Of a DNA stretch of 64,000 bases, positions 1 to 64,000 are shown piece by piece. The notes under the pieces were generated by a model. It was given only the letters and a program-made list of their open reading frames with translations, had not been told where the DNA came from and did not search any database. A program made the position numbers and the translations under genes. The DNA lies in assembly GCF_037975245.1 (NCBI RefSeq), contig NC_092573.1:20739265-20803264 (forward strand), given 5' to 3'. Origin of the DNA: Apostichopus japonicus (lineage: Eukaryota; Echinodermata; Holothuroidea; Aspidochirotida; Stichopodidae). Numbering within the stretch: position 1 is the stretch's first letter; each line of letters opens with the position of its first letter.

Positions 1-23
1 CTTGTAACACTATCTGACTCTAG

Positions 24-94
24 GCTTCTCGTAAGCTGACCGTTACAGAGGAGGAGCTTGCACGGTCTGAGGAGAGGTCAGCAGCCTTCGAAAG
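24..94 (+). CDS. TPM: Tropomyosin exon 5-type (71 nt)
   Basis: Acceptor AG at 22-23 and donor GTAAGA at 95. Encodes ASRKLTVTEEELARSEERSA and a few more residues, matching the ARKLVI-E-DLERAEERAEL segment of the family. It ends in phase 2; its last AG joins T of the next exon to make Ser. Confidence 0.92.
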
Positions 95-3000
95 GTAAGA
101 GCAACCACCCTCTGTTGAAATTCTTTTGTATGTATGTATGTATGTTTGTATGTATGTAATGTATCTGTGTATGTATGTATTTTAGATCCTCCTTGCAAGC
201 AGGAACTCGCGATGAAGCCATCATTGGGTTATCAAAGCGGCAAGCTGACTGAAGTCAGTCTCTTAGATTCATATTTTAACGTCCATGATTATGAATAGTC
301 AATTGTCAACAACTCTGTAACTGGACGACATACATTAATCTTGGAGTGACTCGACTTCTATCAATCAATGATTCAAAATCCCAACAGATAAATTTAGAAT
401 AAATTGATAAACCAGCTTTAGTTGTGCCGTGGGGGTTGAATGGAGAATTTTGGAGGATAATAGTTCGGGGAGAGGTTAATTTTCCGATCGGTATCTGATG
501 TAAAACCGAAGTGTGTTGACATGAGGAATGAAGTCTCCCAAGCTGGGTGTGAGACTCCTGGAGTCTGCGCTCCACGCTTGGCCCAGATGTAAAGTGTGAA
601 CAGGGCCCCCCTAAATTTGCAACAGTTCTTTTATGCTACAGGCATGCAGAGAAGTACTTTTGCCTTCTAATGGGTCGGGTACCCTCAGTTTTGTCAATAC
701 CAGGAAAAGAAGTTTAAACAGTACAGGAACGGATATAGGAACAAATTGGTTTTGATTTTGCAGCCAGGTTCTTGTTCTGTTGTGTGATTAGGTATATACC
801 TAACCAAAGAAATTGAATCAAGATATTAAATCAATCGAGGGATTGATATGTTCCTAACACTGAGAGTTTGTTTTCCTCTAGAAACGTGTTTTCTTATAAA
901 TGATAGACCTGTACCTAATGTCAAGGCGTGTTCACTAATATATTTTCGGGGAAAATTGGAAAATGTCTTCCGACATCCCAACAGTAGTAAAGCGAAGCGA
1001 CAAAATACAAAGTTATCTTTCGGAAGGTGGTATTGCCATGTGAGCACAGTATATTAAACGATAAATATTTAAACTTCGTTGATATCATTTTGATCGACAG
1101 TTCGCTTAGCCAAATGAAAGAGGAGCTCCACCAGTTGCACAACAATGTCAAATCCTTGGAAGCCCAGGAGGAGAAATTTACCGAGAATGAAGAAATGTAT
1201 GAAAAAAAAGTCAGAGACTTGGAGGATAAACTCAAGGTGGTAAGTTGCTCTTAATCTTCCTTCCTGAGGTTTTAAGATCCTCTGACAGGAATGTGATCCT
1301 GGTATGGGATCACAGGATCATAACTTTGGATCAGGTTTTGATGTATTGAGTTTGAACTGTTCATAATCTGTTGAGGGAATCTTTGTGATGGTTGTCGGTG
1401 TGTTTTGTGAATGTGACACTTTGACTTGTAAATACGACAACTCGAGATACACACGGTTGAAATTTCCTTCATATGTGTGGTAAGTAGATCCGACTGCGTA
1501 AATTTAAAAGAGTTGTGTCGTTTTCTCTCAGAAGTCAAATGTCGCTGCTGGGAACTAAACATTTGGTATAAAGGGTGCCAGGGCTGAGAGGGAGGAGAGG
1601 AGGTGCGAGCGAGGATAAATGAGATTTGTGATGCAGTCGAATAAATCCAGCCCGCGGAAATCACACCCCGTAGATCTCACAGTATATATTTGAGACGTTT
1701 GGAATGATCAGTTCGGAAACTTCTGTTATCGTTCTTGTGTGGTGTAATTGAGGTGTAATTAGATATACCATGTGGACTGGTGCTCCACCCGACGATGAGA
1801 GAGCTCCTCCCTTAATGGTACCTGTTTGTTTTCCTTCCGTAGGCCGAGGATAGGGCAGACATTGCTGAGGAGTCTTTGAAGTCACTAAAGACATCACTAG
1901 ACCAGTTGGAAGGTTTGTATTCTCAGCATTTTGTGTACTTAACACCGTGTCAACTTCATGATAATTCATTATACAAAGATTACAGGTCCTCTCTCTCTTT
2001 AGGAGGGAGGGTTAAACTTCAAGTGTTGTTTATCAAGCTATCTATCTACACATTGTCCCACACACGCCTCCTATCCAGGAAAGGACAGTCATTAACTGTT
2101 TTGAGAAGTTATGTGAGGAATGTTAAATTGAACTCATAAATATAAATATATATATAGCATGGGAACAGAGAATAAGCTAAGGTCACAAGGGGGGGGATAA
2201 TCAGTTTCGATTTGTCACTCTGTGACAGCGAGGGGAGCTATTCTACATGTATATTTTTATTAAAATGGTGGGGGAGGTGGGAGGGGGAGGGACAAACCAT
2301 ACTGTTGTTGTCCCTTGTGCCATGTATTCATTCAGACAATATTATAGATGAATCCATCCAATTTGTTATAGTACTCAACCAGGATAATTTTTACATGAAC
2401 AAAATTCCCATAATTCCCATAATTGGGAAATGGTTTGAAGTTCAGACATGATGTCCAACATTCCTCTGTCATTTAAAAGTATGGTAGTTCTTGTAGTAGT
2501 TACCATGGTTACCGGTGCTCCTTTGATAAACTGTGTAAGGCCTGCAGAAATTTCAAAAAATGGTCTACAGCGCCATCACTGCGGTATATTAATACAATGC
2601 TTGATAGGTTCATAAATTTGCGTGTGCACTTTTGTGTGCATAAGGTGGTATGTATCTGTCATAATCTTCGCTGCAAAAGAAATATCAACTCATCTGATCA
2701 CTTCTAGGATTGTAAAATGAGAATTTTAATTGACAGATCTTTGATGAGATTTCTTGCACCTGGTTTTGGAAAGTAAATTTTACTTTAAAAAAAAAGAAAA
2801 AGTAGAAAGGAAAAAATAGAAAAGAGATGAGAAACAGACCATCTCTTATCCTGAAAATGGTAGAACTGCACTGAAAGACAGAAACTTGTAAAATGAGCTA
2901 ATTTTTGGGAAGATATATTGAGTAGCTTAAAATCAGTGAAAAAAAGCTTCATTTTAATATGCCAATCCAGCTTTAAAGTCTCTATTGAGTCACACTATCA

Positions 3001-6000
3001 AAAATCCACAATTGGCAGAAAATATTTGAATTCATGGAGTACTGGAATTTGTGTAGACTGCAAGAAAGATGAGTTAACCTGTGTTACTAGTGAGTTGTTT
3101 ATAACAAGAAGAAGAAAGAAAGAAAGAAGACACCCTTGAATAATGTAGTAGTTCAGTGAGTTGTATTGTATGTTGCTGTGTTAGTACAGTTACTGCCTTA
3201 GCCTATCCTTTTGCATATATATATATATATATATGTGTACATGTTTATTATTGATTGATCCCTCTTGAATGAACAAATTACAATGTTGTATCAATGTAGT
3301 ACTCAGAAGAGCTTGTTATTTACATATTGAATGTCTGGGCGAGTTTTTTTTTCTCTCGCCAATGTGAGAGCTACCATATTTTTGCGTTTTGCATCACACA
3401 TGAAAGTAAAGAAAGAACCGTCATATGTATCTGCAGGTTATAAATAATATCACATCGGTCGATTGATTAGTTCTTCTCTCTCGGCTGCCGTCGATATTAT
3501 TCTGTTTCCCGTGTCAGTTTTGTCAGAGTCATGATAGTTATTGAAGAGTTAGCAAGCCAGTCAGGGCGGCATGATGAAAATGTCTGACGATTGTAATCGA
3601 TTCGACGTGTGTCAAATAACAGACAGAACGTTTGCCCAATATAAAAATGTTGTATTTGAGCTTTGCACCTTACTGCATGGATGTGAGTTTAGTTATTTGG
3701 AGTGTTCTAGAGGCATCTATTTCTCTGTGTTGTTGCATGTAAAACAAGAGGGACAACTGTACTCTGTTTCGTTTTCGTGTTTGTGGCAGCGGGGCGTGTT
3801 TGAAGAATTATCCCCGGGACGGTATCTGTACGCTGCCGTAGTCCTCTTGATTACGATTTGTTTGTCAGTTTTCAATAACAAACAAGAGTTGGCTTGTTTG
3901 ACCAAGTCTCGATTATCAACCTGCATGGGAGAAAGGTCATATCTTTTCATTCTTTACACTTAACAAAAACCCACCACTTTTGTGTGACTTGTGTACATTT
4001 GCATGGGTTTGATTTGCACGGGGGGACCCAACACAAGTTTAGTAGACCGTGTACAACCTCTAACTGCCACACGTGGTATAGTAGGAATATCAGTCACAAA
4101 AAAAAGGGGAGGTGGTAGAATTCGGTGACAGCCACAAAGTTCAAACTCGTTATGAATCAGTGTTTTATCAGAGAGAGCGCCCAGGAAACTGCAAATGTTG
4201 ACTCAGATAAGCATGGTTGCACTGTGACCTTACTGTACGGAGCAAAGTTTAATGCCAGTGAATCCTAACGGAAGTACTGTGAGTAATAGATAGGAAATCC
4301 TATGAGGGATTATTCTTATTGTTGTTTAACTCCTTTTACAATTTTAAAGGCGGGGGAGGAGTGTTGAGGCAAGATGTGAGGGGGGAGGGAGGGTGGTGGG
4401 GGTAAGGGCATAGGAGCAAGAGTAGTGAAGCATGAAAGCATGATTTTTTTTTTAGCTACTTTTGTTTTGTGTTGTTTACCCACAACTGAAAATCATAACA
4501 AAGTTTTGCTATCCTGCAACCTATCTCTATTTTGAGATCCTCCAATCACAGACAATCCACATTGTAAACATATTGTAAAGGTTGTAGTCAACTTGAGATA
4601 TGGTATAAAATGCTTTGCATAAATTTAGCTTTCACCTTTGGTAGTTTCATTACACTGTAATACTACAGAATGTTGTCTCATCATCAAGGACAGCATCTTT
4701 TTCCCCTATCCCATGCCCCAACCTTAAAAAAAAATCTGTCACTCTTAATATGTGACATGATTAGGTTAAGGCATGGCTTGTGTAATTATTTGATTTCTTT
4801 TGGGTGGGAGAGGGGTAGGTCGAGGGGAGTAAGTACGCCAACTTCCTTTAAATTTGAATCGGAAAGGGATATTTCACAGAGCATAGAATCAATAAAATTT
4901 AACCTTTACGAACCTTTACGAAGCAAAAGATAATTCAATAAGTTTTTTGAAATGTCTTCATGAAATTCATGTCATTGATTCCAACTAACTCATCCACCCT
5001 CCTACTACTCCTTCACGAATTGTCTGCCAGTCTTGTACCATTTATGATATTGGATGTAGTTTTGCAAGTTTTTTGCTTTGTTATGATAATAACACAGTTA
5101 TTAACACTAAACAAAAGAACAACCAAAAACAAAACAAAAACATCAGAGACAGAAGGAAACCCCCCTCCTCGGGCCTGGATGGATTCCCAGCCAACGGATG
5201 GTAAGGAATAAACATCTTTCTCATCTTTTTTACTGTTCCTCTGGTTACAAATAGGGTCGATATCAATTATTATTCGCTCCTCTTAAGATATTTACGGGGA
5301 TTGTACAACAATATACTTTCGAACGGTAACGGGGGTTATGGGCGAGAAAGGTTTGTCATTTCTGGAGTCCTGAATGTTTAGTTCGTCTTGGCATTTGCTA
5401 CCAATTTCAGATTTGGTATTTTACTGTACTCATTCTCTGAGCAAAATAAATTATGTCATGTAAGACAAGTAGTCCCAAACCCCTCCCCCTCCCCCTCCCC
5501 ACCCCAAAATGGAAAGCAAAAGTAAAGTCACAGGATGTATATGGAGATGATCTCACTTTTTGTTTTTGCAGAATATTTGTCTCGATGACATCGCATACCT
5601 CTTAATGTAGCAAGAATTTATTTGACTCGATACTTAAAACATGCAATTTATGTGGTGATGTATGCATGCAGTACAGAATCTCGAATTGAGAACCCCTCCT
5701 CGCCTTACGAGTATGAACTGAATAGTGAGACCATTATATGCTGGTACAACGATTATCTTTATATGAAATCTCCATGTACAGTACTGTGAGTAGTTTCACA
5801 TGCTTTCCATATATTACCACGTGACAGAAAATTTCTGTTAGCATTTAATAGCACTTCAATGTTTCTAATGGACACTGTGCATAGAATTTAAAGCAATCGG
5901 TCTGCATTGGATCGCAAGAACTTTCACAACTGCAGCTCATCAGCTGATAAAACCAAATTTTGTTGCTTTAATTTTTTTTTAGTGAAATAAACATTTTGGG

Positions 6001-9000
6001 TCCAGGTTTATCTCATTCGCGAAAGTATCTGTGTGAGATAATTGGCTTGATTCTTTTGTTAATTGTTGGTAGCTAGCTTAGAGTGTGAATAAAACAATGG
6101 GACAGGCTGATTTTTTTGATCTGTGACATTGATATTTGATTAATGTCCTCTTGGTAAAAAATTGTCATCGAGTGCAGAGTGTTGCTTTAAATATCTGCTG
6201 CATAATTTATAATCCAATAAATTTCAGTTTTTAGCGTTGTTGACAGAGCCTTTGCCCGGCCTTCCGATCTTTAAGTAGCAGTACTTGTAGGGCGGTTCTT
6301 TAAACAAATATATACCTTATGTAAGTATTTAAACCAAAAATGGAGATCCTTAGAAAGAATGAAAGGAGGAACAGGGTTCTAAGCTGACAAGAATGTATGT
6401 AAATATTCAGGAGTACACCAGGATTTTTCATCTCAATAATATGGTCTGTTTCTACAGTACGTTACATACAATGTACATGCGTGTATTTTGATTTGCACTG
6501 GTATCAAATGATGTGGAATACCTGCTGTGAATGGTAACATGTTGTTGGAATTCTTCCTTGTGAATAAACAAGATCCTTCCAAAACCAGTCAGAGCAAAAA
6601 AATTAAGAGATTCACCGTACATATACTTGAATTCACATTTGTTAAAAAACTGTTATTTATACATGTGTGCTTTACCTGGATAGCAAACCAAAATTTAAAA
6701 AATCTTTCAGTTGAAATTTTTTAGGCGCAGTGGGTTTCAATTGCTTTTTGTGGAGAAGGAAAGGAGGAAGGGAGATGAAGGGAGATGAAGGGAAGGGGGA
6801 ATGGAAGTGTTTGTTAAGGAAGGTTATGCCATTGGTTGGTTTTTTACTTGGAATGCAAACGGTCAGCTGGTCAAGTCAACCCTCATCAATTCGTCTCCCG
6901 CAAAATGTTTGTTTGGTTTCCCGCAAAAGAGAACTTAAGAGAACATAAATTGTCAAACTATTTTCCTTACTGAAGGGTGGTATTGCCATTAATTTGATAA
7001 GAGAGACAAGTGATAATGGTTTTGTTACAGATGAATTGTGGTTTCAGTTTTTTTGAAGGACATTTTATGACTCAGAAATATGCCTTTCCCCTCTCTCTTT
7101 CCCCTTCACATTAAAGCTCTCCGAGGTTTCATTAGTTTTATTTTAGCCGTGACTCATGGACGAATGTGTGAAAGTCACTGTGTTTGTGTATTTACAACAG
7201 AGGTGTCTGTAATCCAATACTGCAACTAACTGCATTAATGTCAGCTGAACTCAGCTCCACCCTCGTAGTCTGTGCAATATCGTTAAGATCAGGATTTTAA
7301 GAAAATTTGTCCATCTGTGCGCATCATTGCAATTTCTTCCTTGTGATTCCTTGTGAGTGTGTTCCAAACGTAAACGTGGTGTGGGAAGATTAGAGCGATG
7401 GGATTGGTCAGCTTGGTAATTGTAATAACAATTGTGTGGTACGTGTGGAAAGCTATTAAACATCGCTGGAATTAGAGATCTTCAAACCCAAAAAGGAAAG
7501 GAAAACCCCCCCGTCAAGAAAATAGTAGAATTTCAAATGTCGCAGCTGTCTGTTCACATTTCTCCCCGTGGCAACGTGCAAGATTTGACAAAGGCGGAAA
7601 GTAGTCTGCGTTTGACGGATGCGCAAGTTTCAGGGTTTTGACATTGGGAGAGTTTACAGGGTGTCCAAGAGCTCTAGGTAATATATTATTGAAGTCTATG
7701 ACCAGCTGATGTCAATAAGGTTTTAAGAAAAGAAGCCATTGATAACAATTTATAGTTGGACTTGCATGAAAGTTGAGGATGTATGGATGGGAGCCACCAA
7801 TTGGGGTTGGGGGAGTAGGGGGGGGGGGTTGCAGAGGATGGACATATAGAAGAAATAGCTTTTGGCATTTTCATGATTTCAGCATGATCCTGTAGTGACT
7901 TTTAATGTTATGAGTTAAATATTGACCAAAGGGAAATTTGTTCTTCTTTTGGTATAAAGAATATCTTAAGCTCTACTTAAAATATAGGTCCCATTTCCTC
8001 AGTATAAATTGGGTTGCAGAAAACCTTTGGTGGCAAACGTTTTGAAATGAAATGATTTCTGCTATAAGTCACCTCTAGAAATGCCAGTTTGTGTTGGATT
8101 TGATGTCCGAATTTCTGTTTCCTCCCCCACCCCCTCCTCCCCTGTTCCGTACCAAATCTGACATTCCACAAGATAATCCACATTATTTCATTTCATTCCG
8201 TGGACATTTATACAGCCATTTCTTGTCAATTCCTTGTAAAAATGTAGTTACAACTCGTTCAAACTCAGTTTTGCTCAGACATTTTTGGTCCATTTTGGTT
8301 GTTAAAATACTTCTGTAGTAAAGACTTGATTTTGTTGTGGCTTCTGAGTTAACCCGTGTGAGAGATTATCGAATGAATTTGTTATCGCACATTCCCTGGC
8401 TTGTTATGTATACAGTTAACCTCTCTGCTTATGTAGAAAATATGTAGAGCAAAGATAGATACAATTGCAACAATGGCGCAGTCAGGTACAACAGGTTCAT
8501 TGTTGGTGGGATGTTGACTTGACTATATAACATTACGATGCTATATCTATAGTGTAGTACATGCATGTGTACTAAATCAATATATGTAAGGATAGAATGA
8601 TCACTTGCAGGCGTACAAAACCACCACCGTTGTTAGACAGGAAGCCAAAGAGACTTTGTATCATGCCAAGTGCTGTAGGCGTATAGTACCTTGGTTTATG
8701 TGTTTAACTGACATTTACTTTATGGTAGCTGGATGTCGATACTAAAGCAATATAAAGGCATAGACAGGGGTGCCTGGGCACAATCCATACATGGTCATGC
8801 ATTATAATAGGTTACAGATAAACTGTGCAGAGAGAGTGTACTCACGTAATAAGTAAATGGTGGGGGCTTTGTTACGTACAGTAGGGGGTTTGTAACGTTC
8901 ACCCTGCATGAAATGTGGCGGTGGCGGTCGTCCGAAGAGACGGTTACTGTACCAGGATGGTACACAGTATGGTGCGTGGTGATGGCAGTTGCCACCCTGC

Positions 9001-12000
9001 CCTATGTGCACAGGGTGTGATACTGAGTCTGGCATGTTTTGATCAGAGTGGAGAAATAGTACAGCACTCGCAGGTATTGTGAGCTTGGGAAACTTTGGGT
9101 TATATTGTCTGGTCATTGCTACTGTATGTAGATTGTAAAATGAATATTCATGTCTGGTCATTGCTATGTAGATTGTAAAATGGATAGTCACCAACAAAGC
9201 TATTACTCTGGAATTATGATAGGTTGGTATATATAGGCAGTAGTGTGTTGTGTGATGCTGGCAGCTACCAACTATTTTGGGTTCTTCGGGAAAAATATAT
9301 TCTGTGTACTGGTTTTTTTATATTTTCTGCTTCCAGCTTTGAACAAAGGCTGAAATGATCTTGCTGCAAGCTACTGCTGATCTTTTCCCTCTCCCATCAC
9401 AGCGCCTTCCCTTTCTCTCATCTCTCCCCACCCCCCCATCCTCTGCACGCTTAGTTGTAGCAAAGGTAATTCTAGCCAGTTTGATGAAAGTTAAGTTTGC
9501 AGTTACTGTTTTTTTTCCTCGTCAGTTGTACTTTACATTTTCTGTCTTCTGATAGTTGTAAGATTATCTCCCCGACTATTGTTTTGCTTCAAGCGTCTAT
9601 CGAACATCTGCTGTCAAATATGGTATGTACTACCTCATTATATTCACCAGATAGTCCGACCAAAGTTAAAGCAGCTGATTGTTCTTTCCATGGTAACATC
9701 TCTCGACATGTGTCCTACTTATAAATTTTGGAATTTATACTGGAATAAAGAAATTTTGAAAAATTTTGAAAAAAAGAAAATTGAAAAATTGACACACATT
9801 TTCACTTGGGCACAAGATGTAATTCTACCCCTGTACGATTGAATGTACTGCAGATTTCAAATTCCAGAGAAAAAACATTTCCTTTTTCATAAGAGACATG
9901 AGCACTTAGCGTAGGCTTGCCAACGAATCTTGCCAGTCTCCAGTGTACCAACGCCTTTCCTCTTCTTCGTATGTGAATGAGAGACATGAATGCAAAACCC
10001 CCATGATACCAGGGACAGCTAATTGACAGCTTGTTTAATACACCTCTCTTGGCAGAGGGGAAACACTAATTGGTCATAGCGGCCCGTTTAAAAAAGATTG
10101 CACCTCGTAGGAAGTGAGATGGTCTCCTTTCAGTTGTCAAGGGCAACCAGCTGCTTTAAGTTTAATTGTTTCCATGGTAATGCACATTTGTCAAAAAAGC
10201 GCTGCAAATATAAATCTTTGAAGCAGTCAGAATTGGCTAGAATGATCTCCCTCTTCTCCCCCTATTTCCATCTTCTCCCCTCCTTTTCTCCTGTCACCCC
10301 TCTCCCTAGCATCATTGGTGTCACCATCCCTTTGCAAGACTCAAAACTCTCCGTTAGCACCCAACTTACTGTTGTATTTCTTTACATACAACTGCATGAT
10401 GCACAACTGTACAAGGAATTGTCATTGGGTTTGAAAGTTGAAGCCGTCATATCCTTCCACATGCGACATTCAAGATGCTCATTTTTTCACTCTGAGATGT
10501 CTTGCAGAATGTAACATTATTAAACCACTGGTGAAGAAATTCAAAAGTAGAGGACAAATTGATGTCTCTGTTCCAATTATTTTAAACAGTTGAACTTTGT
10601 GGCTGGCTATCTGTGACATCCCTCTAAAGACCAGATATTTGATGGTAAAACCACTCTTAAACAGCATTGCAACAAATATGATCAGAATACTTTTGCCTAG
10701 AAAGATTAGGGAAGGGAAGGAAAAGAGTTTTGCGTCAATGCTGAAATTTCTTCGGCTTCTGACTGGGATCCAGAGAAAGCTATAAATTATAATATCTAAT
10801 TTGTCTTGCATGTTTATGTTGTAGATGTTTTTTGGCTGTTCCCTTTATTCTGAATGCTTGATGTTAAAATTTGTGAAATCCTCTCCCCCCTCCCCCTCCC
10901 CTGCTATTTATTTCAGTTTTCATTGCCTTGCTTTAAAAGAGCATTCAGCATTGCTGGACAAGCCATCAAGAAGTTTATCAAAAGGTTGTCCTCAAATATC
11001 ACCCTTTCATGGTCTAACATATAAAAAATATATTCAAAGAAGCGATTACATCATCCTCTCCCTTCCCCCCCCCATTCCCTCCCCCTTACCCCTCTCATTG
11101 GGTACTGTCATCTTAATGTTCCAAGGTGAATATTCTTTGACCAGTTTGTGCAGTCAGTCATCTGTTTGGGGTCACCGTGGGGTCAGAACAGTTATGAAGG
11201 CTGTATTTAAAACTATATCAACTGTTGGAATGTGGTGAAGAATGTTGTTTCCTAAACTAGGATGGAAAAAAAGGTTTGATTGACATTCAAATTTGATAAA
11301 AAATAATACACAAAAATACACATTCAAGTTGATGTGACCTTAAACTGAGAAAATTCCAAATTTTTGCTAAATAGAAATATTCTTGTTTGACTTTAGACAG
11401 ACAGACAGACATATAACACATATCTGGCTGTTGATATGTGTGAATCATGTTATGCTAGGGACACTGCATAGTTTACTGTTTTTGATATAATCTCCAACTA
11501 ATATTAATGTGGTTTAGTACTTTAGTCTATTTACATAGAGCTGTTGTATATCAGACAAAAAGCACACAATAGATCATAAATACACACCAATGCAAGATGC
11601 TTTGTTTGATTGATGGTTTGTTTGTTGTACCCACTACCATGCTTGTCTTCCCCCCCCCTCACTTGTCTCCCTCTCCCCCCCTCAATCCCCCAATTCTGTA
11701 GCCCAGGTCGTGGGTAGTCTGCCTCGTCAATAGAGTTTCATCGTGGAATACTTCAAAGATTTCATTGAGTTTCCTCAATTTTAGTGAAGTGAAAGCACAG
11801 TCTAGAATAGGGGAAAGCTATGACTAATTTTTTTGGTCGCAAGGTCATGAACAGGTAACAAAAATGAGAAAGGGGTGAGGGATTAGGGTTGGGTGGGGGG
11901 GGAGGAGGGAATACTATGAGAGGGGAATGAATAGTAGGCCAAGGAGAGATAAGAAATCTAATGCAGAAAAAAGTGAGTGTACAATGGAGCAGCTTATAAG

Positions 12001-12349
12001 GATAAACATTACATTATTACATTATAATCAACAAAATCATTGATGATACAGGTAGGAGGTGCTAACAGGCATTACTTTCTTGTCATCCATGTTGAATCTG
12101 TGAAGTTGAAAATCTATACATTTGATTGACCACTATGAACTGGGGTGATATGTTGACCATGTGAACTTTGACAATTTTAAGAAGAAAAAAACATGATGAT
12201 ATCACTTTCATCAATTTTTCTTTTGGTCCTAAATGTGGTATGAATAATGTAATTACTGATGTTGTCTGCTGCTCATCGATGAATTCTTTTCTTTGTTGCC
12301 TAGACAGAAATTATCACTGGTAGGGATTTCTTGGAAACTGTACTTCCCC

Positions 12350-12421
<72 letters not shown>

Positions 12422-15400
12422 CTGTGGTGTTCCACGAAATAGTTGGTCAAACAAAATGATCAAAAAGATATTGTAGAATGATCAGTCAGTGGCCTATGTG
12501 CATTCCTACTGACAGAATTGACACACCCAAATTTGAACAATGTTGTCAGTATCTAGTCTAGTCTCCGACTGTGGTAAAGGATAATGAGATCACAGAGTGC
12601 CTAAATACCATGTATATACATTATGATCCCTGCCTGCCTGTGTGTGGTTAACTTCCCACACAGTTAACAACCAGGCACAGGTACAAATGCTTTGCATTCC
12701 TGACATAGCTTGTAAGTTAAGCCACTGGGTGTAAATTGTTTGTACTATCAAACAACTATCTGGGGGTTATTTAGTAGAGGGGGCTGTACACTTTTAAGCT
12801 TGATGGTAGGTTGGAAGTGTATGAAATAATATGTGTGTCATTTGAGTGACAGTGTTTTAACTGTATATGTGAGTGAGTGAGTTACTGTGTGAGCATATTC
12901 ATGCTCATCAACCATTTTAGATTTTACATTGTACAGTGTCTATAACTGAAATAAATTTCTCAAGTGATAATTTACATATGGAGAGAATTGTCACAGTGTG
13001 CTCATGTGAACTTCTTAATAATCCAGAATTCCAGGGATATTTTTTAATTTATGCTAATTTATGCAATAAAATTACTTGCTGAAGGGTGTATGAAAGCTCT
13101 AAGCCATCACTGGCATGTATTTTTTCTCTTTCTAACTTGTAAGTTTGTAAGTGGTGGCTGGTCATCATGTTTTATTGAAAGCTATTGTATGAAGCCATGG
13201 AAACATGACAAAACTAAGAGAACTGTCCGAGAAAGATATTTATTCCTCTGGTAGTGAACAGAGAAAACCTTCAAATAAACTTCTGAAAATTGAAAGAAAA
13301 TATTATAAATAAATAACCCACACAATACCTTGTTCTTGTTTCTCCTTGTTAAACTAAAAGATGAAAATTGTGTGACTTGCTTAGTGTTTGCTTTCCAAAT
13401 TGATCAATTCTTTTACCAGGCCTGGAAATTTTGTGTTATTCTCTCGATGTAAAATGTCCGGAAAAGCCTAACTATGTGATGAACAGATGATCAAGAAGGA
13501 TAATGTGCATGTGTGATAAAGTTGATGTATGAATATGAATTCTCAGGCATAATTTTGTTCTTTTGTGTTTTGGCTTTCATAGTGGATAACAGATGCATAG
13601 TCTCTGAATATGTTAAGTTTCCTGCTTGTTTCCATAGTCTGTACTTCTGTTGTAAGTCAGGACTGAGGGTATGGCTGGGGGGGGGGGGCTTTTGTAGTGG
13701 AGGCATATATACAAACCTTTCTAATGTCCTTAAGGAGTTTGCTGTAATCAACAACATACCAAGTTACATTTTACTCCTTACGAGATGGTGATTGAATTGG
13801 ATCTGTTTTATAATCTTTTAACTGGTTTCATCAAGACCGTTCATTATGATGTAGTCTAGGTTTGAATGAGTTCTGTTGTTTCCTTGTCACCCTTAAAACT
13901 TATTATACAGAGTGCAAATTTTGAACCTGTACCCTTTTGAGTAGTTCATGACAGTTGAGTTTGGTGGATGCACAACCACCTGTCCGGGGGGGGGGGGTGG
14001 GGGGACTAGGGTCATTGTATTTAGGCATTCTCAAAGTTGGACTGGTCCACTCTACATATTTTCTTCCCTTGCATGTGTGTATCATGGACAGGTGGGTGTA
14101 TGTATGTATGTGGCAGAACAATTCATGATGAAAGTGAGCTTTAACTTATATAGGAAAAATTAGAATTGATGCCATTCAGTGCTAATCATGCAATGTGTTT
14201 GAATTCAAGGGGAGATTTTCAGTCATTTCCTTCTGTATTTTCTGTTTTGCAACTTGATGTTTGTTTGTTTGAAGGAATTACTCACAGAACAATGTTTCAC
14301 TTTTAGTGCTGGTCACATAAATTGGGGAATAGTTTACTCTTACATGTGATTTTATTTTTCCATTTTATTAAAGTCTATGAAGTTCTTTGAGTGATTTAGT
14401 GTATCAACACAGATCTCTGTAGAAACTTTTTGATTTGTACTATTGGTGGTTCAGTAGCCCACTCCATAAATGAAAAGAAAAGTTAAAGGAGTCTAAATTT
14501 TGATAAATGTTTGACAACATTTTTTTTTATCATGATTTTTGTAATTTAATTTTTTTTTATTCCACCCTTTGTATCTTCTAGCTGAATTGGAGAAAGAGAA
14601 GGCCGCCCATGACCTTGTTAAGGAAGAATACAATCAACTGATGAACGAGATGGAGAACGTATAAGCCACGACGACGCACCGCCTGGACCCACGTCGTCTT
14701 CAGTTACGTCAGATGTATTGGTTCAGTGTTTATCTTGTGTTAAACTAAGGCAAAAAAATCACTAGTTTAAAGGACTTTTTTGTATAGTAGGAAAGAGGCC
14801 TGCTGGACTGTGGAGTGAGTTTTTAAAGTGTAGTTTACAAGCCACGTATATATATACTAACGACGACGATTCAAAAGAAAACATATCTCAAATCCGAGGA
14901 AAACGTCCCGTCCGATCCGGCCTGCACTTGTCGATGCGGCCGAGATGAAGTTGTTAAAAACCAAAGAGGGAGAAAATTTGAAAAGGGGAAAGTACTAAGG
15001 GGTGAGGGCCAAAAAAAATAAAATTGGGAACAAGTCTGATGTGAAATCTTTCAAAAGGATGTTGGACATTGGAGCCTAGTCGAAAACTATTTCCCTTTTC
15101 TATAAGGCGTGCATGTTTTAAGAAGTGATGAGGCCAATCTGTTGCCTCGGATGATAGGCTCCTTCGTTTGGATTTGTGGCTTGTAAACTGGCAGTCTCAC
15201 TTGACAGGCTTCGGGTACGATGACGGTTCATATGTGTATTGCAAAACGTCAAAAAAATGATTTTAAGCCTCACAATTTTTTTTTCTCTTTTTTTTTTTCC
15301 CCCACTTTTGTTTTTCAATTTTTATGAAAATGCTTCAATTTATCTACTACCAGTGATCTTCTCTCCCTTTCTCTTTTTCTACCTTCTCGCTGTCTCTTCT

Positions 15401-15583
15401 CTTCCTTTCTGAACACGACTCCTCTCCCGCGCCCCCTCCTACTCCCACCTTGCTACTATTTTCATCCGTCTTGCGCCATCTTCGAACCCCATCCCAGATG
15501 AGCTGATGATCGAGAAGGAAAAAGTTCGTGAGATGACAGAAGAGATGGAACGTACCATTCAAGAGTTGAACTTCGAGGTGTGA
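24..15583 (+). CDS. TPM: Tropomyosin, 3' half of the gene (exons 5 to 9, two alternative last exons)
   Basis: Coiled-coil protein that lies along actin filaments and, in muscle, moves with troponin to gate myosin binding. Coding exons seen: 24-94, 1101-1239, 1843-1912, then either 14582-14664 or 15498-15583. Sizes 71, 76+63 and 70 nt are those of vertebrate tropomyosin exons 5, 6+7 and 8, and phases agree at every junction. The translation keeps the heptad pattern and family phrases such as NNVKSLEAQEEK and AEDRADIAEESLKSL. Roughly 120 C-terminal residues are present; exons 1-4 lie left of the window. The 12.7-kb intron before the last exons is large. There is one version each of exons 5-8 here, so the only isoform choice visible is the C-terminus. 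Identification as tropomyosin is very safe; which paralog is not determined. Confidence 0.95.
127..180 (+). repeat. (TGTA)n microsatellite at a SINE tail
   Basis: Interrupted TGTA/GTAT repeat. It directly abuts the SINE-like sequence starting near 181, and the other copy at 51.5 kb has the same TGTATGTATGTATTTTAGAT junction. So this is probably the tail repeat of the SINE read on the minus strand. Confidence 0.7.
181..353 (-). mobile_element. SINE body, 5'-truncated (copy 1)
   Basis: About 170 bp nearly identical to 51552-51720, including GACGACATACATTAATCTTG and the segment ending GGAGTGACTCGA. This copy stops inside the B box; the tRNA-like head present in copy 2 is missing. It sits in the tropomyosin intron between exons 5 and 6. 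Confidence 0.7.
1101..1239 (+). CDS. TPM: Tropomyosin fused exon 6+7 (139 nt)
   Basis: Acceptor after GACAG at 1100, donor GTAAGT at 1240. The first 76 nt correspond to vertebrate exon 6 and the last 63 nt to exon 7, with no intron between them. Encodes SLSQMKEELHQLHNNVKSLE then AQEEKFTENEEMYEKKVRDL and so on. 139 is exactly 76+63, so the vertebrate exon 6/7 boundary is uninterrupted here. The exon exits in phase 0. Confidence 0.93.
1843..1912 (+). CDS. TPM: Tropomyosin exon 8-type (70 nt)
   Basis: Acceptor TAG at 1840-1842. The donor GTTTGT at 1913 is weak. Encodes AEDRADIAEESLKSLKTSLD then QLE plus one base (phase 1). The phase fits both downstream terminal exons, each of which begins with two bases that complete a codon. 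Confidence 0.9.
1913..14581 (+). other. Tropomyosin long intron (12.7 kb)
   Basis: Lies between exon 8 and the terminal exons. I see no exon-like or RNA-gene sequence. It holds (AT)n at 3215-3234 and 12352-12417, (GACA)n near 11397-11412, many G- or C-rich low-complexity patches (for example 4376-4403, 5481-5504, 7807-7828, 11887-11908, 13677-13689, 13984-14004) and an imperfect 43-bp direct duplication at 9105-9185. Short open frames are unremarkable. Confidence 0.6.
12352..12417. repeat. (AT)n microsatellite
   Basis: About 33 uninterrupted TA dinucleotides in the long tropomyosin intron. The neighbouring open frame of alternating Tyr-Ile is an artefact of this repeat. Confidence 0.95.
14582..14664 (+). 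CDS. TPM: Tropomyosin alternative last exon, proximal
   Basis: Acceptor TTCTAG at 14576-14581, stop TAA at 14662. Encodes an Ala at the junction, then ELEKEKAAHDLVKEEYNQLM and NEMENV: 27 residues, the usual length of tropomyosin exon 9. A putative AATAAA lies 353 nt downstream (15017), so this exon could end its own transcript. It is unlike the distal exon except for the leading EL and the charge pattern. Confidence 0.9.
15017..15022 (+). other. Putative poly(A) signal after proximal tropomyosin last exon
   Basis: AATAAA hexamer in an A-rich stretch 353 nt past the proximal stop codon. If used, it explains how the proximal exon ends a transcript before the distal one. There is no transcript evidence, and AATAAA is common in AT-rich DNA. 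Confidence 0.35.
15498..15583 (+). CDS. TPM: Tropomyosin alternative last exon, distal
   Basis: Acceptor CCCAG at 15493-15497, TGA stop at 15581 followed directly by a second TGA. Encodes Asp at the junction then ELMIEKEKVREMTEEMERTI and QELNFEV. The DEL--EKEK start resembles the C-terminal exon of invertebrate muscle tropomyosins, so this is the better candidate for the muscle form. That assignment is an inference. Confidence 0.9.
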
Positions 15584-17422
15584 TGATACCATCCTCCTCG
15601 GTGGATATTCGTCTCGTCAATTCTATGTTTCGTCTCTTTTTGTCCCCGTGCTGGTTCCGGTTCCGTTCCCCGACATGATTCGGGGGGTCTCCTCCAACGA
15701 GCTGAATGTGGAGGGAGAATGCATCACTTTTAAATGACCCCATGAACATTGTTTATTTCTTGTTGTGTGTCGCGCTTATTACCTTCCCCCCACCCCCCAA
15801 AAAAAGAAAAACAACTAGGGCTGATTCGAAACTAGATAAGAGCGATTCTCAAATTGAGAGGTCTGTATTGTTGTTGGTAACAGAAAATTTAATGTCAATT
15901 TGCTGAAACCAAAGTGGAACAAGAAATATTTGGAAGAAGAAAAAAAATGGAATCTTTTTTGCAATCGACACTCTTGTAATTTTGATGAATATTTTTTTAA
16001 CTCATTGTGTAGCATAAAGATTGTTAAGGTCAAACAGCTTCCGATAGTTATTCTCCAGTTTTTCTTGTCTTCTCTCAGATGATAGACAATAGACGATTGT
16101 TAGTTTGTGATTTTTAGCTAGTGTGTGTGTGGAAGGAAAAGCAAGTAGCAGGGCTTATTTCTCTGCCGACCATTTTTGGGAACTTTTCGGGTCGGGCAGG
16201 ATAAGGTCACATTAGTTTTCTTCCTCTCCACATGTTGCCCCGTATTCTCTCTAACCCCAAATTTGATGGGAGGACAAAAGAGTCGCTTTCGAAATGGTTT
16301 CGTTTTTCTTCTACTAGATCTTACTACCAACTTTGCCTTTTTTACTTTCTGTCTTTTTTTCATTTATTTATTGTGTTCAAATAATTTTTAAAACTGCGCA
16401 TGACTGTAATAATGAGAAGGAAATTAATAGCATTAATATAAAAAATGCAAATGTTGCATTGTTAATTTTTTTTTCATTTCTTTTCCTTTTGAGTGCATTT
16501 TGCTTGAGAAAAGGTTTAAAAATTGGATATAGTTAGTCAATAATAATAATAATAAATAATCAAAAAATTGCTTGTAAGGTTGTAAAATTGATCACTGAAA
16601 ACCAACTAATTGCATGTCTTGATTTATGATTTTTTTTTCTTCGTCTTTACATTTGGCTAGGTAATCAAGAAATGTTTTTTTTTTTTTTTCTATATAGGTG
16701 TTGTATGTATTTAGTGAAGTGTATACAATTTAAGCAAGTATCATGGTGGTGGTGGTGGCATTTTTAGCTGTGTACGTATTTTTTTTTTTTTTTTTTTTTA
16801 AGTTTGCTCTTCCATACTACAGAACAGGAATTTTTGAAATATCACAAAGATTTGATAATTTGCTTGTCGACGGTGTGTGATCGGATCGACAAAGGCAGTG
16901 TCTAACTTTATCGTAATGTGATGATGATGTAAGAGGCAATGAGAATGATTGTAGCAAAAGAAATGTCAGATAGTCAAATTTGTCTTTTGTTTCGTTTGCT
17001 ATTTATATTCTTTCTTATTTCCCTGGATAAATTTACACAGCACCCTATCATGTTACCATCATAAAAATAACACGGATCTAGAGTATCCCTGAATTTTTGC
17101 AAACGGTTTGGGGGGCTGGTTGCTCCACGCTCTGTGATCGACCTCAAACTAGGGTCAAAGGTCACTCGATCTTTTATCACCGAAATTTTTACGGCTGTTT
17201 CACAAAAGAACGAAGCAGTTTTCTGATCTCATATTGAGGATCTGGCGAAAACAGCCGAACCCAAAGAAAAAACAAAAGTGGTATTGTTTTCTTCTTCTGT
17301 ATGCCAAACTTTCTGTCTGCGGTGAGAGATGGCAACCAGCCCCGGGTGATAATGATGATGATGATGGCTATCTAAGTATTAATTGCTCAGAATTGTCGGC
17401 TTTAGTTGGGATCAAGTGTGCC

Positions 17423-17458
<36 letters not shown>

Positions 17459-17900
17459 GGTTCTTCTCTGTGATTATTTTCTTTCTCTATTCTTCTTCGA
17501 TGTTTTTCCCCCTAGAGAGATGACAATTATTACTGCTGTGAGTGTGTTTATTATATCATGAAGCAAAAAAAGAAAAAAATAGAAAAATAAATGAGAAAAA
17601 CGATCCAGCGGTGTATTAATTAGTGTTTACAAAACTGGGTGGACTTTCCTCACCGTAGATATTAAGAAATGTGATTCAGTATTACTAACATATAGACTAC
17701 TAGAATGAATTCGGTCCTTCATCCCTGCCCTTCCCTTTCCCTCATCCCACCCCCACCCCAAAGAAGAATTGTCCCTGCAACCTCTTTTACACCTTTAATC
17801 TGATCTTGTGCGTTATCGGAGAATTCATCAAATACTGCGTAGTAGTGTTCAAAACCAAGACTGAAATTTGATCAAAATAAATCACTGGCCTTGTGTTTCC
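15584..17900 (+). other. TPM: Tropomyosin 3' UTR and flank
   Basis: No coding sequence is visible. Long T runs (16671-16690, 16780-16799) and a 32-nt A run (17426-17457) lie here. An AATAAA at 17876-17881 is a candidate distal poly(A) signal, giving a 3' UTR of about 2.3 kb; an earlier one is near 17586. The true end is undetermined. Confidence 0.4.
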
Positions 17901-18449
17901 ATCATTCAGGGCCCAGATGGGTTGGGGAAGGGGGAGTCTATAATCACTAATAGCTCATGTACTGCAAAACTCGACAAGGCGTGTCCCTCTTTGTCAACCA
18001 CAAGTTCACACCGAGCAAACAACACGATAACCTGCTTGACTTTTTGAACCAACGTTCACAATTATGCAAGATTTCAATTTTGGCAGCTTACTATGTAAAA
18101 TGATTATTTACACTACAACTTTTATGATATTTACAAAAGGCCAAACATTTGGGACAGATTTCACATATTGTAAATCAATAATGAATGTCTACACAGCTGT
18201 AGGATAAGTGCTTCAGTGTGCAATGTAAGCTAACGCATTTGTCATATCATGTGTTAAACATTAGTTACACTTTAAAATTGTGAAAAATCACTCTGTTTGC
18301 AAGAATTTCCATCACAACCTTTTTCATTTTTGGAAATGGAATGAACACCTGAGTTATGCTGAAAGTGAAGCACCATCCCTTGTCATTTGGTAAAAATTAT
18401 TTTGTCTCGAAATCAGGTGCGACAAAAGATAGGATAGTCCATGTGTTAA

Positions 18450-19220
18450 AGGATGTGAAGACTTGTGCAAGAAAAAATGTCTACTGCCGGTAATCTGACC
18501 TAGTTTCGAATGAGGTGTAACAGAAGTGTTAAGGCCCGGTCACACTACAGCAATTTTGTATCGGCATATGGTCCGATTTTTCCGATTTTAGGCCGAAGAG
18601 TGAGGTTTGTGGTAGTGAATGTAATGAATGCAGTGGAATATTCGAATACCTACTCCAAATCTAGGGGGTTCTGGAACGGACTTCATTCTGAAGTGACGTC
18701 ACATCGAAAAACGATGAAAATCGGAAGAGAAATCGGATAGCTATCCGATAAAAGGAAACGGAGTCAATATCAAAAGTTAGGAGAGGACTATTCCAAATCG
18801 GAATGGCTCAACAGATAGCAAATCAGGTCCTTTATCACTGTGGCTAGAAGACCCGAACGAAAAACTGGCTGTTTCGATTCCTCCGGCAAAATCGGATAGT
18901 ATTCCGATAAAAAATCGGTATAGTGTGACCGGGCCTTTAGACACCACCATCGATCCCAGAAAATACACACACAGCTTGCTACCGTCGGTAATTACTAATT
19001 AGACACTGGTGTACAGTCAGTACATACAGCTGCGGTCATTACCCACAGTACAGTATACAAACAATACCGCAATGGACATCTCAGGTCCAGCTAAGATAAC
19101 AATTAAGGTATCACGTTTTATTACTGTCTGCATTTTGTAGCGACACTAACAAACGGCACTTGCAACAGAAAGTTAACCTTTTCAGAGAGCGGCACGTGGG
19201 AGGGGCGAGTCTCAATGCCT
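18450..19220. mobile_element. TTAA-flanked MITE, copy 1, with nested element
   Basis: Begins AGGATGTGAAGAC and ends with the inverted counterpart GAGTCTCAATGCCT. Both ends abut TTAA (18446-18449 and 19221-19224), as expected for a piggyBac- or Kolobok-type target duplication. Without the nested 405-bp element it is about 363 bp, close to copy 2 (359 bp), with which it shares long blocks such as GACACCACCATCGATCCCAG. No coding capacity. Confidence 0.75.
18532..18936. mobile_element. Harbinger-like MITE (405 bp) nested in copy 1
   Basis: Terminal inverted repeats AGGCCCGGTCACACTA at both ends, flanked by a 3-bp TTA duplication (18529-18531 and 18937-18939). The homologous place in the second MITE copy (about 20524-20529) reads GTGTTAGACACC without it, so the empty site is directly visible. 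A TTA target and short TIR fit PIF/Harbinger; no transposase is present. The interior has further inverted pieces built on ATCGG/CCGAT words. Confidence 0.8.
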
Positions 19221-20446
19221 TTAAAATGAAGATATGGATCCAGTCATCCTCCCTATGTTGTTGATATTGCCTCAGAAGTAAAATCAATACTGTATGTGAC
19301 AAATTATTTGTTGAGATCTGAATAACAATTAAATAAATGAAAAATTTTATTAAAATTATAGTGCTTAGCATTTACACAGAAACAAACTGCAACACCACAA
19401 GAAAAGAAACGAAGATAGTTTGTGATATTTTCAATGATTTTGATGATTATTTGGTGGTATTTAACAAAATCCTGACAGAAAACCAGATATGTATAAAACA
19501 CAACAAAGGGTAACTTAATTTATACATGTTAGGTACTATCTTTTACACTCAGTGTGGTTACACACACACATATAAAATAAAAGTAGAAAAACAAAAATCA
19601 GCTAGACTGCATTCATAGTATGTTATGTCGCTAGGGTCTGCAGATGACTTCAATAACCAGGGTTTTCTAACTGTTATTAAATATTGATAGTGAAAATGCT
19701 TTCATTACCAAAGTTCTTGATTAAACCAACCAACCCAAGGAGGAACTAAAATACAATTAAAAAAAATAGTTGAAACGAAAAAAAAAAGTAGGAATTAATT
19801 TCTATTCCTGCAAGCTTCTATCAACTTTAAACAACTCTGAAATTTGAGAAAGCAAGTCTGTGCTAACATTCCTTACTGACATTTGACCCCCATTGAAATC
19901 CCATAACCAAAGTTCCTGAAATCCATACAAAACGGAAGAGGAACGCAGAAATGGGCAAATACTGCAACCTGCTAAGAATGGGCAGCACCTTTGTGAGGGG
20001 ACATGAGAAATTCATATCGAAAATAAGGTGAAAATTCAATATAGATCATACTTCTTCGTCACAGCAACGCAGATTGACTACTTCAACAATCTTCAATATT
20101 TGGCAAAGTGCACAAAGAATGACTGAAAGCAACAAAAAAGTATTTTCGCACGTCAGACTGATTACACCGAAATCGAGGAGAGAATCGTTCGGATGGTACC
20201 CGATTTATTTACAGAAAGCAGATGACCCCCTAAATGCAGCTGTAATTGTAATAAGTTTACACTAGAGAAATAGCTTTAGAAATTTTCATCACAGCCAACT
20301 CGTCTTGATATGACCTTAGTCCTAGAACGGATATTAGCAAGTAGCTCAACAAATGGATTTAGGTTTTTTTTTTAGGGCCCGGGTGTAAGACACTGCTGCT
20401 TCTCAGAAGTTGTATTTCACAAAAGGCAGGAGTCAAAACATTTTAA

Positions 20447-20805
20447 AGGGTGTGAAGGCTCGCGCACAAAGAAACGTCTCATGCTGGTAATCTGACCTAG
20501 TTTCGAATGAAGTGTACAGAAGTGTTAGACACCACCATCGATCCCAGAAAATACACAATCAGCTTGCTGCCGTTGGTAATTAGACACTATTGTACAGTCA
20601 ATACATACAGCTACGGTCAATACCCACAGCACAGTATACAAACGATACAGCGATGGACATCTCAGGTCCAGCTAAAGATAACAAGGTATCACGTTTCATT
20701 ACTGTCTGCATTCTGTAGCAACAAGAATAAAACTGCACTTGCAGGCAACGGAAAGTTAACTTTTTCAGAGCGCGGCACATGGTTTGGGGCGAGCCTTCAA
20801 TACCT
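20447..20805. mobile_element. TTAA-flanked MITE, copy 2
   Basis: 359 bp, with ends AGGGTGTGAAGGCTCGCGC and the inverted GGGCGAGCCTTCAATACCT, each next to TTAA. This copy preserves the uninterrupted target of the Harbinger-like insertion seen in copy 1. It is non-coding and lies between the tropomyosin and CHAF1A genes. Confidence 0.8.
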
Positions 20806-22270
20806 TTAAACCTTGGAATGAGATGTGGAAATGATAGCTTTGGATGAAAGAGTCTAGGTGGCATTCTCAAACTTCCCCGTCGCTCAATATGCTAGTGTGA
20901 CTAAAAATGGTCACCAAAGTATACATTTATTAAGTGAAGACTTCTTTAATGCCAACCATTTTGCATTTTGTCGAGACACAAAGTTCAATGCAATGAGGTG
21001 AAATTCTATGCAATAATTTGGGTAGAATTTACTATTGAGATGTTGATATGTTAAAGCCCTACAAAATAGTAAAAGTTTGAGTTACAGATCAAGCTTTCTG
21101 TCAACTAGTTTGAGTGCTAAACACAGTAGTCCCACTAAGTACTGCCCGAGAAAGTCATTATTATGTTTACTAGGGTTCAAACCTCAGCTAGCTTTTAACT
21201 CCCACCTAAGAATGATTTCATCTCTTAGAGACATCTATTCTCTAGTGAAACATACCTCCTCCATGTCCGAGGATAAATTTATTGGAGGGTCTGAACCAGC
21301 ATCATGATATATCTGAAAACTCATTAAAAAATGTGGATGCAGTACTGATTTCCTACTAATGAAATTTAAAGGGTAATTCCTCTACAAGTAAAAAAAACGT
21401 TAATAAATCATATATAACCTTTACGGTAGTAGCTACTGTAGTTCGTAATTGTCCTCAATACTATCCTTATAATATATGCTAGTTTAATATTCAAAATAAT
21501 TTTGACTGATTTTCTTTACTACTATGCAAAATTAAATTCTCACATTTTACAGCCTGATCAATATTAAATAGGTCATAATAGGTAACATAAATAGTACCAA
21601 TGTTTCTTCTGTGTTTTTGTGCTAACTATGAAGAAAAACATTAGTATAGAAGACTATCATAAAAAAAAAATAATAAAAACAATTCTGTACAAATATTTAC
21701 TTCCCATTCAACTACCTGTTATACCTTGTCATAGTTTCTCTTCTTTCACGTCAAACCATTCATCCAGTAGCAGATATTAGATCACAAATATTAGACCAGA
21801 AAAAATTGCAGTGGGTGTGCAACTAGGGACTTGTTTCATCTCATACCTACACTCTCGAAACAATCACTCATATTAATATGTCATGAATAAGACCTGGATT
21901 CTCTTGCGGATTTCAAAAACTGTTTGTAGAAGCATCTAAATTTTCAGTTTTAAACTTTGCTTTTCTTAAATACGGTTTTCCGATTAAAGCTTCTCAAAGT
22001 CACCAGCTATTTTTAAGCGAGAGTATGAAGTTAATGTTTCTATATTTCATTTCTATTGTACAAATTCATGGAACTATGAAAGACCACTTGGACTACTTGG
22101 AGATACAGCTTTCAAGTTGACAATATCAACAGAAAATAATCGCGGTTATTGTCAATCGTCGAGAAGAGGACCCGATCACAACAGAATCATGGAAAGGAAA
22201 ATATTTGCTCCTAAATTTTGTGACTGGTTTGGATGTAAGGATGGTGGCGGTTGTGAATAATTTAAACGAA
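20806..22270. other. Intergenic/3' flank of CHAF1A
   Basis: AT-rich, with no supported gene. It includes the 3' UTR of CHAF1A on the minus strand; a minus-strand AATAAA at 21278-21283 is one candidate poly(A) signal about 990 nt past the stop. Nothing else recognised. Confidence 0.5.
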
Positions 22271-23367
22271 TCATTCGATGATCATACAGTCGTTGTCCGA
22301 GTCATCATTTTGAACACTGTTGGTCATTACGACATCACAAGGTATACTTTTCTGTTTCTCTGGGGTAGGTTCCGGTGTCAGCGCGACGGGTACGATCCGC
22401 TTTACGGGCTTGACCGACGATGGAGATGCTCTCTTGGCTATCGTGAATGGCCATTTGAGAGCGGCTACTTGGTGCGGTTGCACTCGTTGACTTTGATCCG
22501 TCTTCGTGTTAGGTGTTGTCTGCAGTTTTTGAGGTGGAGCCTTTCGGGACTTTGGTGTCTGCAGTTCTTGAGACGGAGCCTTTCGGGACTTTGGTGTCAG
22601 CTGTGGGATCGTCGCCACTACCGGTGACGATTGGGGAGTGAGAATTGAAATGTGACCGGCTGATTGTGCGGCGCTGGAAGATGCCGCGAGGGACTTGAGA
22701 GTGGCTGCAGCAGACTGCGTGGGGACCATCTGCCCCTGAAGAGGTATGGGTGAGGACACTCTAGGTGAAATTGAAGGGGACAGCATAGCCAGTATGCCAC
22801 CTTTGGAGGTAGTTGAATTTGATTGGGTCGATCCCTTCCCTCCGACGATCCCTGCTGACGACGGGGAACTTTGTGACGGGCTATTGGACGCTGCAGCTGA
22901 TTGGGCGGTTGCTCTAGGTTTACTAGGGTCAAATGGCTTCCGAGTTATAAACTTCCAAGTCGAAGGTATGGGAGCAGACTCCATATTGAACTCCGTGAGT
23001 ATGTGATCATGGACGTACCAACAGATTTTGGAGTAGCTGATTCTTTTATCTCGGACAGCAATTTTGGTTATCTTCTTCTCTAATTGGCGCTTGGAAATTT
23101 CAAAATCTTCAGCCGAGCGAAATAAGGGTGAAAACGCCCTGGTGGGTGTGATAGCTTCTTCCGTCTTCTTCTCTGTCGTGCTCTTAGGGGTACTTGCGGT
23201 CTGTCCTGTTGCCAAGGTGACGTCTGCTTTAGAAGGTGTGCCTGCGGTCTGCTGAGTCACAGACTGAGGATCGGTGTGTTTCTGTCTCCAAAACTCCTTG
23301 AATTCACGACAGAGGCTTTTGATGCCAGCGATGTTGCCGTGGACCAGTCGTATCAGATCAGGCATGG
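22271..23367 (-). CDS. CHAF1A: CHAF1A exon 13: winged-helix region and C-terminus
   Basis: 1097 nt to the TGA. MPDLIRLVHGNIAGIKSLCR matches human LLPLLHGNVNGSKVIIREFQ, and RISYSKICWYVHDHILTEFN matches RMCWYVHPQVLQSF, the winged-helix DNA-binding end. A Ser/Pro/Gln-rich tail of about 200 residues is longer than the human one, and includes a near-perfect 39-nt tandem repeat encoding TPKSRKAP twice (about 22509-22590). Ends in DCMIIE. Confidence 0.94.
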
Positions 23368-26300
23368 CTATACAGTAGAAAGGGATCAATAAAATGAATG
23401 AAAACAATTAGAAGCAGGGAATGTTATCGGACACCCCAGGGGCAAAACACTGATGAGCGAAGCTGCAATGTACCAAATGCACAATGTAGAATGTACAGTG
23501 ACGTTCATTCTCAGACCCTTAGTATTATCTATTAACTTATCATTTTAGCAAAAAGCAATCACATTACTACCTGCACTTGACTGTGAATTAGAAGCAGTTA
23601 GTAGCTATTACCATAGGTGTACAAGTTGACACATTATCAATAAACAACAACAACAATTTCAACCATTTCTTCTGGTACGCTGCCGAACACCTACCTTCCT
23701 TCCGCAAAGGTCTGACCTTATTGTGTACGGCCAGTATCTATGTTCCCTTACATCTGTGTTCCCTTACATACAATTTACACATTTTTATCAATAAAACAAC
23801 AACAAATGCAACCAATTCTTCTGGTACGCTGCCCAGCACCTACCTTCCTTCGGCACCGGTCTGATCTTGTTGTGTACGGCCAGTATCTGTGTTCCCTTCG
23901 TCCCCGACGTCCGACTCGATGTCTGTTTATCCTTCCCGGACTTTGCGACTCCGGTCAAGAGGATGGGCATGCTGACCAACGGCACCACCTTGAAACACTC
24001 CAGTGCCTTCCTGTCTCTCTCCGAGCTGCCCTTTGAATTCCTCCAGACGCAGCCGATGAGATAAGTCTTCAGGGCTTCCGTCTTCTTTCTCATCTCCCGG
24101 TCCCAATCCTTGGCCTTTGCAGCTCTTCTCTTCTCCCAGGTTTCCCTGTCATCTTCCTGTTGACACGGAGATGAAGAAGAAGAGGAAGGAGAGGAAGATG
24201 GTAGTATCGAATCAGTGATATCAATGTTTTAAACCCTGCTTGCATATATGCAATAAATAATAAAAATAATATATAGCGCGTTCATCAGCAACGCTGCTCG
24301 AAGCGCTTTACAGGAATTGAAACAAATAATATACAGGAAACATTTAAAATACAGGAAACATTCAAAAGCAAATAGTAGAGAAATATCGCCTAAAAGGTAT
24401 ACACCATAAAACCTATAATAGGATAGAAAATTACATTAAAGCTATGGTGATACAAAAATACTGTACAGTTCAAACATCAAAGGCAATTCTAAAATAATAT
24501 GTTTTTCAGCGATGTTTTAAAACTGGCAAGGCTTGCGCAGGTACGTATTGAATTCGGCAAAGGCATTCCATAGCTTGGGCGCACATACTGAAAATGCCTT
24601 ATACCCAGTTTTTTTCTTTGTTCTCATTTCTTGAAGCAGTCCCTGTGATATATATATATATATATATATATATAGCAAAACAAACTGACATTTACACCTC
24701 TCCCTGAAGCAGCTATTGTACATAATGTTATTTTGGTAGAGAATAAAAAACGAAAAACTTGACCAACTAAAATGACGACGGTCGGCATCTTTTGGGAAAT
24801 GAAAGTCCTGAGTTAGCAGAAATCTCTCACACCCGAAAGCTTGAATGTTTGTTTTCCCTGCCCACTGATGTACGACAGAAAACACACTCTGTTTTGAAGA
24901 ATGAACATATCGAAAAAAAATCGGATTTTATGCCTGTCGTGAAAGTTGACCATCGTTCTAATACATGTGTGTTGCAGTTCAGCCTTTGACCACCTGCACG
25001 AAGAGCAGACCAAAAATTGTTAGTCTTACAGCGCACTCTAAATGCAACGAAAAGGCAGTCTGAAAATAAATATTACAGCTGCCTAATAAGCCTGCAATTT
25101 GTTATTTTTTGGGGGGTGGGAGGGAGGGGGTTGGATGTTTTGATTGAATTGTTTTTGCATACTTCAGTACTTTACTAATGCAATATTTCAATCCACAATT
25201 GTGATTATAATTAGCTGATGTTTAGTAAGATGACCAGTAATTAGTGACGAGTGCAATTGACCAATCACTGTTCACATCGACTCTACAAGATGGCACTCTA
25301 GCTGTTTCATAATGGGGCTGGCCTTTCACACCGGTTAAGATTGGATGTTTTGCAAATGTGGTCACAATTAAATAATAAACTTCTGAGGGAAAAATTTAGT
25401 GTTCAAATTTTGTGTAGCAGTTTTGAAGGCTCTGAATCTATTCTCTTATAAAATTGTTTTTCTGTGTAAAATACTATGGTTGCCGTGTAAAATACTATGG
25501 TTGCCATGTTAAATACTATGGTTGCTGTGTAAAATACTATGGTTGCCGTGTAAAATACTATGGTTGCCGTGTAAAATACTATGGTTGATGTGTTAAATAC
25601 TATGGTTGCTGTGTAAAAATAAAACAATGCTAAACTGCTATACATCTTTGCATTTGCATAGCAATTGGACCATTTTACATGGCATTTTGTGATGCGATAC
25701 TGAATAAATTATTCCCTGACTCTGCACAAACAGTATAATGATGTATGAATCCCTATGATAGCCACGCATTATCATCAGCATTCATACATGACTAAACTTT
25801 CAATCATGATATGGGAATACAAGTCAAAAAGAGTGAAAAGCGTACAAATGTGGCGGTTGAACTTCTTCTCAATTTTAGATAGAACTATGAAAGACCATAG
25901 AATATTATTATCATATTACCTTTAGCCTATATATCATACACGGACAAGAAACATGAATTAATTATACATTTTGCGATGGGCGTCTCCGACATACAGTTCA
26001 GAAACGCAAGTCAAAACACTTCCTCGAATGAGTGATTGAACAGATGGCTGGCTTATTAACCCTTTAAATCAATCATCTATGTTTAATTTTAACCAAACAT
26101 TAATTAGAAGTTAGAGATTAAATATTATGATCTAACCAGGATGTGAAAGTGATATATCTCAATATATAGAAACTTACTAGAAACTTTGTACTTTAGAAAT
26201 TTAGAAGAGTGACATGTTCCATATTTACTTTGTTAATTTGCCTGGGAACTTTCCCATATTCAATGAAGACACGTTAAGGGGCTCTTCTGCTTTTAACAAT

Positions 26301-29300
26301 TTTTGTTCGAACGAGTGTCCTCTTCACTTATATATAAAGGAAAGTAGCTTTCCCTCCACTTATTATTATATCCAACCAATGTGAACAAGTCCACTTAAGT
26401 TTTAGTTAAATTTAGGAAAGTTAACTGTTTCAGAATGCGGCACACGGTTTGGGGCGAGTCTTCAATGCCTTTAATGAATATTTCTATCCTTAGAACCCGA
26501 TCTACCAAATTGAGTCGTCTGTCTGTGGCATGTTGCCAATCTGTCTGTCTGTGTTTTTGGCATTGTCAGTATATAACTAGTGTGTTCAGTGTTCACAGTA
26601 TTTCTTGATATACCCTTTACTCTATTTTCTTGCCTATAATATTCTGGGGTACATTCACTGACTACTTTTCATCACATCTCTAGCCCCCTCACCTCTTTCT
26701 GTTACTAATGAGGAATGTGTAAAAGTAAGTTGGCCTGACGTTTCGATCCTAGCAGGATCTTCTTCAGAGGCTAAATGACAAGTAACAGTAACAGAAGGGA
26801 CAAAAACACGCACAGAATACAGACAGGTTAATGAGCAGGGTGAACACAAAGAGAAAGATGTAAGGGGATTAGTAGACAAGGGACTAATGAGGAATAGTAG
26901 AAATAATACTAATGTGTCGCCAGAAGAAGTCAGCTGGTATCATACAGTATGAAAGCGTAAATATACAAGTCGCCTACGGTAAAACCCACAGAAAGTGGTC
27001 TGCTTCGCCTTGGATGGTTAAAAGATAATATTAAACCACACTATTTCCCCCACCCACCCTTCTTCAGAATGAAAGTTTTTGTAAACGAGTTCAGCAAATC
27101 TGGTCTTATGAAAGTGTAAGATGCTTTGGTTGAATATGTTCTGTTAACAAATTCATGCTTACTTTTCATTCTGTAATTGTAATTTGTCACGCATGAATTT
27201 TAAGTTGTCCTAGGGCTCTAATATTTCCGGGTTCACTCCCAGGTCTACATGTTTTTTTCCGGTCATATCTTTTCCTGGCTTCCTGCAGTTCGAGAGATCG
27301 AATGCTTTCACACGTGGACGTCTTTCATATTCAGACACTTTTACTTGTTAGTGAAGTCACATTCTAGCTCACATCATTTTGTCCCACATTATCCTTACAT
27401 GTCCTCTTTTTGTCGCATAAAGTTTATTAATATAAATATCAGATGACCAGTCCTAAATCGGTCCAGATAAAAACAAAATTGTTAAAGAAGGACTTACTGC
27501 TCCTTCCACTTCGTCTTCGGAGAGGTAACCGTGAGGAACAAAGAAGCCATCGTCCGACTCATCTCCGCTATCATTGTCATCTTCATCTTCAGTCTGTAGA
27601 AATAAAATAGGAACAAAACGGTTGCTATGCAATGAAGTAAGGGTTACAATCATGCACTTATTTATTACAAACGATTTTTAAATTGAATCAGTCAACAACA
27701 AATGCAGGTGAGCATTGAACAGCAGTCTATTTACACAATGGGGTCTGCAATAAAGTTACTTTCGACCTAGTTGTGCTACATTCTGCCAACCTTTCAAAAG
27801 GTAGGGGGTCTCCCAAACTCATGTCCTCATGGCTGCAAACTTGTTACCCCATCATAACTGTAATACAATACTTTCTACAAAAGTATTAAGATTTACAGGA
27901 ATATTTGCACATAGTAGTTTTGCATTCTCACTACTTTAGACCTCACATTTCTAAGATTTACAGGAATATTTGTCATAGAAGCTTTGCAATATTTGTAACA
28001 GAAGCTTTACATTCTCACTACTTTATACCTCACATTTCTAAGATTTACAGAAATATTTGCACTTAGCAGCTTTGCATTCTCCTTACTTTAGACCTCAATT
28101 TTCTAAGATTTACAGAAATATTTTGCACACCGAAGCTTTGCATTCTCCTTACTTGAGACCTCACATTTCTAATATTTACAGAAATATTTGTCATAGAAGC
28201 TTTGCATTCTCACTACTTTAGACCTCACACTTCTATACAAGTTGCACCTTGTTGCTTTCTGAGTCACTCCCAAGTTTTGTCTCCTTCTGTTGCGTCAAAT
28301 TAACAGCATCAGGAAATGAGCTTACGTGGGCCACCTCAAAATCCTTGGCAGTGGAGGTAGGGGTGGGGTGAAAGGGTATCTGGTGAAAGCTGGAGGGGGA
28401 AGTGGGTTGGGGAAAGGGAGTGAAGTAATGAGATGGAAAGGTGTGAAAAGATGGGAGGGGGTAACAAGAGGGAGTTGGGTGGAGCAGTGGGTGGTATCAT
28501 TTTGTATTTCTTGAATGACCTTGTGACTTACCCCTGAATCTGAAAGGCTTTCTCCAGGATCTTCCCATTCATCATCACTATCTACCTCATAGTCTAGTTG
28601 ATCCTTTAAACAATGAAAAGAAGACAATAAAAAATTTAAAATCAAAGTGAGTACAAACTTTGCAGCAAACTTACCATATTTTCTGATAAAATCTTGACCC
28701 TTTAAAATGTTTTTTTTGGAATGTGCAATCATATGCCATTCACATTCATAAATTTGGATGCAACACCTTTTCAAAATAATTTGTTTGGAACACATGTGCA
28801 CCTTTCAAGAATACTTTTTCTGTTGCCATGGATACATATGCTGCACAAGTTTGCTGGTTGAAACTTTGTGAACAGTCATCTTTAGGTACTGTTGTACTAT
28901 GAAAATTCAACGAAATTACTTCTCAACATTCTAGAAAAGCAAAAAGTCCCTTTTGAACTGACGTCTCACACTAAATATATAATCGTTTCTATCTGCAAAA
29001 TTGTCACTTTTTTAGAATATCTACATGGTACCAATGCCCAAGAAAACAATATCTTGGTTTGGCTGATGCAGGCAAAATCTCTATCATTTACTTTACAAAT
29101 TGCACGATAATGTATGGAAAAATATGATTCAAACAAAAATCTGAAAAATGATCTGAAGAAAAAATGACAGGAGCTAAAAATAGGACCATACCTTGTCTTT
29201 AGCAAAGGGTTTTCTCCCAGTAACACTAACACTCCTCTTTCTCCAAGTTCCAAAATAAGGAGGGCGATGATTCTCGTGGAATTGTAAAAGTTTGGCCTTG

Positions 29301-32300
29301 GCGGTTAGCTCCTCCGAAGATGACGATGGAACTTCCTCGATATCCGAGTCGTTCCTACAAAAGGAGAAATCGAGAGAGTGTTCGTGAAATGAGAGGTAAT
29401 CGAATGCAATCGACTGTCCAAAGTATGAGTTTGAATTAAACTGGACCGAGTGTAGAGACTGTTACAATAATTGCATACAATGTCGACACAAATGTCGACA
29501 CTTGCTGTAGGCTACCATAGAAATCACCTATTTAGTAGTCTAAACGAATTGTGCAAATTATAGTAAACATTGCTCAAGGAACCGCTCCTTGCACTCCCTT
29601 CTCCATTTTTTTATCTCATGTCACTGTAAAATACATATATAAACAATTAAGATGATTTCCCCAGAAAGTATTCTATACAAAAAAAAGTGGTAAATATCAC
29701 CAAGATATTTGAGGCCGGATCACAAATGCCAAAGAAGGCAAGTGGGGTGGGTCCAATGATGTCTTCCAGGACTACTTGTGGGGCTGTAAATACACCATGA
29801 AGTCCATGTTATTTACAATTTCATTTATATCATACACAATAAAAAATGATCATGGAGATTTCTCGGCAGTATATGACAATTTTAATTTTTTCCTCATTTT
29901 ATCTTGGCTTACTCGTCTTGCTCTTCATCTTTCATTGACCTCCGACTTCCTTTTGTTCTGCTGGATCGACCGATGTTGATTTGTCCAGATGAAAGCTCAG
30001 TTAGGTAATGCAAAGTTGTACTCTGCAAGAAAAAAATTCCCCAAAATTTAATGTATTCTTGGTCAGGTTCGGCCACCAAAAGCATTAAAAAAATTTATTT
30101 ATGACTTTAAGAGTGAAAATTCTGCACCAAGATCGTCTGACTACTTTCACAATTAATTCTGAATGATCTACAAATCTTTTGTTTCACTATCTTGCAACTT
30201 TTAACAGCTTTCAGTGGCGATGACTTTCATTGCTTCTTCATGCTGAAGAAACTTTTGATACAAACAATCATTAGTTTATCAATTATATTCAATTATTTCT
30301 GTTTTAAACCTTCTCACAGCGAGAGAATTGATCAATTGGTACTTCTCTTTGGTACTTCTCTTTATTGTTTATGTTTGGCAATGTTTGGAGTGCACCTACA
30401 GTGTACTAAAGAAGAGCCATGATTCCCAAACTATGGGTCCTGACTAGAGAAATTAGTCCCCAAGCGTTCACCAAAGGGTCCCAAGCCAAGTATTCATGTT
30501 TCTGATTGAATCGGACAGTAAGCTTCCTGTCACAAAAGGTTTGATAAATATTTATGCGTTGTTGTTTTACAATTTATCAGTCGGTGTACAGGTAGTTCTC
30601 ATTACTAACAAAGAAGTATATCTTTGGGTGAGTTTACGCCTTAGCAATTGATGGGTGGGTCACCACAAGAAATGCACCGTTTTCCCATTTGAAATTGGCC
30701 TCCCACTTTGTAAAGACATCCAAAATGAGCTAAATAAGTCAGATAGCCACCTGACGTGACGTCTAAGTTATAGGCTATTCGGCTACTCTCACAAACACAT
30801 GTGGCCGCTTGGCGATGTGTATTAACTGCCCCCCCCCCCGGGCCGACATTATTATAATGGTGTGCTTTGAGTTACTCACCTGACTGGAGAAGTTCCTGTC
30901 AAATTCTTCTTTCACCTCTTCGGCTAGAAATTTCTTAGTGCGAATGGTCGGCGCTATAACCATATCTCTGCGGAGTTGGAATGCTGCGAACGGACCGCAG
31001 TCCTCGTAATGAGTTGTAGTTGGGGTGGAGTCTGGGCTGGGTTTCTTGAAGAAACTTTTGAAGAGCAGTTGTTGTTTCTGGCTTTTCTTTATCTAGAATA
31101 AAACAAAGAGAAGAGAAGAAAATGAAACAGTAAAATATTCTTTAGCATTATTACTGATGTGAATGAGCTTTCAATCCTTATGAATATAAACATTCACTAT
31201 AAAATGCACTAAACTTGTACTTTCTTGTTTCACAATGGTGTGAGAGCAGGCATTATTCAGCTCGTACAATTGGAGCGGGGAGTGGGAGGGGAGAGGAAGG
31301 TGTGTACAAAGTTTGTTCCCTTTAGCATTCATTGATTAATGACACTGACATCCTCATTCATTACCAAGGTAACAACATAGATCTGAAACTCACAGCTTCT
31401 TCCTCTTCTTTCTTTTTCTCATCTTCTTGCTTCTGTTTTTCTTCAAGTTTCTTCTTCTTCTCTGCATTAAGCTGCCTACAAGAGATACAAATTGGATAAA
31501 CAGCTTTTAAAGAAAATGCCAGTGATAACAGTACCCACATAGCTGGCCTACATAGTTCATAAGTCAGCCAGTGGTTATGTGATACACAGCGCCTGGCTTC
31601 ACTGGTAACATGGTTTTAGAAGTTAATGATAGTGATAACAGTACCCACATAGCTGGCCTACATAGTTCATAAGTCAGCCAGTGGTTATGTCATACACAGC
31701 GCCTGGCTTCACTGGTAACATGGTTTTAGAAGTTAATGATAGTGATAACATTACCCACATAGCTGGCCTACATAGTTCATAAGTCAGCCAGTGGTTATGT
31801 CATACACAGCGCCTGGCTTCACTGGTAACATGGTTTTAGAAGTTAATGATAGTGATAACAGTACCCACATAGCTGGCCTACATAGTTCATAAGTCAGCCA
31901 GTGGTTATGTCATACACAGCGCCTGGCTTCACTGGTAACATGGTTTTAGAAGTTAATGATAGTGATAACAGTACCCACATAGCTGGCCTACATAGTTCAT
32001 AAGTCAGCCAGTGGTTATGTCATACACAGCGCCTGGCTTCACTGGTAACATGGTTTTAGAAGTTAATGATAGTGATAACAGTACCCACATAGCTGGCCTA
32101 CATAGTTCATAAGTCAGCCAGTGGTTATGTCATACACAGCGCCTGGCTTCACTGGTAACATGGTTTTAGAAGTTAATGATAGTGATAACAGTACCCACAT
32201 AGCTGGCCTACATAGTTCATAAGTCAGCCAGTGGTTATGTCATACACAGCGCCTGGCTTCACTGGTAACATGGTTTTAGAAGTTAATGATAGTGATAACA

Positions 32301-35300
32301 GTACCCACATAGCTGGCCTACATAGTTCATAAGTCAGCCAGTGGTTATGTCATACACAGCGCCTGGCTTCACTGGTAACATGGTTTTAGAAGTTAATGAT
32401 AGTGATAACAGTACCCACATAGCTGGCCTACATAGTTCATAAGTCAGCCAGTGGTTATGTCATACACAGCGCCTGGCTTCACTGGTAACATGGTTTTAGA
32501 AGTTATTGATAGTGATAACTGTACCCACATAGCTGGCCTATATAGTTCGTAAGTAAGCCAGTGGTTATGTCATACACAGCGCCTGGCTTCACTGGTAACA
32601 TGGTTTTAGAAGTTAATGATAGTGATAACAGTACCCACATAGCTGGCCTACATAGTTCATAAGTCAGCCAGTGGTTATGTCATACACAGCGCCTGGCTTC
32701 ACTGGTAACATGGTTTTAGAAGTTAATGATAGTGATAACAGTACCCACATAGCTGGCCTACATAGTTCATAAGTCAGCCAGTGGTTATGTCATACACAGC
32801 GCCTGGCTTCACTGGTAACATGGTTTTAGAAGTTAATGATAGTGATAACAGTACCCACATAGCTGGCCTACATAGTTCATAAGTCAGCCAGTGGTTATGT
32901 CATACACAGCGCCTGGCTTCACTGGTAACATGGTTTTAGAAGTTATTGATAGTGATAACTGTACCCACATAGCTGGCCTATATAGTTCGTAAGTAAGCCA
33001 GTGGTTATGTCATACACAGCGCCTGGCTTCACTGGTAACAAGGTTTTCACTTCTCAGTGGCATTCAAAGAGCCAGACCACAGTGGTTACATGGCTACCAA
33101 TAACCATGTGCATTTGACGAGGCTGCCGATGGTTAAAGATCACCAAATAGTTTAGTTAACATGGTTACCAGTAGCTACAGTTAACAAGGCTGCCAGTGGT
33201 TAAAGATCACATCATAGTCGAGTTAACATGGCTACCAGTAGCCACAGTTAACAAGGCTGCCAGTGGTTAAAGATCACCACATGGTCAAGTTAACATGATA
33301 CCCAGTAGCCAACAGTTAACGAGGCTGCCAGTGGTTAAAGATCACCACATGGTCGAGTTCACATGGTTACCAGTAGCCACAGATAACAAGGCTGCCAGTG
33401 GGTTAAAGATCACCACATAGTTACCATGGTGATGATACTGTACTTACTCTAATTCCTCCTGTTTCTTTTGTCTAGCTTCCAGCTTCTGTTTCCTCTTCTC
33501 TTCTTTTTCTTCCTCTTCTTTCTCTCGTCTCATCTGCTTCTCTTTCCTCTTGGCTTCCTTCTCCTTCCTCGCCTCCTCCTGCTCCAGCTGTCTCTTACGT
33601 TGTATTTCTTTCTTCTGAGCCTCTTTCTCCTTCCTCTCCGCATCCAGCTTCAATCTCCTCTCCTCTCTAATTCTTGCCTGTTTTACACAAAAATTTAGTC
33701 AATATTTCAATTAAAACCTCAACTGGTATATACTGTATATATGAATTTAACATTTTGGAGAAAAACAAACACATTTGTATGATCAATGGAAGAGTGCACC
33801 ACTGGCAAAATTGAGCACCTCAGCTGTGAGCCGATGACAATATTGACTTTATTGTACACCCCACCATCTGAGAGCGTGTGAGATAACATCGGTAGGCCTA
33901 CAATCGAGGAAAGCGTTGAGAGAATATTAACGAAGAGTTTGAGAGTACAAACCGGTCTCTTGGACTTACCTTTTCCGCTCGCATTTTCTGCTTCTCCTTC
34001 TCTTTCTCTAAAGTTTTTTCTGATTTAGGTTTCTATCAAAGGAAAAAACATGCAAGAAAACATATTACATGTATGAGGTATGGCTTTATGTCAAGTTCAG
34101 CCAATTCTAGCCAAACTTCCACAAAATGATCCCTAAACATCAGCTTTCTTCATCACGACAGGCTAGATTGGAAAAATAATGACGTTTCATTGTTTGAATT
34201 CGTGAATGTTCAAGGAAACGTGTCAAAGCTTAGCAATGAACCAAGTCTAGAGGAGACTGAGTTAGCCCTATGTGCCAGCAAAGCTTCTAACTTTAGTCCA
34301 AGGGATCCAGAAATTCCCTCTTAGTCAATTTTTAATATGAACCTAATTCAATCTTAACATACGTTCAGTAAATAGTGCAGCTGAGTTTGTTAATGTTAGA
34401 ATTAATATACTATTCTATTACAGCTTATACATGTTGTCAATTCATAACACAGAATGCAGAACTTGCTTCTTAAATCAGCAAAATACACACCCCTCTATTT
34501 CCTTTGCCCTTTTCCTCGATGGCAGACGGACTGCCGGAAGATGTTTTCTCCGATTCCGGTGAGTCTTCCTCCTGACTGCCGTCGCTGGATTGCGTTACCT
34601 CGTCTACCCTATCTTCGTTCCCGTCGCTCGCCGAATCTACCGATCCTGCCGATGAAGCCTTCGAAGTGTCTAAATTCTCACTTCCTTGACTCTGATTCAG
34701 AGCATGCTGTTCATCTGCACAGTCTTCCATATCCTCCTCATCCTCCACGAAGATGACGCACTCTGAGGTCGAGACCTGGGGCTGCTGGGTGGTCTGCAGG
34801 AATCCATCCAGGGAGCTGGACTTGGGAGGTGGTTTGAAAGGGGACTGGGCCCTCGGTGCGGGAGTGACTGCTTCCGAGGAACTCGTGGGCACCTGTTCTT
34901 CGTCGTCGACGATGATCACAATGGGAGACGGCTTTCCTACGGACTTTGGCGAGCTGGTGGCACTGGCCTTCGTGGGAGTCTTCTTCGGCTTGCTTCCGCC
35001 GGTTTTCAAGGAGGGTGAACAGATCTCCTCCGAGCTCACTCTCCGCTTCTTGGAAGCCGGAGACACCGATGGAACGATGGTCATTTGGCTGTTCTTTGGT
35101 GCAAAGGGCAAACGAGCTGAAAGAAGATCATTTAAAACAAGATTACCTACGATCAAGTCAATGTTATCAAATCAATTACGAGACTTAGGGCATTCTGAAA
35201 GACAAAACCAAACCACTTCAGGGAAAAGCTCTATGAAGTCATTATCTCTGAAAGGGATTGAAACAGCTCCTGGAAGTTTATCTACATAAGTACACTGTTT

Positions 35301-37499
35301 GTGGGCAGTCACTTGAAAAGGAGCATGCCATAGTTGGCCTAGCCGCTTCTAGGAACTGAGAAAGAAGGACCGGATTGTGCAAATTTCAAGCTTTCAAGGG
35401 ACACCTGTGCCACAGCTTGCTTTCTTCATTACATCAAGTGAGTCCTTGAGCAATGAATCTAGAATTCGAGAGCCGCAGCTTTTCTCATATATTAAGGCAT
35501 GGGGTTGCATTTCTGATATCTTACAGGCTTCTGTACCAGAAGTCAACTTCAAGTGTCACATCTGTTTCCATGGAAATCAAATTGTTGCGTTCCTTACTCC
35601 TCAAGTCCTCATAGGATTCTAGATTAGGGAGGAATAACTTGACTTAAGTATAGTTTCTAGCTATTCAAAGCAAATGTAGAAAAGACAAACAAATCAGTCT
35701 GCAAGTATATCCATTGTGGTCTTTACAATCCTGTAGAGTACAGAGAGAGATGGGAGGGAGGACAATCAACATCAGCAAGAAAAATATTCACTGGCAAATG
35801 AACTTCCAAGTTCCAGTGATTTAAAAAACAGTTACAAGTGGCAATGGACTGATCAACCAAGTATCCTGCTGTGAACCAGACCGAAAAAAATGACTCCCCA
35901 GTCCAAGCCTTTACTACCCAGTCAGGAAATTTGTAAAAAATCACTGACATCTTCCTCCATTTTCAGTTAACATTTTTATTGGAATTGATGAAAGGGAAGA
36001 AAAAAAAGGGATGTGTATACAGGTAGTCTTCAGTAATTTCATCATTTGGTGATATTCCCTTTTAATGATATTTTTATTGATATGTTTAAGTGTAAATTTG
36101 GTGAAAATTTGTTACTATTCCTGCCCGAGAAAGTTTTGATCAACTAACAACGTTCGTTTACTTTTACACGTGTACACTGTACTATGAAGCCTAAGCAATA
36201 TCTCCGCATTCGTATTTGAACACTTTCAGTGCAACAAAACTTGACCTTTGTACTCTTGGACAGCTCACATGTTGACCAACCCCCCCCCCCCCATGTCAAA
36301 TTTAATGGAACAGTCCCAAAAATGTTGAGCAGCACTTTTCCATACTTGAAAGAATCAAGCAAGATGTGTCATAATTACACATCAGACATCACCATTTGAC
36401 AATGAGGGTTCATTGATGTGATTTCTGCGGACTACTAAACTATAAATAGCCGAGACATCCTGGAGCACTAGCCTAAGTTAGAGCACAACAAAGAAAGAAC
36501 AGGTTGGATAGGCTTAGAGCAAGTATGATATACCTTCCCATCTCTCACTACTCTTTAATCCATACCAAGTTAGTCAAATTAATGCAATTATGAATCATTC
36601 CATCTGGTTATTGATACTCAAGATGAGTAACAAATAATGAAAAAAGCAAGCAAACCTTGCTTCATCTTCTTTGCTGGAGGTGATAGAAACTCCTTGGTCT
36701 TTTGCTTTCCTGAAACAAAAGTTGAAACACAATTTTAATGACACCTGTAACAATGAATGATGGTCAAATTGTGATCATGATTGATAAAGCAAATTAACAA
36801 TATACAGAACCCGGCTGACAATGACATATAGCAAATTAGCATAGGCTACACTAAGAACTGTTACTCACCTAAGTTTGGTAATACTTGTCTTAAGCCTAGT
36901 CCATAGCGATAGGCAAATCCTCAGCTACAGTAACAACTAACATAAATTAAAAGAGGACCATAATCCATAGTGTTTGTTTGATGGTTTGTAATGTGATGTC
37001 ATGTTACTACTAGTACCAAAATTATAGGCACAATGTTAGGCCTAGGCCATAGAATAACGTTAGGCCTAGACTATATGCCAGAGCTAGCCCACAGTAGGTC
37101 AGGTGATCTATTCCCAGGACCTACTACAAATAGTACTAGCCTATAGTGGTCATGAAAGTCACCAAATACCAGTTTTGCATACTAACATCACATCTTGGTA
37201 ATATTAGTTAATGAAGAACAGTACTTGGTAGCCGAAAGTCAGGTCTCATGACTCAAACTGTTAATAATAATGTTAAGAGTCCACAGTGTATTTTGGCCTG
37301 GTGCCTAGGCTAGGCTTGCACCAACTTATACTAGTTATACTATGTAACTGGCAAGCCTATGCCTATTGATTCATCGTATTAACTAGTATTATTCAGACTT
37401 ACCAGCAACAACATCAAGACTCCTCTTCTTGTTCTCAGACCCAGAGGTTACAACTTGATTTTCCATTTGTTCACCAATCATTATGAAATTATTTGTCAT
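22271..37499 (-). CDS. CHAF1A: Chromatin assembly factor 1 subunit A (CAF-1 p150), complete
   Basis: Large subunit of the CAF-1 histone chaperone, which deposits H3-H4 behind replication forks through PCNA. Exons (5' to 3'): 37403-37499, 36656-36709, 34491-35116, 33970-34032, 33448-33677, 31394-31475, 30880-31092, 29913-30022, 29192-29354, 28532-28603, 27498-27593, 23844-24156, 22271-23367. Together 3216 nt, 1071 residues plus stop (human protein 956), with all phases consistent. Domains: N-terminal QARLPF motif (about 50-56); two acidic SUMO-interaction-like patches in 50-259; charged KER coiled coil 260-384; QLLFKSFF PIP box at about 391; LLQFHENHRPPYFGTW block; acidic WEDPGESLS and GFFVPHGYLSEDE region 547-602; IGCVW block; winged-helix region with CWYVH; C-terminal DCMIIE. 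The start could be ATG at 37499 or the in-frame ATG at 37481. Confidence 0.95.
23635..23749 (-). pseudogene. Partial duplicate of CHAF1A exon 12 with its splice donor
   Basis: The segment duplicates 23788-23899, covering the last 50-odd nt of exon 12, the GTAGGT donor and about 55 nt of intron. In the coding frame the duplicate carries a stop (TAG where the exon has CAG), so it is a decoy or relic rather than a usable exon extension. It sits about 150 nt downstream of the real donor. Confidence 0.75.
23844..24156 (-). CDS. CHAF1A: CHAF1A exon 12: IGCVW region
   Basis: 313 nt, acceptor CAACAG, donor GTAGGT in phase 1. KAKDWDREM and LIGCVW align with human KAKEWDEFL and KIGCVW. The 3' end of this exon plus its donor is duplicated in the following intron (23635-23749). 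Confidence 0.92.
24262..24640 (-). mobile_element. LINE 3' end (L2/CR1-like)
   Basis: The minus strand encodes KTGYKAFSVCAPKLWNAFAE, the usual C-terminal phrase of LINE reverse transcriptases (AFSVCAP-LWN-LP). It is followed by the hallmark 3' UTR text TGTAAAGCGCTTCGAGCAGC and GCGCTATATATT. 5'-truncated; a (TA)n tract at 24649-24674 adjoins it. In CHAF1A intron 11. Confidence 0.75.
25463..25618. repeat. 21-bp tandem array
   Basis: About 7.5 copies of a 21-bp unit containing GTGTAAAATACTATGGTTGC. Because the period is a multiple of three, the minus strand shows an open YTATIVF heptapeptide repeat. I regard that as incidental, since it sits in a CHAF1A intron. Confidence 0.93.
26415..26470. 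mobile_element. TTAA MITE terminal fragment (copy 3)
   Basis: Only the right end of the family is present (GGAAAGTTAACTGTTTCAGA through TTCAATGCCT), followed by TTAA. It lies in a CHAF1A intron. Confidence 0.65.
26704..26893 (-). mobile_element. Short retroelement-like repeat with hammerhead-like motif
   Basis: A repeat family also seen at about 38300, 45770-45990 and 55770-56010. This copy is bracketed by direct repeats ACTAATGAGGAAT (26704 and 26883). Its minus strand carries the hammerhead-like core at 26733-26771. The organisation suggests a Penelope-like or other non-autonomous retroelement, but no reverse transcriptase is present. Confidence 0.5.
26733..26771 (-). ncRNA. Hammerhead-ribozyme-like motif
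   Basis: Minus strand reads GCCT, CTGAAGA, A, GATCCT-GCT-AGGATC, GAAAC, GTC, AGGC. That gives the conserved CUGANGA, a perfect 6-bp helix II with a 3-nt loop, the GAAA box, a GUC cleavage triplet and a 4-bp helix I (GCCT/AGGC). Helix III would be only AC/GT with no loop, so it could fold only as a dimer through the self-complementary ACGT. Activity is not shown. Confidence 0.5.
27498..27593 (-). CDS. CHAF1A: CHAF1A exon 11: second acidic block
   Basis: 96 nt encoding TEDEDDNDSGDESDDGFFVP then HGYLSEDEVEGA. DDGFFVPHGYLSEDE is identical to the human core. Phase 0 on both sides. Confidence 0.95.
27888..28235. repeat. 65-bp tandem array (five units)
   Basis: Units starting AAGATTTACAG(G/A)AATATTT at 27888, 27953, 28040, 28105 and about 28170. 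The second unit is lengthened to 87 bp by an internal duplication. Each unit has the phrase GCATTCTC-(A/C)-TACTTTAGACCTCA. In the CHAF1A intron between exons 10 and 11. Confidence 0.9.
28532..28603 (-). CDS. CHAF1A: CHAF1A exon 10: first acidic block
   Basis: 72 nt encoding DQLDYEVDSDDEWEDPGESL and SDSG. Matches human LLDYEVDSDEEWEEEEPGES. This acidic region is the H3-H4 binding segment in the family. Confidence 0.95.
29192..29354 (-). CDS. CHAF1A: CHAF1A exon 9: LLQFHENHRPPYFGTW block
   Basis: 163 nt. KAKLLQFHENHRPPYFGTWR is almost the human KLLQFCENHRPAYWGTWNKK sequence, one of the most conserved parts of the large subunit. Donor GTATGG. Confidence 0.94.
29913..30022 (-). CDS. CHAF1A: CHAF1A exon 8
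   Basis: 110 nt, phase 0 in and 2 out. Encodes STTLHYLTELSSGQINIGRS and a basic then acidic tail. It is poorly conserved and was placed by splice sites and phase between two clearly homologous exons. Confidence 0.8.
30880..31092 (-). CDS. CHAF1A: CHAF1A exon 7: PIP box and conserved PFAAFQLR block
   Basis: 213 nt. Encodes IKKSQKQQLLFKSFFKKP; QLLFKSFF fits a PCNA-interacting QxxhxxFF pattern and aligns with the human ITRFFQKPK site. It continues CGPFAAFQLRRDMVIAPTIR, matching human CGKFAPFEIKEHMVLAPRRR. Confidence 0.93.
31394..31475 (-). CDS. CHAF1A: CHAF1A exon 6: end of KER domain
   Basis: 82 nt encoding QLNAEKKKKLEEKQKQEDEK and KKEEEEA, with acceptor TTGTAG and donor GTGAGT. It is separated from exon 5 by an intron holding the 110-bp tandem array. 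Confidence 0.9.
31521..33048. repeat. 110-bp intronic minisatellite, 14 copies
   Basis: Units begin AGTGATAACAGTACCCACAT at 31521 and recur every 110 bp exactly to 32951. Most are identical except for scattered single changes. Copies 10 (32511) and 14 (32951) share a set of about four variants, so a 4-copy (440-bp) block seems to have been duplicated. It lies in the CHAF1A intron between the two KER exons 5 and 6, with no splice-site overlap. Confidence 0.97.
33070..33425. repeat. Degenerate ~66-bp tandem array
   Basis: About five diverged units with the phrase AAGGCTGCCAGTGGTTAAAG then TTAACATGG(T/C)TACCAGTAG. It follows directly on the 110-bp array and shares words with it (CCAGTGGTTA, GGTAACATGG in either orientation), so the two arrays may have a common origin. 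Confidence 0.85.
33448..33677 (-). CDS. CHAF1A: CHAF1A exon 5: KER domain core
   Basis: 230 nt, almost entirely Lys, Glu, Arg and Gln (EARKEKEAKRKEKQMRREKE and similar), predicted as a single long charged helix. The exon ends GAATTAGA before GTAAGT (phase 2). Reading through the donor gives a stop at once. Confidence 0.93.
33970..34032 (-). CDS. CHAF1A: CHAF1A exon 4: start of KER domain
   Basis: 63 nt encoding KPKSEKTLEKEKEKQKMRAE and K. First part of the Lys/Glu/Arg coiled coil, which in CAF-1 binds DNA. Phase 0 on both sides, donor GTAAGT. Confidence 0.9.
34491..35116 (-). CDS. CHAF1A: CHAF1A exon 3: N-terminal regulatory region
   Basis: 626 nt, starting ARLPFAPKNSQMT. With the preceding Gln codon it recreates QARLPF, the vertebrate N-terminal motif. 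It is Ser/Pro-rich, with basic KKRR and KPKKTPTK patches that could serve nuclear import. Two hydrophobic-then-acidic cores (IVIIVDDEE and CVIFVEDEED) look like SUMO-interaction motifs; the human protein has one at the similar place. The donor is GGG|GTGTGT, the only phase-compatible choice. Confidence 0.9.
36656..36709 (-). CDS. CHAF1A: CHAF1A exon 2
   Basis: 54 nt between TTTCAG and a weak GTTTGC donor. Encodes GKQKTKEFLSPPAKKMKQ, a basic segment like the Lys-rich leader before QARLPF in vertebrate CHAF1A. Phases in and out are both 1. Confidence 0.85.
37403..37499 (-). CDS. CHAF1A: CHAF1A exon 1 (start)
   Basis: Encodes MTNNFIMIGEQMENQVVTSG and onward, ending in phase 1 before GTAAGT. Three in-frame Met codons occur in the first 12 residues and no in-frame stop was seen just upstream, so the exact start is uncertain. 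Confidence 0.8.
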
Positions 37500-37780
37500 G
37501 TAATAAGAGACAGATGATACTGAAATTGAAACTGAGAAGCAGCAAAGGACCCAGTTCACATTCCACAACCGTGTACCTTAACTGCATTCGCTAATGATTT
37601 TTACTGACGTACTCATCGATGAACGTACACACGTACGTACGTACACAGTACAATACTGAGTATCCGCGAAATATTGAACTTGGCGGTAAAATGACGAATG
37701 GAGCTGAGGACCATGCTCTCGTACAGCTCTGTTGATTGGTTTGTAGTAACAAGCTCAAAGTGAATTGACCAATCGTAGTA
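37500..37780 (-). promoter_or_regulatory. CHAF1A: CHAF1A promoter region
   Basis: On the minus strand TTTCGCGG (37664-37671) fits the E2F consensus, and a second GGCGG/CCGCC element is at about 37680. CCAAT boxes lie at 37735-37739 (minus) and 37769-37773 (plus). E2F plus CCAAT is typical for S-phase genes, which suits a replication-coupled histone chaperone. No TATA box was seen; the transcription start is unknown. Confidence 0.45.
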
Positions 37781-38300
37781 ACGATTACTTAACCGATTGT
37801 GTTGGACTGAACACAGAAAGACGTATATTGGTGCCTGTGTAGTAAATAGTATACGCAGGATGATATGCGATGCAAATCCTAGCCTATAATAGTTGTAAGG
37901 CATTTGATGTGTTAAAAGCAATATTTAGGTCAGGAATATATGGATTTATGCTTATGGGATATTTAGAGGAAAAAACCACGAACGAAGCTTTCACAGATTC
38001 ATCCATAAAATATGAAAAATTCGACTAGCTTATCACGAATTTGGTTTTTTCTCTCAAAATTCCACAACTGTTTTCTGACTTTTTAAATCGAAATCACTAA
38101 ATTTTATCTCACCTCAACCTTTGAACTACCTAATAACTGTTCAAAATTTCGAATATTCTGTCTCTTAACGTTGACTCCAATCAAGAAGTATAAGTTTTTT
38201 TTTGTTTATCAAGATAATTTTTTTTTTTACTTATGTGCCTATATAAGCCTATGTTGATTGTATATGTGTATAGATAATTATTACAACTTTAGGTCCTTCA

Positions 38301-38340
38301 GCCTCTGAACTTAGATATTGCTAGGATCGAAACGTCAGGC
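38301..38340 (+). other. Decayed copy of hammerhead-like motif
   Basis: Keeps GCCT...AGGC and GCTAGGATCGAAACGTC but reads CTGAACT instead of CTGANGA, and helix II has mismatches. Same family as 26733-26771. Confidence 0.45.
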
Positions 38341-38469
38341 TCTCCTACTTTTACAGAACTTTATATCTTAAAATCTTGTTTTGGGTAATTTCATTAATTC
38401 AACTTTTCGAGCATTTAATGATGGTAAAGTTGTTTATGGGCCTATCTGTTTTGGAAAATGTTCTACTTA

Positions 38470-39640
38470 CAGTCTGAACTTTAGATGAGGAAGTCGAAAT
38501 TTCGACATTTTATCTCGGAATCTTCGGCGATTTTGCCAATCGAAAAAAAATTGAATATGAAAACTTACCTCGAAATTTCAAGAAACGAGTCGAAATTTCG
38601 GACTTTATGTCTCAAAATTACGACTCAATTGTAATTTCGAATGATTTAGTTGCGACCTAGAAATGTTGCCATTCTATGTCGGAATTTCCGGCGGCTACTG
38701 CGGTATTTTGATCTCGAACTTGAATTTCGAATCAATTGAGTTGCAACTGACTTTTTCATGTTTACTAATAGTATTTGTACCAGAGGTCATTGTCTTAAAC
38801 TCTAGAAGTTACCAATTAGGACTTATATTCGGCATAAATTTTTTTCCTAGGAGGGTTGTGAATGAATGGAACGGTTTGCCTGAGAAAGTTGTACCGTACC
38901 TCCAAGTATATAGTGTGAATGGGTTTAAGAATGTTTTGCGAAATTTCAAATTTTATAAGTCTCGGAATTGTTTAGGTTTTAAGGGTCACTGTTTATTTAT
39001 CCCAATTCAGTAATATTTTTATTATCTGCTACTTGGGAATGTGTATTGTATATTCGTATTTATCTTATATACTTTGTTAATCGATCACTTTAATTTTCAC
39101 AATTATATAGTCACTATTTAAGAAATAGGTATTGTTTATTTACGATATTGGAAAAACAATATTGTACATTGCATTCAAAGTTTGAATAAAAGATGGCAAC
39201 AACAAAAAAAGTCTCGGAATTGCGACAGTATATTATGTTGTATCTCTAAACTTCGACTGTATATTCTTGAAAAGTAACGTCATTCTGACATCGAAATTTT
39301 GGACTGTTCCTCGAAGTTTCGACTGTATCAAAAGTTTGACCCTCAATTGCACAAAATTCCACTCAATTTTATTTCAAAATAAATTTCGATTTCCTTTTCG
39401 ATAGTATATGTTATATTAAAAAATGTCGACTTATTATTTTCCAAATTTCCATTGCTTTATCTGCAGGATATAACGACATTTTTTAACCTTTGGTTTTATT
39501 GTTGCGAAATTTCGACATACAAAGTCGAATTTCGAGGTGATCGTTTAACCACGACTCTGAACTTATTGTTATTTCTGCTTGTTGACGAAATTATGATATT
39601 TTTCAAACGAAAGTTCTTATATCAAAAGTCCAATTTCGGC
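38470..39640. repeat. Zone of clustered TCGAAATTTCGA-like palindromes
   Basis: More than a dozen variants of the palindromic word (for example GTCGAAATTTCGAC at about 38491, others near 38590, 38680, 39315, 39500, 39520) in about 1.2 kb. They are unusually CpG-bearing for this AT-rich intergenic DNA. The zone is interrupted by the LINE fragment at about 38760-39209. No clear fixed period. Confidence 0.5.
38760..39209 (+). mobile_element. LINE 3' end, 5'-truncated
   Basis: Encodes GINFFPRRVVNEWNGLPEKV then SVNGFKNVLRNF, the classic C-terminal FF--RVVN-WN-LPE-VV---SVN-FK phrase of non-LTR reverse transcriptases. A 3' UTR and GAATAAAAGATGGCAACAAC tail follow. Inserted within the palindrome-rich zone. 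Confidence 0.8.
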
Positions 39641-40744
39641 GTTTCATTGAAAATTGGACCAAAGAGTCAAATAAGCAACTAATATTAAGCTCAACCATCA
39701 TCATTAGTATATGCGATGGAGGAGAACTGTGATGAACGCCTTCCGCAAATAGCTGTACGATATAACAAATATTATCCCATTTAGGTATATCACAATTAAA
39801 TATTCCTTAATCACCACCGTGACTTCCGACTGAAGATTTGATGAAGGCTAAATATCATCAAGTCTAAACATGAAATCATCCAACCACAAACATTTTGACA
39901 GGTTTTTTTTTTTTTGGATATTATTCATTGCAACTGATTTCTGTAAAAGTTATGGTGTTTGTTAACGCTATCATTTAGATTATCATACTTGTATAGTTTT
40001 CAATGCCAAAACTATTTGCAGACACATTGCATTGTAATTCCATTTATCACCGACTGTGTGTGTGTCCATGCTCATTTTGGAAATTTCAATAACAACAGAG
40101 GAAGCCTTGTCGAGATAAGAATGGACAATGCAATGAGATTAAGATCTTGATTCTTTGATAGTTTGATTACAATACCGTACCATATTATATGGTGGCATAC
40201 TCCTATTAGATCCATCCACTCGATTGTTCTCCTGTTCAGGAAAAGTGCCAAAAAGCAGCAGGAGAACATCTTTTTTTTACCTGTTATCAATCATGATCTA
40301 GTTTTTTTGTGGCTTGCATGTTGAAGAGCATGAATGGAAGTACATGTGGTGAGAAAATTGGGTCAATTGAGGCAATTTTAGACCCCTTTAGGCCTCCCAG
40401 GAGCAGCGTAGGAAAATTGTTTACTATACTGAGTGAAGAGGTTTGTTTACAAGTGACGAAAACTTCCGGCTCGGATAGCAAAAAATCTACATGGTAATAA
40501 TACGAAAACTTGATGGTGCCATGAAAGGCCAACTTGTCAGCTATCCGGTGATGGGTAGCGTTTAGCTAGTGAAAACTTCTATCTATAGACTTAGAGATCA
40601 CATTACTTTTGTGATTTAGTGTGTAAATCAATGGGGCTTTTAATGGGCGTATATGCTACCATATATAACGAACCTGGCCTTATTGGTATACAGACTGCTA
40701 TACGGACAAGTCTTTCATAGCACTATACTTAACTATACTTTTAG
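39641..40744. other. Intergenic, nothing recognised
   Basis: Between the LINE remnant and the left edge of the glucosylceramidase duplication. Only short random frames. A hairpin at about 39826-39880 has a loose resemblance to the hammerhead-like family but lacks its core. Confidence 0.5.
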
Positions 40745-40875
40745 TAGGACATTGCTCATCGTGGATTAGGGATGGTTATGTCATACAAAGAGAAATGATA
40801 ACTGCACCTTATACAAGTTCATTATTTGCAGATGTATTGGATATCACGTCATAAGTAAACCTTTAATCTAACCAT

Positions 40876-40879
40876 AATA

Positions 40880-40950
<71 letters not shown>
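40876..40950. repeat. (AT)n, long allele in block A
   Basis: About 75 nt of TA repeat against 34 nt at the same place in block B (52040-52073): a length difference arising after the duplication. Confidence 0.95.
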
Positions 40951-40952
<2 letters not shown>

Positions 40953-41419
40953 GATATATTGTCATCTCGATTACAGAACTTACCTTATTGGCTCATGCAA
41001 CCATAAATATATAATATGTGTATGCGGTACAACAACAAAAAGCAGTCGAAAATCACTAGTGTTTCAAAATTAGCAAAATATAGCATCATTTTGCACATAA
41101 GCACCGTCCATTCTATCCAAATTTCGCAAAGCGGTAGCGGGAGACACCCCTTCTCTTAGACCCACCCCCCTGGGCGACTTAATATCTCATCCACTTCCCC
41201 CAAGTATACAAAAAAGTGTTTGCCCCACTAGAGTATATTTTACAAATTCATATCGATTGGCTAACGAATCGTACATTAACATACATACATCTCTTGTCTC
41301 TGCCACAGTCCTTATGCGATATAACAATTACCTTGACTGATGACTGAATGCCGAACACCTTCCCACCCCCCCCCCTCCCCGCCCCTGATAAACAACACAC
41401 AGATGTGAGATATATATGT

Positions 41420-42501
41420 CAGGCGCGGCGGAACGGAAAAATTGTTGGGGGGGCTAATGTGTGGAGACTATCTAAGCGGAGCGCCACCATCGGTTGGCGC
41501 GGAGCGTACAAGAAAATTTTGGTTTTTTTCAAACCCCCAGATGGCCGGAAACGGCACTTTCCGAGTGTTTTATGCTGCGAATACCTAGCCCTAAAATATG
41601 GGTCTCAAGCCTGCAATTTCTCAGATTGCACGTAAAAGTCTGTAAAACATTGTAATTTGTATATTCGATGGTTTATTAAGAGAGTAGCTATTACTCGTAG
41701 TGTACTCGCAAAGATGTTTTTGAGTGTAGTAAGGGCAGTGTCGGAGCTAGAGTATTGGTCAGGGAGGGCAAGAATGGTCTTTAGGGGCGCTTTCGACACT
41801 ATCTAAGCGGAGCACCACCACAGGTTGGCGCGGAGCGTACAGAAAATTTTTGAGTAAAGATACTCCCTAGATTGCAGGAAATGACCCTTTCTGGGGCCTT
41901 GCTAATTTGCAGATAAACGGAGAATAAATAGGTGTCGTCGCCATTTTGTCGGAAAATTACACCAACAGAATATGACAAATGTCAATAGGTATATGAGAGC
42001 GCAATAAAATAGTCAAAAATCGCGAATAAGTAAAAAGTAGTGAAAAGCTGAAAAGGGCGCCAGCAGTCCATTTGAGTCCGTCGGGGGGGGGGGGCATCCG
42101 CCCCCTGACTGTATATATGGACGCTCCGCCACTAAGTAAGGGGATGTTGGAGAACTGGCTGAAATGAGGCAAGTCATTGGCCTAAGACGAAGTTGTGTTA
42201 CGCTTACCGGTACTCACACTCACTGCTTCCACTTTTCACGGGGCGTGAAGACGCGGTTGGGGTGACAATGTGGTCTATAGCCAGGGGAAGGGCCGAGGGT
42301 CCCCCAGCAATTACTAAAATTATTACACCTATAGAGTATACGTGTGCATCGGACAGATCGACAAGTATGCATTGAAAAATGGGCAGATGCACGTTTCGGA
42401 GCCTTGGTAAATATTGGGGGGGCTTATCATGCATTTGCCCCCTCGACTTTTTTATTGGGGGGGCTGAGCCCCCCCAAGCCCCCCTGGTTCCGCCGCCACT
42501 G
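41420..42501 (+). mobile_element. Non-autonomous hAT element (1082 bp), block A
   Basis: TIRs CAGGCGCGGCGGAAC and (right end, reversed) CAGTGGCGGCGGAAC. Flanked by a perfect 8-bp duplication ATATATGT (41412-41419 and 42502-42509). Block B has the single empty site (GAGATATATATGTATGTGTC). It is non-coding. Two copies of the conserved family motif are in its left arm (41467-41513, 41798-41843). It lies 272 bp past the stop of GBA copy A, possibly in its 3' UTR. Confidence 0.9.
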
Positions 42502-42773
42502 ATATATGTATGTGTCGGTGTTTGTTGAAGGGTATAATAGAGTGGGTAAGTGAGGAATTCAACTTTACTAGACTTCAACATCATTTTCATTGCTTTACCA
42601 ACTGTCTTTATCGACGATACAAAATTCACATAATAAATAGTTAGATATGCTACATATGTTTCTGCAATCATCAGTTGATTGTTAAATACATATATTTCTG
42701 CGATGATCATTTTTTTTACTCGGTTTCGTCCATGCATTGTGTCCCAGTAACGGCGCTGCATGTGTATGTTCTT

Positions 42774-42870
42774 TTACCAAATGTAAGTTTGTATTCCTCT
42801 GGCGGAAACCTCCATGCTCAAAAAGCCAACACTTACGTCAAATATCTGCATTTGTATCGTTCGTTCGGTT
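42774..42870 (-). CDS. GBA1: GBA copy A exon 10: C-terminus
   Basis: 97 nt after CCGCAG. With the AA from exon 9 it reads [20 protein letters not shown] then [12 protein letters not shown] and stop. It matches human [20 protein letters not shown] and IHTYLW. It is too short and frame-shifted to appear as an obvious open frame, but phase and homology fix it. Confidence 0.9.
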
Positions 42871-45800
42871 CTGCGGACAAATAAATGAATACAAAATGAG
42901 AAAAAAATATAAACTATGAAAGAAAACATTAAAGAAGATACAACGTACTTTTCCTATTTTACGGTGTATTTTTCTAATCTGTATGCACGAGCAAAGTTTA
43001 TTTTGATCAAACAATTTCAGGCTCAATTGTGCGGTATAAATGAGTGTAGGTAGGGTCAATAAGTTGAGGGGGGGGGGATGTCAAAAGGGGGTAATTGGGT
43101 ATATCATTGTACAAGAATTATAGTGTCCACATACTTGTTAAGGAATATTGCAACCATTTTCCCGTCTGGTCTTTGGAATGCGATATACTGGAGACGTGTC
43201 GGACGGCCTGCTGTCATTTCAACTCGAACTGAACCGGGTGGTACAAATTTACTGCAAATGAAGTCATGCATATTCATCGCCATCAATCAATCAATCAAAC
43301 ATTCATCCATTCATTCAATCAGTCAGTGACATTCTTAAGGGCCTAACTCTCAAATACTGACCGAAATATAGGCTTTCATATGATACTTATGAATGTTTCA
43401 TACTAACTGTTCTTCACATATTCCTGTAATGTGTTTCATGTCTGATTTGGATTTGATGGTAATTGTATCTTTCAAGTCGGCCATATACTCCGTCAATATA
43501 TGAATAAATTCTTAAAGAAATATTGAATGTTGTAAAAAATGTAACCCTTATATCAATTGGAACGCCCGATATACGTTTTTCTTTGGAAATTCCATAGTTA
43601 CCTGAAGTGTCCGAGATGGTAGAACATTGGTTGTTTATAGAACACGTCATTTACACTATCCACAATGATTGGGCTGTCCACAAAGTTGCCAACCCAGTTA
43701 GGACCACCTTGTAGATCAAGGGCTAAATTCCAATCAACCCAGGCTCCGACCCAGTTGTTAAGATCCTGAAAATACAACCAACAATATGCGTGCATACCCT
43801 ATTACACAACATTTTAAGTGGGTCACATTCTTAAAGTGGGTTCGAAGCGACCACCGTGGCGACGGGGCATTTTAATGGGGGTAAATTGGGGACGAGAATT
43901 GATAATTATAAACTTATAGACTTCTTCTACAATATGATTATCTATCTTTACCACCCATACTGTTGTTACACATTCATACTATATATAACCTGCGTACTTC
44001 TATCACTTGTTTTAAAGCCACGTAACGTTGCTATGACGTTTCTTGCTAACGTTCGTTCGCCACCAAAATGACGTCAACCCGCCAAGGAGAGGGGCAGTGG
44101 CTTCATAAATACAAATAACCTTGTCCAAAAGTTAATCAATAAAAAAAAAGGAAAGAAAAACAAGGAGCTACTTTAACACCTCCAAAATGTCCTGGCTGTA
44201 TAGCTCCCCTCGTTCCCAGCTCCCAAGTATGACGTCATCCCCTTCAAAGAAGAATACTCCTGCGCATGCTTCGGAGTTCAGCATAAAATAATCCGGGAAT
44301 TCATCATGTGTCTCTCGCAGACGACGTGTACTGATAATACGATCGTAGTACCAGTGTAGGGCGATTCCATTCACGTATGGGGTGACCTCAGGATCACTTA
44401 AAACCTGAAATTACAACAAACCAAACTGTACTTCATATCCAAAAAAAAACGCCAAAAACGACAACATTCGACTTCTGAGCCCACTTACTTAACAAACCCT
44501 TATGCATTGTAAATCGACAGTAAAACATGCAAGCATGATGTTTTGCCTAGTAGGTTATACAAAAATAAATATATTGAACATTTTCCATTCATCCCCAGAA
44601 GCATCAATATCACTTGATTTATCCAATATATAATGGTTGAAATTTTCAGTATATACACTCAACGAGTTCAACACAAATATTGAATTACCTTACCTCTTTC
44701 CTCTGCTGAAATATACCTATACCGACTTGCTTTACAAAAGCGAGTATCCTCAGCTCCCCCACCCCACCACACCCACCCCACCCCCAAACACACACACACA
44801 CTGACAGGATCCAGGCTATACCACTAGTTTTCATATAATACTTGAATCGTTATACTTACAGATCGTGCCCATTGCGGTAGTAACCATCGTTGATCATCAA
44901 GGATCATATATTTGAGGTCACCATATCCCCTGGCAACTAGAGTCGGTCCCAGGTCCTGTTTGATAAATTCCTTGCTAATGTTCGGTCCCAAGTACATACA
45001 TTGGAAGTCATACATTGGAACTAATCCAGCGGATGGTTCGTTTTGAAGAGTCAAACTCCAAAATGTCACTCCCTGTTTTTCGTATTCCTCCAAAAATCTA
45101 ACAACAACAATAACAACAAAAAAGTAAGAATTACTAAAGATGATTCTACACCCACTTAACCTGAGTGAGCATCCGCAATTGATTACTTCATCAAATACTA
45201 AAAGTGGTATTAAAATATAGCCTGCACTGATAGATCGTTATTTTACGTCGTATGCTCTTGTACATAACGTTGTAAAACACTGAAACAATATCATAAGTGC
45301 ACCGTAAAGTTCCTATTATGTGTCAATAGTTCTCCCAGAGGCCTTGATAATATCTCATTTTATCATAACTTTATACAGTGACATTATATTAAAAGCCAAT
45401 GGCATAACACGTTGTGTATTGTAACACGGTGTAAATTGATGACAAACTTACCGGGCGAAGTAATTTGCCCATGTCTTGTAATGTTGTCCTCCTGGGTCAC
45501 CGAAGAGTCTTCCTCCCCCCTTCATCCTACCATTGGTCTTCATCCATCCAGGGGCCGACCACGGTGAAGCGAATAACTTGATGGGCGCAGGACTCAACGA
45601 CATGGCTTCCTTTATCAATGGTATCTAACAAAATAAACACACACACGCACTCATATCAAGATATAATTATTTGTTGGAAGGCACGATAAGTTAAACGAGA
45701 AAGAAATTAACCCCCCAAAAATCATACTTTCTTTGTTATCTCCTACCTCTCCTCTTCCCCCTGTTAGTTTTTCCTTCTCTTCATCCTTTGTCTACTAATC

Positions 45801-48800
45801 CTCTTACATCTTTCAAGTTTGTGTTCACCATGCTCATTAACCTGTCTGTATTCTGCGTGTGTATTTGTCCCTTCTGTTACTGTTACTTGTCATTCAGCCT
45901 CTGAAACAGATCATGCTAGGATCGAAACGTCAGGCCCTCTTACTAATTACACATTCTCCTACACAGGCTCTTTAGTGGATAAGCAGTTTGCTTACAGTTT
46001 TGTTTGAGTTTGAAAAACAATTCCTGTCTGTATTGAGAGGCCATCTGGGAAAAGTTATACGGCTCACCGAGTTACTCTAAACTATGCAAAAATTGAAATA
46101 AAATAAATCAAATGACCCAAGATTTGTAGGTATTTTTTTTGGTCATCTCTTGTGTCTTCATACCTTGTAGGAGAGATCCTCCTGCGTGAGCGCGAAGTTT
46201 TCGAGGTCAAAATCTCCATCGACGTCATCGTATGAATATTCATGAGTTGAAAAGTCCGTACTCGCCATTGGAACACGCGCCATATTATACTCTATCCCTG
46301 CATTATAGAAGAAAATATCTCGTACACTTGTAATATTGATAGTTTTCCTTATACTTAAATGGTCTGTCAAGTTTATAGGAAGAAACAAATACTCAAACGG
46401 TAACCCCACCCCACCCACCCCACCCCTCTTTCCAATCAAAACATGTGGATGTATCTGAGAAGCAGATCGGACCTCTATACAAGAACTGTGTCACCTTTTC
46501 CCGTTTTTGTAAATTTGCATAAAATGCATGCATTAAAATGAAGGTCTGTAGATACGCCTACATAACGATAATCAGTCGCAACGTGGAAATGCTTTCAGCG
46601 ATCTATAACACTGCTGATACTAGTTTAGTTTTGTTTTGAAAAGTGTTTGTTTTCAGAAGAGTACAAAAAATCACGCAAGGGATTTCGATTTTTCTCTTCA
46701 TTACTTAAAAATGCGACTACAATACTTCCCTGCAACCAAATATATCGGTTGATTGAACAAGGAGGAAAGTGTGGCATTTTATTTGTTCAGCATATAAGTT
46801 TAAAACTCTTTTACCTTCTGCGGAAAAGTAGGATTTCATGAGATTTTCTCTTGTTGTTTCTGACAAACCCATAATATTAATGCCAGCCGAATCAGAGAAG
46901 GACCCTCCAAACCCAAGAATCTCTTGATATTTCGTCCTTTTATTGACTGTAAACGTCACGCCAGTACCTAAAAGAATAGAAGGAAAATGGAAAAAAAAAA
47001 GCAACATTAAATTTCTCTCACTTACCATAACCTTAGTAATTAAACAATTTAATGACAATGTTCCAAATGATCAAACACAAATGTATAGTATTATCGCGTC
47101 TCGACAGTTTGCAACAACAGTTACAAAATATTTACCAATGTTTTGTGCAATTTAGTCATAAATATATTAGTTTTAAGAAAATGAAAATGTCTCAGTCAGG
47201 GGAAAGAATATCTGAGTACCTACAAACATTTGGACATTATAGTGACTAGTATTTGATTTTCTAGCATATTTTCGGTCAATACTGGGATGACTTTTGATAT
47301 GAATGCGTCGTACGCAAGATAGTTAGTTACACACCTGGGTACTGTGGAAGGTTTCTTATACTAAAAATCTGCTTGACCATTCTTCCCGCCCATTTGCTTG
47401 ACGTATACACAACAAAATGTCTTCCCGGCACGTAATCGTCAAAGTCCTCCACACTGTCACAATAGTCTGCTGAACATTCACAGACGAATGTGACGTCATT
47501 TCCGGTTCCGTACTTCTTCACGCACCCAGATGCGCCTAAAACAAGAGCAGACAAAACTGATGTTCGGCTGGATATATTTTATTCAGTTTCATTATTATTA
47601 TTATTATTTTTTAATTAATTTTTAAGTTTAGACAACGGTGCTGATTTTATGACATATTAATCAACATAGGCTATATTGAAGGTAGGCATTCTTACATTAT
47701 GATTCAGTTCTGTGTTCACTTTCCTGGAGTATCTGTTAGACGCAGTGAACACATAAAAATATCGTTGACTAGAGTTGGTATCGAAAAAATATATCATATT
47801 TATACGGGTTACATTCTCTCTAATGAAATAACTGCCATGAGACTTTATACAGTAAACGGATCACTAAAGCACAAATCGCATATGTGTTTCACTCATAGAA
47901 ATTGATAAGGATTTCTATGGTTTCACTTCTTACAGCTTATAGGTCTACACATGCGAGTCAATCCTGGGGGGACGGGGAACATGTCCCCGCACTTTTCGAG
48001 ATATGGGGACACAAATGTCCCCCCTGCTTGTGCACATTTTTAAACCACTTACCTATACAGGGTCATAATTTGTTACAACTCTTATATAATTCATTTATAT
48101 AATTCATTTATTTGTTTTATCGCCAATCATGTACAAAGGGAAAGGAAGTCTCCTAAAAAGTCATAAAAGACTTAACAAGGTAGGAGACTCCGTGGGAGAA
48201 AAGAAAAGAAAAATGAACAAATATTGATAATACAGAATATACGTAATGATTAAATATACAGTAATAATATCCTAATTATATTCCCTTTTTATTTTATTCC
48301 CCTAAATTATATTCACCTTTATGTAAAATTCTTAAAGAACGCGAGTTCAGTCAGTCGACAATAATTTTGTAATTTCTGTACATGCATGATGAATTTGTTC
48401 CGCATGCGCTGTCCAAAATGAATCGTTTGGCACGCGATATGTGTTCCATCTAACACACACAATATGCATACATAGTGTCTGAGTGATAGGCCTACAACAC
48501 GTTCGTATACGTATTCTGCTGCGTATATAGCTGTAGCAGTGACAGAAAAATTAATGTTATAAGTTTGAAACATTTTATCTTTATTTTAAGGCTGTTTTGG
48601 GTGGTAGAACTTAGGTGTAGTATGCGCAGTGAGCCTACTCGCGAACGGGGTGCCAAGGTGTTGGCCCAATATTTTATTTTTAATTATTATTGTCAACTTT
48701 TTTAGGGTAGTCCTGCTCAGTGCAGAAGCACTGCTTTCCAGAGGAGCCCTCAATACAAAATACACATACAATGTTATGCAGTAGAAAAACGGTAAACATC

Positions 48801-50085
48801 CAAAAGCACAAAAAGGACGGCAAAAAGATAGACAAACAAATATCAGACATGTAAACAAAATATATAAGTTTACATATTGCCTTTAGAAATATAAACATTT
48901 GGCAAGCATTTCAAATTTGGGGGAAGACTGTTCCGCGACCTGCTTCTAGAAAATTTAAAGGACTTTTTACCATTCCCAGATCTAACAGGAGCAAATAAAA
49001 CATTATTAGAGTAGCTAGATCTAGTTCTGTGAGAATTCTGAAAGAACTTGAACAACAAACGCCAAACATTTATACTTCACTCCCCTCTTACCTGTCTCTC
49101 AACACTAACGCACCTTCCTAAACATAATATCACAAGAGAAGCTTGGACAGATCGCACATTTGGTATGTAATTGTACCACATTGAGTACAAAATGCCTAAT
49201 TTTGTGGGCGGAGGTCAAAGGTCGTTTGAGTTCACCAGGTGTCAAATTGTAAAAAAAAACTGATTTTACACAATATTTCAACAAGGACAGATGTCATATT
49301 TAGTATGTTGATGTATCACATTTAGTACAAGAAGCCTGTTGCTGAGGTCCATGGTCCTTTCAGGACAGCCTGTGTCATTGTGAATATATTGTTTGTCACA
49401 TCACATTGTATTTAAATGTATTACTAAGATCAAGTTTGTTGTACACCCTCACTATACATCATGTCAAAACTGCCCATGTTACAACATCGAAACCACGATG
49501 CATGTTTGCATCTAGGAGCCAATGGCTACTATTTTTTCCCTTCTGTACAGCACTGGTTATTAATGTTGTTTACTGGGTGGGATAAACCGGATTGAACCTT
49601 AGTTTGTGGTTCTTTCGGCCGAACAATTTTTCGATCCAAGTCTCCTGGAAAACAAGGACCATGGGTTTTGTATAATGTATTTCATTTATCTACAAAATAA
49701 TGCAAGAAAATATGCCAAATGTACTGAGAATATCTATTATTTCAATGACCAAGTGCATATGATACAGAATTAAATTTAAAAAAATGAAATACCCAAAGCA
49801 AACACAATTAAGAAACCAAATAATAACAGTGTACAACGGGCATATTAAGAGAGGCTATGCGTTGCTGTTGTTGTAAGGACTAATTCGACTTAATCAGTTT
49901 CAAATGACCAAGTACAAGGAAAGCAAAATAGCCTACTTATAGTTGAAACTTACAGACCCTAAATCAGATATCATCCATGCAATGAGGTCAACAATTAAAA
50001 GAAAAAATGAAAAGAACTTACCCAAAAAGAGTACTAGAAACCAACTGATATTAACATATAATACGTCCATGTTGATATGTGCCAT
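42774..50085 (-). CDS. GBA1: Lysosomal glucosylceramidase, copy A (GH30, complete)
   Basis: Hydrolyses glucosylceramide to glucose and ceramide in the lysosome. Exons 5' to 3': 50022-50085, 47335-47535, 46815-46967, 46164-46297, 45452-45624, 44860-45097, 44180-44404, 43602-43765, 43135-43251, 42774-42870. Total 1566 nt, 521 residues (human precursor 536), all phases consistent. Signal peptide 1-22; four N-terminal Cys as in the human protein; [34 protein letters not shown]; acid/base Glu262 in NEPSAG; nucleophile Glu366 in NSEACAG (104 apart; 105 in human); [33 protein letters not shown]; and C-terminal IQTYIW. No break seen. All catalytic motifs are intact, so activity is expected. Exon 7 uses a weak GTGTTA donor. 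Confidence 0.96.
44180..44404 (-). CDS. GBA1: GBA copy A exon 7: nucleophile glutamate
   Basis: 225 nt. HWYYDRI aligns with human HWYLDFL, and NSEACAG with the human nucleophile loop ASEACVG. The donor is GAG|GTGTTA; reading past it gives VLK and a stop. The next exon starts [13 protein letters not shown], in agreement with human LLYHVVGWTDWN. Confidence 0.92.
44860..45097 (-). CDS. GBA1: GBA copy A exon 6: acid/base glutamate
   Basis: 238 nt encoding [20 protein letters not shown] then [20 protein letters not shown]. The Glu of NEP is the general acid/base of clan A glycosidases. It ends [13 protein letters not shown]. Confidence 0.94.
45770..45990 (+). mobile_element. Hammerhead-family repeat in GBA A intron 4
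   Basis: Same family as 26704-26893 (shared CTACTAATCCTCTTACATCT, CATTAACCTGTCTGTATTCT, GGATCGAAACGTCAGGC). The motif at 45897-45935 has CTGAAAC in place of CTGANGA, so the core is broken. Confidence 0.6.
48084..48300 (-). mobile_element. LINE 3' tail present only in block A
   Basis: The minus strand ends TTTGTACATGATTGGCGATA then AAACAAATAAATGAA, a common LINE 3' terminus. Block B at about 59620 jumps from TTGTTACAACTCTTT to CAAATTCTTAAAG without it, so it was inserted after the duplication, or lost from B. Confidence 0.6.
48590..49060 (-). mobile_element. LINE remnant (RT C-terminus), block A
   Basis: The minus strand encodes [20 protein letters not shown] then [20 protein letters not shown], the YNTRS...GKKSF-F-G---WNSLP end of non-LTR reverse transcriptases. 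A 3' UTR with GAGGGCTCCTCTGGAAAGCA follows. It is part of the duplicated block; its partner is at 62575-63090. Confidence 0.75.
49080..50021. repeat. Intron 1 of GBA A with diverged 133-145 bp repeats
   Basis: At least two diverged units near 49140-49400 with GGACAGAT, CACATT-AGTACAA and GGAGGTCAAAGGTC, related to the array at 63610-64000. The rest (49450-50021) shows nothing recognisable. Confidence 0.6.
50022..50085 (-). CDS. GBA1: GBA copy A exon 1: signal peptide
   Basis: Encodes [20 protein letters not shown] and LG, a hydrophobic secretion signal, ending in phase 1 before GTAAGT. Joined to exon 2 it gives [11 protein letters not shown]. The start may be the ATG at 50085 or the in-frame one at 50070. 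A TATA-like TTTATAA is about 50 nt upstream. The exon lies about 1 kb outside the duplicated block. Confidence 0.8.
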
Positions 50086-51536
50086 GCATTACTGTGCGGT
50101 ATGGAAGGACTAATTGCACCGATTTTGTAGTTATAAAGTACACGAAGAACAAATTAGTTACAATAGCATTGTTATCAACTTGAAATCAGATAACGGTAAT
50201 GGAGTGTGTGTAACATCTACTACCTGATGTTGTTGAGAACTGTTATCTATAAAGTCTACTTACTTACTTTTCAACTTTATTAGTACAGGACTGAAACGAT
50301 TGTTGCCCTTTTTAATTCCTACGCGCCAGGTACTTGGAAACAGCTTAGTATGTTGAAACTGTTTGAACATATATAACATAAAGGCGAGAACGCAGTTCCT
50401 AATTATACCCTTCGATTTAGGATAGTTAATGGTTTTTACCCTCACATTTACGGTTAGAGATGAGATGTATGATAAGGAGGGGCACGCCTTATTCGGGGTC
50501 GAATTAATATATATATATAGTTGTACTTTTTAGGTCAATAAAGAAATGGCAGTATGCCACAGAGGATTGTATTCCAGGTCATGGATTCTATATGTGGGGT
50601 GTTTTTTTCTTTTCTCCTGATGAAGAGTCTGTTTGGCTATAAAGTTACTTTAGACTTCAGGGAATAAAAAATATAAAATCGTGAGTCACCTCCACATGGA
50701 CGGTCCACTATGAATTTGTTGAATGTAACTCAAAATTGCTTTTGGAATTCTATACTTTTCTATAAATCAGACTGTGTCAATCCATATATGATCTGAACAT
50801 TTTAGACATTCTTAAACACAGTCTCATTGTCATTTGGGGGGGGGGGGAGGGGGTGGGGAGACTGTAGCTTAAAATTCCTCAGAAGTCTCCTAGCTGAATC
50901 ATTTTGTGTGTACAGTGCCCCATTCTACTTCCTATGAGAAGTTAGCAGTTGATGATGTTGTTAGCCACTCTAATATTGCAAATATATAATAATAAATAAT
51001 AACTGTTTCAATAACATTATATTTTCTGAAAAGAATAGACTCAGTCTTAAGCCACCAAATCCTTCCTCCCACACTAACACCCCCACCCCTCTTCCCCCAC
51101 CCCCCCCCCCAAAGGAAAGAAAAGAGAAAAGGAACAATCAATGGACACTCTTTATCAGCTAAAACTCATCTTTATTCTGTTTTTCCAATAAATGGTAAAT
51201 AAAACCTTCAACAAATATTACCAAAGTTCAATAAAGATAGGTTTTGCCTTTTAATACCAGTAAATTTAAAGAAGCAAACCCAACCAGATTTTTATCATAA
51301 ATGTTTGCCATCAAAACCTCCTGCAAAATGCTAGCAAAATCATTATCCATTCTGAACACATCATGGTTCAAAAGACGTGTGGGGTGGGGGTGCCATTTTG
51401 AAAATGTGCGATGTCATAGTGCAACATAGGAGTGAAACATTTCCACTTTTATTCCACAAAGGTTCCTCACCAATTTCTGTATTCTCCTTTGATTCCCTCT
51501 TCATATTCAGAACATGGGTTCAAAATTGAACTACTT
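50086..51536. other. Intergenic between GBA A and block B
   Basis: Holds the presumed promoter side of GBA A. No gene recognised. G/C homopolymer-rich tracts occur at 50837-50860 and 51077-51111. Confidence 0.5.
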
Positions 51537-51775
51537 TGTATGTATGTATTTTAGATCCTCCTGCAAGCAGGAACTCACGGAGATGCCTCATTGGCTTATC
51601 AACGCCACAAGCTGACCGAAGTCAGTCTCTTACATTCATATTTAACGTCCATGATTATGAATTGTCAATTGTCAACAACTCTGTAACTGGACGACATACA
51701 TTAATCTTGGAGTGACTCGAACCGGGGACCTTATGATTGGAAGGCACCGGCATTAACCACTGAGCTAACACTCCA
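51537..51775 (-). mobile_element. tRNA-derived SINE (copy 2, with head)
   Basis: Minus strand begins GGAGTGTTAGCTCAGTGG (A box) and has GGTTCGAGTCACTCC (B box at 51709-51723), giving a tRNA-like head of about 65 nt. The body is shared with 181-353, and the tail ends in AAAATACATACATACA. Both RNA polymerase III promoter boxes look good. Confidence 0.8.
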
Positions 51776-52036
51776 CTTTGGAACCAGTATTGGCAAAACA
51801 TATGTATCATTCAAGGAAAATGAACAATGCAGTAAATTCAGAGAGAAAGATTGAAAAAAAAATAAAAACAAGTAGAGTAGCTTGATGATGTCACATTTAG
51901 TATACTTTAGGACATTGCTCATCGTGGATTAGGGCTGGTTATGTCATACAAAGAGAAATGAAAACTGCACCTTATACAAGTTCATTATTTGCAGATGTAT
52001 TAAATATCACGTCATAAGTAAACCTTTAATCTAACC

Positions 52037-52075
<39 letters not shown>

Positions 52076-52807
52076 GATATATTGTCATCTCGATTACAGA
52101 ACTTACCTTATTGGCTCATGCAACCATAAATATATAATATGTGCATGCGGTACAACAACAAAAAGCAGTCGAAAATCACTAGTGTTTCAAAATTAGCAAA
52201 ATATAGCATCATTTTGCACATAAGCACCGTCCATTCTATCCAAATTTCGCAAAGCGGTAGCGGGAGACACCCCTTCTCTTAGACCCACCCCCTGGGCGAC
52301 TTAATATCTCATCCACTTCCCCCAAGTATACAAAAAAAGTGTTTGCCCCACTAGAGTATATTTTACAAATTCATATCGATTGGCTAACGAATCGTACATT
52401 AACATACATACATCTCTTGTCTCTGCCACAGTCCTTATGCGATATAACAATTACCTTGACTGATGACTGAATGCCGAACACCTTCCCACCTCCCACCTCC
52501 CCGCCCCTGATAAACAACACACAGATGTGAGATATATATGTATGTGTCGGTGTTTGTTGAAGGGTATAATAGAGGGGGTAAGTGAGGAATTCAACTTTAA
52601 TAGACTTCAACATCATTTTCATTGCTTTACCAACTGTCTTTATCGACGATACAAAATTCACATAATAAATAGTTAGATATGCAACATATGTTTCTACAAT
52701 CATCAGTTGATAGTTAAATACATATATTTCTGCGATGATCATTTTTTTTTTACTCGGTTTCGTCCATGCATTGTGTTCCAGTGGCGGCGCTGCATGTGTA
52801 TGTTCTT

Positions 52808-55800
52808 TTACCAAATGTAAGTTTGTATTCCTCTGGCGGAAACCTCCATGCTCAAAAAGCCAACACTTACGTCAAATATCTGCATTTGTATCGTTCGTTC
52901 GGTTCTGCGGACAAATAAATGAATACAAAATGAGAAAAAAATATAAACTACGAAAGGAAACATTAAAGAAGATACAACGTACTTTTCCTATTTTACGGTT
53001 TATTTTTCTAATCTGTATGCACGAGCAAAGTTTATTTTGATCAAACAATTTCAGGCTCAATTGTGCGGTATAAATGAGTGTAGGTAGGGTCAATAAGTTG
53101 AGGGGGGGGGGGGATGTCAAAAGGGGGTAATTGGGTATATCATTGTACAAGAATAACAATGTCCACATACTTGTTAAGGAATATTGCAACCATTTTCCCG
53201 TCTGGTCTTTGGAATGCGATATACTGCAGACGCGTCGGACGGCCTGCTGTCATTTCAACTCGAACTGAACCGGGTGGTACAAATTTACTGCAAATGAAGT
53301 CATGCATATTCATTGTCACCAATCAATCAATCAAACATTCATCCATTCATTCAATCAGTCAGTGACATTCTTAAGGGCCTAACTCTAAAATACTGACTGA
53401 AATATAGGCTTTCATGAGATTCTTGAATGTTTCATACTAACTGTTCTTCACATATTCCTGTAATGTGTTTCATGTCTGATTTGGATTTGATGGTAATTGT
53501 ATCTTTCAAATCGGCCATATACTCCGTCAATATATGAATAAATTCTTAAAGAAATATTGAATGTTGTAAAAGTTGTAACCTAATATCAATTGGAACGCCC
53601 GATATACGTTTTCTCTTTCTTTTGGAACTTATGATAGTTACCTGAAGTGTCCGAGATGGTAGAACATTGGTTGTTTATAGAACACGTCATTTTCACTATC
53701 CACAATGATTGGACTGTCCACAAAGTTGTCAACCCAGTTAGGACCACCTTGTAGATCAAGGGCTAAATTCCAATCAACCCAGGCTCCGACCCAGTTGTTA
53801 AGATCCTGAAAATAAAAGCAACAATATGCGTGCATACCCTATTACACAGAATTTTAAGTGGGTCACATTCTTAAAGTGGGTTTGAAGCGACCACCTGGGC
53901 GACGGGGCATTTTAATGGGGGTAAATTGGGGACGAGAATTGATAATTATAAACTTATAGACTTCTTCCACAAGATGATTATCTATCTTTACCACCCATAC
54001 TGTTGTTACACATTCATACTATATATAACCTGCGTACTTCTATTTACTTGTTTTAAAGCCAACTAACGTTCCTATGACGTTTCTTGCTAACGTTCGTTCG
54101 CCACCAAAATGACGTCAACCCGCCAAGGAGAGGGGCAGTGTCAAGTAACCTTGTACACAAGTAAATCAATACAAATAAAAAGGAGCTACTTTAACACCTC
54201 CAAAATGTCCTGGCTGTATAGCTCCCCTCGTTCCCAGCTTCCAAGTATGACGTCATCCCCTTCAAAGGCGAATACTCCTGCGCATGCCTCGGAGTTCAGC
54301 ATAAAATAATCCGGGAATTCATCATGTGTCTCTCGCAGACGACGTGTACTGGTAATACGATCGTAGTACCAATGTAGGGCGATTCCATTCACGTATGGGG
54401 TGACCTCAGGATCACTTAAAACCTGAAATTTATAACAAACCAAACTGTACTTCATATCAAGAAAAGCGCCAAAACGACAACATTTGACTTCTCAGCCTCC
54501 CACTTACTTAACAAATCCTTATGCATTGTAAATCGACAGTAAACCATGCAAGCGAGATGATGTTTCGCCCAGTAGGTTAGATAAATATATATAGTTTGAA
54601 CATTTTCCAATCAATCCCAGAAGCATCAATCAGTTGATTTATCGAGTATACAATACGTTGAAATATTTATAGTATACTCTCAAAGAGTGCAACGGATATA
54701 TTGAATTACCTTACCTCTTTACCTCTGCTAAAATATACCTATACCGACTTGCTTTACAAAAGTAAGTATCCTGAGCTCCCCACCCCGCCACACCCCCGCC
54801 CCACCCCCCTCACACACAACACCATGACAGGATCCAGGCTATACCACTAGTTTTCATATAATACTTGAATCGTTATACTTACAGATCGTGCCCATTGCGG
54901 TAGTAACCATCGTTGATCATCAAGGATCATATATTTGAGGTCACCATATCCCCTGGCAACTAGAGTCGGTCCCAGGTCCTGTTTGATAAATTCCTTGCTA
55001 ATGTTCGGTCCCAAGTACATACATTGGAAGTCATACATTGGAACTAATCCAGTGGATGGTTCGTTTTGAAGAGTCAAACTCCAAAATGTCACTCCCTGTT
55101 TTTCGTATTCCTCCAAAAATCTAACAACAAAACAACAACAAAAAGTAAGAATTATTAAAGATGATCCTTTATCCACTTAACCTGAGTGAGCATCCACAGT
55201 TTATTACTTCATCAAATACTAAAAGTGGTATTAAAATATAGCCTGCACTGATAGATCGTTATTTTACGTTGTATGCTCTTGTACATAACGTTGTAAAACA
55301 CTGAAACAATATCATAAGTGCACCGTAAAGTTCCTATTATGTGTCAATAGTTCTTCCATAGGCCTTGATAATGTATCATTTTATCATAACTTTATACAGT
55401 GACATTATATTAAAAGCCAATGGCATAACACGTTGTGTATTGTAACACGGTGTAAATTGATGACAAACTTACCGGGCGAAGTAATTTGCCCATGTCTTGT
55501 AATGTTGTCCTCCTGGGTCACCGAAGAGTCTTCCTCCCCCCTTCATCCTACCATTGGTCTTCATCCATCCAGGGGCCGACCACGGTGAAGCGAATAACTT
55601 GATGGGCACAGGACTCAACGACATTGCTTCCTTTATCAATGGTATCTAACAACATTAACACACACATACACTCATAATATCAAGATAAAATTATTCGTTG
55701 GAAGGCACGATAAGTTAAACGAGAAAGAAATTAACCCCCCAAAATCATGTTTTTGTTTTCTTCTCCTACCTCTCCTCTTCCCCCTGTTGGTTTCTTTTTT

Positions 55801-58800
55801 CTCTCCATCCCTTGTCTACTAATCCTCTTACATCTTTCTCTTTTGTGTTCACCCTCTGCTCATTAACCTGTCTGTATTCTATGTGTGTATTTGTCCCTTT
55901 ACTGTTACTGTAACTTGTCATTCAGCCTCTGAAGCAGATCATGCTAGGATCGAAACGCCGGGGCCGTCTTACTTATACACATTCTCCTACACAGGCTCTT
56001 TAGTGGATAAGCAGTTTGCTAACAGTTTCGTTTTAGTTTGAAAACCAATTCCTGTCTGTTGCGTGAGGTCATCGGGAAAAGTTATATGGCTCACCGAGTT
56101 ACTCTAAACCAGGGTTTCCCTAACTCCCCCCCCCCCACGAAACCCCTGTGGATGTCAGAGCTGTCCACGAATCCCCAACTTTTCGAGACACGATCTGAGT
56201 CATTATTATACTATAATACGCATAACAGTGCATCGTAAAAGATCAAGTTCATAGTGTAATGTTGTAGAGTTTGTCGATAGGTACGACTTTTGTACATAAC
56301 TAAATTATATGACATATCAGATTTTAGTTCAACAAAGAGTGCTCTAGTTTGACTTTCAGAAACGTCTCACGAACCCAATGGGATGGACTCACGCACCCCC
56401 TGTGGGTTATTGCAACCCAGTTAGGGAACCCCTGCTCTAAACTAAGCAAAACTTGAAATAAAATCAATCGAATGACCCAAGATTTGTAGGTATTTTTTTT
56501 TGTCATCTCTTGTGTCTTCATACCTTGTAGGAGAGATCCTCCTGCGTGAGCGCGAAGTTTTCGAGGTCAAAATCTCCATCGACGTCATCGTATGAATATT
56601 CATGAGTTGAAAAGTCCGTACTCGCCATTGGAACACGCGCCATATTATACTCTATCCCTGAATTAATGAAGAAAATGTCTCGTACACTTGTAATTTTGAT
56701 AGTTTATCTTTGACTTCAGTGGTCTGTCAAGTTTATAGGAAGAATACACAATCCTACGGTAACCCCCCCCCCCCCCACACCCACCCCCTCTTTCCGGCCA
56801 AAACATGTGAATGTATCTGAGAAGCAGATCGGACCTCTAAAAGAACTGTGTCACCTTTTCCCGTTTTTGTAAATTTGCATAAAATTCATGCATTCAAATA
56901 AAGGTCTGTAAATACGCCTACATAACGATAATCAGTCGCTATATGGAAAAGCTTTCATCGAACTATAACACTGGTAATATTGTAATTTTGTTGTTGAAAC
57001 GTCTTCGTTTTCAGAAGAGTACAAACACTTACAATAGGGATTTACATTTTTCTCTTCATTTACTTAAAAATGCGACTACAATACTTTCTTGCAACCAAAT
57101 ATACCAGTTGTCTGAACAAGGAAGAAAGTGTGGCATTTTATTTGTTCAGCAATGTAAGTTTAAAAACTCTTTTACCTTCTGCGGAAAAGTAGGATTTCAT
57201 GAGATTTTCTCTTGTTGTTTCTGACAAAGCCATAATATTAATGCCAGCCGAATCAGAGAAGGACCCTCCAAACCCAAGAATCTCTTGATATTTCGTCCTT
57301 TTATTGACTGTAAACGTAACGCCAGTACCTAAAAGAAAATAGGAGGAAAATTAAGAAAAAGAGAAGAAAAGATAAGCAACATTATATTTCTTTCACTTAC
57401 CATAACATTAGTAATTAAACATTTTTCTGACCATTTTCCAAATGATCAAACATAAATGTAGGTATTTATCGCGTCTCGACAGTTTGCAACAACAGTTACA
57501 AAATATTTACTAACAGTGGCGGCGGAACCGGGGGGGCTTGGGGGGGCTCAGCCCCCCCAATAAAAAAGTTGAGGGGGCAAATGCATGATAAGCCCCCCCC
57601 CAATATTTACCAAGGCTCCGAAACGTACATCTGCCCATTTTTCAATGCATACTTGTCGATCTGTCCGATGCACACGTATACTCTATAGGTGTAATAATTT
57701 TAGTAATTGCTGGGGGACCCTCGGCCCGTCCCTTGGCTATAGACCACATTGTCACCCCAACCGCGTCTTCACGCCACGTGAAAAGTGGAAGCAGTGAGTG
57801 TGAGTACCGGTAAGCGTAACACAACTTCGTCTTAGGCCAATGACTTGCCTCATTCCAGCCAGTTCTCCAACATCCCCTTACTTAGTGGTTGATCGAGCGT
57901 CCATATATACAGTCAGGGGGCGGATGCCCCCCCCCCCCGACGGACTCAAATGGACTGCTGGCGCCCTTTTCAGCTTTTCACTACTTTTTACTTATTCGCG
58001 ATTTTTGACTATTTTATTGCGCTCTCATATACCTATTGACATTTGTCATATTCTGTCGGTGTAATTTTCCGACAAAATGGCGACGACACCTATTTATTCT
58101 CCGTTTATCTGCAAATTAGCAAGGCCCCGGAAAGGGTCATTTCCTGCAATCTCGGGAGTATCTTTACTCAAAAATTTCTGTACGCTCCGCGCCAACCTGT
58201 GGTGGCGCTCCGCTTAGATAGTGTCGAAAGCGCCCCTACACACCATTCTTGCCCCCCCCGACCAATACCCCTAGCTCCGCCACTGCCCTTACTACACTCA
58301 AAAACGTCTTTGCGAGTACACTACGAGTAATAGCTACTCTCTTAAAACACCATCGAATATAAATATTACAATGTTTTTACAGACTTTACGTGCAATCTGA
58401 GAAATTGCAGGCTTGAGACCCATATTTTAGGGCCAGGTATTCACAGCATAAAACACTCGGGAAGTGAAGAAGTGAGGAAGTGAGGAAGAAGTGAGGAAGT
58501 GAAGAAGAAACACTCGGGAAAAATTTCCGGTCATCTGGGGGTTTGAAAAAAACCCAAAATTTTCTTGTACGCTCCGCGCCAACCGATGGTGGCGCTCCGC
58601 TTAGATAGTCTCCACACATTAGCCCCCCCAATAATTTTTCCGTTCCGCCGCGCCTGTTTACTAATGTTTTGTGCAATTTAGTCATAAATATTTTAGTTTT
58701 AAGAAAATGAAAATGTCTCAGTCAGGGGAAAGGATATCTGAGTATATCTACAAACATTTGGACATTATAGTGACTAGTATTTGATTTTCTAGCATATTTT

Positions 58801-59065
58801 CGGTCGATAGTGGGATGACGTTTCATAATGAATGCGTCGTACGCAAGATAGTTAGGCTACACACCTGGGTACTGTGGAAGGTTTCCTATAGAAAAAACCT
58901 GCTTGACCAGTCTTCCCGCCCATTTGCTTGACGTATACACAACAAAATGTCTTCCCGGCACGTAATCGTCAAAGTCCTCCACACTGTCACAATAGTCTGC
59001 TGAACATACACAGACGAATGTGACGTTATTTCCGGTTCCGTACTTCTTCACGCACCCAGATGCGC
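52808..59065 (-). CDS. GBA1: Lysosomal glucosylceramidase, copy B (exons 2-10; 5' exon outside window)
   Basis: Exons: 58865-59065, 57176-57328, 56524-56657, 55473-55645, 54883-55120, 54198-54422, 53642-53805, 53171-53287, 52808-52904. Every exon has the same length as in copy A, all splice sites are kept and no stop or frameshift is seen. Both catalytic Glu are kept (NEPSTG and NSEACAG). About a dozen replacements against A include D to N and E to V near the N-terminal Cys, R to G, G to A (INIMALSE), A to V, A to T next to the acid/base, F to A in [10 protein letters not shown] to D and V to E in exon 8. No signal-peptide exon homologous to 50022-50085 is found up to 64000; it may lie just beyond. 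Confidence 0.93.
54883..55120 (-). CDS. GBA1: GBA copy B exon 6: acid/base glutamate, NEPSTG variant
   Basis: Same 238-nt exon as 44860-45097 but with Thr for Ala three residues after the catalytic Glu; human and copy A have NEPSAG. The rest is almost identical. Confidence 0.93.
55770..56010 (+). mobile_element. Hammerhead-family repeat in GBA B intron 4
   Basis: Paralog of 45770-45990. The motif reads CTGAAGC and GAAACGCC, so both the core and the cleavage triplet are altered. Confidence 0.6.
56110..56434. mobile_element. hAT MITE (325 bp), block B only
   Basis: TIRs CAGGGTTTCCCTAAC and GTTAGGGAACCCCTG, with an exact 8-bp duplication CTCTAAAC (56102-56109, 56435-56442). Block A has one uninterrupted CTCTAAAC at the matching place (about 46075). 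Unrelated in sequence to the 1.1-kb family. It is in the GBA B intron between exons 4 and 5. Confidence 0.9.
57514..58656 (-). mobile_element. Non-autonomous hAT element (1143 bp), block B
   Basis: Same family as 41420-42501 but in the opposite orientation and at a different site: the GBA B intron between exons 2 and 3. TIRs match, and the 8-bp duplication TTTACTAA is exact (57506-57513, 58657-58664). Block A shows the empty site at about 47130. It is about 60 bp longer than the A element because of a GAAGTGAGGAAGTGA-type repeat at 58456-58512. Confidence 0.9.
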
Positions 59066-59835
59066 CTAAAACAAGAGCAGACAAAACTGATGTTTGGCTG
59101 GATATATTTTATTCAGTTTCATTATTATAATTATTTTTCAATTAATTTTTAAGTTTAGACAAAAGTGCTGATTTTATGACATATTAATCAACATAGGCGA
59201 TATTAAAGGTAGGCATTCTTACATTATGATTCAGTTCTGTGTTCACTTTTCTGGAGTATCTGTTAGATGTAATGAACACACAAAATATCGTTGACTAGAG
59301 TTGGTATCGAAAAAATATATATCATATTTATACGGGTTACATTTTCTCTAATGAAATAACTGCCATGAGACTTTATACAGTAAACGTATCACTAAAGCAC
59401 AAATCGCATATGTGTTTCACTCATAGAAATTGATAAGGATTTCTATGGTTTCACTTCTTACAGCTTATAGGTCTACACATGCGAGTCTATCCTGGGGGGA
59501 CAGGGGGACATGTCCCCCCACTTTTTGAGATAGGAGGACACAATATCAAATGTCCCCTCTGCTTTTGCACATTTTTAAGCTACTAACCTATACTGGGTCA
59601 TAATTTGTTACAACTCTTTTCCCCCTATGTCAAATTCTTAAAGATCGCGAGTTCAGTCAGTCGACAATAATTTTGTAATTTCTGTACATGAATGATGGAT
59701 TTGTATCGCATGCGCTGTCCAAAATGGATCGTTTGGCTATGCTACAAGCTAGCAATACGAGTACCATCTAACACACACAATATGCATACATAGGGTCTGA
59801 CTGATAGGCTTACAACACTTTCGTATACGTATTCT

Positions 59836-62556
59836 GTTCTGGGCCCCCCCTTTTTGAAAATCCTGATTTTTTTTTTTTACCGCGTTCGAGGGAAAGGGCC
59901 CCATGCGTGATCAGTGGCGTAGCTACGGGGGGCCTGTGGGACCGAGGCCTCCCATGAAATAGGCTGGCCCCCACTGGCCCCCCACTGGGAATGGGGTAAA
60001 AAAAATGTTGTAAAAAAATAAAAATAAGTGCGATTCACTTATATTTTTTGTTCAATAATTTGGGAAATAGAGTTACACAATTATCGTCTGCTGGCAGAAT
60101 AAGAAAATACAATATCTGTAGTAATCATGAGAATGGTCACACAGCATGGCATGGCAATGGTCGATGCGACGATTGCGACCATATACCACGAACCTTGTTG
60201 TGCTGCGCGATATCGATATCTGCTGAAAATATGTTCAGTGCTTCCACCTAGCGCAACAATCTATCAAAAGATTGGCTCCGTTTGTACAGAGCCGAGGTAT
60301 CAGGTTTTCATATATTGCCTCGAGTCAAATGAATATATGCAGGCGCGGATCCAAGGGGCGGGTCCAGGGGGTCCGGACCCCCTGCTCTTGGCCCCCCCCC
60401 CCAAAAAAAGAAGAGAAAACAAAAGAGAGAGAAAAAAAAGAGAGAAAAAATAATTAAATTAAACGCCAATCTTAAACATGTAGGACGTCAGAAAATCGGT
60501 TATCCTTACAAGTCAGCCAGGTGTGTCTTTTCCGTCAAATGAACTATAGTGTGTACGCGTGCTACACGTGCCAAAAATGCCTAACGATCTCAATTTTCGG
60601 ACCGAAAGGTTTCAAAATTGAGGTGGTGTTCGAATTTTTTTGGGCGGTGAGGTTACAGAGCGGTTAGGCTGCTAGGATGCGCTAACGAATTTTTCATGAG
60701 CAAACCCCTCACCCTTCCAGAATCCTGGATCCGGCCCTGCATCAAACAGTGGTGACGGAACGGGAGGGGATTGGGGGCTAAAGGCATTATGATTTTTGTA
60801 TCATCTCAACTCATGTAATACCATATTTCATAGATTGTTTTTTCTTATCAATTGAGAAATTGCAGACATGAGATCCATATTTTCAGGCTAGGTACATGCT
60901 GCTTAGAATACTCGGGAAGTGCCGTTTCCGGCCATCTGGGGGGTTTGTAAAGCCAAACATTTTCTTGTACGCTCCGCGCCAACCGATGATGGCGCTCCGC
61001 TTAGATAGTCTTACGTTCAGGCGCGGCTGGACCACTCAGACCCCCCCCCCCTGTCACAAATCTTGCATCCGCCCCTGATATGTCATTGAATATTCCACAA
61101 GACAACTTTTTTATGCCCACGAAACTGTCGAAACATGATTTTCACTACTGGTAGAGATATAAAATATTGGGAATTCTGAAATTCCTGCAAACATGCGGCT
61201 GTGTCTGTTCAATACTCACTACTGTATCGCCTTAAAAATGATGAGTGGAAATAGTTTCTCCAGGACCGTATCGTATCGTGGATAACGAGTGCGTCTGATA
61301 TACGAACGTACGTAGTACGTACGTCTATGATGATATGCACTGTACTGTACTGATAAAAACGTAGGTGAATTTCACTCCATGGGAGTGATCACTGAGCACA
61401 TTCCGGTATAAGAGTGAATTTCCACTCCATTGGAGTAAATCTTAACTCCTAATAGAGTTATATTCACTCATATTAGGAGTGAGGGTTAACTCCAATAGAG
61501 TTAAATTTCACTCTTAATTTGAAGTGTGCCGAGTGATCACTCCAATGGAATGAAATCCACTCATTTGTTTTTAGAGTGTTGCTAGATATATGATGAAGAA
61601 ATTTACATACCAATACATTTTATCGGTCATCGATTGGCACAAAACCGAGATTATGATGACAGCTGCCTCAAGAAACCCAATAAATGGCCTAATTAGCACC
61701 GAGCCACCAATGTGGACCATTACCGAAACATCGATGCGTGTTAGTCTTCCATCCCCTTCCTCTAATGCTATTTAAGTCCACATGTGGGCATATCCTGCAA
61801 ACCTACCGGTAGCCCACAGGGGTTTGAGTTGGGAGAAAGGCCTTGACAGCTTGAAACGACAAATGATGTCAACTTCCCTCAAATTAAAAGTCTGGCTGAG
61901 TTGGCAAGGCCAGTCAGCAAAGTTGCACATCTTTTTGGTTGCTATTTTGCCTCACAGGTGCCATCTCCTGTGATCTGGGGGGTGCTGAAATCTCAAATTT
62001 TCTCTGTACGCTCCGCGCCAACCAAGGTGGCGCTCCGCTTAGATAGTAACCTCCGGCCCCCCCCCACAAGAAAGAACAGCCCCCATGCCCCCCCACTCAA
62101 AAAATCCTAGCTACGCCACTGTGCATGTAATTTTTGGTAAAATAAATTTGCAAAAAAAGTACACCATCATTCTGATAAAGTGAAGGTGAGAGGGGCACTC
62201 TGACTGCATCAATAGTCTCCATCTGGAAGGGGCATCCAAGATGAAATGGCCTGGAGTAGCCTGGTAAAAAGTAGTTTGCATCACCACCTTCTCCCCAAAG
62301 ACGTAAATCCCAGCTCATTGCTCGAAATTGCAAATATATGCCCGGTAAAACATGAATACATGATTTATTGGGAATAAATTTTACTCCAAACTTTCACGAA
62401 AAGTAGCACCAGATTGCACCGAGGACCTCCATATTTTGTGAAATTTTCCAAAGGGGAGGGGGCACCCACTCCCCTTAGACCCCTCCCCCAGGACGACGAT
62501 TAGGCATTTCCCATCTGGGCCCCCCCCCCTTCGGCGAAATCCTGGATCCGCCACTG
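59836..62556. mobile_element. Nested transposon cluster inserted in block B
   Basis: Absent from block A, which passes directly from CGTATTCTG to ATAGCTGTAG. It contains several hAT-type ends: CAGTGGCGTAGCTAC at 59912 with its inverse ending at 62121; CAGGCGCGGATCC at 60340 with its inverse ending at 60739; CAGTGGTGACGGAAC at about 60747; and a right end GGATCCGCCACTG at about 62556. Two copies of the family motif (60963-61010, 62003-62048) and a fold-back element are inside. The left boundary is not a clean TIR. Confidence 0.65.
61355..61572. mobile_element. Fold-back element, 218 bp near-palindrome
   Basis: The left arm starts AAAAACGTAGGTGAATTTCA and the right arm is its approximate inverse, ending AAATCCACTCATTTGTTTTT. 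Matching inner blocks include GGAGTGATCACT and CTAATATGAGTGAATATAAC-type words, centred near 61470. The RNA would form one long hairpin. No coding. Confidence 0.75.
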
Positions 62557-62574
62557 ATAGCTGTAGCAGTGACA

Positions 62575-63090
62575 GAAAATGCTAAGTTTGAAACATTTTA
62601 TCTTTATTTTAAGGCTTATTTTGGTGGTATAAAACTTAGATGTAGTATGTGCGGTGAGCCTACTCGCGAACGGGGTGCCAAGGTGTTGGCCCAATATTAT
62701 TATTTTTTTTATATTATTGTCATCTTTAACATTAATGAGGGTAGTCCTGCTCAGTGGAGAAGCACTGCTCTCCAGAGGAGCCCTCAATACAAAATACATA
62801 TACAATATTATGCAGTAGAAAAACGGTAAACATCCAAAAGCACAAAAAGGGCGGCAAAAAGATAGACAAACAAATATCAGACATCTAAACAAAATATATA
62901 AGTTTTCATATTGCCTTTAAAAATATTAACATTTGGCAAGCATTTCAAATTGGGGGGGGGGGGGGGGAGACTGTTCCACGACCTGCCTCCAGAAAATTTA
63001 AAGGACTTTTTACCATTCCCAGATCTAACAAGAGCAAGTAAAACATTATTAGAGCAGCTAGATCTAGTTCTGTAAGAATGGCTATCTATC
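62575..63090 (-). mobile_element. LINE remnant (RT C-terminus), block B
   Basis: Partner of 48590-49060 ([36 protein letters not shown]). A G run of about 16 at 62951-62967 disturbs the frame. Confidence 0.75.
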
Positions 63091-63609
63091 AGTAGAATTA
63101 TATTATCAGTAAAATAATCTGGAATCCAGGCCGTGGACACATCTATAGATTAGAATATTCCTGAAATACACCGAGAAGTGTACACCGGCTGTATGGGCCG
63201 AAATGTTGGAAAATTTACTTACTAGCTTTGGGATCACATCACAATTAATCTTTTTTTTTTTAATTGCGTTTATTAATCTGTAAATATCACAGAAAATAAT
63301 CACGACCGTCTAATTTCAAAATGCGAATAGGGTCAGAAAGCATGTTTTAGGGGATGGAAACTGCTATTTTCGAGCCCTCAGTGATCAGCTTATCAGAATC
63401 GGAGTTAAGCTATTTTTTGGCCTACGGTACGTAGGAAATTAATTCAGTGTATTTTATACACTAAGATTAGGCTAAGACTTCCAGAATAGGATAAACATCA
63501 GCTTTGGTGAACATTCTAATTTATACATTTGCTTGATATGTACTGCAAACTATTTTTGTCTTTTTAATTCATTGTTTGTGTGTATATTGACCTCTACCAT
63601 ACTAATTAG

Positions 63610-64000
63610 TCCATAAATGACAGCAACGGGATCTAGTAATGTTTTTTATATTTAATACGTATCTGAACCACATTGAGTACAAGAAGCCTATAGGTTTTGT
63701 AGGATGTCAAAGGTCATTTGGGGTCATCAGAGGTCAAATTGTGCAAAGATTGTAAACATATCTCAATATTGGAAGCTTGGACAGATCTCATGGTTGGTTG
63801 TAGGTGTATAACATTGAGTAACAGCAGCATATTAATTTTGGTGGAGGTCAAATGTCATTTGGGGAAACAGGTCAAATTGTCAAAGCCTTGTAAACATTAT
63901 ATTGCAAGAAGGAAACCTTGGACAGAACTCATATTTGTTTTGTAGATGTACCATATCAAATTTATGGAGCCTTATTATTGCTATTGGTGGAGGTCAAAGG
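63610..64000. repeat. 141-146 bp tandem repeat, runs off the window
   Basis: Units aligned on GGTCAAA at about 63707, 63848 and 63994. Each has CTTGGACAGA-CTCAT, ACATTGAGTA and AGGTCAAATTGT. Diverged between units. Related to 49140-49400. Confidence 0.8.

Follow-up and report, generated by a model that had tools for sequence, protein, structure and literature searches.

A minimal hammerhead-like motif of probable Penelope-like origin in short retroposed copies of the holothuroid Apostichopus japonicus

Minimal hammerhead ribozymes of Penelope-like elements (PLEs) are reportedly the subject of a primary paper by Cervera and de la Pena from 2014. A paper by Lunse, Weinberg and Breaker from 2017 is said to bear the words "cleave RNA as dimers" in its title, the same idea of dimer action that the original prediction had put forward for the motif described here. 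According to excerpts of three reviews, PLE hammerheads occur by the thousand in many metazoan genomes (PMC7761336, PMC6155905, PMC6466107); they are described as minimal type I variants without helix III which may cleave as dimers (PMC7761336), helix III being usually absent (PMC6155905), and PLEs are listed among the RNAs with double-hammerhead structures (PMC6466107). For a coral, more than 6000 type I motifs are given in the sections consulted of PMC7229834, with canonical ones making up at most 1508 and PLE-like minimal ones the rest, and some departures from the hammerhead core still cleave, as stated in excerpts of PMC10085705 and PMC11620745. A second group of related systems are the metazoan non-LTR retrozymes, which in the available passages of PMC7229834 and PMC7761336 appear as small non-coding repeats with a type I hammerhead; their repeats measure about 150-300 bp and PLEs are their suspected helper (PMC7761336).

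The most detailed comparison is offered by the template RNA of PAc (Poseidon of Anolis carolinensis), a PLE, for which the available part of PMC11167929 prints the hammerhead ccu-cugagga-u-gccugc...gugggc-gaaac-guc-agg. In the same part of that article, PAc RNA was cleaved only upon addition of the PLE protein, mutants in C3 or G8 lost cleavage while the double mutant partly recovered it, and an endonuclease-dead protein still supported cleavage. Cleavage was dispensable for insertion in vitro, and RNA-seq reads starting or ending at the PAc site were, in that part of the article, not found. When the letters of the motif were searched in the literature, PMC11167929 was, by title, the only article with a PLE as its subject.

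The analysed stretch of DNA, referred to as the window, comprises 64,000 nucleotides of A. japonicus (contig NC_092573.1 of assembly GCF_037975245.1, positions 20,739,265 to 20,803,264), and all coordinates are counted from its first letter. The following features are needed for the description of the locus:

26733-26771, minus strand: minimal type-I hammerhead-like motif (from sequence, descriptor and fold)
26717-26882, minus strand: retroposed insertion of 166 bp, ending in TTTTACAC (from the BLAST repeat and the flanking duplication)
26704-26716: target-site duplication of this insertion, 3'-side copy (13 of 13 identical)
26883-26895: target-site duplication of this insertion, 5'-side copy (13 of 13 identical)
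45787-45951, plus strand: second insertion (aligned stretch, exact ends not fixed)
55811-55979, plus strand: duplicated copy of the second insertion (aligned stretch)
38296-38354, plus strand: third insertion, 59 nt, 5'-truncated, 3' end TTTTAC (from alignment)
38283-38295: probable target-site duplication of the third insertion, 5' side (10 of 13 identical to 38355-38367)
38355-38367: probable target-site duplication of the third insertion, 3' side (10 of 13)

On re-reading, the minus-strand letters originally given for 26733-26771 matched exactly, the 39-mer being GCCT-CTGAAGA-A-GATCCT-GCT-AGGATC-GAA-ACGT-C-AGGC. Stem I is formed by GCCU/AGGC and encloses the core CUGAAGA, stem II by GAUCCU/AGGAUC with the loop GCU, followed by GAA, and the predicted cut site is the C of GUC. 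The position of helix III is occupied by a palindromic ACGU without a loop, so that a single molecule is unable to form this helix. The blocks do stand in textbook order, as had been proposed; one extra A between CTGAAGA and stem II had been written out in that proposal without being flagged as a departure. PAc carries one extra nucleotide before stem II as well, and therefore it is not a defect peculiar to the window copy. A protein-coding origin of the motif was considered and rejected, the 94-aa ORF that crosses it being without a Pfam match.

Compared with PAc, the conserved blocks CCUCUGARGAWG and CGAAACGUCAGG are identical at 10 of 12 and 12 of 12 positions, which makes 22 of the 24 conserved-block positions, and the GUC site is common to both. 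Stem II and its loop differ in sequence but stem II pairs in both RNAs; by reading of these two sequences, four of the six aligned pairs differ on both sides. An AUG start codon overlaps the motif in PAc, whereas AAG stands at that place in the window copy, and in PAc the start of reverse transcription lies 111-118 nt inside the ORF, whereas the window copies end about 20 nt past the predicted cut site. In the minimum-energy fold of PAc stem II is kept and CUGA pairs with UCAG in place of stem I. With the minimal PLE hammerheads in general, the window motif shares the type I layout, the missing helix III and the dispersed occurrence in an animal genome, and for both an action as dimer has been proposed.

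The motif is located near the 3' end of the 166-bp insertion. ORFs on the minus strand to either side of it carry the Pfam domains CAF1A_dimeriz (28322-28804) and CAF1-p150_C2 (22271-23407), so the insertion apparently lies in a CAF-1 p150-like gene with the motif on the sense strand and would therefore enter the pre-mRNA as a lone copy. Short tandem arrays flank the motif within this apparent gene, at 25464-25618 with a 21-bp unit and at 27988-28235 with a 66-bp unit. Elsewhere in the window an array of a 110-bp unit extends from 31521 to 33047 (13.9 copies, 98% matches) and is followed by a 67-bp tandem array at 33120-33421.

Within-window BLAST revealed a repeat roughly 170 bp long, situated at 26.7k (minus strand), 45.8k (plus) and 55.8k (plus), and a piece of 63 bp at 38.3k (plus). 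Three relatives of the motif had been announced at 38301, 45897 and 55925. They exist, at 38305, 45901 and 55929, all on the plus strand, but the latter two trace back to one insertion that was duplicated together with about 10 kb of flank: both copies lie within a segmental duplication in which 44400-46082 and 54418-56109, offset by about 10.0 kb, are 92% identical across 1704 aligned columns. The insertions in the window consequently number three instead of four. In the first duplicate, Glyco_hydro_30 is matched in Pfam by three ORFs, which point to a glucocerebrosidase-like gene, to which the 45.8k copy is oriented on the opposite strand. As a whole this duplication spans 41000-59500 with an offset of about 10.0-11.5 kb, and the long stretches compared in it are 90-93% identical. 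In and beside the duplicated region there are also long inverted repeats of 82-347 bp (41420-42504 against 57511-58656, 92-99% complementary). A dispersed direct repeat, 95% identical and 14 kb apart, occurs at 48704-48923 and 62738-62957.

Only the 26.7k copy among those in the window has CUGANGA, GAAA and NUH in hammerhead order together with stems I and II. At 45.8k the CTGANGA box is broken (CTGAAAC) along with one pair of stem II; the 55.8k copy has the box and one stem II pair broken and the GUC site changed to GCC. The 38.3k copy, truncated just before the motif, likewise has a broken box and one broken pair in stem II.

The ends of the insertions are similar to each other. At the 3' side those at 26.7k and 38.3k coincide at TTTTAC(AC) and the 45.8k copy ends similarly, in ATTACACATTC; at the 5' side, by reading, the insertions at 26.7k and 45.8k agree within about 3 nt at CCCTTGTC. 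Since the 45.8k copy still resembles that at 26.7k where the target duplication of the latter begins, and shows no clear target duplication of its own, its ends are not fixed. For the 13-mers flanking the 38.3k copy six other shifts were tried, and these agree at only 1 to 5 of 13 positions. Three independent insertions thus stop at nearly one 3' place, about 20 nt past the predicted cut site, and one of them is 5'-truncated; the distance from cut site to 3' end, which is short and possibly fixed, is the least ordinary feature of these copies. Target-primed reverse transcription leaves such shared 3' ends, along with 5' truncation and target duplications.

No reverse transcriptase or GIY-YIG domain was found with Pfam up to E 0.1 in the scanned ORFs of the window, which were 28 of the 29 ORFs of at least 110 aa (34738-35127 being left out) and two shorter ones, a selection in which short decayed pieces could be missed. 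The ORF at 38645-39013 (plus strand), whose start lies some 290 nt beyond the truncated copy at 38.3k, has no Pfam match and ends in VVNEWNGLPEKVV...VNGFKNVLRNF, an end which presumably resembles the C-terminus of non-LTR retrotransposon proteins.

The alignment of four rows, representing three insertions, allowed a comparison of stems and core. The stems are paired in 92.5% of 40 cells, whereas in slid versions of the alignment 17.5 to 45.9% of the cells pair; three stem cells are broken, two of them by the same change in the duplicated copies. Two stem pairs show a one-sided change which keeps the pairing, each to U-G. Compensatory changes, by which the original prediction wanted the stems to be checked, did not occur among the four window rows (two-sided pair changes: 0), and a column-shuffle control, in which 500 of 500 shuffles reached the observed values, was uninformative for so small an alignment. 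Conservation of CUGANGA, another touchstone proposed, turned out unfavorable on these few, old copies: the box is intact at 26.7k and broken in three of the four rows, which fits the decay of dead copies. The statement that stem I and GAAAC are kept better than CUGANGA is true of the aligned rows, i.e., of a handful of changes in three insertions. Against the 45.8k copy, 26718-26883 shows 3 mismatches in the 39 positions of the motif and 11 in the 124 aligned positions of the rest, with 5 gap columns; against the 55.8k copy there are 4 in 39 with one gap column in the motif, and 9 in 124 with 8 gap columns in the rest. Motif and remaining element have diverged to about the same degree, and the window copies show no sign of retention for the ribozyme. 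They are old and decaying, and what stands at 26.7k looks like an ordinary ageing copy, not like a new type of ribozyme.

For the formation of dimers the energy model gave -21.3 kcal/mol for the double hammerhead against -23.0 kcal/mol for two monomers, both being surpassed by a long duplex that runs through the near-palindromic stem II (-30.8 kcal/mol). Because the model does not favor the double hammerhead, an action as dimer is suggested by the published family and not by the computation. The earlier description of the motif as PLE-type with ACGT for helix III and a possible dimer agrees with the PLE hammerheads in the parts of the literature cited above and with PAc; by this analogy it is supported, and it is already known in the literature.

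Whether such a motif could arise by chance was judged from descriptors and folding. A strict descriptor (CTGANGA, 0-1 extra nucleotides, stem II of at least 6 bp, GAAACGT, H, stem I of at least 4 bp) matched once in the window, at the 39-mer, and not once in 1000 dinucleotide shuffles, both strands being searched, so that the hammerhead-like motif as originally observed is real. With the stems eased to 3 and 2 bp and GAAACGT kept there was again one match in the window and none in the shuffles, and the 31-nt core with up to three mismatches had three matches in the window including itself, with 0.00 expected (100 shuffles). A second motif or tandem partner was not found in the window by the strict descriptor. 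The Rfam hammerhead covariance models did not match the motif: at the gathering score the window had no match at all, and the 13 matches up to E 10 belong to other families elsewhere in the window, none of them a hammerhead and none overlapping the motif. Stems I and II and nothing else make up the minimum-energy fold of the 39-mer (-11.5 kcal/mol, z -1.5). An equal or better energy was reached by 14 of 200 shuffles, and in the centroid fold, unlike in a hammerhead, part of the CUGA box is paired; folding energy alone is therefore unremarkable. A chance look-alike in unrelated repeat DNA could appeal to this z value and to a much looser descriptor, which was met 13 times in 300 shuffles, i.e., about 0.04 times per shuffled window, so that a vague hammerhead alone is weak evidence. 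It could also appeal to the ease with which stem II is formed: a tighter pattern run on genomes and viral contigs had 5 of 73 bacterial or viral matches with a stem II of at least 4 bp (4, 4, 5, 5 and 6). Stem I, however, never exceeds 1 bp in these five matches as against 4 bp in the window motif, and together with the empty shuffles of the strict descriptor and the near-identity to a PLE hammerhead this makes a chance origin scarcely credible. The five matches were rejected as relatives, as were the viral-contig matches to a broad pattern, which looked chance-like: among the matches listed, the outer stem II by a greedy count reached 4 bp in 9 of 121 and was longer in none, 6 or 7 of these nine being, by eye, near-copies of one sequence. 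Two further patterns gave 0 of 11 matches with a stem II of at least 4 bp in viral contigs. One contig with two matches, a candidate for a tandem PLE (L109), encodes phage-like proteins as judged by eye and was also discarded. BLAST of the element against plasmids and phages had no match, and at the sensitivity used no relatives were found in the prokaryote and virus collections.

A further reading takes the element as SINE-like, with the GGATCGAAAC block serving as B box of RNA polymerase III and the resemblance to a hammerhead being incidental. The consensus of this box is GWTCRANNC, GATCGAAAC fits it in the form quoted here, and both the shortness of the element and its target duplication are in line with such a reading. 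Against it, ARAGORN found no tRNA in the sequence and neither a tRNA nor a SINE RNA is among the Rfam matches; a fitting A box at the usual distance was absent by eye, so that the tRNA-like head with A and B boxes of a tRNA-derived SINE was not found in the element. Moreover, a B box leaves CTGAAGA, the stem II arm and the GTCAGGC arm unexplained, while the conserved blocks are common to a PLE hammerhead, and we regard this reading as very improbable. More can be said for a free-standing non-autonomous retroelement of about 166 bp, retrozyme- or SINE-like instead of a truncated PLE, which has fixed 5' and 3' ends and a PLE-type hammerhead and borrows the machinery of PLEs; it is a sub-case of the preferred explanation, with which its odds overlap. 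The agreement of the 5' ends at 26.7k and 45.8k speaks for it, as do the repeat length and suspected PLE helper of metazoan retrozymes in the excerpt of PMC7761336. That 5' end, however, is present in two insertions only, one of which no clear target duplication bounds, and the third copy is truncated. In the passages available on them, known metazoan retrozymes are tandem repeats with canonical type I hammerheads that make loop-loop contacts; no such tandem unit was found here, where the copies are single and dispersed and each insertion has one minimal motif. We consider this reading possible but rather doubtful.

The explanation we prefer, with a probability of roughly 85%, is that the 39-mer represents a minimal PLE hammerhead motif in a short retroposed copy, whose source was either the pseudo-LTR of a PLE or a small PLE-mobilized element. 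In the RNA of the parent element the ACGU of one copy would pair with the ACGU of another to give a shared helix III, and the GCCU/AGGC arms would pair crosswise into a double hammerhead cutting after GUC, a cut that is taken over from the published PLE hammerheads. Judging by the shared 3' ends, the start point of reverse transcription would be fixed some 20 nt downstream of the cut, and insertion would produce target-site duplications of about 13 bp, as seen at 26.7k and probable at 38.3k, some copies being 5'-truncated like that at 38.3k. As a lone intronic copy, the motif at 26.7k would probably cleave little or not at all. A more far-reaching version, which we think unlikely, is a PLE-dependent SINE, i.e., a non-autonomous element of about 166 bp with fixed ends and a dimer ribozyme, in which the PLE protein would recognize the hammerhead region and priming would take place about 20 nt downstream of the cut.

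The motif thus is an example of a PLE hammerhead which stays recognizable in dispersed and decaying repeats and is undetected by the Rfam models. If a PLE-dependent SINE were true, it would connect what PLE hammerheads do with the recognition of the template or with priming, since the insertions end a similarly short way past the cut site.
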